A stretch of 41,791 bases of DNA, from IMG/VR virus record IMGVR_UViG_3300025645_000021, positions 1 to 41,791 of that record. The stretch is one strand, 5' to 3'. This DNA is from a virus. A program made the translations under genes and the position numbers. The notes under the pieces are model-generated. The model did not search any database and was not told the origin of the DNA. It saw only the letters and a program-made list of their open reading frames with translations. Position 1 is the stretch's first letter. Every line of letters begins with the position of its first letter. Positions 1 to 41,791 of the stretch are shown here, in pieces.

Positions 1-127
1 CTGCACTACCAGACAGTAAAGCAGGTAAAATCGCAGCCATAGTTGATTTAAACACAGCCACTCAGACAGACCCTATTTTCAGAAGAGAGCATGTTGTAGA
101 TATGCTCGATCTTGGTATGGATGAAGC
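1..127. repeat. Terminal overlap copy (left) of a circular assembly
   Basis: Bases 1-127 are identical to 41665-41791. An exact 127-base overlap is what a de Bruijn assembler leaves on a circular contig with k=127. The reading frame of the portal gene continues across the join, so this is best read as one circular 41,664-bp genome and not as a biological terminal repeat. It does not tell whether the packaged ends are cohesive or circularly permuted. Confidence 0.93.
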
Positions 128-539
128 ATATAAGGATATGGCTACTGCGGCTGTTGATGCGGCAAGAACTACCATGGAGATGATGCTTCAAGGAAAAGAA
201 GTTCCAGAGCCTAAGGTATATGACAGTCTATTAGTCCATTACGATATTTTCGTGAAGGAAATGCAGGAATTTACCTTTAAAACTAAGGTTAGTGAAGAAA
301 TCCAAGCTCAGTTTGAGAAGAGAGTTAAGACTTTAGAAGGACTTATGTACAATAAATCCCTCAAAAACCCTAAATTCGCTCAAGAACTGATGATGGTGTC
401 TACTTTCCCTATCTATTTCACTCTGCCGATGCAAGCTCCCCTAGCTCCAGACGCAATTGATAATATTGATACGGATACAATGAAGACCGATAAAGCAAAA
501 CAAGCCGATAAAAACTTAGAACAAACGGAAGCGTTATAA
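1..539 (+). CDS. Portal protein, C-terminal part (gene continues from 40131-41791)
   Basis: This is the 3' portion of the portal gene, reading in frame from base 3. Joined to 40131-41664 it makes a 690-residue protein. The part shown runs from the end of the conserved portal region through a charged helical segment to a hydrophilic, Lys/Asp-rich tail (ending near QADKNLEQTEAL). It is followed after 16 bases by the scaffold gene with an AAGGAG ribosome site. An ATG at 102 lies inside the gene and is not a start. Confidence 0.9.
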   Translation, partial: ALPDSKAGKIAAIVDLNTATQTDPIFRREHVVDMLDLGMDEAYKDMATAAVDAARTTMEMMLQGKEVPEPKVYDSLLVHYDIFVKEMQEFTFKTKVSEEIQAQFEKRVKTLEGLMYNKSLKNPKFAQELMMVSTFPIYFTLPMQAPLAPDAIDNIDTDTMKTDKAKQADKNLEQTEAL

Positions 540-555
540 ACAGTAAGGAGTTTAA

Positions 556-1818
556 ATGAGCGATTTAGATACTTTTGAGAGTGATGTAGTGATTACAGAA
601 GCACCAGTACAAACAGATTCTACTGGTGGTGAAGTGGAAACCTTTGATAACATGGAAGCAGTAGAACTTCCAGAAGGTCAAGGGGACAAGATTGAAGCAA
701 AGTCGGATACAGAAGAACTTAAAGACAAGCAGATTAACCAACTTGACGACTCAAAAGAAGAGAAGAAAGAAGATAAAGAGGACGAAAAGGAAGAAGATGA
801 AGTTGGAGACACTAAGGAAGCTGATGCAGACGGAGGACCAAAAGAAGGTGAACCGACTGATAAGGAAGACGGCCCTAAAGTCAAAATGCTCAAAGCTAAA
901 GTCGGAGACGATAAAGCAGAAATCCATCCAGACGCAGAAATCAGAGTCAAAGTCGATGGAAAACGAGTAGACGTTCCTATTCAAGAGCTCATTAGTAACT
1001 ATTCTGGAAAGACTAACTGGGATAAGAAATACAACGAGCTTAACACAGAAAAACAAGAATTTCAAAAAGAAAATACCCAATATAAGCAGGAATTAGGGTG
1101 GTTACAGAACAATATCAAGACAGTTACGGAGATTCTTGACTCAGATGATAAGAATCCTATTGACGCTTTGATGCATTTAGTTGACGTGACCGATAGAAAT
1201 CCTGTACAATTCCAGATGAAACTGTTTAAACACATGCAGAGTCAAGTCGAAGACATGGCTGAAATGGATGAAGTTGAACAAGAATTATACTGGGAAAGGC
1301 AGAAGAATAACTACCTTTCAAAACGCCAAGAGTCCTTAACGACTAAAGCCCAAACTGAGAAGCAACAAGCAGATCAGATGGCAAAAGTTGATAGTTTAAG
1401 GGAAGCTCAAGGAGTTGATGAAGCCCAGTTTATGGAAGCACATTCTGAATTGCAGGAACTTGGAATTGAGAACGTTACGCCTGAGCAAGCAGTTAATTAC
1501 GCAGTAATGAAACCGCACTTAGACTTATCGGAATCACTTATTAAGCCCTACGAAGAGGATATGACCACTGATGGTGCTGATAAACTGATACTAGAGCTAG
1601 CCAACTACTTGAAATCCGGCGAGTTCACAGAATCAGAAATCAAAAAGCTACTTTCAGAGGAATACACTTCCAACAGTGAAGTTGATGATCTTAAAGATAA
1701 GGTTAAAAACTTCAGCTCGAAATCAGGCACAAAACCTTCCAAGGTGGCTGACAAGGGCGACGACCACGTTGAGTCGTTCAATGATTACGATGACCAATAT
1801 TACGGAAGAAACCTCTAA
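556..1818 (+). CDS. Probable capsid scaffolding protein
   Basis: 420 residues, strongly acidic and hydrophilic. The first ~120 residues are low-complexity Asp/Glu/Lys (runs such as KEEKKEDKEDEKEEDE). A segment around 125-170 (HPDAEIRVKVDGKRVDVPI followed by a Trp-containing stretch) resembles the conserved block of podovirus scaffold proteins. The rest is predicted to be largely helical, with coiled-coil character around residues 160-300. The position between portal and major capsid genes is the classic scaffold location: the protein would line the procapsid and leave before or during DNA packaging. Called from context, charge and fold; no catalytic motif is seen. The AAGGAG site upstream supports the ATG chosen. 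Confidence 0.82.
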   Translation: MSDLDTFESDVVITEAPVQTDSTGGEVETFDNMEAVELPEGQGDKIEAKSDTEELKDKQINQLDDSKEEKKEDKEDEKEEDEVGDTKEADADGGPKEGEPTDKEDGPKVKMLKAKVGDDKAEIHPDAEIRVKVDGKRVDVPIQELISNYSGKTNWDKKYNELNTEKQEFQKENTQYKQELGWLQNNIKTVTEILDSDDKNPIDALMHLVDVTDRNPVQFQMKLFKHMQSQVEDMAEMDEVEQELYWERQKNNYLSKRQESLTTKAQTEKQQADQMAKVDSLREAQGVDEAQFMEAHSELQELGIENVTPEQAVNYAVMKPHLDLSESLIKPYEEDMTTDGADKLILELANYLKSGEFTESEIKKLLSEEYTSNSEVDDLKDKVKNFSSKSGTKPSKVADKGDDHVESFNDYDDQYYGRNL

Positions 1819-1835
1819 CTTGAAAGGAGCCTCAA

Positions 1836-3068
1836 ATGGCTGAATTTAATTTAGTAGACCAGACGAATCTATTTAAGATTAACTACTATAAAAAGTCTGA
1901 CAACATGTATAATAGTGCTGATGTACTACAAGGACGTATCCGTAAAAGATTTGATTTTACAGGTAAGCAACGTTTCGTTGCAACTCCACTAAGTTTTTCT
2001 GGTGGTGTTGGTTCAGGTTCATTACCAACTTCAAATGCAGGACGTTATGAAGGTGCAATTATCACTTCAAAAAGCGTTTATGCAACTTGCCAAATTGAAA
2101 GAGAGTCTATCAAGGCTTCATCTAACAATGCAGGTGCTTTCGTTCAAGCAACAAAAGAAACTGTTAAAAAGACAGTAGAATCATACATGAGAAACAGTTC
2201 ACGTATCCTTTTTGGTACAGGTGATGGTGTTCTTGGTTCTGGTGATGGCGCAAGTGCAAACGTTGGTGGTACTGGTGCTGCTGTTACTCCATTTACAGTT
2301 CAAATCTCAGCTGCCTCTTTTAAAGAAGCTAACTGGGAAGAGAAAGATTTCGTTCAAATGGTTGTTGCTACTGTTCCAGAAGCTACATTACTTGAAATCG
2401 TTGCTGTGGCTCCTGCAACTAGAACAGTTTCTCTAGTTGGTGTTTCAGCTCGTCTTACTGCTCTTATCGGTGCTCCTCTGGCAGCTACTGATGAAATCGC
2501 AATGCAAGGTTCTTACGGAAATGACCCAATTGGTCTTAAAGCCGTAGCTGATCTTTCTATCGCAGGAACTGGTTCTTTATACGGAATCGGGATTGAGCGT
2601 AGATGGTCAATGTCTAACACTGATGCTCTTGGAGCAGGAATCACTGTTGATAAGATGAACGGAGTTATGCTTGACGTAGAACGTAAGTTTGGTCAAGTGC
2701 CTAAGATGATTATGACTGGATACAAGCAATTCCAGAACATTCTTGCTCTTCTTGAAGATCAGAAAGTATATAATCTTCCAAATAGAAACATCAAAGGGAA
2801 CTTATCTTTCCAAGGTGTTGAGTTCATGTCTACAAGAGGTCCAATTGGTATCTTCGTAGATCGTTTTTGTGAAGACGAAAGAGTTTATTTCCTAAATGAT
2901 GATTTCATGGAATGTCACCATAGACCTGACTTTGGTTGGTTTGATGATGACGGAACTGTATTTCTTCGTAAAGACGGAATTGATTCTTATGAAGCTCGTT
3001 ATGGAGGATATTATGAAAATTATATTACTCCGACCGCTCACGGAGTTTTACACAACCTTGCTATCTAA
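1836..3068 (+). CDS. Major capsid protein
   Basis: 410 residues, placed directly after portal and scaffold and followed at once by a strong terminator, as expected for the most abundant virion protein. The N-terminal half contains a helix-rich N-arm (residues ~45-130). A Gly/Ser/Ala-rich insertion (~135-150) precedes a beta-rich stretch. The C-terminal part (from ~270, IGIERRW onwards) has the alternating helix/strand pattern and the FVDRFC and DSYEARYGGYYENYITP stretches seen in HK97-fold phage coat proteins of podoviruses. Fold assignment is inference from pattern and synteny. AAAGGAG lies eight bases before the ATG, and GC at wobble positions differs visibly from its neighbours, consistent with high expression. 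Confidence 0.88.
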   Translation: MAEFNLVDQTNLFKINYYKKSDNMYNSADVLQGRIRKRFDFTGKQRFVATPLSFSGGVGSGSLPTSNAGRYEGAIITSKSVYATCQIERESIKASSNNAGAFVQATKETVKKTVESYMRNSSRILFGTGDGVLGSGDGASANVGGTGAAVTPFTVQISAASFKEANWEEKDFVQMVVATVPEATLLEIVAVAPATRTVSLVGVSARLTALIGAPLAATDEIAMQGSYGNDPIGLKAVADLSIAGTGSLYGIGIERRWSMSNTDALGAGITVDKMNGVMLDVERKFGQVPKMIMTGYKQFQNILALLEDQKVYNLPNRNIKGNLSFQGVEFMSTRGPIGIFVDRFCEDERVYFLNDDFMECHHRPDFGWFDDDGTVFLRKDGIDSYEARYGGYYENYITPTAHGVLHNLAI

Positions 3069-3079
3069 GTAGGTTAACG

Positions 3080-3103
3080 GGTGGGGCTTCGGTCCCACCT
3101 TTT
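3080..3103 (+). terminator. Rho-independent terminator after major capsid gene
   Basis: GGTGGG pairs with CCCACC around an inner G-T and C-G pair and a TTCG tetraloop (3080-3099), followed by TTTT. It lies 12 bases after the capsid stop codon and would limit read-through from the capsid gene into the decoration genes. Confidence 0.85.
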
Positions 3104-3136
3104 AAAATAGCCTCCCAAGGCTGACAGGAGATTAAA

Positions 3137-3490
3137 ATGTCAAAAGGAATGTCTAGGTCTGTAAAGACCGCACAAATTGGAATGAGAGAACTTCTAGTAA
3201 GTATTGCTGATTCAGCAGGTACTCCGGCAGCAGCCGGTCCAGATAAGTACGGAATTACTTCTGTAACTGATCTAGGTGTAGGAAACTACCTCTTAATTCT
3301 TAAAAGTCCCGCTTCAAACAGTAAAGACCTATTTTTAAAGGGTTGGTCTGGTCCTGCTGATACAGCAGTTGCCGCTACTGCAATCGCTTTCGATAGAATC
3401 ACTATCCAAGTTACTGACTTGGCTAACGTTGCTAAAGATGCTGATGTAAGCCTTACTATTGGTGTACAAGACTCACGCTACGAAGTTTAA
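3137..3490 (+). CDS. Small structural protein, head-decoration candidate
   Basis: 117 residues with a short basic N-terminus (MSKGMSRSVKTAQIG) and then a beta-rich, Ala/Val/Thr/Asp-rich body without cysteines. No family is recognised with certainty. It is the first gene after the capsid terminator, has a strong AGGAG site, and matches the size of capsid decoration or cement proteins commonly found there. It may instead be a small spike or completion protein. Virion location is inferred from gene order only. Confidence 0.55.
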   Translation: MSKGMSRSVKTAQIGMRELLVSIADSAGTPAAAGPDKYGITSVTDLGVGNYLLILKSPASNSKDLFLKGWSGPADTAVAATAIAFDRITIQVTDLANVAKDADVSLTIGVQDSRYEV

Positions 3491-3492
3491 TC

Positions 3493-3669
3493 GTGGATAA
3501 GCAAATGGCTGAACTGTTAATCGAAGAAGTTCGTTTAAACAGGTTCGAAATTGCTGAGTTAAGAAAAGAACTAAGCGGCCTCAAAGTTAGTGTTGGGGTC
3601 GTAGGTGCTTTTTTTGGTACACTTGGCGCTGTAGTAGTTAAAGTATGGACGTTTTTAAACCATAAATAG
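3493..3669 (+). CDS. XhlA-like small coiled-coil/membrane protein (holin-associated candidate)
   Basis: 58 residues from GTG at 3493 (54 from ATG at 3505). Residues ~8-32 form an amphipathic coiled-coil-like helix (LLIEEVRLNRFEIAELRKEL), followed by one transmembrane helix (about VSVGVVGAFFGTLGAVVVKV) and a short basic end. This arrangement, helix then C-terminal membrane span in under 90 residues, is that of haemolysin XhlA/holin-accessory proteins of phages. The gene starts three bases after the previous stop. It also carries a GTTTAAAC copy at 3533. Its place among head genes rather than in a lysis cassette is unusual, so a membrane role in DNA entry or lysis is only inferred. Confidence 0.62.
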   Translation: MDKQMAELLIEEVRLNRFEIAELRKELSGLKVSVGVVGAFFGTLGAVVVKVWTFLNHK

Positions 3670-3677
3670 GGAGTGAT

Positions 3678-4076
3678 ATGCCGTTTGTTCCGGGCCCTCA
3701 GGAATCTGTTGAAAAACTTTCCATCGAGAGATTGTCCGATCAAGCTATATCTGCCTTAAAGGTTGTTAGATTAACAAGCGATACTACTGCCGATATAGCT
3801 GAAAGCACATTAACTTATGCGGATGCTAGTGCTGTTGGTATAGCTACAAGTTCAGCTATTGCTGCAGGATTGCCTATTTCCATACTGACTTATGGGGTAC
3901 TTGAAGATGCTTTCTTCGCTTTCCCACTTAATGACGTACTATTTTTAGGTACAGGTGGTACAATAACAAACGTGGCTCCTACATTAGGTGCAGGAGACAC
4001 ACACAACACAATTATAGGTCGGTCTTTAGGGGCAGGTGCAATATTTATTAATGTCAGAGAGCCGATAGGCTTGTAG
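3678..4076 (+). CDS. Capsid decoration/spike-like beta protein
   Basis: 132 residues. The N-terminus (ESVEKLSIERLSDQAISAL) is followed by a beta-rich body and a C-terminal pattern of a short strand, LFLGTGGTITNVAP, a turn and IIGRSLGAGAIFINV. The same C-terminal pattern (YLGTVGGTIQTPL then HQLLGVSLSATEVNTDI) occurs in the next gene, so both probably carry one related trimeric beta domain of the type found in phage head-decoration and fibre-base proteins. Family membership is by pattern, not by a named domain. GGGAGTG upstream sets the start. Confidence 0.55.
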   Translation: MPFVPGPQESVEKLSIERLSDQAISALKVVRLTSDTTADIAESTLTYADASAVGIATSSAIAAGLPISILTYGVLEDAFFAFPLNDVLFLGTGGTITNVAPTLGAGDTHNTIIGRSLGAGAIFINVREPIGL

Positions 4077-4084
4077 GAGATAGA

Positions 4085-4600
4085 ATGGCAGCAAAGAGTT
4101 TATTAAGATTAGTAGCAGGTAAGATTCAAGCAATTCAAGCAACTGTATCAAGTGCAGGAGCAGGAAATGACGGTGACATTGTAGCCCTAGACGGTACAGG
4201 GAAACTAGACCTTTCAGTTCTTCCAGTAGGTGTTGGACCGGATACTAAAGTACTTCCGGTAAGTGATGCTACAGGTTTAGCAGCAGGAGACTATGTAAAT
4301 ATCTTCGATGATTTAGGTACAGAATCAGTTAGACTTGCTGATAACAGTAATGGTCGTGCAGCTCATGGTTTTGTTAAGGCAGCTTTTGCCGATGCAGCTA
4401 GTGCAACGATTTATTTTGAGGGGGCTAATACTGACCTTTCAGGACTAACTACAGGTAGAGTTTATCTAGGTACTGTTGGTGGAACAATTCAAACTCCATT
4501 AGCTCCTGTTACTGATACAGGTAAGATTCACCAATTATTAGGTGTTTCACTTAGTGCTACTGAGGTTAACACTGACATTGATGACTGTATTCAGCTATAG
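4085..4600 (+). CDS. Capsid decoration/spike-like beta protein, paralogue of upstream gene
   Basis: 171 residues. An N-terminal helix (KSLLRLVAGKIQAIQATVSS) leads into a GDGDIVALDGTGKLDLSVLP-like linker typical of phage fibre bases, then a beta domain ending in the motif DLSGLTTGRVYLGTVGGTIQTP. That motif, a short turn, Tyr-Leu-x strand and Gly-Gly-Thr-Ile strand, is widespread in phage structural proteins that trimerise on capsids or tails. The C-terminal domain is shared with the gene before. GGAG lies 7-10 bases before the ATG. Confidence 0.6.
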   Translation: MAAKSLLRLVAGKIQAIQATVSSAGAGNDGDIVALDGTGKLDLSVLPVGVGPDTKVLPVSDATGLAAGDYVNIFDDLGTESVRLADNSNGRAAHGFVKAAFADAASATIYFEGANTDLSGLTTGRVYLGTVGGTIQTPLAPVTDTGKIHQLLGVSLSATEVNTDIDDCIQL

Positions 4601-4608
4601 GATTTAAA

Positions 4609-5850
4609 ATGGGCGCAGGATTAGTCGTACTAGATGAAGGTAAGAGAAAGGTCGTTACGGGCGTAGGTGTTTCGTACGACCAGACTCATCAGGTAGATGC
4701 GTTTGGTAGGCTTAGAGTTTCTAATCCAGCAAATATATTTGAGTTTAAGTTCAACACTACTATTTCGTTTGACTATTACTTCTCTCAAAGAAACACATCT
4801 GGCGGTACGCAAGCTCAATTAACAGATATACCGGCTAGGCAATTATCAGTAACCTCTACGGCTGGCTCTACGTCAGTAATACAATCTAGGCGATATATAG
4901 AGTACACGGTAGGTAAATCGCAACAAATATTTTTTACGGGTAACTTTAAAGGCGGTGTATCAGGGGTTAGCAAATGTTATGGTGCTTACAGTGATAGTAA
5001 TGGTGTATTTTTTAAACTAAATGGCACAAGTCCAGAGGTTGTTGTTAGATCGTACACATCTGGCTCTGTTGTAGATACTCCGGTAATAAGAAGTAATTGG
5101 AATGGCGATAAGTTAGACGGCACAGGGTTGAGTGGAGAGACAATAGATTTCACTAAAGAAATTTTGTTTAGTATTGATTACGCTTGGCTAGGTATTGGAG
5201 ATATAAGATTCGGTGTTTTTATTAATAGTAAATTTATAATTATGCACACTGTACAATCTTCAAACATATTAACAACAGCATACTCGCAATCTGGAAACTT
5301 ACCAATGAGAGCTGAGGTGATTAATGTATCTGGTGCAGCAACAAATATGACAATAACTTGTATGTCTGTCGCTGTCGAAGGTGATGCCAAAGTAACGGGT
5401 AGAGTTCGTAACGGAAATACTGGAATAACCTCAATAGCTTTCAATGCCACAGAAACTTTTATTTTTGGTATAAGACTTGGGTCAACACTAGAGCATTCGT
5501 CAATTAAGGTTAATGATTTTAGATTACTTCCAGACTCCGGCAACACACAGGCGATATGGAGAATTTACTACAATCCTACATTAACAGGTGAAACATGGTC
5601 CGCTATACCAAACAGTATCGCGGAACAGGTAAGCACCCCACCATCAAGTTTTTCTGGCGGGTTACTTATAGCATCTGGTTATATAACGCTAGACAAAATA
5701 GGTTCGCCACAAAGTGATGCATTTGCCTTGACAGATATTTTCACAGGCAGAGACATAGACGGGGTGGCTGATCCTATTATATTGACGATTCAAACTATTG
5801 GCGGGAATGGGTCGTCCAACTTTTCTGGAACGTGGAGGGAATATTTATGA
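4609..5850 (+). CDS. Virion structural protein, beta-rich
   Basis: 413 residues. It begins with a short basic segment, then the stretch QVDAFGRLRVSNP, a block seen at the start of many uncharacterised phage structural proteins that recur next to capsid genes. The remainder is beta-rich with many Ser/Thr/Asn/Gly residues, suggesting a jelly-roll or lectin-like capsid spike. The function is not established. The stop codon overlaps the next start (ATGA), so the two are probably translated together. Codon use includes more ATA, AGG and TCG than the flanking genes, which might reflect recent acquisition. Confidence 0.6.
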   Translation: MGAGLVVLDEGKRKVVTGVGVSYDQTHQVDAFGRLRVSNPANIFEFKFNTTISFDYYFSQRNTSGGTQAQLTDIPARQLSVTSTAGSTSVIQSRRYIEYTVGKSQQIFFTGNFKGGVSGVSKCYGAYSDSNGVFFKLNGTSPEVVVRSYTSGSVVDTPVIRSNWNGDKLDGTGLSGETIDFTKEILFSIDYAWLGIGDIRFGVFINSKFIIMHTVQSSNILTTAYSQSGNLPMRAEVINVSGAATNMTITCMSVAVEGDAKVTGRVRNGNTGITSIAFNATETFIFGIRLGSTLEHSSIKVNDFRLLPDSGNTQAIWRIYYNPTLTGETWSAIPNSIAEQVSTPPSSFSGGLLIASGYITLDKIGSPQSDAFALTDIFTGRDIDGVADPIILTIQTIGGNGSSNFSGTWREYL

Positions 5851-6278
5851 GCGATTGGACAGGTTCTATGAATCCTAGTCTTGATGCAAGACTTGAGGGT
5901 TCTCCACTATTCACAGCTACAGCAGGAATTGTAACAGATCATATAATGACCTTTGATTTTGCTTGCGATTTCAATGGAATTGAGTTCTACGCTTGGCTAT
6001 CAAATGCAGGTGACAATCTCACCTTCCTAACCGAGTACTATGCAGGACCGGTATACAATTGGATTCCCTACAAGAAATTCGGGAAAAACTTTAATGTTTA
6101 CCCAGATCATGTAACTAGAGTAATAATCTTTCCTACTAAACCCTTTTTGGGAGTTAGGGTTAAGATCAAATATGACAATAAAGGTACTGAGGACGTTAAG
6201 TTCTCTATGAACAAGTTCCAGTTTACTGAATATGAAAATGTTAATACGGCAATTTTAGACTCAGGGGAGGATTGGTGA
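5847..6278 (+). CDS. Hypothetical structural protein
   Basis: 143 residues starting at ATG 5847, which has GGAGGG nine bases before it and overlaps the stop of the upstream gene. The body is beta-rich, with aromatic residues and short Asp/Asn turns (FDFACDFNGIEFYAW, LTEYYAGPVYNWIPYKKFG), compatible with a small virion or lectin-like domain. No family recognised. It lies in the head-spike block and is translationally coupled to its neighbours. Confidence 0.55.
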   Translation: MSDWTGSMNPSLDARLEGSPLFTATAGIVTDHIMTFDFACDFNGIEFYAWLSNAGDNLTFLTEYYAGPVYNWIPYKKFGKNFNVYPDHVTRVIIFPTKPFLGVRVKIKYDNKGTEDVKFSMNKFQFTEYENVNTAILDSGEDW

Positions 6279-6520
6279 ATTTAACTCTAGCCTTTATATG
6301 GGGAATAGTGGCTCTAATAGCCTTATTTGACGTATATATCATAACAAAGAAGGGTAAATCTGAGTCAGTATCTGCCCATATCATAAGAGGAAGTCACGAC
6401 TACCCACTATTAGTACTAATACTAGGTATAGTTCTTGGGCACTTATTTTGGTCTATGCCTACTGAATCAGTACATTCGGACGTAAAGTGCGAGAAGGTGG
6501 AAAGTGGCAACTTACCGTAA
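6275..6520 (+). CDS. Two-span inner-membrane protein, holin candidate
   Basis: 81 residues from GTG 6275, chosen because GGGGAGG lies 4 bases before it (a TTG at 6272 is the alternative). Two hydrophobic helices are visible, about residues 3-22 (LAFIWGIVALIALFDVYI) and 45-62 (LLVLILGIVLGHLFW). Between them is a polar loop with SAHIIRGSHDYP. This second segment, ending GHLFW, is reminiscent of small membrane proteins repeatedly found in phage structural clusters. A holin role is possible but unproven; there is no endolysin beside it. Confidence 0.6.
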   Translation: MNLTLAFIWGIVALIALFDVYIITKKGKSESVSAHIIRGSHDYPLLVLILGIVLGHLFWSMPTESVHSDVKCEKVESGNLP

Positions 6521-6977
6521 AGCAGGAGATATTCTAAATTTAGAGCTTCAGCTTGGCGATGGAGCTAAATTCCCTACAACTAGGGTATTCGCTCAGATTG
6601 ATGAACTAGACGCTACACCGATCGTAGCTATATTTGAGCTTACTAAGGTGGCTGATGGCTCTTACACTGATGATATACAGGTGATGCCTACCAATTCAGC
6701 CATAAAAGTCACTTATTTTATCAGGAAAACAAATGGGACTAGCCCAGAAACGAAGTATAATCCATATTACTTAACGGAGCTATTCTTGAGAGACTTAACA
6801 GCAGAACTAATAGAAGATAATTTAGATACTAAAGTCTCTTCGGTATCAATAATCCCAGTATCAGTAGAGGGAGTGGTTGTAATACCTACTCCAATAGTTG
6901 CTGAAGTTGAGAATGTTGCTATAGAAGCGATTATAAAGGATAATGAACTAATAATTGGAGAAGTCAATGAGTGTTGA
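6504..6977 (+). CDS. Hypothetical virion protein with Ig/BppU-like N-terminal fold
   Basis: 157 residues from GTG 6504, overlapping the previous gene by 17 bases. The first ~90 residues alternate short strands with polar loops (GDILNLELQLGDGAKFPT, VFAQIDELDATPI, FELTKVADGSYT). This resembles the small beta-sandwich found at the base of phage receptor-binding or baseplate proteins. The C-terminal part is hydrophobic beta with repeated Val/Ile (VSIIPVSVEGVVVIPTPIV). Function inferred only from fold pattern and location. Confidence 0.5.
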   Translation: MATYRKAGDILNLELQLGDGAKFPTTRVFAQIDELDATPIVAIFELTKVADGSYTDDIQVMPTNSAIKVTYFIRKTNGTSPETKYNPYYLTELFLRDLTAELIEDNLDTKVSSVSIIPVSVEGVVVIPTPIVAEVENVAIEAIIKDNELIIGEVNEC

Positions 6978-7308
6978 AATAGTACAAGGTGAAGATAAAG
7001 TATTCTCAGTCAAGCTAACTGATGGAAATGGTAATGACTATGATCTTACCGGATTTACTGAATTAACGGCAGAATTTGCCGGTATTACAGTTCCATTAGC
7101 CATTACGACTACTCCAGACGCAAATGGAAGTGTAGCTTCGGCTAACCCATTATGTGGAAAGATAGAAATCACACTTACCGATGTGGCCACTCTACTTTTA
7201 GAGTCAGGCGATTCACAAGATTTAGAAATAACAATAGATAAAGGAACTGACCGTACAATCGTACAGTTGACCAAAGTATTGAAAGTCAAAGAGAGGTTAA
7301 TTTCTTAG
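6967..7308 (+). CDS. Small beta-sandwich virion protein, BppU-N-like
   Basis: 113 residues from ATG 6967, preceded by GGAG and overlapping the previous stop. It opens with EIVQGEDKVFSVKLTDGNGN and continues with YDLTGFTELTAEF, then ends in a strand pair TIVQLTKVLKVKERL. A strand, acidic turn and DxTG motif of this kind is typical of the N-terminal domain of Siphoviridae baseplate upper proteins and related phage Ig-like domains, where it anchors a distal fibre. Here the domain stands alone, next to a similar protein upstream. Confidence 0.5.
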   Translation: MSVEIVQGEDKVFSVKLTDGNGNDYDLTGFTELTAEFAGITVPLAITTTPDANGSVASANPLCGKIEITLTDVATLLLESGDSQDLEITIDKGTDRTIVQLTKVLKVKERLIS

Positions 7309-7335
7309 ACTAAGAAGCCCTAAAGGAGCTGAGCT

Positions 7336-8106
7336 ATGAGTATCAAAGGATTTTTAAGTAATTATTGGCGTAAGAAAGTAACAGTTGGTTCTCCAGAATT
7401 AGCTGTTGTTGAGGCAGATAAGCAACAATACGCCTCATTATCCCTTCAAGGCGATTTAATATATGGATTAAGGACTACTCCAAAAGGCGTAGGGCTTGTA
7501 AATCTAAGTGTTTCTATTGATGCCCTTGACCCATTATTAATATTAAGTAAAGATGCCCTACCAATTACAGCCCATGCGCTGAAGTTAGGGGACCATATCA
7601 GAATGACTTCTGGAGCCCTTTTAGGGGAAGAAGCGCAAGTAGTTGATGCCTCTGACCTAAATTGGGTAGTAGTTGTAGGCTTATCAGCCGCTCCTGCTCT
7701 ATCAGATACCTTCGCTCAATTAAGACCAATCACACAAACCTTCGATCTAAATGGGAACACTTTCGTAACTGAAGCACCTAAAACTGTTGTAGATACAATG
7801 GATACTCCGTTTATGATACCTACTGGAGTAAATGCGATACCCGCTGCCGGTGGAGCTTTTCTTGAGATTGTAGCTGTAACAGCCTTCAATATCTCTGAAT
7901 TAATGATGATTCACGATATGGGAGAGCCTGTAAACCTCTTTATAGGTGCAGCAGCGTCAGAGATATTCTTATGTCATTTACCTCTAACTCCAGACGAGAA
8001 AGTAACCGTTTCAATTCCTGTTGGGTCTAGGCTATCATTACAAGCAGCCAAACCTACACCAGTTGATGATGCAACTTCGTTCATCGAAATGAACTTTATA
8101 GGATAA
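7336..8106 (+). CDS. Hypothetical structural protein upstream of the long fibre
   Basis: 256 residues with an N-terminal short helix (GFLSNYWRKKVTVGSPEL) and then beta-rich sequence with hydrophobic strands and Ala/Pro/Asp turns. No catalytic motif or known family is recognised. AAAGGAG lies well placed before the ATG. It ends two bases before the long fibre gene, suggesting it is co-translated and possibly a fibre-attachment or capsid-spike protein. The 3' half (FLEIVAVTAFNISELMMIH) has the look of a trimeric beta head. Confidence 0.5.
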   Translation: MSIKGFLSNYWRKKVTVGSPELAVVEADKQQYASLSLQGDLIYGLRTTPKGVGLVNLSVSIDALDPLLILSKDALPITAHALKLGDHIRMTSGALLGEEAQVVDASDLNWVVVVGLSAAPALSDTFAQLRPITQTFDLNGNTFVTEAPKTVVDTMDTPFMIPTGVNAIPAAGGAFLEIVAVTAFNISELMMIHDMGEPVNLFIGAAASEIFLCHLPLTPDEKVTVSIPVGSRLSLQAAKPTPVDDATSFIEMNFIG

Positions 8107-8108
8107 TT

Positions 8109-11100
8109 ATGAGCAAATTAATTCCATTATTTATAGCCCTTCTAGCATGTTTAAACGTAGCGGAAGCCGGAACTGGAGCAATCCCAAAGGGACCAGACGT
8201 TCTAATCCTTAAACCAAACCTTCTATTTAAGGGTGGGGATATTAAGGTTATGACAGGAGATACTGACGTACCTTCTGTAGTAGCTAAGGATGCTGAAAGA
8301 GGTTCCGCATATTTAAGAAAAGCTGACGGTACTTGGTACAAGAAAACAGCTACTGACGGTAATGATACTAACTGGCAACTATTCATCTTCGGAGCTTTAG
8401 GGCTTGGTGGATTAGATGAATGTGTACCTAGATGGGACGGAGCCGGAACAGGTGTTCTTCAGGACTCACTCCTATGTATTAGTGATCTAGGGTATGGAAC
8501 AGGATTTACAGGATTAGATGTAGACAATCTAACCTTAGATGGAAACACATTATCTTCAACAGATGTTAATGGGAATATCACTTTAGACCCTAATGGTACT
8601 GGTAAAGTTGTTATCAACTCTAATTTAGAGGTTAACGGAACTTATACAACAGTTTCAGCCGCTACGATGGAAGTAACTAACGCTACTATCTCAGCCAATG
8701 TTGGGGGAACTCAATCTACAGCAGATACTAATGATTCAGGTCTTATTATCTCAATGTCAGATGCGACAAACGCCACTATTCACTACGATAGCACATTAGC
8801 TTCAAAGTTCGCTGCCGGAGAAATTGGCTCAACAAAAGAAATCATAACCACCTCAGACGTGCAGGATATTACTGCTAAAACATTGTTAGAGGTAGATAAC
8901 CTACAATTGAATGGGAATACGATTGCTTCATTAGATGCAGCCGGACCAATCATTCTAGCTGCCAATGGTGCAGGTATTGTAGATGTAAATTCAAACATGG
9001 AAGCCCTAGATATTGATTCAATCGGGGACAGTACATTCACAGGCTCACTAGAAGCCGACAATATCAGAATTGATGGGAATACAATCTCTTCTACTAACGT
9101 AGCAGGAAGTATAATCCTTGACCCTAATGGTGGAGCTACGATTCTACCCGATCTAACTATTTCACAACCTGCTTACATAAACGCTTTAGGGCATTTAGTA
9201 TCTCAGGACATTAGCTTAACCGCTGACGTAGCCGGAATCTTACCTATCGCTAATGGTGGTACTAACTCTTCTACAGCTTTAAATAATGATAGAGTAATGA
9301 TTAGTTCTGGTGGTTCAATCGTTGAACAAGCAGCCATGACTGATGGGCAATTAATGATTGGTTCAACAGGAGCTGCTCCTGCCCTAGCTACCTTAACCGG
9401 AACAGCCAACCAAGCAATCGTTACTAACGGTGCAGGTACAATCACATTATCAACTCCTCAAGATATTCATACAGGAGCTTCACCTACTTTCGTTGGTGCA
9501 ACATTAACAGGATTAACTCTAGGTTCAGTACCATTTATCAGTACTGGCGGATTAATTGCTGAAGATAATGCAGCTTTATTTTGGGACGCAGCTAATGATT
9601 CTCTTCTTCTAGGAGATAACACTGTTGATACTTCGGCTATGTTTGAGCTTACCTCTACAGGTAAAGGGATGCTTACTCCTAGAATGACTACGGCTCAAAG
9701 AGATGCAATTACTGTAACTGCTGCTAGAGATGGTCTACTTATTTATGATACTGACGTAGCTAAGTTTAGTTACTACTCAGATATTGCTTCAGCTTGGAAA
9801 TACATTAGTGGATTAACATTATCCTCTACCGATCTAGCTGTTGCAGATTACACTGAGGCTCAATACCCTCACGATCAATTAACTGTTACTGATGCTACTA
9901 CCGGACTTGAGAAAGTTAGAATTGAAACAGGTAACGACTCCTTTTTAAGTAACGGAAGCTTTGAACACGCTACATACAATACAGGATGGACTGACTCTGG
10001 AACGGGTACAGCTTCTCTTGAAACTACCGAGGTATGGGAAGGCGGAAAATCCTTCAAGTACGTTAATGCCGGTGGTACTCAGGAGATGGACCTAAGCCAA
10101 AGCAAGACACTTACTCAGTATGAGGGTGTCACTGTTGGTGCAACTTGTATGGTTAAGTCTAACTCAGCCAAGGTGAAACTTTGTGTAGGTAATACAGCAG
10201 ACGATGAAAAAGATTGTGTCTACCACGACGGAAACGATATGTGGAAGAAGATGCAAGCTATCATGATGCCTGATTCTACAGGTCAGCTTCAGCTTTCAAT
10301 TAAATCTGATTTAAATGAGGATGCGATTGTTTATGTTGATTCTTGTGAGTGGAGCAACAACCCTTTAAAGATTAAGGGCGGGATAGATACTCAGAGTATC
10401 TACTATAGCGGTCATGCCGGATTAGGGTCTACCAATATTAGAATCCCATATTATACAACCCTTCAGCAAAATACAGATGTAGATAAACTTTTAAAGGTAG
10501 ATAATTCTGCAACATTAGGTATGTCATTTACAGCAGTTAAGGATTGTATTGTTGATGCCACTTACATGGGGTGGTCCGCTAGTAGTAATACACAAAGAGG
10601 GTTTTCTTTAAATTCAACGGAATTATCAACGAGTATCGCAAGTATAAATCAAGCTGATAAGTTAGTTGTAAGTAACGGTTCCCCTGTAAATACATCTACA
10701 GGGGTTACAACCACAGTTAGAATGAAGGCAGGGGATGTTCTTAGACCACATACAGATAGTTCTGCTCTAATACTTCCAGACGCACATCTCCTTAGGGTTG
10801 TTGCTACTGAAATAAACGAAGAAATCCTAACCGCAGCAGATATCGTAAGTTCTGAAACGATGGCTTTTCAGTTTAAGGGTACGCCTGTTACTGAGAGTGA
10901 CCCTGTTGGGACTTTTAATTATTACTCTGTTGGGGCGAGTGTAAACAATCCTGTTATATGTGCCACCGATACTCAGACAATTTCACCAAACAATTTAGAT
11001 GGTGTTAGGTTTCAAGCCTTACCTTATGATACTGCATCTAATTGTATTGGAAGTGTTTCTCATTATAGAATACAAGTTGGTAAGGGGTTCAAGGGGATAA

Positions 11101-12203
11101 ATACTTACTGGTATAAAGATGCTAATAGAACTACCGCCCTGAACGTACCTAACGAATTATCCATATATACAGGTACACTTAGGATTGGTGCTGCTGTTTC
11201 TTATGATGAGAAGACAGGGATAATGATTATAGATGGTAAGATAGATAATATAGGTGGGAGTAATGATAGATTACTAGGGAACAATTTAACAAATGGTGGG
11301 TCAGAGAGAATAGGTTTCTTCCACTTCCACGCCTCCAAGAACCCTGTAGTAAACGCAGTAGCTACAATCCCTCTCATTGATTACTCTTGGGAGAATGAGT
11401 TTAGTGCTAGGATTGATAACCTTACTTCTGTGTGTTCTGTAGATACTCAAGGAAAATCTTTTATAGACTATTGTACTCGAACAGCAGCGGGGCGAACTGA
11501 AGTGTTTTTTAAAGCTGGGTTCTTTACACAAGTGCCCTCCATTACGGCTACCGCCGAGGGTTCTGATGTAAATATAGGATTGCCAGTTGTAGTGACAACT
11601 ACTAAAGCTACTTTTTTGACTGAAATATCTTCAAACTCAACGGATGCCGATAGAGACTTTCACATCCACGTTTCAAGACAAGGCTCCGACTACAGAGAAC
11701 GAGGCTCAGCCGCAGCGATTATTGCGCAGCCTACTTGTTTTATTAAGCACGTTGAAGCGTCAGGGGTAGCGGCAGGAACTCTGCCAATAACATACACCAC
11801 AAGACCCCTAAATACTTTGTCTGGGAATTGTGACGGTATTTCTTTGGTATTAGATCAAGTAACAATAGCTAATTCAGGTACGTATAAAATAAGCTTCACA
11901 GCTCCGGCTTTTTCTGGAGGTACAGGAACAGTACAGAACCATAAAGCTAAATTAGTTGGAGACCCTAACGGAACTCCATTTGATTCTATAATAGGAAGTA
12001 CGGAGTATGCCCACAGACTGAGCGGGGTCAGTTTAATGCAGACAAGCTCAAAAGGTTCTGACGAGGTGGTTATCTCTGGGTCAACCGAGTTTGAACTACA
12101 ACATAGGTGTGATGTTGCTGCACCTTCCGATGGTATGGGGACTCCTTCCTCCTACGGAGATAATGAAATCTACGCTCAACTAGAAATAACAAGGATACGA
12201 TAA
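8109..12203 (+). CDS. Giant fibre/adhesin with N-terminal Sec signal peptide
   Basis: 1364 residues. Residues 1-20 read as a signal peptide (SKLIPLFIALLACLNVAEAG, cleavage after AEA). Residues ~138-344 hold three fibre repeats of the form DN-L-x-L-x-GNT-I/L-SS, then I-x-LDPNG. Around 378-460 is the phage-fibre block LPIANGGTNSS. Around 512-565 is GMLTPRMTTAQRDAI with a GLLIYDTD strand, a motif found at the junction of many phage and bacterial fibres. Residues ~612-755 look like a carbohydrate-binding jelly-roll (SNGSFEHATYNTGW). The rest is beta-rich and ends in a compact tip. It sits in the virion operon where a receptor-binding fibre would be, but virion fibres do not normally carry Sec signals. 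It could be displayed on the host envelope, or the signal could act as a hydrophobic membrane anchor. It includes a GTTTAAAC at 8149. Confidence 0.8.
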   Translation: MSKLIPLFIALLACLNVAEAGTGAIPKGPDVLILKPNLLFKGGDIKVMTGDTDVPSVVAKDAERGSAYLRKADGTWYKKTATDGNDTNWQLFIFGALGLGGLDECVPRWDGAGTGVLQDSLLCISDLGYGTGFTGLDVDNLTLDGNTLSSTDVNGNITLDPNGTGKVVINSNLEVNGTYTTVSAATMEVTNATISANVGGTQSTADTNDSGLIISMSDATNATIHYDSTLASKFAAGEIGSTKEIITTSDVQDITAKTLLEVDNLQLNGNTIASLDAAGPIILAANGAGIVDVNSNMEALDIDSIGDSTFTGSLEADNIRIDGNTISSTNVAGSIILDPNGGATILPDLTISQPAYINALGHLVSQDISLTADVAGILPIANGGTNSSTALNNDRVMISSGGSIVEQAAMTDGQLMIGSTGAAPALATLTGTANQAIVTNGAGTITLSTPQDIHTGASPTFVGATLTGLTLGSVPFISTGGLIAEDNAALFWDAANDSLLLGDNTVDTSAMFELTSTGKGMLTPRMTTAQRDAITVTAARDGLLIYDTDVAKFSYYSDIASAWKYISGLTLSSTDLAVADYTEAQYPHDQLTVTDATTGLEKVRIETGNDSFLSNGSFEHATYNTGWTDSGTGTASLETTEVWEGGKSFKYVNAGGTQEMDLSQSKTLTQYEGVTVGATCMVKSNSAKVKLCVGNTADDEKDCVYHDGNDMWKKMQAIMMPDSTGQLQLSIKSDLNEDAIVYVDSCEWSNNPLKIKGGIDTQSIYYSGHAGLGSTNIRIPYYTTLQQNTDVDKLLKVDNSATLGMSFTAVKDCIVDATYMGWSASSNTQRGFSLNSTELSTSIASINQADKLVVSNGSPVNTSTGVTTTVRMKAGDVLRPHTDSSALILPDAHLLRVVATEINEEILTAADIVSSETMAFQFKGTPVTESDPVGTFNYYSVGASVNNPVICATDTQTISPNNLDGVRFQALPYDTASNCIGSVSHYRIQVGKGFKGINTYWYKDANRTTALNVPNELSIYTGTLRIGAAVSYDEKTGIMIIDGKIDNIGGSNDRLLGNNLTNGGSERIGFFHFHASKNPVVNAVATIPLIDYSWENEFSARIDNLTSVCSVDTQGKSFIDYCTRTAAGRTEVFFKAGFFTQVPSITATAEGSDVNIGLPVVVTTTKATFLTEISSNSTDADRDFHIHVSRQGSDYRERGSAAAIIAQPTCFIKHVEASGVAAGTLPITYTTRPLNTLSGNCDGISLVLDQVTIANSGTYKISFTAPAFSGGTGTVQNHKAKLVGDPNGTPFDSIIGSTEYAHRLSGVSLMQTSSKGSDEVVISGSTEFELQHRCDVAAPSDGMGTPSSYGDNEIYAQLEITRIR

Positions 12204-13058
12204 ATGAAATTAGTAACACTACTAATATTTTTAGTAAGTCTAAACCTTCAGGCTCAAGACATTCCTTCTTGTGGATTAAATACCCATGAGGATATTGATG
12301 CGTGTACATTGGAAGATAAGCTTCCAATGCTCCTTACTAGGCTATATCCTGACCTAAGATATAAGTCACTTGACCAATACAATATGGCTGACCCTTGTGA
12401 CCCTCTCACTATCGACGATGAAGAGACAGAAGAGATAGAAGTTTGCCCAGTATGGGAACCTAAGAAGGACTCATTCACATACCTTGAGCAGACTTATGAT
12501 GCAGATAACAATCCAGAGTTATCATTCTTCGATAGACTTCAGATGCTAGACAAGCCGATTATTGGTGTATTTGAATCCGATCTAGCGTCTTGGAAATTAG
12601 TTCAGAAAGATGATCTTGACTTTAAACTCTCAATCAAGGATATGAAGCATTTCAGACGTAGAATGGTTAAATGTGGATTTAATCAACCAAATATGGCTCT
12701 TCTTAAAAAGAAGATAATTGAAGATAAAGATATCCTTAAAAGAGACTGTTTAAACAGTCACACAGCCGCTATTGAAGCTGAAGATGCTTCAACATCAGCT
12801 AGAGCAGAAATCCTAAAGGATATTAAGTTCGCTAACTCAGTACAAGTGGATTTCATTATGCTTATGAGGTCTGGAACTAAGAATCCTGCCAAGAATAAGA
12901 GACTCCTCACTAAACTGAGCACCATAAAATCCCTGTTAGATGTAGGTGATATTGAAAGTGCTAGAGATGAAATGAGCGCATTAACTACAAATGCTGACCT
13001 TAGCCAAGCAGCTAAGGATATGGTACTATCAAAGCTGAATAGCTATTTGGGGCAGTAA
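12204..13058 (+). CDS. Secreted protein with Sec signal peptide, unknown function
   Basis: 284 residues, starting directly after the fibre stop codon. Residues 1-17 (MKLVTLLIFLVSLNLQA) form a clear signal peptide. The mature part has six cysteines (for example PSCG, DACT, ADPCDP, EVCPVW and two more near 155 and 182), consistent with disulfides formed in the periplasm. The second half is helical and Lys/Asp/Glu-rich. No enzyme motif is seen. Adjacency to the signal-peptide fibre suggests a periplasmic partner, chaperone or anchor for it. The 16-bp perfect palindrome around 12744-12759 lies inside this gene. Confidence 0.65.
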   Translation: MKLVTLLIFLVSLNLQAQDIPSCGLNTHEDIDACTLEDKLPMLLTRLYPDLRYKSLDQYNMADPCDPLTIDDEETEEIEVCPVWEPKKDSFTYLEQTYDADNNPELSFFDRLQMLDKPIIGVFESDLASWKLVQKDDLDFKLSIKDMKHFRRRMVKCGFNQPNMALLKKKIIEDKDILKRDCLNSHTAAIEAEDASTSARAEILKDIKFANSVQVDFIMLMRSGTKNPAKNKRLLTKLSTIKSLLDVGDIESARDEMSALTTNADLSQAAKDMVLSKLNSYLGQ

Positions 13059-13059
13059 T

Positions 13060-13449
13060 ATGGAAGAAGAAATCGTAAAGAAACGCAGACTTAGAGATAA
13101 TCCTGCTGTGGCTGCCGATTACGCCGCTGCTGCAAAGACAGACGAATTAGGCTTAACTAAGAAATCAAAATCAACTTCTTCTGGAAGTGGTAAATCTGCC
13201 GCCGTTGCCGGAGCTTCTAGTTTAGCTCAAGGTGGCTCTCCTGCTGATGCAGCTTCTGGTGCAATGATAGCTTCTGGGAATCCTTATGCGATTGCAGGAG
13301 CTCTAGCAATTCAGACCTTATCTGCTCGTAGAAAGAGACTAGATGCTGATAATATGAACCAGTATAAAGCTGATGTTAGTAAGAAACAGAGAGTTGCTGA
13401 TATGTTGTCAAGAATGGCCCAACAATCATCTAATCTAGGACTCGCATAA
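13060..13449 (+). CDS. Small internal virion/ejection protein candidate
   Basis: 129 residues: a basic N-terminus (EEEIVKKRRLRDNPAV), then an Ala/Gly/Ser-rich weakly hydrophobic centre (ASSLAQGGSPADAASGAMIAS, about 50-90) and a basic helical tail (LSARRKRLDADNMNQYKADVSKKQR). This pattern, a Gly/Ala-rich amphipathic segment flanked by charged helices, is seen in small podovirus internal proteins encoded next to the head-tail adaptor. The last base of its stop is the first base of the next start (TAATG). Confidence 0.5.
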   Translation: MEEEIVKKRRLRDNPAVAADYAAAAKTDELGLTKKSKSTSSGSGKSAAVAGASSLAQGGSPADAASGAMIASGNPYAIAGALAIQTLSARRKRLDADNMNQYKADVSKKQRVADMLSRMAQQSSNLGLA

Positions 13450-14102
13450 TGAGAAACGCTGAGGAGCTTATTGAAGAGATTCGATTCAATACGAATAATA
13501 TTGACAATAATCGGTTTACTGATGCTTCTATAATCCGCTTTCTTAACTCAGCAATAAGACAGATACAAAGGGTAATTTTTACCTCTAATCCAACTGCTGA
13601 ACAGTTCTCAAAGGTAAAGACTTATGAGCTCGAAACCTCGTCCCAAGAGGAAATTATACTCAAGCTTCCTGCAAACATCTACGCAACAAACGCCGTTACC
13701 AGTATTTATCCAGTTAGACAGGACGGACGAAGACGGGAACCACTTGTACGCATTGACGAGCGTGAACACCTTTATAAGTCCGGTTATTTCATTAGGGATG
13801 ATAAAGTTCATCTTTCTACAGGGGCGTTGGGGACAAGTACCCATTCAGTAGAAATCGTTTACACGGTCAAGGTATCGGCACTTACTTCAATAACTGATGT
13901 ACCTAATCTACCTGATACAGTAGAGGACTTTTTGACATGTTTTTCAGAGAGAAAACTTCACTATGTTGACTCTTCTAAAGCAGTAGCTGATTCCAATGTA
14001 TTTACTAAAGAAGAAAAGACTGACATAGCTTCACTTTTCGCCAATAATAATAAATCAATAAAATATCCGGCTGTTACGGACGATACTTACACTAACTACT
14101 AG
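13449..14102 (+). CDS. Head-to-tail adaptor (P22 gp4 / T7 gp11 type)
   Basis: 217 residues. The N-terminal helix pair (RNAEELIEEIRFNTNNID, then FTDASIIRFLNSAIRQIQRV) matches the start of podovirus adaptor proteins, in which a helical bundle rings the portal and is followed by a beta barrel. Here the beta part spans ~60-150 and a C-terminal helical region ends in TDDTYTNY. It stands just before the tail-hub gene, the usual order in T7- and P22-like phages. It would join portal to tail hub after DNA packaging. Confidence 0.75.
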   Translation: MRNAEELIEEIRFNTNNIDNNRFTDASIIRFLNSAIRQIQRVIFTSNPTAEQFSKVKTYELETSSQEEIILKLPANIYATNAVTSIYPVRQDGRRREPLVRIDEREHLYKSGYFIRDDKVHLSTGALGTSTHSVEIVYTVKVSALTSITDVPNLPDTVEDFLTCFSERKLHYVDSSKAVADSNVFTKEEKTDIASLFANNNKSIKYPAVTDDTYTNY

Positions 14103-14108
14103 GGACCT

Positions 14109-16163
14109 ATGCTAGAGAAAATCTACTCATTCGGTGGTTTAGACTTAAGAAGCTCTGATATTAACAGAGAAAAGAACAGGGCTTCTGATCTTCAAAATGT
14201 TGTATTGACTTCTACTAGAGAGCTCACCAAAAGAGATGGGTATGCAGAGGATATAGCAGCCCTACCTTTCCCAGTATTAGACACCCTAGAATATAGAAAG
14301 ACTAGAGAGCTCCTACTAATGTCCCCTACAGGACTTAGAAAGAAAGACGGAGCAACTACAAAATCAGTCAATTTCGGTGCTACTTCTCCTCCTACAATAG
14401 CTTGGGAAGGAATTGATTACACCGAATACGCAAATACCTTATATTTTACTGATATTGGTGGAGTAAACGAACTGTTTAAATATGATGGATACATGCAATA
14501 TCGTGCAGGTATGCCTCAACCAATAATAGTATCTACTGCCGGTGGCTCTGGTTATTACTATAGAGTGGCCTTCTACCATATCGACCTTCAAGGGAACATA
14601 ACTTGGAGTGACTATGCCCAGATAAATGATGAAGGTGCTAACTTAGCCTTTACATTCGAAACACTATCCCACCCTGATTATGATGGAGGATTCCATACTA
14701 AGTACGGGAACTCTGATGGGGTTAATACAGTAGACTCTGTAACTCTAACTATCCCTGTATTGGGAGGCCATAATTACGTGGCCGGAGATTGGATAAGAGC
14801 ACTTAATGACCAAAACGAGTTTATTCCTCTTGAGATAGATTCTGTTTCAGCAGGGCCGGACGAGATAACATTCACATCGGATTCAGTAGGCACACATACC
14901 TTTAATTATGGGGCTGCTGAGCCACTAGAGAGAAGAACATTCTTAATGATTTCTAGGTCTACTGATGCCACTTTTGGGTATAAAGTAGACAGCTATGTAA
15001 ATGTAAATAGTATCAACATAACTCAGGCTACTGCTGCTACAGGAGCATCACTAGCTTCGGATATTCCGTTAAATGATGTGTATGATACTGGAATTGTAAG
15101 GCAATTGCCTCCTAGATGTAAATACATTACCGTTTATGGTGGAACTACATTGGTGCTAGGAAACTACGCCAATACTAAGGACCTTCAGCCTGACCTTCAG
15201 AATACGACTCCTCAACAAGGCTCGTCTATATTCTGGTCTTCAGTATTCTCAGAGTTCGGTACTTCAGTAGAGAACTTCCTACCCTTTTATAGAGAAATAG
15301 TGGGTAAATCTGATGAAGGTGACGTTACTGGACTATTCGGGGCTTCTGACTCCCTAATCATTTTAAAAGAAAACCAAGTATATTATTTAAACGGTGTCCT
15401 TCAAGAACAAGCATACCGACCTAGAAGCGCACTTTCTGAGAGAGTGGGCTGTATATCCCACAGATCAATAGTGGAAGCAGAGGGCGGTTGCCTATTTATG
15501 TCTGCTAAAGGCATATATCTTGCGAAATACGGTCAGAAACCTATTGAGATTACTGATAATATTGAGCCTTTATTCACTTCTGACACAACTGGACTTGATT
15601 TAAGTAGAGTTCGTGGAGAGATAGACTACCTAAAAGAGCAGATTTACTGGTTTATTCCTGCTGCTCTTCCGGCTGACGATCTAGTTGTCATGTTTGATTA
15701 CTACTATAAGGAGTGGTTTAAACATAAGGGAATCCATGCCGATTCAGGGCTAACTCTAATAAATGATGTAGAACTATATCATTGCGATGGGACTGACCTG
15801 TTTAAACGTGGTGGATTGAATGACAACACTCTAGCAATAGACGCTTTCTATGCTACGACTTGGCATCATGCCGGAGCTCCTTCTATCCGAAAGAAGTTTA
15901 CTAATTTTATTGTGGCTTCTATCTCCTCCCTAGTTTGGGCCTGTAATATCAAGACCCAAGAAGATTGGACTGAGACAGATAGAACAGACGTTACTCTCGA
16001 TATGACTGGAAATAATAAGGTAGACGATAAGAGAATCAACATAACTCAATGTAAGTCACTTAGGTTTATCCTAGGAAATGCCAATAAAAACGAGAGTTTG
16101 TTTCTATCAGGATACGAATTTGTAGTGGAAGGAACTCAAGAAGACCCTAAAGGTGAGTCGTGA
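14109..16163 (+). CDS. Tail hub / packaged-DNA stabilisation protein (P22 gp10 / T7 gp12 type)
   Basis: 684 residues. The start, FGGLDLRSSDINREKNRASD then a strand and TKRDGY, is the signature N-terminus of podovirus tail-hub proteins, which open with a short strand and an ELxxRxGY-like motif. The body shows repeated four-strand modules rich in Gly, Asp and aromatic residues, compatible with the beta-propeller of tail tubular protein B. A core motif near 400-470 (DEGDVTGLFGASDSLIILKE then a strand with VYYLNG) is typical of this family. It would form the nozzle below the adaptor. The next gene starts by GTG inside its stop codon. Confidence 0.8.
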   Translation: MLEKIYSFGGLDLRSSDINREKNRASDLQNVVLTSTRELTKRDGYAEDIAALPFPVLDTLEYRKTRELLLMSPTGLRKKDGATTKSVNFGATSPPTIAWEGIDYTEYANTLYFTDIGGVNELFKYDGYMQYRAGMPQPIIVSTAGGSGYYYRVAFYHIDLQGNITWSDYAQINDEGANLAFTFETLSHPDYDGGFHTKYGNSDGVNTVDSVTLTIPVLGGHNYVAGDWIRALNDQNEFIPLEIDSVSAGPDEITFTSDSVGTHTFNYGAAEPLERRTFLMISRSTDATFGYKVDSYVNVNSINITQATAATGASLASDIPLNDVYDTGIVRQLPPRCKYITVYGGTTLVLGNYANTKDLQPDLQNTTPQQGSSIFWSSVFSEFGTSVENFLPFYREIVGKSDEGDVTGLFGASDSLIILKENQVYYLNGVLQEQAYRPRSALSERVGCISHRSIVEAEGGCLFMSAKGIYLAKYGQKPIEITDNIEPLFTSDTTGLDLSRVRGEIDYLKEQIYWFIPAALPADDLVVMFDYYYKEWFKHKGIHADSGLTLINDVELYHCDGTDLFKRGGLNDNTLAIDAFYATTWHHAGAPSIRKKFTNFIVASISSLVWACNIKTQEDWTETDRTDVTLDMTGNNKVDDKRINITQCKSLRFILGNANKNESLFLSGYEFVVEGTQEDPKGES

Positions 16164-16591
16164 GATTCGGTGAACTCATAAGAGAATTTACTGAAGATAA
16201 CTACGGACGACTCGTAGACCTACTAAACACTGGACTGACTAAGCTTACCTTAGGTGAGAATATGTCTGGACAGATCACAGAAGTAGTCTTACCTGCTGAC
16301 GGAACCGAAATAGCTGTACCGCACAGCTTGAAAGAAGTACCTAAATATAGGATAATTGTAAGGCAGAATGGAGCCGGTCTTGTTATTGATGGGACTAAGG
16401 AATGGACGGACCGCTATATCTACTTAAGACTAGCGAATTTCAACGCAGCCATACCTTCTCAAAACGTAAATTTTAATGATTATATAGATGCAGTACCTAC
16501 TGGAATTGCAAATACTTTAACCGTTCCGGCTAATACAGGAACACTAACAAATGAAGAAGTTACCGTTAAGGTACTAATAATGAGAGGATAA
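16160..16591 (+). CDS. Small tail-associated protein
   Basis: 143 residues starting at GTG 16160, overlapping the tail-hub stop by four bases. A helical N-terminus (GELIREFTEDNYGRLVDLLN) precedes a beta-rich body with a stretch common in phage tail and fibre-base proteins (VPHSLKEVPKYRIIVRQNG, then YIYLRLAN). It may close the tail or attach a fibre to the hub. Called by neighbourhood and fold pattern. Confidence 0.55.
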   Translation: MRFGELIREFTEDNYGRLVDLLNTGLTKLTLGENMSGQITEVVLPADGTEIAVPHSLKEVPKYRIIVRQNGAGLVIDGTKEWTDRYIYLRLANFNAAIPSQNVNFNDYIDAVPTGIANTLTVPANTGTLTNEEVTVKVLIMRG

Positions 16592-16592
16592 T

Positions 16593-17456
16593 ATGTCTGA
16601 AGATTTTGAACGTTCTAGGGTTGAGTACAATGCTCACAATCAGGCTCAGGCTGATAGTCTAGCTAGTTCTCAGCAAGGGTACTTAGATAGAGCGGCAGCG
16701 GCAGGTTCTTCTGGGAATATGACGCTGTATAATGATTCATTAGGTTCTGGACAAATGGCCGGACTTAGTGCTGCTGAAAACCTATATGGAATGACTTCTC
16801 CTGAAATAGGAGATGAAACCTCTGATATTATCAATCGTAGAAGACAAAGGTTAGAAGGAAATTCTCCTGCTGATACTCGTCTTAGAGAGCAGAGAAATCG
16901 CCAAGTAAGAATGGCTAGAGCCGGTGGACGTAGTGCCGGAGAACAAGAATCAATCAAAAGAAAAGCTGAATCAGATATTGCAGATGTTGGGTACGCTAGA
17001 GAAGGTCAAGCCCTTACTGACTACCAAAAACTTATCGGAAATCTAATAAGCGGTACTTCCCAGATGGAACTAAGTCACATGGGCTTAGCTACTGCCTCAG
17101 AAGATATTCCAGTTCCGAAGTCAGGCGGTAACGGATTAGGTTCTGTTATTTGTACTGAGCTGTTTAAACAAGGCTACATGGATGAAGAAACTTACGAACT
17201 AGATAAAGCGTATGGGGCTAGAGTAATAGCCGAAAGACCACACGTTTACATAGGTTACAGATTTCTAGCTAATCCTGTAGTAAGATTGATGCAAAAGAGT
17301 CCTACATTTACTAAGCTTATAAGTCTCCCCGCAGGGAGTTGGGCTGAGCACATGACAGGCAAAAGAAACGTATTTGGTTCTATTATCTCCCTTGTGGGAG
17401 AATTTGTTTGTGGGACAATTGGTAAACATATCGGAGTAAAATGTGGAAATGTATGA
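16593..17456 (+). CDS. Internal virion/tail protein with phage-type C-terminal domain
   Basis: 287 residues. The first ~165 are helical, Gln/Ala/Gly/Arg-rich and resemble a podovirus internal protein. The C-terminal ~110 residues (CTELFKQGYMDEETYELD, then HVYIGYRFLANPVVRLMQ and SWAEHMTG) belong to a recurrent domain in phage structural proteins, defined by a Cys-Thr-Glu-Leu start, a GYR/GYxxWA step and a terminal Trp-Ala. Its biochemical role is unknown to me. It lies between tail hub and ejection proteins and has a GTTTAAAC at 17162. Confidence 0.6.
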   Translation: MSEDFERSRVEYNAHNQAQADSLASSQQGYLDRAAAAGSSGNMTLYNDSLGSGQMAGLSAAENLYGMTSPEIGDETSDIINRRRQRLEGNSPADTRLREQRNRQVRMARAGGRSAGEQESIKRKAESDIADVGYAREGQALTDYQKLIGNLISGTSQMELSHMGLATASEDIPVPKSGGNGLGSVICTELFKQGYMDEETYELDKAYGARVIAERPHVYIGYRFLANPVVRLMQKSPTFTKLISLPAGSWAEHMTGKRNVFGSIISLVGEFVCGTIGKHIGVKCGNV

Positions 17457-17679
17457 GCCTAAAGAGAAGAAGAACTTACCTCTAGCTTCTGTAAAGATGA
17501 AGGAATCACTTGTCCGTAAGAAGATGGGTGAGGCCAAGAAGAAAAAGAAGAAAGGTCCTGCCGATAAGAAAGAACAACTAAAATACTTTCAAGACGCTTA
17601 TAAGAAGAGTCCTACTAAGGACCGTAAACGTCATGTAGAAGAATATAAAGACTATCTTAAAAAATACCCTTCGGAGTAA
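17443..17679 (+). CDS. Small lysine-rich protein
   Basis: 78 residues from GTG 17443 (GGAG seven bases before; ATG 17449 is the alternative). Highly basic, with runs such as KKMGEAKKKKKKGPADKKEQ and a helical C-terminus (YKKSPTKDRKRHVEEYKDYL). It overlaps the previous gene by 14 bases. A DNA-condensing or internal virion role would fit the charge, but this is inference. Confidence 0.6.
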   Translation: MEMYEPKEKKNLPLASVKMKESLVRKKMGEAKKKKKKGPADKKEQLKYFQDAYKKSPTKDRKRHVEEYKDYLKKYPSE

Positions 17680-17681
17680 TA

Positions 17682-19520
17682 ATGCCTGAATCAATAGAAG
17701 ATATTAGAAATAGCTCTAAGAATCTTATGGATTCTTTTAAGAAAGATAGACAAAAGAGAAAGGATGCGAATCTTCTATCGGATAAGTCTAATCCTTTTAA
17801 GGACAATGAGCAGCCGACACCTAAAACAGGTTCCGATGCCTCTATAAAGAAAGAGCTACTCAAGAAGAAACTAAGTAGGGCTAGGTCTAATGCTCCTGCT
17901 GAAGTGGCTGACGGAGTTACTCCTTCTCAAGTAGCTTCATATCCTAAATTGGCTCCTGCCGCTTCAGAGTCTAAGGCTCCTGTAGTATCTGCGCCTAAAG
18001 TTGGTCCTGCTGATCTTTACTCTTCAGAATCTCCTGATGCTCCAGAAGCTCAGGGTACAGGATATAACCCTACTGATTGGGCCGTAATTGGTGCAACTCC
18101 ATTACTCATGGGTTTACTTATGGGGAATATGGGAGATGCCTTTGACGTAACATCTAAGGGATTACTCGATTATGAAAAAAGAAAATATGATGAAGGTATT
18201 GCCGATAAAGCTGCTAAAGCTAAAGGACGTACTGCCGCTTCTACTGCTCAAGCTAAACTAGATGCTGCCACTCTTAAATATAAAAGAGATTGGATGGTTG
18301 CCGGTCGTAAGATGGGCCATCAAGGAACTATGCAAGAAGGTAAGTTTGGACAACAAGAGAAAATGGAAGGAATTAAACAGGGTGGTAAGTCTGCTCTGAT
18401 AGATAAAAAACACGGTAATAAAACTATACTGCAATTACTAGGTGAGGAATATAAGGGCGAGAGACTAGACAAAACTTTAAAAAGTAAAGAATCTATGGCC
18501 TCAGGTAAAAGGCAGCACGACTTTAATATTCTTGGAGAAAAACAAGCCTTCACTACTCAAAGAGATGCTACTAAATTCGAAAATCAACAAACTAGAGATA
18601 ATGCTAAGTACAGACAACAGTTCAACCTTCTCGACGAGAAGAGTAAAAATGCTCTTAAAGTAGCTGAAGTAAAAAATAAAGGTACTGGCAAAGAAAGATT
18701 TGTAAAAGTAAGTCTTGCCAATGGAGAAATTGGTACATGGAGTAACCTTCATGGATTAGTGGACAACAACACTAAACAACCTATAGATTCTTCGGGGAAG
18801 AAACTGTATCAGCCTTCTGACCCGAATCAATTTAAAGATAAGTTGGTTGTTAAGAGGGAATCAGATGCTCTACAAGGTAAACAAAACCAAATTAAAGAAC
18901 ATGAAGGAAGACTTGTTCTCGTAGATAAACGAGATGGTTCTATGACTAAGCTTACTGATCTTAAAGGATACTCTAATAAAGAGAAAGCCGGAGCAGTTAC
19001 TTCAGTCGATAAGTTTAAATCAAGTCTTAAGAAACTGATAGAACAACAAGAAACTTCACTCAGTTTCTCGAATGCAATTGAAACAAATAATCCTGTCTCT
19101 GATGCCGCTTCAATCATACGATTGGCTAAAGGTACTCAAGGTGGTGGTGTTCTGACTGATAGAGATGTTGATAGACTAGCGGAAGCCGGTTCAATCAAGT
19201 CTAAATTACGTCAATACATAAAGAATAAGAAAGATGGGAAGCTTACTGACGAAAACAGAAGATGGATTAAAGAACTTGATTCAGCCCTTAAAATTGGAAT
19301 CAAGAAAGCCTTTAAGGATAGAGCTTCTGCTGAAATATCTAGTATGCAAGGACTATCTACTATTAGTGATGCTGATTATGCTAAGGCTATCAATAGCTAT
19401 GTTTCTCCTTTTGTCGGAGGTATTCAACAAGCTCAAGATAAGTACAATGGAGTTAATCCTGAATTAGATGCTGAAGAAGAGGCTATCTATAAACAGTATC
19501 CACATCTTAGGACTAAATAA
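17682..19520 (+). CDS. Probable internal ejection protein 1
   Basis: 612 residues: a charged N-terminus, an Ala/Pro/Ser-rich linker (~85-130), then one hydrophobic segment around 130-150 (WAVIGATPLLMGLLMGNMGD). A long helical Lys/Gln/Glu-rich region follows (~165-460), with coiled-coil character and little hydrophobic core, then another helical domain. Long helical proteins with one hydrophobic segment, encoded just after the tail hub, are the usual DNA-ejection proteins of podoviruses, which pass into the envelope to form a channel. No lysozyme motif is seen. Its final stop shares one base with the next start. Confidence 0.65.
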   Translation: MPESIEDIRNSSKNLMDSFKKDRQKRKDANLLSDKSNPFKDNEQPTPKTGSDASIKKELLKKKLSRARSNAPAEVADGVTPSQVASYPKLAPAASESKAPVVSAPKVGPADLYSSESPDAPEAQGTGYNPTDWAVIGATPLLMGLLMGNMGDAFDVTSKGLLDYEKRKYDEGIADKAAKAKGRTAASTAQAKLDAATLKYKRDWMVAGRKMGHQGTMQEGKFGQQEKMEGIKQGGKSALIDKKHGNKTILQLLGEEYKGERLDKTLKSKESMASGKRQHDFNILGEKQAFTTQRDATKFENQQTRDNAKYRQQFNLLDEKSKNALKVAEVKNKGTGKERFVKVSLANGEIGTWSNLHGLVDNNTKQPIDSSGKKLYQPSDPNQFKDKLVVKRESDALQGKQNQIKEHEGRLVLVDKRDGSMTKLTDLKGYSNKEKAGAVTSVDKFKSSLKKLIEQQETSLSFSNAIETNNPVSDAASIIRLAKGTQGGGVLTDRDVDRLAEAGSIKSKLRQYIKNKKDGKLTDENRRWIKELDSALKIGIKKAFKDRASAEISSMQGLSTISDADYAKAINSYVSPFVGGIQQAQDKYNGVNPELDAEEEAIYKQYPHLRTK

Positions 19521-21553
19521 TGGCTGAAGACTTAAAAGAAATGAAGGGCATGTCAGAGGATGAAGCTAGAGCTAAGCTCCGGCTTATTGCCATCAAGAAA
19601 GAAAAGCAAAGAGCCGCTAATGTAGAAACCGGACAAGCCCAAAGGGAGTCTATCTCCGAACATCACTCTTCTACTATTCCTGATATTGCTAAGTCGGCTG
19701 CACAGACAGCTACTTTTGAATTTGGGGATGAAATGATTGGCAGTGTTTCTGCTGCCTACCAGAAAATAACGGGCGATGATCGCCCAATGAATGAAATTTA
19801 TAATGAAGCTAGAGATGCCGTAAGACAGAATGTAGCTAATGCAAGAAGTGATACCCCTTTTGGTACATTTCTAACTGATATTGTTCTTCCTAACCCTGCT
19901 AAGTTTATTAAGTATGCTAAGGCCATGGGTCCTATTACTACTGGTATGGCTTACGGAGCAGGAGCTACCCCTTCTAATCCTATTACTGAGACAGAAGATT
20001 TTGCTACTGATGTTGGAATTGGTGGGACTATTGGGGCAGGAATGAAAGCTATAGGGTATGCCGGAGGAAAAATATTCGGTAAGCCTCAACAATCAGAGAT
20101 TAAATATCTTGGAATGGAAAATACGGGACATAAGGGAGCTGAGGGAGATGTTCTAGGTATCATAGATAACCTAGAAGACTCAGTTGACCACCTTAGAAAA
20201 TCAGGTGCTTTCCAAAAGGGAGCTAGAAACTGGGACTTAAATAAAAGAAAGTTCGTTATGCGTGGCTCAGGTAAGGGAAAGGCAAGTCCTAAAGGCTTAC
20301 TTACTGCACCTAATACAGAGCAGACTATAAGAAAGTTCAAGTTTGCCTCCAAGAAAATATCAAAGAACATAGAGAAGAAGATACTAAAGGAATCACCTGA
20401 AATTTATGAGGGAGAGTACAGTGACGATCTTCATAAGTTAGGAGATGCTGAAAGTTACTTAGCCGGCGGTAAAAGGCGTGGGTATGGTAGCTTACAAAAG
20501 TCAGGTGTCTACGATATAGAAGACCTTAAAAGATTCAATGACAATAAGCTAATAGAGATTCAAAACGACCTTGCAGGTACTTTTAGAGGTAGAGAAGATG
20601 AAATAAATACTACAGTTAATGGTGTAGTAAATGATCTATATAACGGAAAGAAAGCCTTCACTGTTATGGATGCCCAGAAAGTAAAACAGGGAATCTATAA
20701 GAAGCTAGAAGCTAGTTACAACAAAGCTGCTAAGGGCGGCGTACCTACTTATAATGATGTTGAGGAAGCTACTCTAAAGAGAACAGCTAACTTCCTTAAG
20801 GATTTCGTTAATGATAAAGTACCTTCTGTCAAGATGGACAATCAAGATTTAGAAGCTATGTTTGCGTTTAAACACTCTACTTCTAAGAAACAAGCCCTAC
20901 AGTATTTTGGTGGGGACCAGACAATGAGGGAAGTAGGCCAAGGCGGTATGTTCAATAAAGGTGTTAGATTAGCCGGTGAACTATATGACCCACTTAGACC
21001 ATATACTGCTAAAATAGGTAGAACATACGACAAAGCTAAGGGAATACCTTATGCTCGTCCTTATATGGAGGGAGCAGGTTCTTCCTTAGGTGGAAAGATG
21101 ATGGGAAGACTAAGTGATATGGAAGCCCAAGAGATGAAGGCCAGAAACGAGCCGGATAGATTTGGAAGGAGTCCAGACTCAGTAGGTAGATCAATAGATG
21201 AAGCTGCCGAAGAGGTAATGAATACTCCTCTTCCTAGGGATGCTCAAGAGATACTAGACAACCCTAAACATATGCTTATGAAAGTGGCTCAGCAAATGCC
21301 TGACCAATATGACCAAATAAACCATATCTTAACTAAGCGTCCGGATTTATTCAGAAAGACTCTTCCAATGCTTGTAAACATGATGCCAGAGTTGTTTGAG
21401 CTTGATGATTATAATAGAGTAGATGGAAAGATAATGGACCCTAACCTCAGAACAAAGGCAGAGCAAGACCTATGGAAAAGAGATGATATTCCAGTTGAGG
21501 CTAAGGTAGAAATCAACGATATGTTGAATAAGGATGGGAGCTATCCTCTATGA
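19520..21553 (+). CDS. Probable internal ejection protein 2
   Basis: 677 residues. It starts with a charged helix. Residues ~65-190 hold a block seen in many podovirus internal proteins (TATFEFGDEMIGSVSAAYQ, later ARSDTPFGTFLTDIVLPNP). Glycine-rich weakly hydrophobic segments follow (ITTGMAYGAGATPSNP, VGIGGTIGAGMKAIGYAGGK) that could insert in membranes. The remainder is helical and charged. Gene order and composition match ejection proteins delivered with the DNA. Mechanism not visible in sequence. Confidence 0.65.
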   Translation: MAEDLKEMKGMSEDEARAKLRLIAIKKEKQRAANVETGQAQRESISEHHSSTIPDIAKSAAQTATFEFGDEMIGSVSAAYQKITGDDRPMNEIYNEARDAVRQNVANARSDTPFGTFLTDIVLPNPAKFIKYAKAMGPITTGMAYGAGATPSNPITETEDFATDVGIGGTIGAGMKAIGYAGGKIFGKPQQSEIKYLGMENTGHKGAEGDVLGIIDNLEDSVDHLRKSGAFQKGARNWDLNKRKFVMRGSGKGKASPKGLLTAPNTEQTIRKFKFASKKISKNIEKKILKESPEIYEGEYSDDLHKLGDAESYLAGGKRRGYGSLQKSGVYDIEDLKRFNDNKLIEIQNDLAGTFRGREDEINTTVNGVVNDLYNGKKAFTVMDAQKVKQGIYKKLEASYNKAAKGGVPTYNDVEEATLKRTANFLKDFVNDKVPSVKMDNQDLEAMFAFKHSTSKKQALQYFGGDQTMREVGQGGMFNKGVRLAGELYDPLRPYTAKIGRTYDKAKGIPYARPYMEGAGSSLGGKMMGRLSDMEAQEMKARNEPDRFGRSPDSVGRSIDEAAEEVMNTPLPRDAQEILDNPKHMLMKVAQQMPDQYDQINHILTKRPDLFRKTLPMLVNMMPELFELDDYNRVDGKIMDPNLRTKAEQDLWKRDDIPVEAKVEINDMLNKDGSYPL

Positions 21554-21705
21554 AAACAGAACTATTTGAATCGGGGAAACCCTCAGAATTAAAGATTAAG
21601 CTTGATTCTCTTCTAAAAAAAGGGACAATACATCAAGTAGTACATACCAATCAAAGAGGAATCTATTTAATAATTTGGATTCCGAAAACAGGAGCGAAGA
21701 AATGA
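21550..21705 (+). CDS. Small conserved-looking hypothetical protein
   Basis: 51 residues, ATG 21550 overlapping the previous stop (ATGA). It reads as a beta-hairpin-like mini domain (KLDSLLKKGTIHQVVHTNQR, then IYLIIWIPKTG), similar in shape to short phage proteins that follow internal-protein genes. Its stop overlaps the next start (ATGA), giving three genes coupled in a row. No function assigned. Confidence 0.55.
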   Translation: MKTELFESGKPSELKIKLDSLLKKGTIHQVVHTNQRGIYLIIWIPKTGAKK

Positions 21706-21941
21706 GTGAAGCAGCAAAAGAAGATTTCAAAAAAGAACTATTAGAGATGGCTAAGAAGCGTGGACTTGACCTAGCTGAAGATGCAGCCGGAGACTTAGCT
21801 TCTCTAGCGTTAGATGTTGTAGGTTCTATAATCAAAAAATCAAGCAATACATATGACGACCTTGTTTGGGCCGCTGTTGAAGGTAAAGCAAGAGAAGTTC
21901 TTGCAGACCTAGTAGACAAGATTGACGGAGAAGAAGGATAA
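21702..21941 (+). CDS. Small helical hypothetical protein
   Basis: 79 residues from ATG 21702, with GGAG nine bases upstream; an earlier in-frame ATG at 21675 lacks a ribosome site and lies deep in the previous gene. Acidic and helical (KKELLEMAKKRGLDLAEDAA). A semi-hydrophobic middle (GDLASLALDVVGSIIKKSS) suggests it lies along a membrane. Position before the spanin-like pair suggests a lysis-cassette member, perhaps a holin or antiholin, but there is no clear transmembrane span. Confidence 0.55.
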   Translation: MSEAAKEDFKKELLEMAKKRGLDLAEDAAGDLASLALDVVGSIIKKSSNTYDDLVWAAVEGKAREVLADLVDKIDGEEG

Positions 21942-21942
21942 C

Positions 21943-22128
21943 ATGTTAAAATATATCCTCGGAATAGTTATTGAAAAACTAATATCGGCTATCTCCGAGG
22001 CTATTTCTGATTACATGAAACTTCAAAAACTCAAGAAAGAAAAGAAAGCCGAAGTCAAAGAGGTATTGAGTGAGAAAGACCCAGTTGTCAAAGCTAAGCG
22101 TATTACTGATCTGCTTCGTTCTAGTTAG
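21943..22128 (+). CDS. Inner-spanin-like / membrane-anchored small protein
   Basis: 61 residues from ATG 21943 (GAAGG upstream). Residues 1-20 are hydrophobic (MLKYILGIVIEKLISAISEA) and could anchor in the inner membrane. The rest is a Lys/Glu-rich helix with coiled-coil spacing (KLQKLKKEKKAEVKEVLSEK written from ~27). The next gene, a lipoprotein, starts inside it in another frame, which is the classic Rz/Rz1 architecture. It is shorter than most inner spanins (usually above 90 residues), so a holin or pseudo-spanin is also possible. Confidence 0.55.
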   Translation: MLKYILGIVIEKLISAISEAISDYMKLQKLKKEKKAEVKEVLSEKDPVVKAKRITDLLRSS

Positions 22129-22381
22129 TTGTTCTTCTTGTAAGGATAGCTTTAACTGGAAGCCATCTCCCTATGTAGGAGATAGTTTAAACAGTCAGAT
22201 AGTTAGAGGGGACGGAAGTACCCTTAGCTGTAGTGAACCAAGATTCAATAAAATAGTATGTCTCGATGAAAAGGATATTTCTGATCTAGTTATCGAAATC
22301 TCCCAACATAGCAAGAAAGCCGGCAAGAAAGCAAAGAAGATGCTAGGGCGAGTAAAGGAATTACAGAAAAAATTAGAGTAA
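22070..22381 (+). CDS. Lipoprotein, outer-spanin candidate (Rz1-like)
   Basis: 103 residues from GTG 22070, overlapping the upstream gene by 59 bases in another frame. A basic start (MRKTQLSK), a hydrophobic core (LSVLLICFVLV) and a lipobox ending in Cys (LVSC) mark it as a lipoprotein. The mature part is Ser/Cys-containing, then a Lys-rich helical C-terminus (AGKKAKKMLGRVKELQKKLE) that could pair with the inner partner. Role: envelope fusion at lysis in a Gram-negative host. Longer than typical Rz1. GTTTAAAC lies at 22185. Confidence 0.65.
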   Translation: MRKTQLSKLSVLLICFVLVSCSSCKDSFNWKPSPYVGDSLNSQIVRGDGSTLSCSEPRFNKIVCLDEKDISDLVIEISQHSKKAGKKAKKMLGRVKELQKKLE

Positions 22382-22401
22382 ACCTATAACAAGGATTACA
22401 A

Positions 22402-23169
22402 ATGAAGCTACGGAAGGCTTTAAACATACCCGATTGCCATATACCATGGGAAGATAAGAAAGCCTATGGAATCATGCTCCTGATAGCTCAGGACGTAGAT
22501 GCTAAATATGGACTAGAAGAGATTAATATCATGGGAGACTTTGCTGACTTCCATGCTATCGGACTTCATCCTACCATGCCTAGAGCTATGGATTTAAAGA
22601 TAGGAATTAAGGACGAAATCTACGCTGTCCACGAACGTCTAAAAGAACTCAGAAAATTATTCCCAAAGTCAAGAATTAACTATATTGAAGGAAATCACGA
22701 ATGGCGGTTGCTTCGCTATATAGTTAAGAAATGTCCGGAATTGTTTGACCTTTATACCCTGCCCGAGGTGTTACAATTCGATAAATACGATATAAACTAT
22801 ATACCGTATGGTAAAACCCAGTTGCATCGTTGCCTCGGGACTACTGACCTAGGACTCCGACACCAACCGTACAACATGGGGAAAAATTGCGCATCAGGAA
22901 CGGCGCATAATAAAGCTGTCTCTCTGGCCTTTGGCCATACCCATCGGAAACAGTCCTACACGTTCAGGGATGCTCTAGGGAAGGAAATTTCTTGTTACTC
23001 ATTGGGGTGGTTAGGTGATCGCCTAGCCGCTCCCTTCGACTACATGGACTCAGATAACTGGGGCCAAGCAATTCAGATAGTGACAGCTATCGGAAATGAG
23101 TGGTGGGAAGATACCATAGATATCAAAAATCACAAAGCGGTTTATGATGGCTACTTCTACGAAGCCTAG
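22402..23169 (+). CDS. Calcineurin-like metallophosphoesterase
   Basis: 255 residues with the family motifs in order: P-D-C-H at 10-13 (usual DxH; here the metal-binding Asp and His are both present), GDFADFH around 45-51, GNHEWR around 97-102, an RHQPYN histidine near 150, and FGHTHRK near 178-184. These are the dinuclear metal ligands of this superfamily. Substrates of phage members include nucleotides, RNA ends and phosphoproteins; which applies here is not visible. It is the last large gene of the rightward arm, after the lysis genes. Confidence 0.85.
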   Translation: MKLRKALNIPDCHIPWEDKKAYGIMLLIAQDVDAKYGLEEINIMGDFADFHAIGLHPTMPRAMDLKIGIKDEIYAVHERLKELRKLFPKSRINYIEGNHEWRLLRYIVKKCPELFDLYTLPEVLQFDKYDINYIPYGKTQLHRCLGTTDLGLRHQPYNMGKNCASGTAHNKAVSLAFGHTHRKQSYTFRDALGKEISCYSLGWLGDRLAAPFDYMDSDNWGQAIQIVTAIGNEWWEDTIDIKNHKAVYDGYFYEA

Positions 23170-23281
23170 TTGGAAGAAGTTAAAGAATAAATTAAGAGAG
23201 AATAGTGAAGAAGATGGGCCCTTCCAAGACGGCGAGTATGAAGAGCCCGAAGACCTTACTCCACCAATTGAAGAGGACTAG
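23147..23281 (+). CDS. Small acidic hypothetical protein at arm end
   Basis: 44 residues from ATG 23147 (ATG 23144 in frame is the alternative), overlapping the phosphoesterase 3' end. A basic first third (STKPSWKKLKNKLRENS) and a strongly acidic Pro-rich end (EYEEPEDLTPPIEED). Its last 26 bases run opposite to the 3' end of the leftward gene at 23256, marking the convergence of the two arms. Confidence 0.5.
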   Translation: MATSTKPSWKKLKNKLRENSEEDGPFQDGEYEEPEDLTPPIEED

Positions 23282-23681
23282 CCTTAGCTTCTCTCATAAT
23301 CTCTTCTGGAGAGTTTCTTAAGGTAGTAAGTTGATCTAACTTAACTGCTATCTTAGAAAGCATCTGAGACACAAATACCTGTTGTTCTTGAGCTGTAATC
23401 ATCTCATTATTAAGTACGATGTTTAAACAATGCCATATAGCTACACTAGACTTTTCATCAAGACGTAGTTTAAACATTACATCATCTCTGGCCTCTTTAC
23501 CTTTTAACTTTTGTTGCTTCGCTACCTTAGTCATTACTTCCATTAGGTAGGCAACATCTGCCGGCTCTGGTATCTCTTCACCAATAACCATATTGATACA
23601 TTTAATAGTAGCGTAGAGGTGGTGGTTACAAATATCATCAACGGTGATAATTGCAGTTACGTTATTTTCCGACTTCGTCAT
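23256..23681 (-). CDS. Hypothetical early protein at distal end of leftward arm
   Basis: 141 residues, helical, no cysteine motif (scattered Cys at ~18, 29, 85). It begins TKSENNVTAIITVDDICNHH and has a helical C-terminal half with Gln/Leu repeats (EQQVFVSQMLSKIAVKLDQL). No family recognised. It overlaps the HTH gene upstream by 20 bases and carries two GTTTAAAC copies 47 bases apart (23421, 23468). Confidence 0.55.
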   Translation of the reverse strand: MTKSENNVTAIITVDDICNHHLYATIKCINMVIGEEIPEPADVAYLMEVMTKVAKQQKLKGKEARDDVMFKLRLDEKSSVAIWHCLNIVLNNEMITAQEQQVFVSQMLSKIAVKLDQLTTLRNSPEEIMREAKASPLQLVE

Positions 23682-23862
23682 TTAGTAGCTCCTCTACTTT
23701 AATAAATCCCTTGCTCTTCTTACTGATCTTTAGTGCTGTCCTTAAACTAGGGTTACGCTGTCCTTGCACATACTTATAGATAAGTACATGATCTACATCA
23801 AAATACGCTCCTGCCTTACGGTAGGATAGATTCATCTTTGCCATAAAATCATATAGTGTCAT
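23662..23862 (-). CDS. Small helix-turn-helix protein, Cro/YdaS-like
   Basis: 66 residues. The segment SYRKAGAYFDVDHVLIYKYV then QGQRNPS reads as a helix-turn-helix of the Cro/XRE (YdaS-like) class, including the typical W/Y-x-x-G-x-R-x-P-S ending, followed by a helix (LRTALKISKKSKGFIKVEEL). This is a plausible DNA-binding regulator in a genome without an obvious CI repressor. It sits near the end of the early arm, with start and stop overlaps on both sides. Its DNA target is unknown; the GTTTAAAC palindrome is an attractive candidate (inference). Confidence 0.7.
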   Translation of the reverse strand: MTLYDFMAKMNLSYRKAGAYFDVDHVLIYKYVQGQRNPSLRTALKISKKSKGFIKVEELLNDEVGK

Positions 23863-24038
23863 TAATTTCCTACCTGCCTTCCATTAACTTTTACGTTTTC
23901 TGGCTTTACGTTCATTCTATCTGAGTAGAGAATTATAATTTGTATAGCCATCGTCTTCTCGTCCTCCGTAGCTCCATTAAGGTCTATTTTTAGGTCCATA
24001 TCATCTTCACATTCTGTTATCTTAATAATTGCTGTCAT
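23862..24038 (-). CDS. Small hypothetical protein
   Basis: 58 residues from ATG 24038, supported by GGAGA five bases upstream; the longer open frame to 24077 crosses a terminator hairpin. Acidic start (ITECEDDMDLKIDLNGATED) and a beta-rich end (MNVKPENVKVNGRQVGN). Follows the terminator at 24062, so it needs read-through or its own promoter. No function assigned. Confidence 0.55.
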   Translation of the reverse strand: MTAIIKITECEDDMDLKIDLNGATEDEKTMAIQIIILYSDRMNVKPENVKVNGRQVGN

Positions 24039-24051
24039 TCTTTCTCCAAGA

Positions 24052-24075
24052 AAAAAAGAAAGGGCCCGAAGGCCC
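24052..24075 (-). terminator. Rho-independent terminator in the leftward arm
   Basis: On the minus strand GGGCC-TTCG-GGCCC (24075 to 24062) is followed by a T-rich run (24061-24052). It lies six bases after the stop of the DUF2815-type gene. It would end most transcription of the replication operon before the three small distal genes. It has the same TTCG loop as the capsid terminator. Confidence 0.88.
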
Positions 24076-24081
24076 AATCAA

Positions 24082-24627
24082 TTAAATATCATCTGCTCCG
24101 TATTCTTCACTTGAAGAATCATCATCAGAGGGTAACTCGCCAAATTCATCAGAGGCATCTGTACGTCCACCGAGTTTTGTTCCGTCTGATACTTTTTGAA
24201 CATTAACTAAATTAAAGCTAACTCCCTTCTTACCTTGGAACTCCCATGGGTAACAAGTAACAGAAGCTCTAGCGATACAACCGGCATAAAATTCCGATTC
24301 ATCAATAATTGGTTGTCTCTTCTGGTCTACAAGGCCGGGTTGATACAGTGAGCCGGCTGATACGAATGTCGTATCTTCGAAAGTAGGATACTTTTCTAAG
24401 TCCTTCTCATTCCCATCTCTAAATGGTGTCTTAAAAGGCTTTGGAACCTTTCCCCATTTACCAACAGCACATTCTCTAACCATGTCCTTAAGTGAACTTA
24501 GGTCAGTGTCATTGTCAAATACCATAACAACGGAATACTTTTCCTTTCCGTTAAATTCCTTAGGTGAAAATACCGCAGGAAATGAGGCAGTAAAGTTAGG
24601 CGTAATCTTTTTAGTAACATCAGTCAT
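24082..24627 (-). CDS. DUF2815-type protein, probable ssDNA-binding protein
   Basis: 181 residues from ATG 24627 (GGAG eight bases upstream). The sequence KITPNFTASFPAVFSPKEFN, then KYSVVMVFDNDTDL and later YAGCIARASVTCYPWEFQGK, is the pattern of DUF2815 proteins, OB-fold-like and regarded as phage single-stranded-DNA-binding proteins related in role to T7 gp2.5. The C-terminus is acidic (DEFGELPSDDDSSSEEYGAD), as in SSBs that recruit polymerase or helicase through an acidic tail. It sits directly downstream of the DUF2800-type nuclease, its usual partner. Confidence 0.82.
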   Translation of the reverse strand: MTDVTKKITPNFTASFPAVFSPKEFNGKEKYSVVMVFDNDTDLSSLKDMVRECAVGKWGKVPKPFKTPFRDGNEKDLEKYPTFEDTTFVSAGSLYQPGLVDQKRQPIIDESEFYAGCIARASVTCYPWEFQGKKGVSFNLVNVQKVSDGTKLGGRTDASDEFGELPSDDDSSSEEYGADDI

Positions 24628-24640
24628 TTTAGTCTCCGAG

Positions 24641-25804
24641 TTAAATGTCTGTAAAATCTTCCTCAATTTGAGGACGTATTTCTGCTCTCTTGTCCGTAAT
24701 TGGTGCAAGAGTAGTTCCTGTTTCTGGTTTGAAAGTGTGTTCGCTCACAGATTCTTTCCCTATGATCTTCTCTAGTTTAGCAGGTGTCAACAGCTTCTTT
24801 TCAAAAAGTTTATCTCCCATAATGTCCTCAAACTCTTCAACGACTAGGGATTCATCTTTCCACTTTCTATTGGCTTTCTTCTTAACAAGTTTAAACCCAC
24901 TCACTGCAAAACCATTTTCCGCTTGCTTATGAGCATGTGTTCTAACTGCTTTAATCCATCCCTCTAACATACTAGATGAAGCAAGGACCTTTCCTATTTC
25001 ATCCGGTGTTAAGCTATCAGGCTTAGGTAATTCAATCTCTACATCATCAAAATCAGTCTTGGCTACTGCCATGGCTTCATCCTTTAACTTCTTACAGAAT
25101 CCGGCTGCCTTACAGAATTTACAATGTGAACCTGCTTCAGCGTAGTCAGAGTATAGAACTTTTTCATCCCCTGCTTCAGCTATGGCCTCAGCTCTTTTGA
25201 CTTCTGCAACAGCATTTTTAAGGTCTGTCTCCCAAGCCATTAACTCACCTACAGAAATCTCCCAACTTCTAATAGGTCCCTTAGGATGATTAGCTCTTGG
25301 TTGAACGATAGTCATTTTGACTGTCTCAACGTCCATATCCTTAACCATTCCTAGGGCGTAATACATAAGCTGAGAGTTATGTTCTGCATCTACCGCAAGA
25401 CCTTGACCATACTTGAAGTCAATTACCTCTAAGGTTTTAAAAGGCTTATAGATAGCGCCATCATTAGTACCAAACATAGAAGGGTCAATATGTGAAAGAT
25501 CAACTCTCTCTTCAATATAAACTTCCGCACCTTCTGACCTCTCATTGATATAATCAACATACATCATACAGTGTTCAATCATTACTTCATCAATGTTGAA
25601 GCCGTTTAAACTCTCTGGTACTTCCTCATTACGAAGAATCATCTCGCAAACTTCGTGGGCTACTGTACCCTCTTCAGCATAAACCGAAGTTGTATCCTCA
25701 ATCCCTTCAGCTAAAGGAATAGAAGCCGGACAAGTCATCCACCTTGAAGCCGATGAAGCCCCAAGAACACTGTGAGCCCTTTGGCTGTGATCTATTTCAG
25801 ACAT
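24641..25804 (-). CDS. DUF2800-type nuclease (Cas4/RecB-like, Fe-S cluster)
   Basis: 387 residues. Metal site: D115 (GTND), then D129-x-K131 (EVIDFKYG) and Q144-x-x-Y147, the order of RecB/Cas4-type PD-(D/E)XK nucleases. Four cysteines, C25 (WMTCPAS) and C228, C231, C237 (SHCKFCKAAGFC), match the split Fe-S cluster ligands of Cas4/AddB-like enzymes. It would act as an exonuclease in replication or recombination with the DUF2815-type partner downstream. It overlaps the upstream gene by 13 bases. It has a GTTTAAAC at 25604 that encodes part of SLNGFN. Confidence 0.85.
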   Translation of the reverse strand: MSEIDHSQRAHSVLGASSASRWMTCPASIPLAEGIEDTTSVYAEEGTVAHEVCEMILRNEEVPESLNGFNIDEVMIEHCMMYVDYINERSEGAEVYIEERVDLSHIDPSMFGTNDGAIYKPFKTLEVIDFKYGQGLAVDAEHNSQLMYYALGMVKDMDVETVKMTIVQPRANHPKGPIRSWEISVGELMAWETDLKNAVAEVKRAEAIAEAGDEKVLYSDYAEAGSHCKFCKAAGFCKKLKDEAMAVAKTDFDDVEIELPKPDSLTPDEIGKVLASSSMLEGWIKAVRTHAHKQAENGFAVSGFKLVKKKANRKWKDESLVVEEFEDIMGDKLFEKKLLTPAKLEKIIGKESVSEHTFKPETGTTLAPITDKRAEIRPQIEEDFTDI

Positions 25805-26322
25805 TTTTCACACTCTGCAATTACAGAAGAAAATTGATCTTCGGTAAGTTCACCAGACTTAGCAACTCCAAATTCCTTAAGGATATCATCAGCTACATTA
25901 CGTCCCTTAAGCTTCCATACTTTAACTAGAGCTTCCTTTACTTCTGAAAGGGAGACAGGCTCAGAAGTTCCTTCCTCAAGAATATCATCTTTGACAATAG
26001 TTTCTGTTTCTGGCTTAGCTGCTTTCTTAGCAGCAGGTTTCTTCTTAGCAACTTTTTTCTTAGTCTTCTTCTTTGCTTCTTCGCCTGTCGCAGGGTCCTT
26101 AACTTTACCGTCTTTTGTCTTAACATCACCACCCTCCACAACTTCATCAATCTGCTCTACCTTAGGCTGTAAACCTAAACCTTGAGCTACCATAATCTTA
26201 GCGTTTCTTAGTGCCTCATTCTGGCACTCATGTTCTTCTACTGTAAAAGTCATCTCTAACTTTTCACTCTCGTAGTTTCCTAAATTTTTGTTTCTTGAAT
26301 AAGTAATCACATTTAATTGCAT
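25792..26322 (-). CDS. Hypothetical early protein with Lys/Ala-rich middle
   Basis: 176 residues. An N-terminal beta-rich ~55-residue domain (MQLNVITYSRNKNLGNYESE, then LEMTFTVEEHECQNEALRNA) precedes a low-complexity Lys/Ala/Pro linker (KKKTKKKVAKKKPAAKKAAK, about 85-105). A C-terminal helical domain (SLSEVKEALVKVWKLKGRNV) follows. The linker resembles histone-like tails, so DNA contact is possible. AGGAGG before the ATG is the strongest ribosome site of the arm. It lies between helicase and nuclease genes. Confidence 0.55.
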   Translation of the reverse strand: MQLNVITYSRNKNLGNYESEKLEMTFTVEEHECQNEALRNAKIMVAQGLGLQPKVEQIDEVVEGGDVKTKDGKVKDPATGEEAKKKTKKKVAKKKPAAKKAAKPETETIVKDDILEEGTSEPVSLSEVKEALVKVWKLKGRNVADDILKEFGVAKSGELTEDQFSSVIAECEKCLK

Positions 26323-26331
26323 TGTCGCCTC

Positions 26332-27642
26332 CTACAAAGCTTCTTTTAACACCAACATTTTTTCTGTTAGTGCCTTGGTTATCATCTCATCTTCCACACT
26401 ACCCATGATTCTATGAATCACACATTTATGCTTCTGACCTATTCTATGTATTCTTTTTTCTGCTTGTGCATTTTGAGCCGGAACCCAACTCAAGTCATTA
26501 AATACTAAGTGTCTGGCGTTTGTCAACGTTATTCCTGTTGAACCTGCACCAATAGTTAACACCATGAAATCTAATGCTCCACTCTGAAATTCATCAACGT
26601 ATTCTTGTCTCTTCTCTATTGATGTATTTCCATTAATAGTTCGGCCATTAAACTTTTTCTCTAGTGCTACTCTTAAAGTAATTGCGCTGTTTAAATGGTC
26701 TGTAAAAATAATTATCGGCCCCACCCCATCATCAAGAAGTCCTTTAACATATTCATGCGTGTACTCCGCTTTAAGCCTTGCCGACTCTGACTTACGAGTA
26801 GATAGATGCGTTTCTTCAGAACCAATATTATGCTTAGTCCAAGCTTCTTTAAGTTGTTTTTGTCCATGATTTATCCTTAACGATATGTCCTTACGAATAA
26901 GGTCAGGTAGGTCTATAGCTTCTTCAGTTAATCTTCTTAAGTATTTCCCCTTCTTAATCTTCTCTAGCATAGGGGCGTTTTTTAATCCATGCCACTTTCT
27001 GATTATCTTTCCTTTCATCTTGAACGAAGTACATAGGGAGAAAGTAGTATTGAAGTGAAATTGATTCTTAAAGAAATAGTCAACCGCATAACCATTAGTC
27101 GGCTTCTTTGTATAAGAACATAAGACTAAAGGAGAAAACCATTCAATCACCCTATTCTCAATTACTGTACCCGATAACCCTACGAATCTTTCAGAAGATG
27201 TTTCCTTCAAGTTCTTATGGAAAGACTTACTCCTTCTTGAGCCCATAGTCTTAACATATTGAATCTCGTCACCAATGATAAAGTCAGCATGTTTAAACGC
27301 ATAATTAGCAGGTCCCTTATGTAGTTGAGAGTAAGGCATAATCAATACGTCCCACTCTCCATTAATATGATCTGTAGTAGTGGAGGAAGTAAACTGTCTT
27401 ATGTTTAACTTCCTCTTAGAGAATTTAGTAAACTCATTAGTCCAGTTGTACTTAAGGTAAGCAGGGCATACCACTATAATTCTTTTGCTCTCAGTTATTA
27501 AAGCCGCTGCAATAGATTGGTAACTTTTCCCAAGGCCCATATCGTCACCATTAATTGAATAATGATGATTAAGGATATAAAGAATACCTTCGATTTGATG
27601 CTTGTAGGCTTCTCCATTTACTACCTCTGCTAGTTTTTTCAC
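26332..27642 (-). CDS. SNF2/SF2-type DNA helicase
   Basis: 436 residues from GTG 27642 (GTGA overlap with the upstream stop). SF2 motifs in order: Walker A DDMGLGKS (~33-40), motif II DEIQ (125-128; DEAH-like), motif III SGT (~157), a helicase C domain with IIIFTDH (~308), and motif VI QAEKRIHRIGQ (~396-406), the SNF2 hallmark. It is a short phage version without accessory domains. Likely DNA translocase or remodeller in replication or recombination, as in the polymerase/DUF2800/DUF2815/SNF2 sets of other phages. Confidence 0.9.
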   Translation of the reverse strand: MKKLAEVVNGEAYKHQIEGILYILNHHYSINGDDMGLGKSYQSIAAALITESKRIIVVCPAYLKYNWTNEFTKFSKRKLNIRQFTSSTTTDHINGEWDVLIMPYSQLHKGPANYAFKHADFIIGDEIQYVKTMGSRRSKSFHKNLKETSSERFVGLSGTVIENRVIEWFSPLVLCSYTKKPTNGYAVDYFFKNQFHFNTTFSLCTSFKMKGKIIRKWHGLKNAPMLEKIKKGKYLRRLTEEAIDLPDLIRKDISLRINHGQKQLKEAWTKHNIGSEETHLSTRKSESARLKAEYTHEYVKGLLDDGVGPIIIFTDHLNSAITLRVALEKKFNGRTINGNTSIEKRQEYVDEFQSGALDFMVLTIGAGSTGITLTNARHLVFNDLSWVPAQNAQAEKRIHRIGQKHKCVIHRIMGSVEDEMITKALTEKMLVLKEAL

Positions 27643-27815
27643 TTCTTAGATATCTCTCGGAAACACTCTTTACAGAACTCATCCGTTGCTTCAAATCCAG
27701 TGGTAAATCCTCGGTACATTATTAAAGTAGGGAAAGCAACTAGTACCCCCAGAATAACTGGGAGTATAGATAGAACCACCACCATTCCTACTAATACATA
27801 ATTAATTAATTTCAT
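27639..27815 (-). CDS. Small membrane protein between polymerase and helicase
   Basis: 58 residues: hydrophobic ~1-33 (MKLINYVLVGMVVVLSILPV, then ILGVLVAFPTLIM) followed by a soluble tail with two cysteines (EFCKECFREISKK, a CxxC pair). Start and stop are ATGA and GTGA overlaps with both neighbours, so it is clearly translated. A membrane protein in a replication operon could link replication to the membrane or affect host functions; this is inference. Confidence 0.7.
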   Translation of the reverse strand: MKLINYVLVGMVVVLSILPVILGVLVAFPTLIMYRGFTTGFEATDEFCKECFREISKK

Positions 27816-29863
27816 ATCTCATCCTCGTTATATGTTTCGGGTACGAAGTACCGTTTAAACTGTTCGTATTCTCTCTTCGATCTTCCGTCTATATAAACTT
27901 GTTGTCTCTTGAGAACGGCTTTCCCGAAGGTGAGGATTTTCTCTTCTCTAGGAAAATCTCCACTCCACAAAGCTCCATCCAAGCCAACAGAAGCCAAAGG
28001 CTTAATGTCAGCATCAAAAAAATAACGGAAAGCTTCATCCATACATTCGGCAAGAGAAGACACAGCACTATCGTACTTATCACTATTGCACTCGATATAA
28101 ATAGCATCATGCAAAGTGAGGATAACTTTAAGACCTCTGTCCTGAGCAAGTCCAACCGCTCTACGCATAATACTACTTCCGAATCCCTGTAAAGGGACGT
28201 TTGCCACTGATCTTGCATTTCGATTGTCTCCCCACATGTACCAACCGCAAGGCAGCTTCATGTGTTTATCTCGTTTATATTGTGCCGCTAAGTTCATACT
28301 CCATCGGTAATATGTTCTATAGGCTTTATTAAATTTATCTACTAACCTCTGCGCTTCATCTTCATCTACCTTTCTTCCTAAATCGGCTGTCAATTTGTTA
28401 GATAGTCCGTACTTAGTCATTCCGTAAGAAATACCAAGGGTAGTTGATTTAAACATGTCCCTTATCTCTTCATGGTCCTTTCTCTCCCCGTCCATTGGGA
28501 CGGCTCCGGCCAACTTAGCCAGATGGAGGTATGGGTCCCCAGACTGATATGCTTGCAACATGTTTCTATCCCCTGAGAGGAGAGCTGCAAGTAAGAACTC
28601 TTGGGATTTAAAGTCAATGCCACAAACGGCTTTCCCTTTAGGGGGTACACAGAGACTTCGCATCCAAGCAGATTTAAGGAAAAGGAATCCCGTAGCCTTA
28701 GGCTGACTTCTAGCTGACTGAGCCCCATAGATTCCAAAATATGGTCTAACTCTTCCATCCGAACCAACAGAATCCCAGAAGGAGTTTTTAGATGTAGGCG
28801 AAAATCCGTTAAGATTTTGCTTAAGTGTGAGATAGCGCACCATTTGTGCTCCGAGGTTATCCTTTGGATAGTCATGTTTGAAATCAAAGTATTTCTTGAA
28901 GGCATCAAGGGATAGAGAATCCATCTTCGTATCTGTCTTAAGCCAATGTTTAAACGGGAGGGTTTTAATCCATTCTCTCGTCCTAACGTGCGACCAACTA
29001 AACGTTCTGTCCTTCTTCTTAGTGAAAGGTTTAATGTCCGGAAACAACTCATTAATCTCATTTTGAATCTCCCAAAGGATAGAAGGAACCGATCTTGAAA
29101 AGGCTTTAGTCTCTTCTAGTCCTATCGGGTAACCTTCCGACTCCATTACGGCAGTTCTTGCCGCATACTCTCCACGTAAAAGCATCTCTTCCTTAAGTGT
29201 TTTAAGTAGGGGTCCCTTCCTTAACAATCGTATGTACTCTTTCTTCTCGGCTTCTAGTAGCAGTGGAAGGTAGGCAATATCTGACTCATTATAGGCAAGT
29301 ATGTCTGCCTTATTCTCTTCAATCAAAGCATAGTCACCACTAATGATGATATCTCTAGTGTGGTCTTTGAAATCAGTATCTATCTGCTTACCGAGTAGTT
29401 TAAACGTACCAGCCGCTAGGTTATGTTGAGGCTTAGAGAAGTTAAACTTCATCTTATCTTGCTCAGTCATATCCCACTTATTCATAGGTGGCTTAGTTTT
29501 CTTAACTCGCCCATCAATAAGCTGACTTCCGTACATTAATTTATGGTTGTGATTAGTAAGGCATCTATACTCTAAAAATAAGTCGTAAAATTTGCACTTA
29601 ATCGGGTCTATGCCAAGAGCTAGAAAGCATCTTGCTTCAGCAGTTACAGCCCAAGCAACAAATATGTACCCTTCCCTTATAAGAATATTTATGTGGCCTC
29701 GTAGTTTATTTCTCTCTACTAGATCATCATGTAACCAATAAGATATTCCTTCTTGTAGGTTTTCGTCTTTAGTAGTCGTTAAAGAACAACTTACTAGGGT
29801 AGGGTGTTTCTCCTTCGAGTCAAAGAACTCGAAGTCGATAAAACAATATTTCTTTCCGCTCAT
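27812..29863 (-). CDS. Family A DNA polymerase with 3'-5' exonuclease domain
   Basis: 683 residues. Exonuclease (DEDDy): D10-x-E12 (FIDFEFFD), and Y-x-x-x-D195 (AYNESD). Polymerase: motif A D417 (CGIDFKSQEF, the DYSQIELR position), motif B R468-x3-K472-x7-Y480 (RDMFKSTTLGISYG), motif C H585-D586 (LTLHDAIYIEC). Between them lies GAQSARSQP (~380). The catalytic residues are conserved, but motif C has Ala where bacterial Pol I has Glu (HDE). Length is near T7 gp5. It would be the replicative polymerase, with the SF3 helicase upstream. GTTTAAAC copies at 27853, 28948 and 29398. Confidence 0.95.
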   Translation of the reverse strand: MSGKKYCFIDFEFFDSKEKHPTLVSCSLTTTKDENLQEGISYWLHDDLVERNKLRGHINILIREGYIFVAWAVTAEARCFLALGIDPIKCKFYDLFLEYRCLTNHNHKLMYGSQLIDGRVKKTKPPMNKWDMTEQDKMKFNFSKPQHNLAAGTFKLLGKQIDTDFKDHTRDIIISGDYALIEENKADILAYNESDIAYLPLLLEAEKKEYIRLLRKGPLLKTLKEEMLLRGEYAARTAVMESEGYPIGLEETKAFSRSVPSILWEIQNEINELFPDIKPFTKKKDRTFSWSHVRTREWIKTLPFKHWLKTDTKMDSLSLDAFKKYFDFKHDYPKDNLGAQMVRYLTLKQNLNGFSPTSKNSFWDSVGSDGRVRPYFGIYGAQSARSQPKATGFLFLKSAWMRSLCVPPKGKAVCGIDFKSQEFLLAALLSGDRNMLQAYQSGDPYLHLAKLAGAVPMDGERKDHEEIRDMFKSTTLGISYGMTKYGLSNKLTADLGRKVDEDEAQRLVDKFNKAYRTYYRWSMNLAAQYKRDKHMKLPCGWYMWGDNRNARSVANVPLQGFGSSIMRRAVGLAQDRGLKVILTLHDAIYIECNSDKYDSAVSSLAECMDEAFRYFFDADIKPLASVGLDGALWSGDFPREEKILTFGKAVLKRQQVYIDGRSKREYEQFKRYFVPETYNEDEI

Positions 29864-29877
29864 TTTAGTCCTGTTAG

Positions 29878-30567
29878 TTACTGTTTAGTTTTCTTTGCCC
29901 ATGTTGTGTGTATTGCTTTGGTCAACACTAGCACATATTTATCTTCACTTTCAAATATTAAAATAGATTCTTTTGTTCTGTATCCGGCAAAGCAAGGTTC
30001 TACTAATGCAGAAATAATTCCCTTACCATTACAAGCGTTTAACATTCCACTACCGCCATGTTTAGAACTGATAGTTTTTACCCCATCATCTCCACGCTCA
30101 ACAAAACCATATTCTTCATTAAGGATGTCCGTAAACACATCACCAAACTCATTGTCCTCTTTAGTAGAAGTTCTAGTTACTAATACCTCAACTCCCTTAG
30201 CTCCTTCTTGAGCATCATTGAAATGCAATAGAACGGCATGAGTACAGCCTTTACCTTTAAGCTCTTTAGCTACTGATGAACATTCATGTCTATAGCCACC
30301 AGACCTAGGACGAAATACGATCACAGACCTTATATTTAATTCGTTTAAACGTGCTTGCACCTTATTCGCTATCCTGCTGTTAAAGGTCCACTCTTGTTCG
30401 CCAAGATAGTTTCTAGCTCCCTTGTCCCTTTCATTGTGTCCAACAACTAAACCTACAACGGGCCTTACGTAACCCTCTTCGCTTAGATCAGGTATCGGTG
30501 TTTCAACAACTACCGGCTTAGTCTCCTTCTTCTTAAATATTCTCTTAATCCATCTCCATAATCTCAT
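29878..30567 (-). CDS. N-acetylmuramoyl-L-alanine amidase (Amidase_3-type endolysin)
   Basis: 229 residues. Zn-binding pattern: H44 (LVVGHNERDKG), Glu57/59 (LGEQEW), H115 (VLLHFND), and a catalytic Glu190 (ALVEPCFAG), the order of amidase_3 enzymes, which cut the amide bond between MurNAc and L-Ala. The N-terminus is very basic and aromatic (MRLWRWIKRIFKKKE), with no signal peptide; it may bind membranes. Unlike most phages, this endolysin is in the early leftward operon, not with the spanins. AAGGAG precedes the ATG. Confidence 0.85.
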   Translation of the reverse strand: MRLWRWIKRIFKKKETKPVVVETPIPDLSEEGYVRPVVGLVVGHNERDKGARNYLGEQEWTFNSRIANKVQARLNELNIRSVIVFRPRSGGYRHECSSVAKELKGKGCTHAVLLHFNDAQEGAKGVEVLVTRTSTKEDNEFGDVFTDILNEEYGFVERGDDGVKTISSKHGGSGMLNACNGKGIISALVEPCFAGYRTKESILIFESEDKYVLVLTKAIHTTWAKKTKQ

Positions 30568-30687
30568 TCTATATTCTCCTTAACTTTAATTGTTATCTAG
30601 TATAATTCTCTCTGTAATGAGATTTTTACCCTACATCTAGTATAATTGGTCTAAATTCTCACCGTAGGGAGATTATCGGGATTCTCT
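30568..30687 (-). promoter_or_regulatory. Putative promoter/leader with twin repeat upstream of amidase
   Basis: 120-base gap between two leftward genes. A 13-base word (ATCTAGTATAATT on the plus strand) occurs twice, at about 30595 and 30635, 40 bases apart. Read leftward it gives AATTATACTAGAT with a TATACT -10-like core each time. Upstream of each there is no convincing -35. A short hairpin (TCTC...GAGA near 30656-30671) and a repeated CGGGATT flank it. Probably a tandem promoter or binding site that feeds the amidase and polymerase genes independently of the far upstream promoters. Confidence 0.45.
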
Positions 30688-31065
30688 CTAATTGTTCGGG
30701 ATTTTATCCTTATTCTTAAAGTATTCACGGGCATACTCGTCCATTCGGTCGTACAAAAAACAAGAGTAACACGACTCAGATATATCGCAATCACAGTTCC
30801 TTGTTTGATATTCCTTCCAATCGCAAATAAAACCGTGAAGCTCTTTGTTAACCTTCTCAGCCTTCTCTAGTTTATTGGCGAGGGACCCATTCTTTTTATG
30901 TAACATTTTAATGTCAGTAAGCTGTCGTGACATAGTTTTGTTACACTCATCTATTTCTTTTTGTCGGTGGTTCCAAGCACATTCAAGCTCTGAGATATGC
31001 CCCTCAAATTGTGGTAGCCAATCTTTTTTATTACTTAACCACTCTTCAAACGTTTCTTTACTCAT
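30688..31065 (-). CDS. Coiled-coil hypothetical early protein
   Basis: 125 residues. Residues ~10-80 are a charged helix with heptad spacing (SELECAWNHRQKEIDECNKT, then LANKLEKAEKVNKELHG), followed by a Cys-rich segment (NCDCDISESCYSCFLYDR; C-x-C and C-x-x-C pairs) that may bind a metal. The last part is basic. Function unknown. Overlaps the preceding gene by eight bases, with GGAG before its ATG. Confidence 0.55.
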   Translation of the reverse strand: MSKETFEEWLSNKKDWLPQFEGHISELECAWNHRQKEIDECNKTMSRQLTDIKMLHKKNGSLANKLEKAEKVNKELHGFICDWKEYQTRNCDCDISESCYSCFLYDRMDEYAREYFKNKDKIPNN

Positions 31066-31312
31066 CTAGCTCTCCGAATAGTTCTTTCTCTACATCTGCA
31101 TAATTTCCGTACTCAGTCATGTAATGTTTATTAAACGCTTCCCTTAATTCACTAGGAGTTATCTCAATCTTAGGCTCTTCTATCTCGTAGGTTAGGGTTG
31201 CAGAGATATATCTCTTTGGAATATTTACTTCACCCTTCAATACTGCGAACTCCCTAAAATCGTTACCCCTAACCGTAGGTGGAACCCAAACCTCTATCGT
31301 TTTAGTTTTCAT
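31058..31312 (-). CDS. Hypothetical early protein
   Basis: 84 residues with a beta-rich N-terminus (MKTKTIEVWVPPTVRGNDFR then LKGEVNIPKRYISATLTYEI) and an acidic helical C-terminus. No known motif recognised. ATG with GGAG eight bases upstream, overlapping both neighbours. It belongs to the small-gene cluster between the SF3 helicase and the amidase. Confidence 0.5.
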   Translation of the reverse strand: MKTKTIEVWVPPTVRGNDFREFAVLKGEVNIPKRYISATLTYEIEEPKIEITPSELREAFNKHYMTEYGNYADVEKELFGELDE

Positions 31313-31508
31313 ATCTCTTCTCCAATACCTTTCCGTACTTCTTAAGCATAGCTCTAGCGTTTAAGCGCTTTCTTCTTATCTCTCTATCAACCATCTCAGG
31401 GTCAAAGCGTCCGTAAGGTGCTGAGACTCTCATGTAATTATTCTCTTTTATTTTCTCTAACTTATTTATCGTTAGATACTTGAGATTACTAAACTCTGAT
31501 CTTGTCAT
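31302..31508 (-). CDS. Hypothetical small basic protein
   Basis: 68 residues, basic and helical (KLEKIKENNYMRVSAPYGRF, then REIRRKRLNARAMLKKYGKV). Start overlaps the helicase stop as ATGA. Charge suggests nucleic-acid contact, but no motif is present. Confidence 0.5.
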   Translation of the reverse strand: MTRSEFSNLKYLTINKLEKIKENNYMRVSAPYGRFDPEMVDREIRRKRLNARAMLKKYGKVLEKRYEN

Positions 31509-33004
31509 ATGTCCAACTCATCTAGGTCAATCTCTTCTAAGGCCTCCGGCCTATAGTAGTCAGAGGGTTTAAACGACTTAGTTTTATTGTTAGCCTTCCC
31601 TACGATTGACTTATCCTTATATTGGAATGTTTCGATGAAATGCTTGAATGAACTCCAAGACGGAACTCCCTGCCTATTGGTCTTGTCCTCTTTCCAATCA
31701 TAGCAGAGCTCTTTGAACTCATAGGTATCTGCTTCTCTATTAAGAACTCTCTCCACAACCATTCTATTGAAGCCGTTTAAACTCTCTACTACGTCCTTCC
31801 AGAATGTTCCACCCTTGTAACAAAGATCATAATTATGTGGGTTATGTCTTGATTTATGGAGAACGTAATGTCCTAGGTGAGCAAGAAACTCTAATTGCTT
31901 AGGTCCTAACTTATCCTCTGACATAGCAAGAGTATCAAGAAAGTTTCTTTCCTTAGGTGTAAAATGATCGTTCATCTTTTCGTGTGTAAGATCAACTTGC
32001 ACGACTCTTCTCTCATCATATTCTACGTGAAACTTATCAGAAGGATTTGAGCAAAGGATATAAGAAGCAAATTGCTCCTCACTTTCCTTAGTCTGCTTAT
32101 GCTTCTCATTATATGTTACCATAGTATTGATTAGCTTCTTTCTTAACTTGTTGCCATCAAAAGAACCTATTTCAGTATCATCATCAATACCTACTACTCG
32201 TTTGTTCTTGAGATCAGCATTAAAATCGGATACAACTCCATTAAGAGCTAGATAATAGTCACCTACTACGGCCATCATGGTCTTCATAAAGATAGTCTTA
32301 CCGTTACCTCTATTCCCACGAAGGACTAGAAAGGAATGGTGTCTACCTGTCATGGCATGGCAAAGCCAAGAAAGAACTGCCTTTCTATCTGCTTCGAGAG
32401 GAATAAGGTAAAGGAAAAACCTTTCAAACAACTCTGGTGCAGATACTAACCATTCTTCCTTGGCATCTGGAAACTCCCTTCTCCATGAAGGGGGTCTATA
32501 TGTATTTAGATAAGTTAAGCTAAGCCCGTACTTTTCGCCCTTCTCCATATATTCAGCAGAATAGGCATCGTACTTGACTGTAGCTATTGGCATGGAAAGC
32601 ATAAGTTTTTTACGCTCGTCCTTCTTAAGTCTGTTAATTAAAATTAGTGGGTCTAGGTCACTGACTATTTCTCTCTCACTCTTATTAAAGATCAGTATCT
32701 CCTTAATTGTCCTAGCGTTTTGAAATAGAATGTTTTGCTCCATAAAGCCATCAAGGTCTTTCTTAGCTTCACCGTCTACTTCTACTTCGGTATTCTTGGG
32801 CTTAATCTTTGGAAGTATCTTCTCAGCTAGTTCAATGTATTTAGACCTTGGCAAGGTGTTTAAACCCTCTTCTGCCACTAACTTAGGGAAGCATACTTGT
32901 ATCCCTTCGTTCTTGAACTTATTGATCGAAACCCTGTCATGTCCACAAAAGATGAAGTTTGAGGACTTACTCATTCGACTCGCTAGTTTATCTACTGGTG
33001 TCAT
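31505..33004 (-). CDS. SF3/D5-like replicative DNA helicase (primase-helicase type)
   Basis: 499 residues. P-loop GNRGNGKT (230-237), Walker B GIDDDTE (~272-278), sensor/motif C ILCSNPSD (~316-323) and an arginine finger in ERRVVQVDL (~331-339) give the order of superfamily-3 helicases such as phage P4 and poxvirus D5-like proteins. The N-terminal ~190 residues show no primase motif that I can recognise; the protein may be helicase-only, or have a very diverged primase. It stands upstream of polymerase and likely unwinds the phage DNA. Contains GTTTAAAC at 31567, 31775 and 32858. Confidence 0.87.
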   Translation of the reverse strand: MTPVDKLASRMSKSSNFIFCGHDRVSINKFKNEGIQVCFPKLVAEEGLNTLPRSKYIELAEKILPKIKPKNTEVEVDGEAKKDLDGFMEQNILFQNARTIKEILIFNKSEREIVSDLDPLILINRLKKDERKKLMLSMPIATVKYDAYSAEYMEKGEKYGLSLTYLNTYRPPSWRREFPDAKEEWLVSAPELFERFFLYLIPLEADRKAVLSWLCHAMTGRHHSFLVLRGNRGNGKTIFMKTMMAVVGDYYLALNGVVSDFNADLKNKRVVGIDDDTEIGSFDGNKLRKKLINTMVTYNEKHKQTKESEEQFASYILCSNPSDKFHVEYDERRVVQVDLTHEKMNDHFTPKERNFLDTLAMSEDKLGPKQLEFLAHLGHYVLHKSRHNPHNYDLCYKGGTFWKDVVESLNGFNRMVVERVLNREADTYEFKELCYDWKEDKTNRQGVPSWSSFKHFIETFQYKDKSIVGKANNKTKSFKPSDYYRPEALEEIDLDELDI

Positions 33005-33287
33005 TGTCTTGCCCCTCAGTAGCCTTCATAAACTCCCTAAATCCTAGTACCAATAGTGCGCTGATAATCTCAGACCTAGCCCTCTCCCTTGTCGTGGAGT
33101 TCTCTAGCATCCTAAGTATCTTACCCATGGTTCCATCTATAGAAGCGGTTACTAGCACCTTCTTAGACTTAAACCTATCATCCATCCATCCATCCACATC
33201 AGGTTCTCCGATGTTCTCAAGTATGGTGATAATGTCCTCATTAGGTGACATAAATTCAAATTGTAATTCACTATTTAATTTTCTCAT
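32988..33287 (-). CDS. Hypothetical protein upstream of SF3 helicase
   Basis: 99 residues from ATG 33287 (TTG 33305 and GTG 33302 are in-frame alternatives; none has a strong ribosome site). An acidic middle (DVDGWMDDRF) is followed by a helical C-terminus (TTRERARSEIISALLVLGFR). No function recognised. It overlaps the helicase gene by 17 bases and is the first gene after the resolvase divergence, so its transcript may start in the 33288-33563 gap. Confidence 0.55.
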   Translation of the reverse strand: MRKLNSELQFEFMSPNEDIITILENIGEPDVDGWMDDRFKSKKVLVTASIDGTMGKILRMLENSTTRERARSEIISALLVLGFREFMKATEGQDNDTSR

Positions 33288-33563
33288 TCCGGTATTAAGC
33301 ACCAATGAAAAAGAGGAGTCAATTATTATTTTAAATTATTTTAAAGTATATTATAAAAGTGCACTATTTGTTTAAACGCTGTCATTGATAACACTGTGCG
33401 CTTTACTTTTCGTTACTTGGTTTTTATACTCTTGCTATATTCGCAAGAGCGGTGGTGTTGACGAGTACTCTTTTTATACTACTACTGAATACTTCTTCTG
33501 AACTAACAAAGTACCTTTTTGTTGCTAACGTCTGCGTTATATATTATTTGAGAGTGTTTAAAC
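33288..33563. promoter_or_regulatory. Divergent regulatory region between SF3-helicase operon and resolvase gene
   Basis: A ~276-base A/T-rich gap between leftward and rightward genes. It holds two GTTTAAAC copies (33370, 33556, the latter directly before the resolvase ATG). On the minus strand a TATAAT box is centred near 33353. A perfect 7-bp inverted repeat, CTCTTGC and GCAAGAG around a 7-base loop, spans 33429-33449, and the word TTTTTATACT occurs twice (33421 and 33471). On the plus strand TTGACG at 33458 has only a weak -10 (ACTACT). It is likely a divergent promoter/operator region, but no single promoter is certain. Confidence 0.55.
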
Positions 33564-33926
33564 ATGGCAAAGAAGAAAACTAAATCACAACAGGGTAAAG
33601 CTTCAAAGAATAAGGGCAAGGTGGGAGAACGTGAAGTTGTTCACCTGCTTAAAGACTTTGGTTATGATGCTCGACGAGGACAACAGTTTCAGGGAAGTCC
33701 TGATTCTCCTGATGTTATTGCAGAAGATTTCCATGATTGTCATATTGAAGTGAAGAGAACGGAAGCCTTGTCCGTTTATGCAGCAATGGAACAAGCTAAG
33801 TCCGATGCCTCTTCAGATCAAAGACCTATTTTATTTCACCGTAGAAGTTCTAAGGAATGGTTAGTTGTTATGGAAGCCAAGGAGTTTTTGAAGCTCCTTG
33901 ACTCGTTAATGATTGATTCTATCTAA
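33564..33926 (+). CDS. Holliday-junction resolvase-like nuclease (PD-(D/E)XK)
   Basis: 120 residues. A Lys-rich N-terminus (AKKKTKSQQGKASKNKGK) leads to GEREVVHLLKDFGY, then SPDVI with D50, and IEVKRTE with E62-x-K64. This is the E...D...ExK layout of archaeal Hjc-like resolvases and phage relatives. It would resolve branched DNA before packaging. It is the only rightward gene inside the early arm. GTTTAAAC ends one base before the ATG and replaces the usual spacer to a weak GAG ribosome site. Confidence 0.85.
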   Translation: MAKKKTKSQQGKASKNKGKVGEREVVHLLKDFGYDARRGQQFQGSPDSPDVIAEDFHDCHIEVKRTEALSVYAAMEQAKSDASSDQRPILFHRRSSKEWLVVMEAKEFLKLLDSLMIDSI

Positions 33927-33969
33927 AATTGGACTATGCCCGTCTTGATTAATACATACCAGACCACCG

Positions 33970-34004
33970 CAATTGGCACGAGAATCCAAGTTCTGTGCCA
34001 ATTG
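33970..34004. terminator. Inverted repeat between convergent genes (possible bidirectional terminator)
   Basis: CAATTGGCAC (33970-33979) pairs perfectly with GTGCCAATTG (33995-34004), with an inner AGAA/TTCT pair around a short loop. It lies 44 bases after the resolvase stop and 20 bases beyond the end of the opposed gene at 34024. No T-run follows immediately, so termination efficiency is uncertain; a protein site is also possible. Confidence 0.5.
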
Positions 34005-34023
34005 ATGTATCTATATGGTTTTC

Positions 34024-34314
34024 TCATTTGGATGTCTCTAAGGTGGTGTTGCGGGTCCATTTAGTAAATTGCCCTACCTCTTCCCCTAATGCTACTGCGT
34101 GCATTATGTTAGCCTCGAATGAATCTACTGACTTAGCTAGCTTTTCAAGTCTCTCTTCTAACTCGTTTAAACAATCTAATAGTCCGTCTCTAGTACTATC
34201 TAACTCATGGCGTAGATCGTCCCAACCAATCTCACAATTTAGCATTTTATCCCTATCCACTAATTTGATTGCCTCTTCTAAATCTTTTAATACTTCAAAT
34301 TTTCCTGTACTCAT
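34024..34314 (-). CDS. Hypothetical helical early protein
   Basis: 96 residues from ATG 34314 (AAGGA seven bases upstream; the frame extends to 34347 across a hairpin). All-helical pattern (GKFEVLKDLEEAIKLVDRDK, then LNELEERLEKLAKSVDSFEA) with coiled-coil spacing. GTTTAAAC at 34165. No family recognised. Overlapped by no other gene; the ends are bracketed by hairpins at 33970 and 34335. Confidence 0.55.
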   Translation of the reverse strand: MSTGKFEVLKDLEEAIKLVDRDKMLNCEIGWDDLRHELDSTRDGLLDCLNELEERLEKLAKSVDSFEANIMHAVALGEEVGQFTKWTRNTTLETSK

Positions 34315-34334
34315 ATTGCTTTCCTTATTGTTTG

Positions 34335-34374
34335 AACCTAGAATCAAATTAGCCTTCTAGGTTATTCATTTTTT
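34335..34374 (+). terminator. Perfect 9-bp hairpin, possible antisense terminator
   Basis: AACCTAGAA (34335-34343) pairs exactly with TTCTAGGTT (34355-34363) around an 11-base loop; TTTTTT follows at 34369-34374 on the plus strand. In this direction it would stop rightward transcription that runs past the resolvase gene against the early operon. On the leftward transcript it lies in the leader of the gene at 34314. Confidence 0.5.
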
Positions 34375-34388
34375 CTTGCCTCGTTTAG

Positions 34389-34422
34389 CCCTAGTAAGCT
34401 TAAATTACTTGCTAGGGTTTTT
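34389..34422 (+). terminator. Second hairpin with T-run, rightward terminator candidate
   Basis: CCCTAGTAAG (34389-34398) pairs with CTTGCTAGGG (34408-34417) with one G-T pair, followed directly by TTTTT (34418-34422). It overlaps the stop codon of the leftward gene at 34405. Together with the hairpin at 34335 it forms a tandem barrier facing transcription from the resolvase side. Confidence 0.65.
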
Positions 34423-34647
34423 CTTTCTTAGCTGTTCAATGTATTCCTGCCACTCACTCTTTTGATCGTATGTCATTGTCACGGAACCTCTAGCCGCCTT
34501 TAACTCTTCTATTCTTTTGTCTACTTGTTGTGGACAATAACGTTTAAACGCCTTGTCGTCATACCGCTCAATATTTGTGTAGCCTCGTTCCCTTATCGCT
34601 AGAAGGTGAGGTAAGCTTAAGTATTTACTCGGGTTGTGTATCATCAT
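34405..34647 (-). CDS. Hypothetical small early protein
   Basis: 80 residues (79 if the second ATG at 34644 is used), basic, helical (SLPHLLAIRERGYTNIERYD, then QVDKRIEELKAARGSVTMTY). A GGGAGGGGGA purine run precedes the ATG. The start overlaps the stop of the Cys-rich gene upstream. Contains GTTTAAAC at 34542. No function assigned. Confidence 0.55.
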   Translation of the reverse strand: MMIHNPSKYLSLPHLLAIRERGYTNIERYDDKAFKRYCPQQVDKRIEELKAARGSVTMTYDQKSEWQEYIEQLRKKNPSK

Positions 34648-34778
34648 TCCCCCTCCCTTTTCTCAGCACATGCGTTACATATGTCTACTTGTTCCCCTTC
34701 TACTATCGCTCGATATAGCTCCGTATCTGTTCCGCAATCACAACAGATTATTCTACAAAGAGTATCTACATCACTCAT
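34644..34778 (-). CDS. Small zinc-ribbon-like protein
   Basis: 44 residues with cysteine pairs CCDC (residues ~12-15) and CNAC (~34-37), spaced as in a small zinc ribbon or knuckle: two CxxC-type knuckles about 19 residues apart. Start and stop overlap both neighbours (TAATG and ATGA), which argues that it is translated. Such mini-proteins often bind a host protein or nucleic acid. No specific family recognised. Confidence 0.6.
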   Translation of the reverse strand: MSDVDTLCRIICCDCGTDTELYRAIVEGEQVDICNACAEKREGE

Positions 34779-35083
34779 TATGATGCCTCTTCTTGGCTTT
34801 CGAACTCCCATTGTGCGCTCTTGTAATCGCTAGGAGAGTAGTAGAGCTCCTCATTTTCTTCTGTATCTTTGAACCTATGCCAAGAATACTCACCATCAGC
34901 CCAATTATTACAGCCTTCTTTGAAGTCTACGCTCTCCATATCAAACTGCGCTTCTAGTCCTGCGGGTAGGTTTTCTAGTGTTTCCTCATGTATTGATTCT
35001 AGGAAATTTAAGTAAGCGTTGCTTACCTCGTCATCATTTAGTCCGTTGTAGTCTTCTCTTAAGATTTGATCTAGTGTTCTCAT
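34778..35083 (-). CDS. Acidic hypothetical early protein
   Basis: 101 residues from ATG 35083 (AGAGG six bases upstream). Strongly acidic (DDEVSNAYLNFLESIHEETL, then SPSDYKSAQWEFESQEEAS) with several Trp/Tyr near the end. Acidic early proteins of this size sometimes mimic DNA or inhibit host enzymes; nothing specific can be concluded. Stop and start overlaps couple it with neighbours. Confidence 0.55.
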   Translation of the reverse strand: MRTLDQILREDYNGLNDDEVSNAYLNFLESIHEETLENLPAGLEAQFDMESVDFKEGCNNWADGEYSWHRFKDTEENEELYYSPSDYKSAQWEFESQEEAS

Positions 35084-35235
35084 TAATGCCTCTCTTTTAC
35101 GTGGTTGGTTGTGGTGGTAATGATATGGTTCCACCCTATTCTTATGCGCAAATGTGCGCCTTCTTGTTTAATTACTTGTCCATTTACTAGCTTACCGAAG
35201 TATTCAAGGTGGACTATCTTTCCGACTATGCTCAT
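35083..35235 (-). CDS. Small hypothetical early protein
   Basis: 50 residues (SIVGKIVHLEYFGKLVNGQV, then HLRIRIGWNHI), a beta-type mini domain with a His/Thr-rich end. GGGAG eight bases before the ATG. The start overlaps the preceding stop as ATGA, and the stop overlaps the next start as TAATG. Confidence 0.55.
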   Translation of the reverse strand: MSIVGKIVHLEYFGKLVNGQVIKQEGAHLRIRIGWNHIITTTTNHVKERH

Positions 35236-35498
35236 GCTGCTAACTCCCTTTGTATGTATTCAATACATAACTCATGTAATTGTCCTAGGTGCTCATCTAG
35301 TGAAAAACAGTCATCCCACTCCACTGATAAGTTTTCTTTATCTATGTGAAGAAAACCAATGTTCGCTGCGCCACCTGCTTCTAAGCCTTCACTTGTTCCG
35401 TTGATATGAAAGATATGAAATCCTCCCTCACTGTCCTCTATTTCAAATATTGCTAGGTTTTTCATGTCTTTAAATGCGTTGAATAGTTCGTTTTTCAT
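35232..35498 (-). CDS. Hypothetical early protein
   Basis: 88 residues, alternating beta and turn (NLAIFEIEDSEGGFHIFHIN, then IGFLHIDKENLSVEWDD) and a helical end. Preceded by AAGGAAATAACA directly before the ATG, the ribosome-site block shared with other genes of this arm. No family recognised. Confidence 0.55.
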   Translation of the reverse strand: MKNELFNAFKDMKNLAIFEIEDSEGGFHIFHINGTSEGLEAGGAANIGFLHIDKENLSVEWDDCFSLDEHLGQLHELCIEYIQRELAA

Positions 35499-35526
35499 TG
35501 TTATTTCCTTTGCCCTTGTCGGGCGG

Positions 35527-35772
35527 TTATTTACTTTGGATACTTAAAAAGCTTTCTTGTAAAAAACCATTAAAACCTTTTACGCTTAAGTCCATATTGC
35601 TACTTAAAACGCAGTCATTCTTACTTGTCTTAAGTCTTTGTATCCAAGTGTTATAGCCTTTAATAGCTACCTGCTCTCCTGATATAGTCACAAAGAGGGT
35701 AAACCATTTATTTTTATTAGCTTTCCTTTCTTTGTTTACTTCCTTAATTGCAAACTCTATTTCCTGATTCAT
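35527..35772 (-). CDS. Hypothetical early protein
   Basis: 81 residues from ATG 35772 (AAGGGA five bases upstream; the longer frame to 35895 runs into the SprT gene). Basic N-terminus (NQEIEFAIKEVNKERKANKN) then beta strands (WFTLFVTISGEQVAIKGYNT). A GTTTAAAC lies 31 bases upstream of the start at 35803. Confidence 0.55.
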   Translation of the reverse strand: MNQEIEFAIKEVNKERKANKNKWFTLFVTISGEQVAIKGYNTWIQRLKTSKNDCVLSSNMDLSVKGFNGFLQESFLSIQSK

Positions 35773-35816
35773 GCTATTCCCTTTGCCCTCAATTATGAGG
35801 GCGTTTAAACGTTTAG

Positions 35817-36425
35817 TTATTTTGTTTTTGGCGGTACTATTGTCATTGTCTTTTGACAACAAGGGCATATTGGAGCTCCATATTCTTCTAGCCACTTATT
35901 ACTTAATCTTGCTGCGTATTCGGTAGCTTCACATATTGTCTTTAACATTCTAGTTGATTGCTTCTTTTTACCGCCTTCACTAGGTGAAAAGGTAGGGTGA
36001 GGATAAGCACCGATAAGATCAATTATTGCGTTTAGCTTTTCTTTAAGTTCATCTGATGCAATTGTGGCGGTCATTTTACCAGTTAATCCAATTGCTAACG
36101 CCATCTTACGGAAATTCTTTCCGTGACCTTCTTCTGTTCCAAGGATAGCGTGAATCATTTCATGAGCTACTACGTCTAAAACTCTATTGCCATCATCCAT
36201 TGTTGGAGTAAGGAAAATATGTGACTTTCTATCTCCACTTACTTTTTCAGACCAACACTCACCTAATGTGGTTCTCTTAGCTGTCCCACGTCCGGTACTT
36301 GGAAAACCTACAGATATGTGGACTTGAGGAAACTTATGTTCCCCTAATACCTTGTCAGTGAATAATTCAGTTTTCATCATTTGAAGTGAATCTTGTAACC
36401 ATTGTTCCCTTGTCATTGTCGTCAT
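35817..36425 (-). CDS. SprT-like zinc metalloprotease
   Basis: 202 residues. HEMIH (88-92) is the HExxH zinc site and H101 (EEGHGKNF) is a third ligand. C187 and C190 (CPCC) near the end resemble the zinc ribbon that follows SprT domains. SprT/Spartan proteins cleave proteins, in eukaryotes those crosslinked to DNA; phage members are uncharacterised. Expressed first after promoter 36463-36492, so among the earliest proteins made. Preceded by AAGGAAATAACATG. Confidence 0.85.
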   Translation of the reverse strand: MTTMTREQWLQDSLQMMKTELFTDKVLGEHKFPQVHISVGFPSTGRGTAKRTTLGECWSEKVSGDRKSHIFLTPTMDDGNRVLDVVAHEMIHAILGTEEGHGKNFRKMALAIGLTGKMTATIASDELKEKLNAIIDLIGAYPHPTFSPSEGGKKKQSTRMLKTICEATEYAARLSNKWLEEYGAPICPCCQKTMTIVPPKTK

Positions 36426-36462
36426 GTTATTTCCTTTGTTTTGTTGTTAATTAGTTAACGCT

Positions 36463-36492
36463 TTTATAATATAGGTGTTTAAACTATGTCAA
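36463..36492 (-). promoter_or_regulatory. Early leftward promoter P2 with GTTTAAAC in spacer
   Basis: Minus strand: TTGACA (36492-36487), 18-base spacer, TATAAA (36468-36463), a near-consensus sigma70-like promoter 38 bases upstream of the SprT gene. The spacer contains GTTTAAAC (36477-36484). A 25-base identical block is shared with P1 at 37138-37167. A regulator bound to the palindrome would sit between -35 and -10. Confidence 0.78.
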
Positions 36493-36520
36493 CACCTATA
36501 CTAAAAAAAGTTAAATTATC

Positions 36521-36763
36521 TTATTCGTCACTTTCTCCCATGTGATATATAGAGACTACACCATGTTCATCAGCTAACATTTCTATCAACCCTAGATGAT
36601 CTGCTACCTTTAAGTAGGTGAAAGTTATACAGCTACCCCACTCTTTAGTTACTTCAAGTATCTCTGTTAAGTGAGATAAGGAAATACTGTTATCTGAAAT
36701 AGCCAATACTAGATTAGCCACAATTCTTGCGTTTGTTCTTTCTTCTTGCGTGTAAACTCTCAT
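36521..36763 (-). CDS. Hypothetical early protein
   Basis: 80 residues, mostly helical (ERTNARIVANLVLAISDNSI), then a winged-helix-like spacing (LSHLTEILEVTKEWGSCITF, TYLKVADHLGLIEM) that might be a small DNA- or protein-binding fold. Start preceded by AAGGAATAACATG. Lies between P1 and P2, so it is transcribed from P1. No family confirmed. Confidence 0.5.
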   Translation of the reverse strand: MRVYTQEERTNARIVANLVLAISDNSISLSHLTEILEVTKEWGSCITFTYLKVADHLGLIEMLADEHGVVSIYHMGESDE

Positions 36764-36801
36764 GTTATTCCTTTGTTATGTGGCGTTAATTGCCCTTTAT
36801 C

Positions 36802-36833
36802 AGATAGAACAAGGTATTAACCTTATCCTATCT
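36802..36833. terminator. Inverted repeat between two early genes
   Basis: AGATAG and CTATCT (36802-36807 and 36828-36833) enclose a second pair, AAGGT and ACCTT, giving a two-step hairpin with small internal bulges. It lies in the 81-base gap between the genes at 36763 and 36845. No T-run follows. It could attenuate P1 transcription, protect mRNA or bind a protein. Confidence 0.4.
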
Positions 36834-36844
36834 ATAAATGATAA

Positions 36845-37099
36845 TTACTTTATTTCTAAGCTTACTAGCCCTTTACCTTCAGAGGATAGTCTATTGATCA
36901 GGTGGTTAAAGTTAGACTTTAATTCTTGAAGATATTCTATTTCCTTAGCGTATGAAAAAGCCTTCGCATTATAATCCGTATCATGTGACAAGGTGGCAGA
37001 TACTAGGTGGTTTTTTCTAGTAGAGCTTTCCGAGTTTAGAAGGTTAGATATTGTGGTTAATTCTTTTCTTGAGAGGCTAATAGTTCTTTGTGTTGTCAT
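36845..37099 (-). CDS. First gene of leftward arm, hypothetical
   Basis: 84 residues, Ser/Thr/Asn-rich and helical (SLSRKELTTISNLLNSESST, then EYLQELKSNFNHLINRLSSE). It is the first gene after P1, preceded by AAAGGAAATAACATG. First-transcribed small phage proteins often act on the host, but no motif supports a specific role. Confidence 0.55.
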   Translation of the reverse strand: MTTQRTISLSRKELTTISNLLNSESSTRKNHLVSATLSHDTDYNAKAFSYAKEIEYLQELKSNFNHLINRLSSEGKGLVSLEIK

Positions 37100-37137
37100 G
37101 TTATTTCCTTTGTTAGTTTGTTTAAAGTCTTAATAAG

Positions 37138-37167
37138 CTTATAGAATAGGTGTTTAAACTATGTCAA
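37138..37167 (-). promoter_or_regulatory. Early leftward promoter P1 with GTTTAAAC in spacer
   Basis: Minus strand: TTGACA (37167-37162), 18-base spacer, TATAAG (37143-37138). The spacer contains GTTTAAAC (37152-37159). P1 shares a 25-base identical block with P2 but has a different -10 downstream, so the shared part is -35 plus the palindrome plus its flanks. It would drive the whole leftward arm. Confidence 0.78.
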
Positions 37168-37184
37168 CACTATTGAATATATAA

Positions 37185-37212
37185 TTGAGTTTTTATCTTA
37201 TTAGTGTATATT
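37185..37212 (+). promoter_or_regulatory. Putative rightward promoter for terminase/virion arm
   Basis: TTGAGT (37185-37190), 16-base spacer, TATATT (37207-37212), 33 bases upstream of the terS ATG. Divergent from P1 with only ~18 bases between the -35 boxes, so the two promoters probably interfere with or are controlled by the same factors. GTTTAAAC (37152) is close to both. Confidence 0.55.
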
Positions 37213-37244
37213 TATATAGTGAGCTGCGTTATAAGGGGTTTTTG

Positions 37245-37751
37245 ATGGCTAATATTATTGATAAGGATGCGTGCAAGGTACGATTATTGGACCGATTTAG
37301 TGAAGGTTTAAATCCTACCCATGCTTGTCGTTTGTGTGGTGTTAGTTATGGTACTTATATCTCGATGCGGAAAAAGGATAAGGTTTGGGCTAGTCGTGTC
37401 GATTCGATTAGGTCTGAATATAAATCAGAACGTATTGAGGTTTTACTTGAGAAGTTAGCTGAAGGTCATGATCAGATTGAGGAGTCATCAACGTGGACAG
37501 AAGAGAATGAACTTGGCGAAAAGATATTAAAGACTAGAAAGGTAAAGAAGTTACCGCCAAATGATAGAGCTATAATGATGCTCGCTAAGAAGTATGCCAA
37601 GGAATATACCAGTACCGAGATTAATGTTAATCATGAGATTGGTATTACTATAAAGGATAGGGCATTAACTGTAGAGGAGCGCATGCGTATCCTTCAAGAT
37701 GATAAAGAAGAAGGGCAAGCCATTGATATCATTGAATATACAGAGGTGTAG
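37245..37751 (+). CDS. terS: Terminase small subunit
   Basis: 168 residues from ATG 37245, with AAGGGG six bases upstream. The N-terminal third (LDRFSEGLNPTHACRLCGVS then YGTYISMRKKDKVW) is a helix-turn-helix DNA-binding domain. A charged helical middle follows (SERIEVLLEKLAEGHDQIEE), then a C-terminal part with EKILKTRKVKKLPPNDRAIM. This is the arrangement of phage small terminases, which recognise the packaging site. It precedes terL by ~570 bases with two small ORFs and direct repeats between. Confidence 0.8.
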   Translation: MANIIDKDACKVRLLDRFSEGLNPTHACRLCGVSYGTYISMRKKDKVWASRVDSIRSEYKSERIEVLLEKLAEGHDQIEESSTWTEENELGEKILKTRKVKKLPPNDRAIMMLAKKYAKEYTSTEINVNHEIGITIKDRALTVEERMRILQDDKEEGQAIDIIEYTEV

Positions 37752-37992
37752 TGTTTAAACGGTGGTGCTAAGCTGCTGAAATTATTGAGAGCTTGTTTAA
37801 ACTTGTTGATTTTAACCCCCCCTACATGGATACAATAGATGGTTCTTGTTTGTAGCCCACTTAGAAAAATTTTTCATATTTTTACAGAAAATTCGACTTT
37901 TCACTTACCCCCACATAAATTTTTCATATTTTTACAGAAAATTCGACTTTTCCATCCTCTCGCCCCTTAAAATTTTATGTTAAAATAATCCC
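37752..37992 (+). promoter_or_regulatory. Intergenic region with repeats, candidate packaging or promoter site
   Basis: 241 bases between terS and the next ORF. It has two GTTTAAAC copies 42 bases apart (37753, 37795), a run of seven C (37816-37822), and a perfect 36-base direct repeat offset by exactly 50 bases (37867-37902 and 37917-37952). The spacer between repeats is only 14 bases and holds a C-run too. No clear promoter or hairpin with T-run is seen. The position next to terS makes it a candidate cos/pac site. Confidence 0.5.
37867..37952 (+). repeat. Tandem 36-bp direct repeat, 50-bp period
   Basis: Copies at 37867-37902 and 37917-37952 are identical. Each contains TTTTCATATTTTTACAG and ends in AAAATTCGACTTTTC. 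The gap is 14 bases. Exact repeats of this size with a regular period near terminase genes suggest iterated protein-binding sites (terminase or promoter factor). No other copy was seen in the window. Confidence 0.85.
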
Positions 37993-38145
37993 ATGAATAA
38001 TTACAAGCTTGTCTATGACAGAAAATCAGGTAAAGATAAGAGAGTGTATTTGAAGAGTCGTGAGTGTATAGCTTGTTGCAAGCAATTTAGGCAAAAGCCT
38101 AAGTATAATCATAAGGAGTGTCCGAAGTGTCGAAAGAAGAAGTAA
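37993..38145 (+). CDS. Small zinc-ribbon-like protein between terS and terL
   Basis: 50 residues: basic (YKLVYDRKSGKDKRVYLKSR), then two cysteine pairs, CIACC (near 25-29) and CPKC (near 43-46), about 17 residues apart, as in a zinc ribbon. The last codons overlap the following ORF. Too short for a catalytic enzyme; perhaps a DNA- or terminase-binding protein. No family recognised. Confidence 0.6.
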   Translation: MNNYKLVYDRKSGKDKRVYLKSRECIACCKQFRQKPKYNHKECPKCRKKK

Positions 38146-38273
38146 AGAAATCAGAGAAGAAAGCCCCTAAGAAGGAATCTAAACCTAAAGCTGCGCCTAA
38201 GAAGGAAGCTAAGGAAAAGGTATTCCTAGGTAAATGTACTGAAACAGGTAAAGACCTATTCAAGGAACTTTAA
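38127..38273 (+). CDS. Small Lys/Pro/Ala-rich protein upstream of terL
   Basis: 48 residues from GTG 38127 (AAGGAG eight bases upstream). Low-complexity Lys/Pro/Ala/Glu (EKKAPKKESKPKAAPKKEAK), ending in a folded-looking tail (VFLGKCTETGKDLFKEL). It overlaps the zinc-ribbon ORF by 19 bases. In the frame of terL its 3' end is open, so its last 22 bases overlap the 5' extension of the large terminase frame. Confidence 0.6.
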   Translation: MSKEEVKKSEKKAPKKESKPKAAPKKEAKEKVFLGKCTETGKDLFKEL

Positions 38274-38323
38274 CTCCAGAACAGGAACAGGCACTAATAT
38301 ATGAATCGAATCTAATAGAGGAT

Positions 38324-39850
38324 TTGAGTCTATGTTGGCAGCCTCACCCTGTTCAGGCGAAGATAAAGAACAGCTTATTCTCGCAAGGAAAGAAGAAGAT
38401 ATTTGTAGAGTGTGGACGGAAGTTCGGTAAGACGGATTTCCTTATCTTCATTCTGTACCGAATTGCGCTTAGTCAGCCCAACTCGGCTTGCTACTATATA
38501 TCCCCTCTTCAGAAACAGGCAAAGGAATTGATTTGGGCTAATAATAGGCTCCAACTATTCTTCTTGCCTAAAGTAGACCCTAAAACTGGGCTTACTCCTA
38601 CCGGCCATAATCAACAAGAAGCCTTCAAAATCTATGAGGAATTGAAGGAGCGATATATGGCGGGAGAACCCAATAACACTGAAATGCGTATTAAGTTCAA
38701 GAATGGCTCTTTCATTAAGTTGGATGGGAGTGACCAATATGAATCTTATCGTGGAATCAACCCTCATGCCATAGCTTATGATGAGTTTAAAGATCATCAT
38801 CCTAGATTCCATGTGGGTATGGACCCTAACTTAGCCACATTTAATGCCCCACTTATTGTGGTTGGTACACCTCCAGTAGGAGAGGATGATAATGGGGACC
38901 AATTTACGGAGTTAGCTGACTTCTGCATGAAGGACCCTGAATCAGAACACATACATAGCACTCCATATGATAATCCGTACATTTCAAATGAGTGGTTAGA
39001 TAAGAAGAAAGCAGAACTCTATTCAAGGGGTAAAGAGGATGAATGGCTTATTGAGTATATGGCCCAAAGGATTAAGTCAGGTTCGAGAAGCATTTTTCCT
39101 ATGTTTGATGGTCCTAGTTTTCTTCCCAGTATGGATATGCCTACTATTGATGAAGATAAGCCTGTGCACACTGTTCACTATCGCCCTTACTCTGAGTGTT
39201 GGGAGAAAGTAACCAAATACCATAAGGATTGGGACTATTTCATGGCCTTTGACCCTGCTAGTGCCAGTACATTTGCGGTTATTTTTGGTGCGATTAATAG
39301 AAAGAGTAAAGAGGTAGTACTCCTTAATGAGATATACGAGAAGTCTAAGATGAAGATGACTTCTAAGAGGATATTCAGCCGAGCGATGGCTATGGCTGAT
39401 GGATTCCCAGTCCTTATCGAAGATATTCGAATGATTTATGATACTGCGGCTACTTGGTTCCAGAATGAGGTTAATGACCAATTTGGGTACAATTTAGAGC
39501 CGGCAATGAAGGATATTAACCGTAAATCTAATAACGAGAAGGAAAACCGTTTAAACCTTATTAAGGATATGCTGTTTGATGGCTATTTAATCCTATCAGA
39601 TCAATGTCCTTGTATGGCGTGGGAAATTGCGAATCATAGAACTGATGAACATGGTAGAATCCCTAAGGAAGACGATCACCTTCTGGATGCTTTCCGCTAC
39701 GGTTTAGCTAACCACCACTACAACTCGATTCCTCCGAAAAGATTGCCTACTGACCTAAATAAGCGTTACCATACCATTGAGTCAGATATGAAACGAGATA
39801 GAACGAATAACTCACCCTTTGAGCGGGTACTAGGAGAGTATTATGAATGA
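38324..39850 (+). CDS. terL: Terminase large subunit (packaging ATPase/nuclease)
   Basis: 508 residues from TTG 38324. Walker A GRKFGKT (31-37), Walker B AIAYDE (149-154), and a coupling GTPP (~181). The C-terminal nuclease has D310 (FMAFDPAS), D367 (IEDIR) and a DDHLLDAFRYG near the end (~470), the three acidic groups of RNase-H-like terminase nucleases. It would pump DNA into the prohead and cut it. The start is uncertain: the TTG has AGAGGA immediately next to it, too close for a ribosome site, and the frame stays open upstream to 38252 without ATG/GTG/TTG (reading TPEQEQALIYESN). Confidence 0.9.
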   Translation: MSLCWQPHPVQAKIKNSLFSQGKKKIFVECGRKFGKTDFLIFILYRIALSQPNSACYYISPLQKQAKELIWANNRLQLFFLPKVDPKTGLTPTGHNQQEAFKIYEELKERYMAGEPNNTEMRIKFKNGSFIKLDGSDQYESYRGINPHAIAYDEFKDHHPRFHVGMDPNLATFNAPLIVVGTPPVGEDDNGDQFTELADFCMKDPESEHIHSTPYDNPYISNEWLDKKKAELYSRGKEDEWLIEYMAQRIKSGSRSIFPMFDGPSFLPSMDMPTIDEDKPVHTVHYRPYSECWEKVTKYHKDWDYFMAFDPASASTFAVIFGAINRKSKEVVLLNEIYEKSKMKMTSKRIFSRAMAMADGFPVLIEDIRMIYDTAATWFQNEVNDQFGYNLEPAMKDINRKSNNEKENRLNLIKDMLFDGYLILSDQCPCMAWEIANHRTDEHGRIPKEDDHLLDAFRYGLANHHYNSIPPKRLPTDLNKRYHTIESDMKRDRTNNSPFERVLGEYYE

Positions 39851-40070
39851 ATTATCAATGGCTTTGAGCCTTTCAGCCTTTTTCTGTGCAGGAATCACAG
39901 TAGTGTTTTCTGTCCTAGCCTATGCTAAAGTAGTAGGAATGGAAAAGTCTACTCACCGTATTCAGCAGCAGTATGTCCCATTAGAAGAAGAATATATGGG
40001 TCCAACTGGTGAAGAATTGATGAAGAAGATGAATAAGGCCTTTTACCCCGAAGAGGATGGACAAGTATGA
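39843..40070 (+). CDS. Small membrane protein between terL and portal
   Basis: 75 residues, ATG overlapping the terL stop (eight bases). One hydrophobic segment near 6-32 (ALSLSAFFCAGITVVFSVLA) followed by a soluble acidic tail with KSTHRIQQQYVPLEEEY and MKKMNKAF. Function unknown; small membrane proteins at this place occur in several podoviruses. Overlaps the micro-ORF at 40067. Confidence 0.6.
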   Translation: MNELSMALSLSAFFCAGITVVFSVLAYAKVVGMEKSTHRIQQQYVPLEEEYMGPTGEELMKKMNKAFYPEEDGQV

Positions 40071-40138
40071 AATCAGCCAAGGTCGCTGCCCTAATCAAGC
40101 TAATTCAATCAGTTAAAAAAGGTAAAGAAAATGAGTAA
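40067..40138 (+). CDS. Micro-ORF coupled to portal
   Basis: 23 residues (ATG 40067, overlapping the previous stop; SAKVAALIKLIQSVKKGKEN). An amphipathic basic helix. The stop overlaps the portal ATG by eight bases. It may exist to couple translation to portal, or be a real peptide. Evidence is only position and overlap. Confidence 0.4.
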   Translation: MKSAKVAALIKLIQSVKKGKENE

Positions 40139-41791
40139 TATAGAATCCTTTGACGATTTTTATTCGACCGAGAACAATGCAACGGCATTAGAATTAAGTC
40201 CGTTTCAGTTTAGAGAGGATAAATCTAAAAAAGCTACTCTTGAGTGGTTATTTCAATGCTACGACAATATGGAGAAGAACGGATTAAGCCGTTTTATCAC
40301 TTATCGTCGTTATCAAGCCCTATATAAGGGACTTCATTGGCGTAATTATGATACTAGGGACGTAAATAGAGAGACTTCATCTTCTCAGCGTAAACCTAGA
40401 ATGGTTACGAACTTCGTACATGAGATGGTAGAGGCAAAAGTTGCCCAGATGGCCAGACTCAGAAGTTCTATTGCACTAATACCTAATAATAATGAGCAAT
40501 CAGACATTAATAATGCCAAAGCCTGTAAAATGCTTCTCGATGCTAGAGCATATGATCTACATATCGAAGAAGTTTATCAGAAAGCAGATCGAATCAAGTA
40601 CATATTCGGTCACTCATTCAAATTTGTAGAATGGGACAAGGATGCAGGACCTATTTCTCCTGCTTACAAGAAGGTTCAAGGAGGCAAGGATGCCAAAAAG
40701 AAGCTTAAAGAACTGGGCGGGGAGCCTATTCATATTGGCGATGTTACTGTTACTCCACTTGGTCCTGACAGAGTATTTGCTGAATTAGGCAAAGAAACTT
40801 GGGAAGAAAAGGACTACATAATTAAGCTAGAGTGGGTACATATTGAAGCTTTAAAGGTGATGTACCCTAAGCATAAGTCCGAGATAATGGAAAACAGAAG
40901 GAATCTGTATGACTATGAGACTTCAGAACTTACTCGCCCGATTGATATGGTCATGGTTAGAACTTTCTACCACAGAAAGACTAAGTATTTTCCAGAGGGT
41001 GCAATTATCAAGCATACAGATGATGTTATTCTGGAATGGAACGACTTTCACTATGAGCATGGAGAACTTCCATGCGTTCCAGACACTGATATTGATATTT
41101 ATGGAGAGTTCTGGGGAAGATCATTTATTACCCTCATTGAGCAAATGCAACGCATGCACAATAATATACAGTCAGGAATCGCACGAGACTATTCGATTGG
41201 TTCTGCACCGAAATGGATGGTCCCCAAGGGTGCTTGTGATTTCCACGACTTAAATAACGAATTTACGATTGTAGAGTATTCAGGGCCTCAGGCTCCGGTA
41301 CTCGTAGAGTCTCGCCCCACCTCTAACCAAGCGTTTGAGGTACAGGACAGACTAGAGAAATATATGTCTAAATCGAGCTCAGTTTACGATGTTAGTCGTG
41401 GTGAAGTTCCTACAGGCGTAACGGCAAATTCTGCCCTACGTTTCTTAGACGAGCAGGAATCTCAAAGGATTGTTGTTCAGGAAAGAAAGCGTAAAACTAC
41501 TGTAATTAAGGTTAGTAAGTTGATGCTATCTACGATGGCTCAATATTATAAGGCTTCTGATGGTAGAACAGTTCGTATTCTTGGTGAAAAGAACCAGATT
41601 GTTATCGAGGATATGAAGAAGGCTGATTTTGGTAAGATTTATGATGTTCGTATTCAGAACTCCCCTGCACTACCAGACAGTAAAGCAGGTAAAATCGCAG
41701 CCATAGTTGATTTAAACACAGCCACTCAGACAGACCCTATTTTCAGAAGAGAGCATGTTGTAGATATGCTCGATCTTGGTATGGATGAAGC
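40131..41791 (+). CDS. Portal protein, N-terminal part (continues at base 1)
   Basis: 690 residues in all (40131-41664 plus 1-539). The N-terminal region begins SNIESFDDFYSTENNATALE, then SRFITYRRYQALYKGLHWR. A conserved core has TNFVHEMVEAKVAQMARLRS (~115) and GEFWGRSFITLIEQMQRMHN (~335-355), followed by RGEVPTGVTANSALRFLDEQ (~425). A W/Y-containing start, the glycine-tryptophan-glycine turn before a long helix and the stem region are features of podovirus portals (P22-like, about 700 residues). It is the packaging channel. The gene is split only by the arbitrary contig cut. Confidence 0.9.
   Translation, partial: MSNIESFDDFYSTENNATALELSPFQFREDKSKKATLEWLFQCYDNMEKNGLSRFITYRRYQALYKGLHWRNYDTRDVNRETSSSQRKPRMVTNFVHEMVEAKVAQMARLRSSIALIPNNNEQSDINNAKACKMLLDARAYDLHIEEVYQKADRIKYIFGHSFKFVEWDKDAGPISPAYKKVQGGKDAKKKLKELGGEPIHIGDVTVTPLGPDRVFAELGKETWEEKDYIIKLEWVHIEALKVMYPKHKSEIMENRRNLYDYETSELTRPIDMVMVRTFYHRKTKYFPEGAIIKHTDDVILEWNDFHYEHGELPCVPDTDIDIYGEFWGRSFITLIEQMQRMHNNIQSGIARDYSIGSAPKWMVPKGACDFHDLNNEFTIVEYSGPQAPVLVESRPTSNQAFEVQDRLEKYMSKSSSVYDVSRGEVPTGVTANSALRFLDEQESQRIVVQERKRKTTVIKVSKLMLSTMAQYYKASDGRTVRILGEKNQIVIEDMKKADFGKIYDVRIQNSPALPDSKAGKIAAIVDLNTATQTDPIFRREHVVDMLDLGMDE
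41665..41791. repeat. Terminal overlap copy (right) of a circular assembly
   Basis: This is the second copy of the 127-base overlap described for bases 1-127. It lies within the portal coding sequence, in the same reading frame as the left copy, so removing either copy restores one intact gene. Confidence 0.93.

Follow-up and report, generated by a model that had tools for sequence, protein, structure and literature searches.

In mycobacteriophage L5, many dispersed operator copies, the stoperators, are bound by the phage repressor gp71, which controls its own promoter. A site between the -35 and -10 boxes is the classical position for repression. SprT/SPRTN-like proteases are DNA-dependent enzymes that lack sequence specificity and act mainly on crosslinked DNA. 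The window analyzed here, i.e. the whole stretch of 41,791 nucleotides of IMG/VR record IMGVR_UViG_3300025645_000021, is a 41.8-kb virus record with replication, terminase, tail and capsid genes. It resembles L5 in that dispersed copies of one site occur far above chance, the exact 8-letter palindrome GTTTAAAC being present 31 times as opposed to 0.99 expected copies, a number that shuffled sequences never approach, and in that a phage-encoded candidate binder is at hand that would control itself. The features around the two promoter-like elements P1 and P2 are:

36463–36492, minus strand: P1, TTGACA-TA-GTTTAAAC-ACCTATAT-TATAAA, promoter-like, 52 bp upstream of the SprT-like gene
P1 parts, minus strand: -35 box TTGACA at 36492–36487; TA; GTTTAAAC at 36484–36477; ACCTATAT; -10 box TATAAA at 36468–36463
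37138–37167, minus strand: P2, TTGACA-TA-GTTTAAAC-ACCTATTC-TATAAG, promoter-like, 53 bp upstream of the open reading frame at 36845–37099
P2 parts, minus strand: -35 box TTGACA at 37167–37162; TA; GTTTAAAC at 37159–37152; ACCTATTC; -10 box TATAAG at 37143–37138
36471–36495: 25-bp exact block ATAGGTGTTTAAACTATGTCAACAC, copy 1 (P1)
37146–37170: 25-bp exact block ATAGGTGTTTAAACTATGTCAACAC, copy 2 (P2)
36845–37099, minus strand: open reading frame of 84 residues without family match, first gene behind P2
36521–36763, minus strand: open reading frame of 80 residues without family match, between P2 and P1
35817–36425, minus strand: SprT-like metalloprotease-fold protein (HEMIH) with C-terminal zinc ribbon, 202 residues, phrog_6361/PF10263, gene behind P1, candidate GTTTAAAC binder
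35835–35975, minus strand: its C-terminal ribbon module, about residues 151–197, KKKQSTRMLKTIC...YAARLS...GAPICPCC, kept in protease-dead and ribbon-only relatives, candidate DNA-recognition module

Both elements are directed leftward, P1 towards the gene at 36425–35817 and P2 towards that at 37099–36845, and in both of them GTTTAAAC is placed between recognizable -35 and -10 boxes. The pattern TTGACA-N16..18-TATAA has just two matches on both strands of the 41.8 kb (0.19 expected), and these are P1 and P2. The 25-mer ATAGGTGTTTAAACTATGTCAACAC is present in two exact copies 675 bp apart where none is expected. The initial annotation had described TTGACA, the palindrome and TATAA(A/G) for both promoters, had located the palindrome between -35 and -10 and had noted an identical 25-base block, 675 bases apart and beside different genes; sequences and positions agree with all of this. 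Two details need correction: the palindrome follows TTGACA after two bases (TA) and not after three, and the 18 bases described as a spacer behind the palindrome make up the entire distance between -35 and -10, with the palindrome inside. A sigma-70 scanner applied to positions 33000–41791 predicted no more promoters than in shuffled sequences and missed P1 and P2 because it requires a final T. Neither an integrase nor a known repressor was detected among the searched open reading frames of the window. The DNA polymerase (27812–29863) has its sole strong named match in a phage of Silvanigrella aquatica (34%), whereas the closest matches of the SprT-like protein stem from Arthrobacter phages.

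All copies of GTTTAAAC in the window are listed here:

1224–1231: coding sequence; same site kept in the nearest relative L040
3533–3540: intergenic
8149–8156: coding sequence
12748–12755: coding sequence
15716–15723: coding sequence
15800–15807: coding sequence
17162–17169: coding sequence
20866–20873: coding sequence
22185–22192: coding sequence
23421–23428: coding sequence
23468–23475: coding sequence
24889–24896: coding sequence
25604–25611: coding sequence
27291–27298: coding sequence
27853–27860: DNA polymerase coding sequence
28948–28955: DNA polymerase coding sequence
29398–29405: DNA polymerase coding sequence
30343–30350: endolysin coding sequence
31567–31574: primase coding sequence
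31775–31782: primase coding sequence
32858–32865: primase coding sequence
33370–33377: intergenic
33556–33563: immediately 5' of the start codon of the open reading frame at 33564–33926 (resolvase-like)
34165–34172: outside every gene of the list used
34542–34549: coding sequence
35803–35810: just beyond the 3' end of the SprT-like gene, within the open reading frame at 35527–35895
36477–36484: P1 spacer
37152–37159: P2 spacer
37753–37760: after the small-terminase-like open reading frame
37795–37802: between terminase open reading frames
39549–39556: large terminase coding sequence

Enrichment essentially concerns the exact word: octamers one mismatch away show no excess when taken as a class (50 versus 45 expected), with a single pair, ATTTAAAC/GTTTAAAT, being somewhat raised (9 versus 2.5 expected). 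A pyrimidine is favoured before the palindrome and a purine after it. By the gene list used, 23 of the 31 copies reside within reading frames, in two frames, and non-coding positions are modestly over-used (7 versus 3.1 expected). Twenty-one copies fall into the 14.4 kb from 23.4 to 37.8 kb that harbour replication, early and small-terminase genes, while the capsid/tail part is sparser. Two explanations at the level of gene products were rejected. A role in RNA, with TTTAAAC as a slippery heptamer, is not compatible with sites in two frames, in genes of both strands and between genes. Conservation of a peptide fails as the cause, as the FK/LN residues are kept at these places in only 3 of 64 aligned relatives; the word thus alters the protein and not the reverse.

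Relatives of the window identified via terminase (37–53%) or capsid (51–74%) contain no or one GTTTAAAC copy per locus, and 30 relatives chosen by capsid or terminase together have 6 copies where 10.2 are expected. The nearest capsid relative, a 5.7-kb contig (L040, 79%), features two, one of them matching the window site at 1224. The SprT-like gene was not found in any of the window relatives. In one of them (L060) a different word, TATTAATA, is present in nine copies versus 1.6 expected, and other relatives of the window may have their own words. When 16 bases of the P1 block served as query, an unrelated contig (L031) was retrieved that contains 34 GTTTAAAC in 11.3 kb along with a WhiB-like gene. 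A scan for three close copies yielded at least 120 viral stretches, 93 of which, L031 included, have at least eight dispersed copies. A WhiB-like gene is present in many of these motif-dense contigs.

Homologues are widespread in the dense contigs for just one window protein, the SprT-like protein encoded at 35817–36425 (BLAST, 51 of 93 loci). When long contigs were selected by the motif only, the family was found encoded in 23 of 24 dense contigs and, searched with the same profile, in none of 24 controls, such that the result for the dense contigs doubles as a positive control for the negative outcome in controls and window relatives. Selection by the protein only led to 80 contigs with 373 copies of GTTTAAAC versus 13.1 expected (52 of the 80 enriched at P<1e-3), in contig sets that overlap in ancestry and with family-scan E-values that ignore kinship. 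For the 62 family-chosen contigs with a GC content below 0.6, the numbers are 370 versus 13.0, distributed over 57 contigs, corresponding to 28-fold enrichment; the runner-up among the 256 palindromic octamers reaches 1.9-fold in the same contigs. Redundancy is not the explanation, because 24 of 33 low-GC clusters remain enriched upon clustering at 90% protein identity, the other nine falling short of three copies. Among family members of high GC content, GTTTAAAC is essentially absent from Arthrobacter phages, from most Microbacterium and Streptomyces phages and from the 18 family contigs with a GC content of at least 0.6, showing that the family alone is not sufficient for the motif. A different palindrome, CTTGCGCAAG, noted upstream in Arthrobacter phages, is enriched in phages VResidence, YesChef and Caron (5, 3 and 4 copies versus 0.03–0.08 expected) and resides just upstream of the SprT-like gene (L298; records W02, W06 and W08); words close to it occur in Amyev, Tweety19 and Soondubu. 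Perhaps CTTGCGCAAG is the word read by high-GC members of the family, which we mention as a lead.

Five unrelated groups were compared, namely the window, Nanhaivirus (R26L, Pan1), the pair Arya/Persinger, a Magnetospira plasmid and the actinophage-like contigs, and the SprT-like family is the sole protein common to all of them. Another common gene as the linked factor was rejected, as none extends across the five lineages. In the complete named phages Pan1, R26L, Persinger, Arya and Soondubu, GTTTAAAC is the top palindrome, with 16 copies versus 0.02 expected in Pan1, 20 versus 0.02 in R26L, 4 versus 0.1 in Persinger, 7 versus 1 in Arya and 3 versus 0.14 in Soondubu. Each genomic TTTAAA in R26L and Pan1 (GC 0.63) belongs to a GTTTAAAC. 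Family matches comprise 163 phage and 70 plasmid records; on plasmids, 18 copies were counted on the 31-kb Magnetospira plasmid, five on pUT1 and two on pBSY17_4. On the sphingomonad plasmids pBSY17_4 (L467) and pUT1 (L468), GTTTAAAC occurs within the SprT-like gene. That the dispersed copies share one binding factor, as suggested in the initial annotation, gains support from the motif tracking one protein family. What had been overlooked is that many phages, and plasmids in some cases, feature this motif and that the factor is likely encoded by the very gene behind P1.

The window protein matches PF10263 with 35.7 bits (Pfam cut-off 25.6) and phrog_6361 with E=8.3e-45, and the zinc protease motif HExxH is present as HEMIH. 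An AlphaFold2 model (mean pLDDT 91) predicts a helical domain resembling metalloproteases and, at the C-terminus, a beta-beta-alpha ribbon that contains CPxC. A fold search of the PDB returned nothing at E<0.001; the ribbon bears a weak likeness to zinc ribbons of other proteins, and the N-terminal part a weak one to metzincins and to CapP. A PDB sequence profile search gave no relevant match, and NCBIfam and PADLOC gave none. HExxH is intact in all sampled named phages. It is absent from 30 of 40 family members from dense contigs, a few of which are partial or ribbon-only, and 16 of 26 non-redundant family clusters in dense contigs are full-length without it. The members lacking HExxH retain an N-terminal RExWL and a C-terminal KQxTRxxKxxC..Y..R.S...G.P.CPxC, and five long dense contigs feature a ribbon-only form. 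With the 50-residue ribbon as query, 31 contigs with stand-alone ribbons of about 55 residues were found that contain 564 GTTTAAAC versus 6.9 expected. By this pattern of retention and loss, GTTTAAAC accompanies the ribbon rather than the protease.

Among 15 complete or long replicons that belong to unrelated lineages, 12 have a site about 21–81 bp upstream of the family gene, where by our own arithmetic one or two of 15 replicons would be expected from site densities; R26L, G026 and G029 have no GTTTAAAC within 130 bp upstream. For stand-alone ribbon genes, sites mostly lie at about -59 and -110 from their own start. The initial interpretation is partly supported: the upstream location speaks for an operator in the promoter spacer, but a plain operator does not fit the 29 of 31 window copies outside P1 and P2, and the location of most copies in coding sequence is nothing that a simple promoter operator requires. 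In the protein-selected set (loci with at least three copies), an upstream excess is absent (5 versus 5.6 expected) and 71 copies are situated inside the family gene versus 20.7 expected. They occupy fixed places in the SprT-like gene (L379–L458), at nucleotides 30–59 (30 occurrences) and 270–299 (27), and contigs with these intragenic sites mostly lack an upstream one. Over the whole replicon, spacing is more regular than random in R26L (P<0.001), Pan1 (0.003) and the Magnetospira plasmid (0.017), and sites are clustered in most actinophage-like contigs. R26L (L459) and Pan1 (L460), members of one genus with roseobacter and cyanobacterium hosts, respectively, have matching sites before the primase and QueC genes.

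Our preferred reading, to which we assign a probability of roughly 0.7, is that GTTTAAAC would be the recognition site of the SprT-like protein at 35817–36425, contacted via its C-terminal ribbon, and that the protein would autoregulate through P1. It builds on motif enrichment, on linkage with the family across unrelated replicons, on a ribbon that outlives the protease and on a site at the family's own promoter; direct binding, dimer formation, repression, its timing and the function of the intragenic copies are what we infer from sequence. The zinc-ribbon module would recognize GTTTAAAC, probably as part of a dimer because the site is palindromic. Bound at P1, the protein should block RNA polymerase, and autoregulation is expected because GTTTAAAC sits between -35 and -10 of the protein's own promoter. 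Next upstream of this leftward block comes P2, which would probably be shut likewise. The remaining 29 copies, of which two thirds fall within the 14.4 kb, could damp early transcription as secondary operators or roadblocks and/or be landing pads keeping the protein, together with the protease domain in protease-active members, on the phage's own DNA. Protease-dead and ribbon-only forms favour the former; the latter agrees with sites being evenly spread in several replicons and with many members having an intact protease. Even distribution across the complete R26L, Pan1 and plasmid replicons suggests more than control of early genes. It is possible, and we propose it tentatively with a little less than even confidence, that these are parts of a widespread and as yet undescribed site-specific phage/plasmid system in which a zinc-ribbon module, either on its own or joined to a SprT-type protease that is active or dead, reads GTTTAAAC replicon-wide, marks self and concentrates protein or protease, promoter control being one of several outputs.

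Among other explanations, an unseen partner co-inherited with the SprT-like family could conceivably be the real factor. A further reading holds that the sites recruit a protease to self DNA, where it clears host proteins (silencers, defence or crosslinked proteins), with promoter control being secondary. We consider it unlikely, if not without appeal: phages and conjugative plasmids alike arrive in cells as foreign DNA, sites are evenly spread across whole R26L, Pan1 and the plasmid, and HExxH is intact in the window as well as in all sampled named phages, whereas the densest genomes have protease-dead or ribbon-only forms. An exact 8-bp palindrome without degenerate variants resembles an enzyme recognition site, and GTTTAAAC is the PmeI site; it could be a methyltransferase target or related to restriction, with the SprT-like protein as an antirestriction or other accessory protein. 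One copy of the family in a Bordetella phage is annotated as an antirestriction protein. Restriction, however, predicts depletion of sites, the opposite of the enrichment seen, a methyltransferase is absent from the matched window genes and from the proteins common to the compared lineages, and stand-alone ribbons without any catalytic domain accompany the densest site sets, all of which renders this idea highly improbable. We give very little credence to GTTTAAAC as a host-derived genomic signature or host-factor site that phages merely follow. The WhiB-like gene in many dense contigs does indicate probably related actinobacterial hosts. Still, GTTTAAAC is enriched in phages of Pseudanabaena, Dinoroseobacter, Pseudomonas and Enterobacter and on the Magnetospira plasmid, relatives of the window lack the enrichment, and when three close copies were sought in 84,980 species genomes, the 117 cellular stretches listed were local tandem repeats or short conserved spacings, none of them genome-wide. 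Hardly any weight can be placed on a centromere-like site set comparable to parS, bound by the SprT-like protein for partition or organisation, for which the regular spacing in several replicons would speak, as would the Sphingobium plasmids pBSY17_4 and pUT1, where the family gene immediately precedes that of a ParA-type or AAA ATPase, but these two plasmids have merely two and five sites, the carriers are mostly phages and ParA is not among the proteins common to the five groups.

In the open-access papers searched, we found no description linking GTTTAAAC or the SprT-like protein to iterated sites. Recognition of GTTTAAAC by the ribbon would provide a predicted ligand and function for a phage family so far called SprT-like or hypothetical, would connect a fold familiar from the repair of DNA-protein crosslinks with sequence-specific control in mobile DNA and would represent a natural example of a predicted DNA-binding tail outliving its protease. 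The link lends itself to a test with one protein of about 55 residues and one 8-bp site, and GTTTAAAC is a simple sequence marker by which carrier genomes can be spotted in metagenomes.

When compared with described systems, the L5 sites differ in being asymmetric, about 13 bp long, oriented with transcription and mostly intergenic, while GTTTAAAC is a perfect 8-bp palindrome and mostly intragenic; furthermore, the candidate factor is here a SprT-like/zinc-ribbon protein that is found in plasmids and in phages in which no integrase was seen. With HIP1 of cyanobacteria (GCGATCGC), GTTTAAAC shares the property of an exact 8-bp palindrome iterated in coding and non-coding DNA, but HIP1 is a trait of the host chromosome whereas GTTTAAAC tracks a phage/plasmid gene, with no iterated host among the listed cellular matches. 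Fold, HExxH and C-terminal zinc ribbon are shared with SprT/SPRTN-like metalloproteases (PF10263; phrog_6361), from which the proteins studied here are set apart by a ribbon that goes with one exact DNA word and is kept where the protease is missing. ParB/parS is similar with respect to palindromic sites, a replicon-encoded binder (a candidate here) and the adjacent ParA gene on a sphingomonad plasmid and is different with respect to the protein fold, the 8-bp site and the tens of sites present replicon-wide. Taken together, the predicted architecture appears to resemble dispersed-operator systems such as the L5 stoperators, with a real chance that it represents something more distinct.
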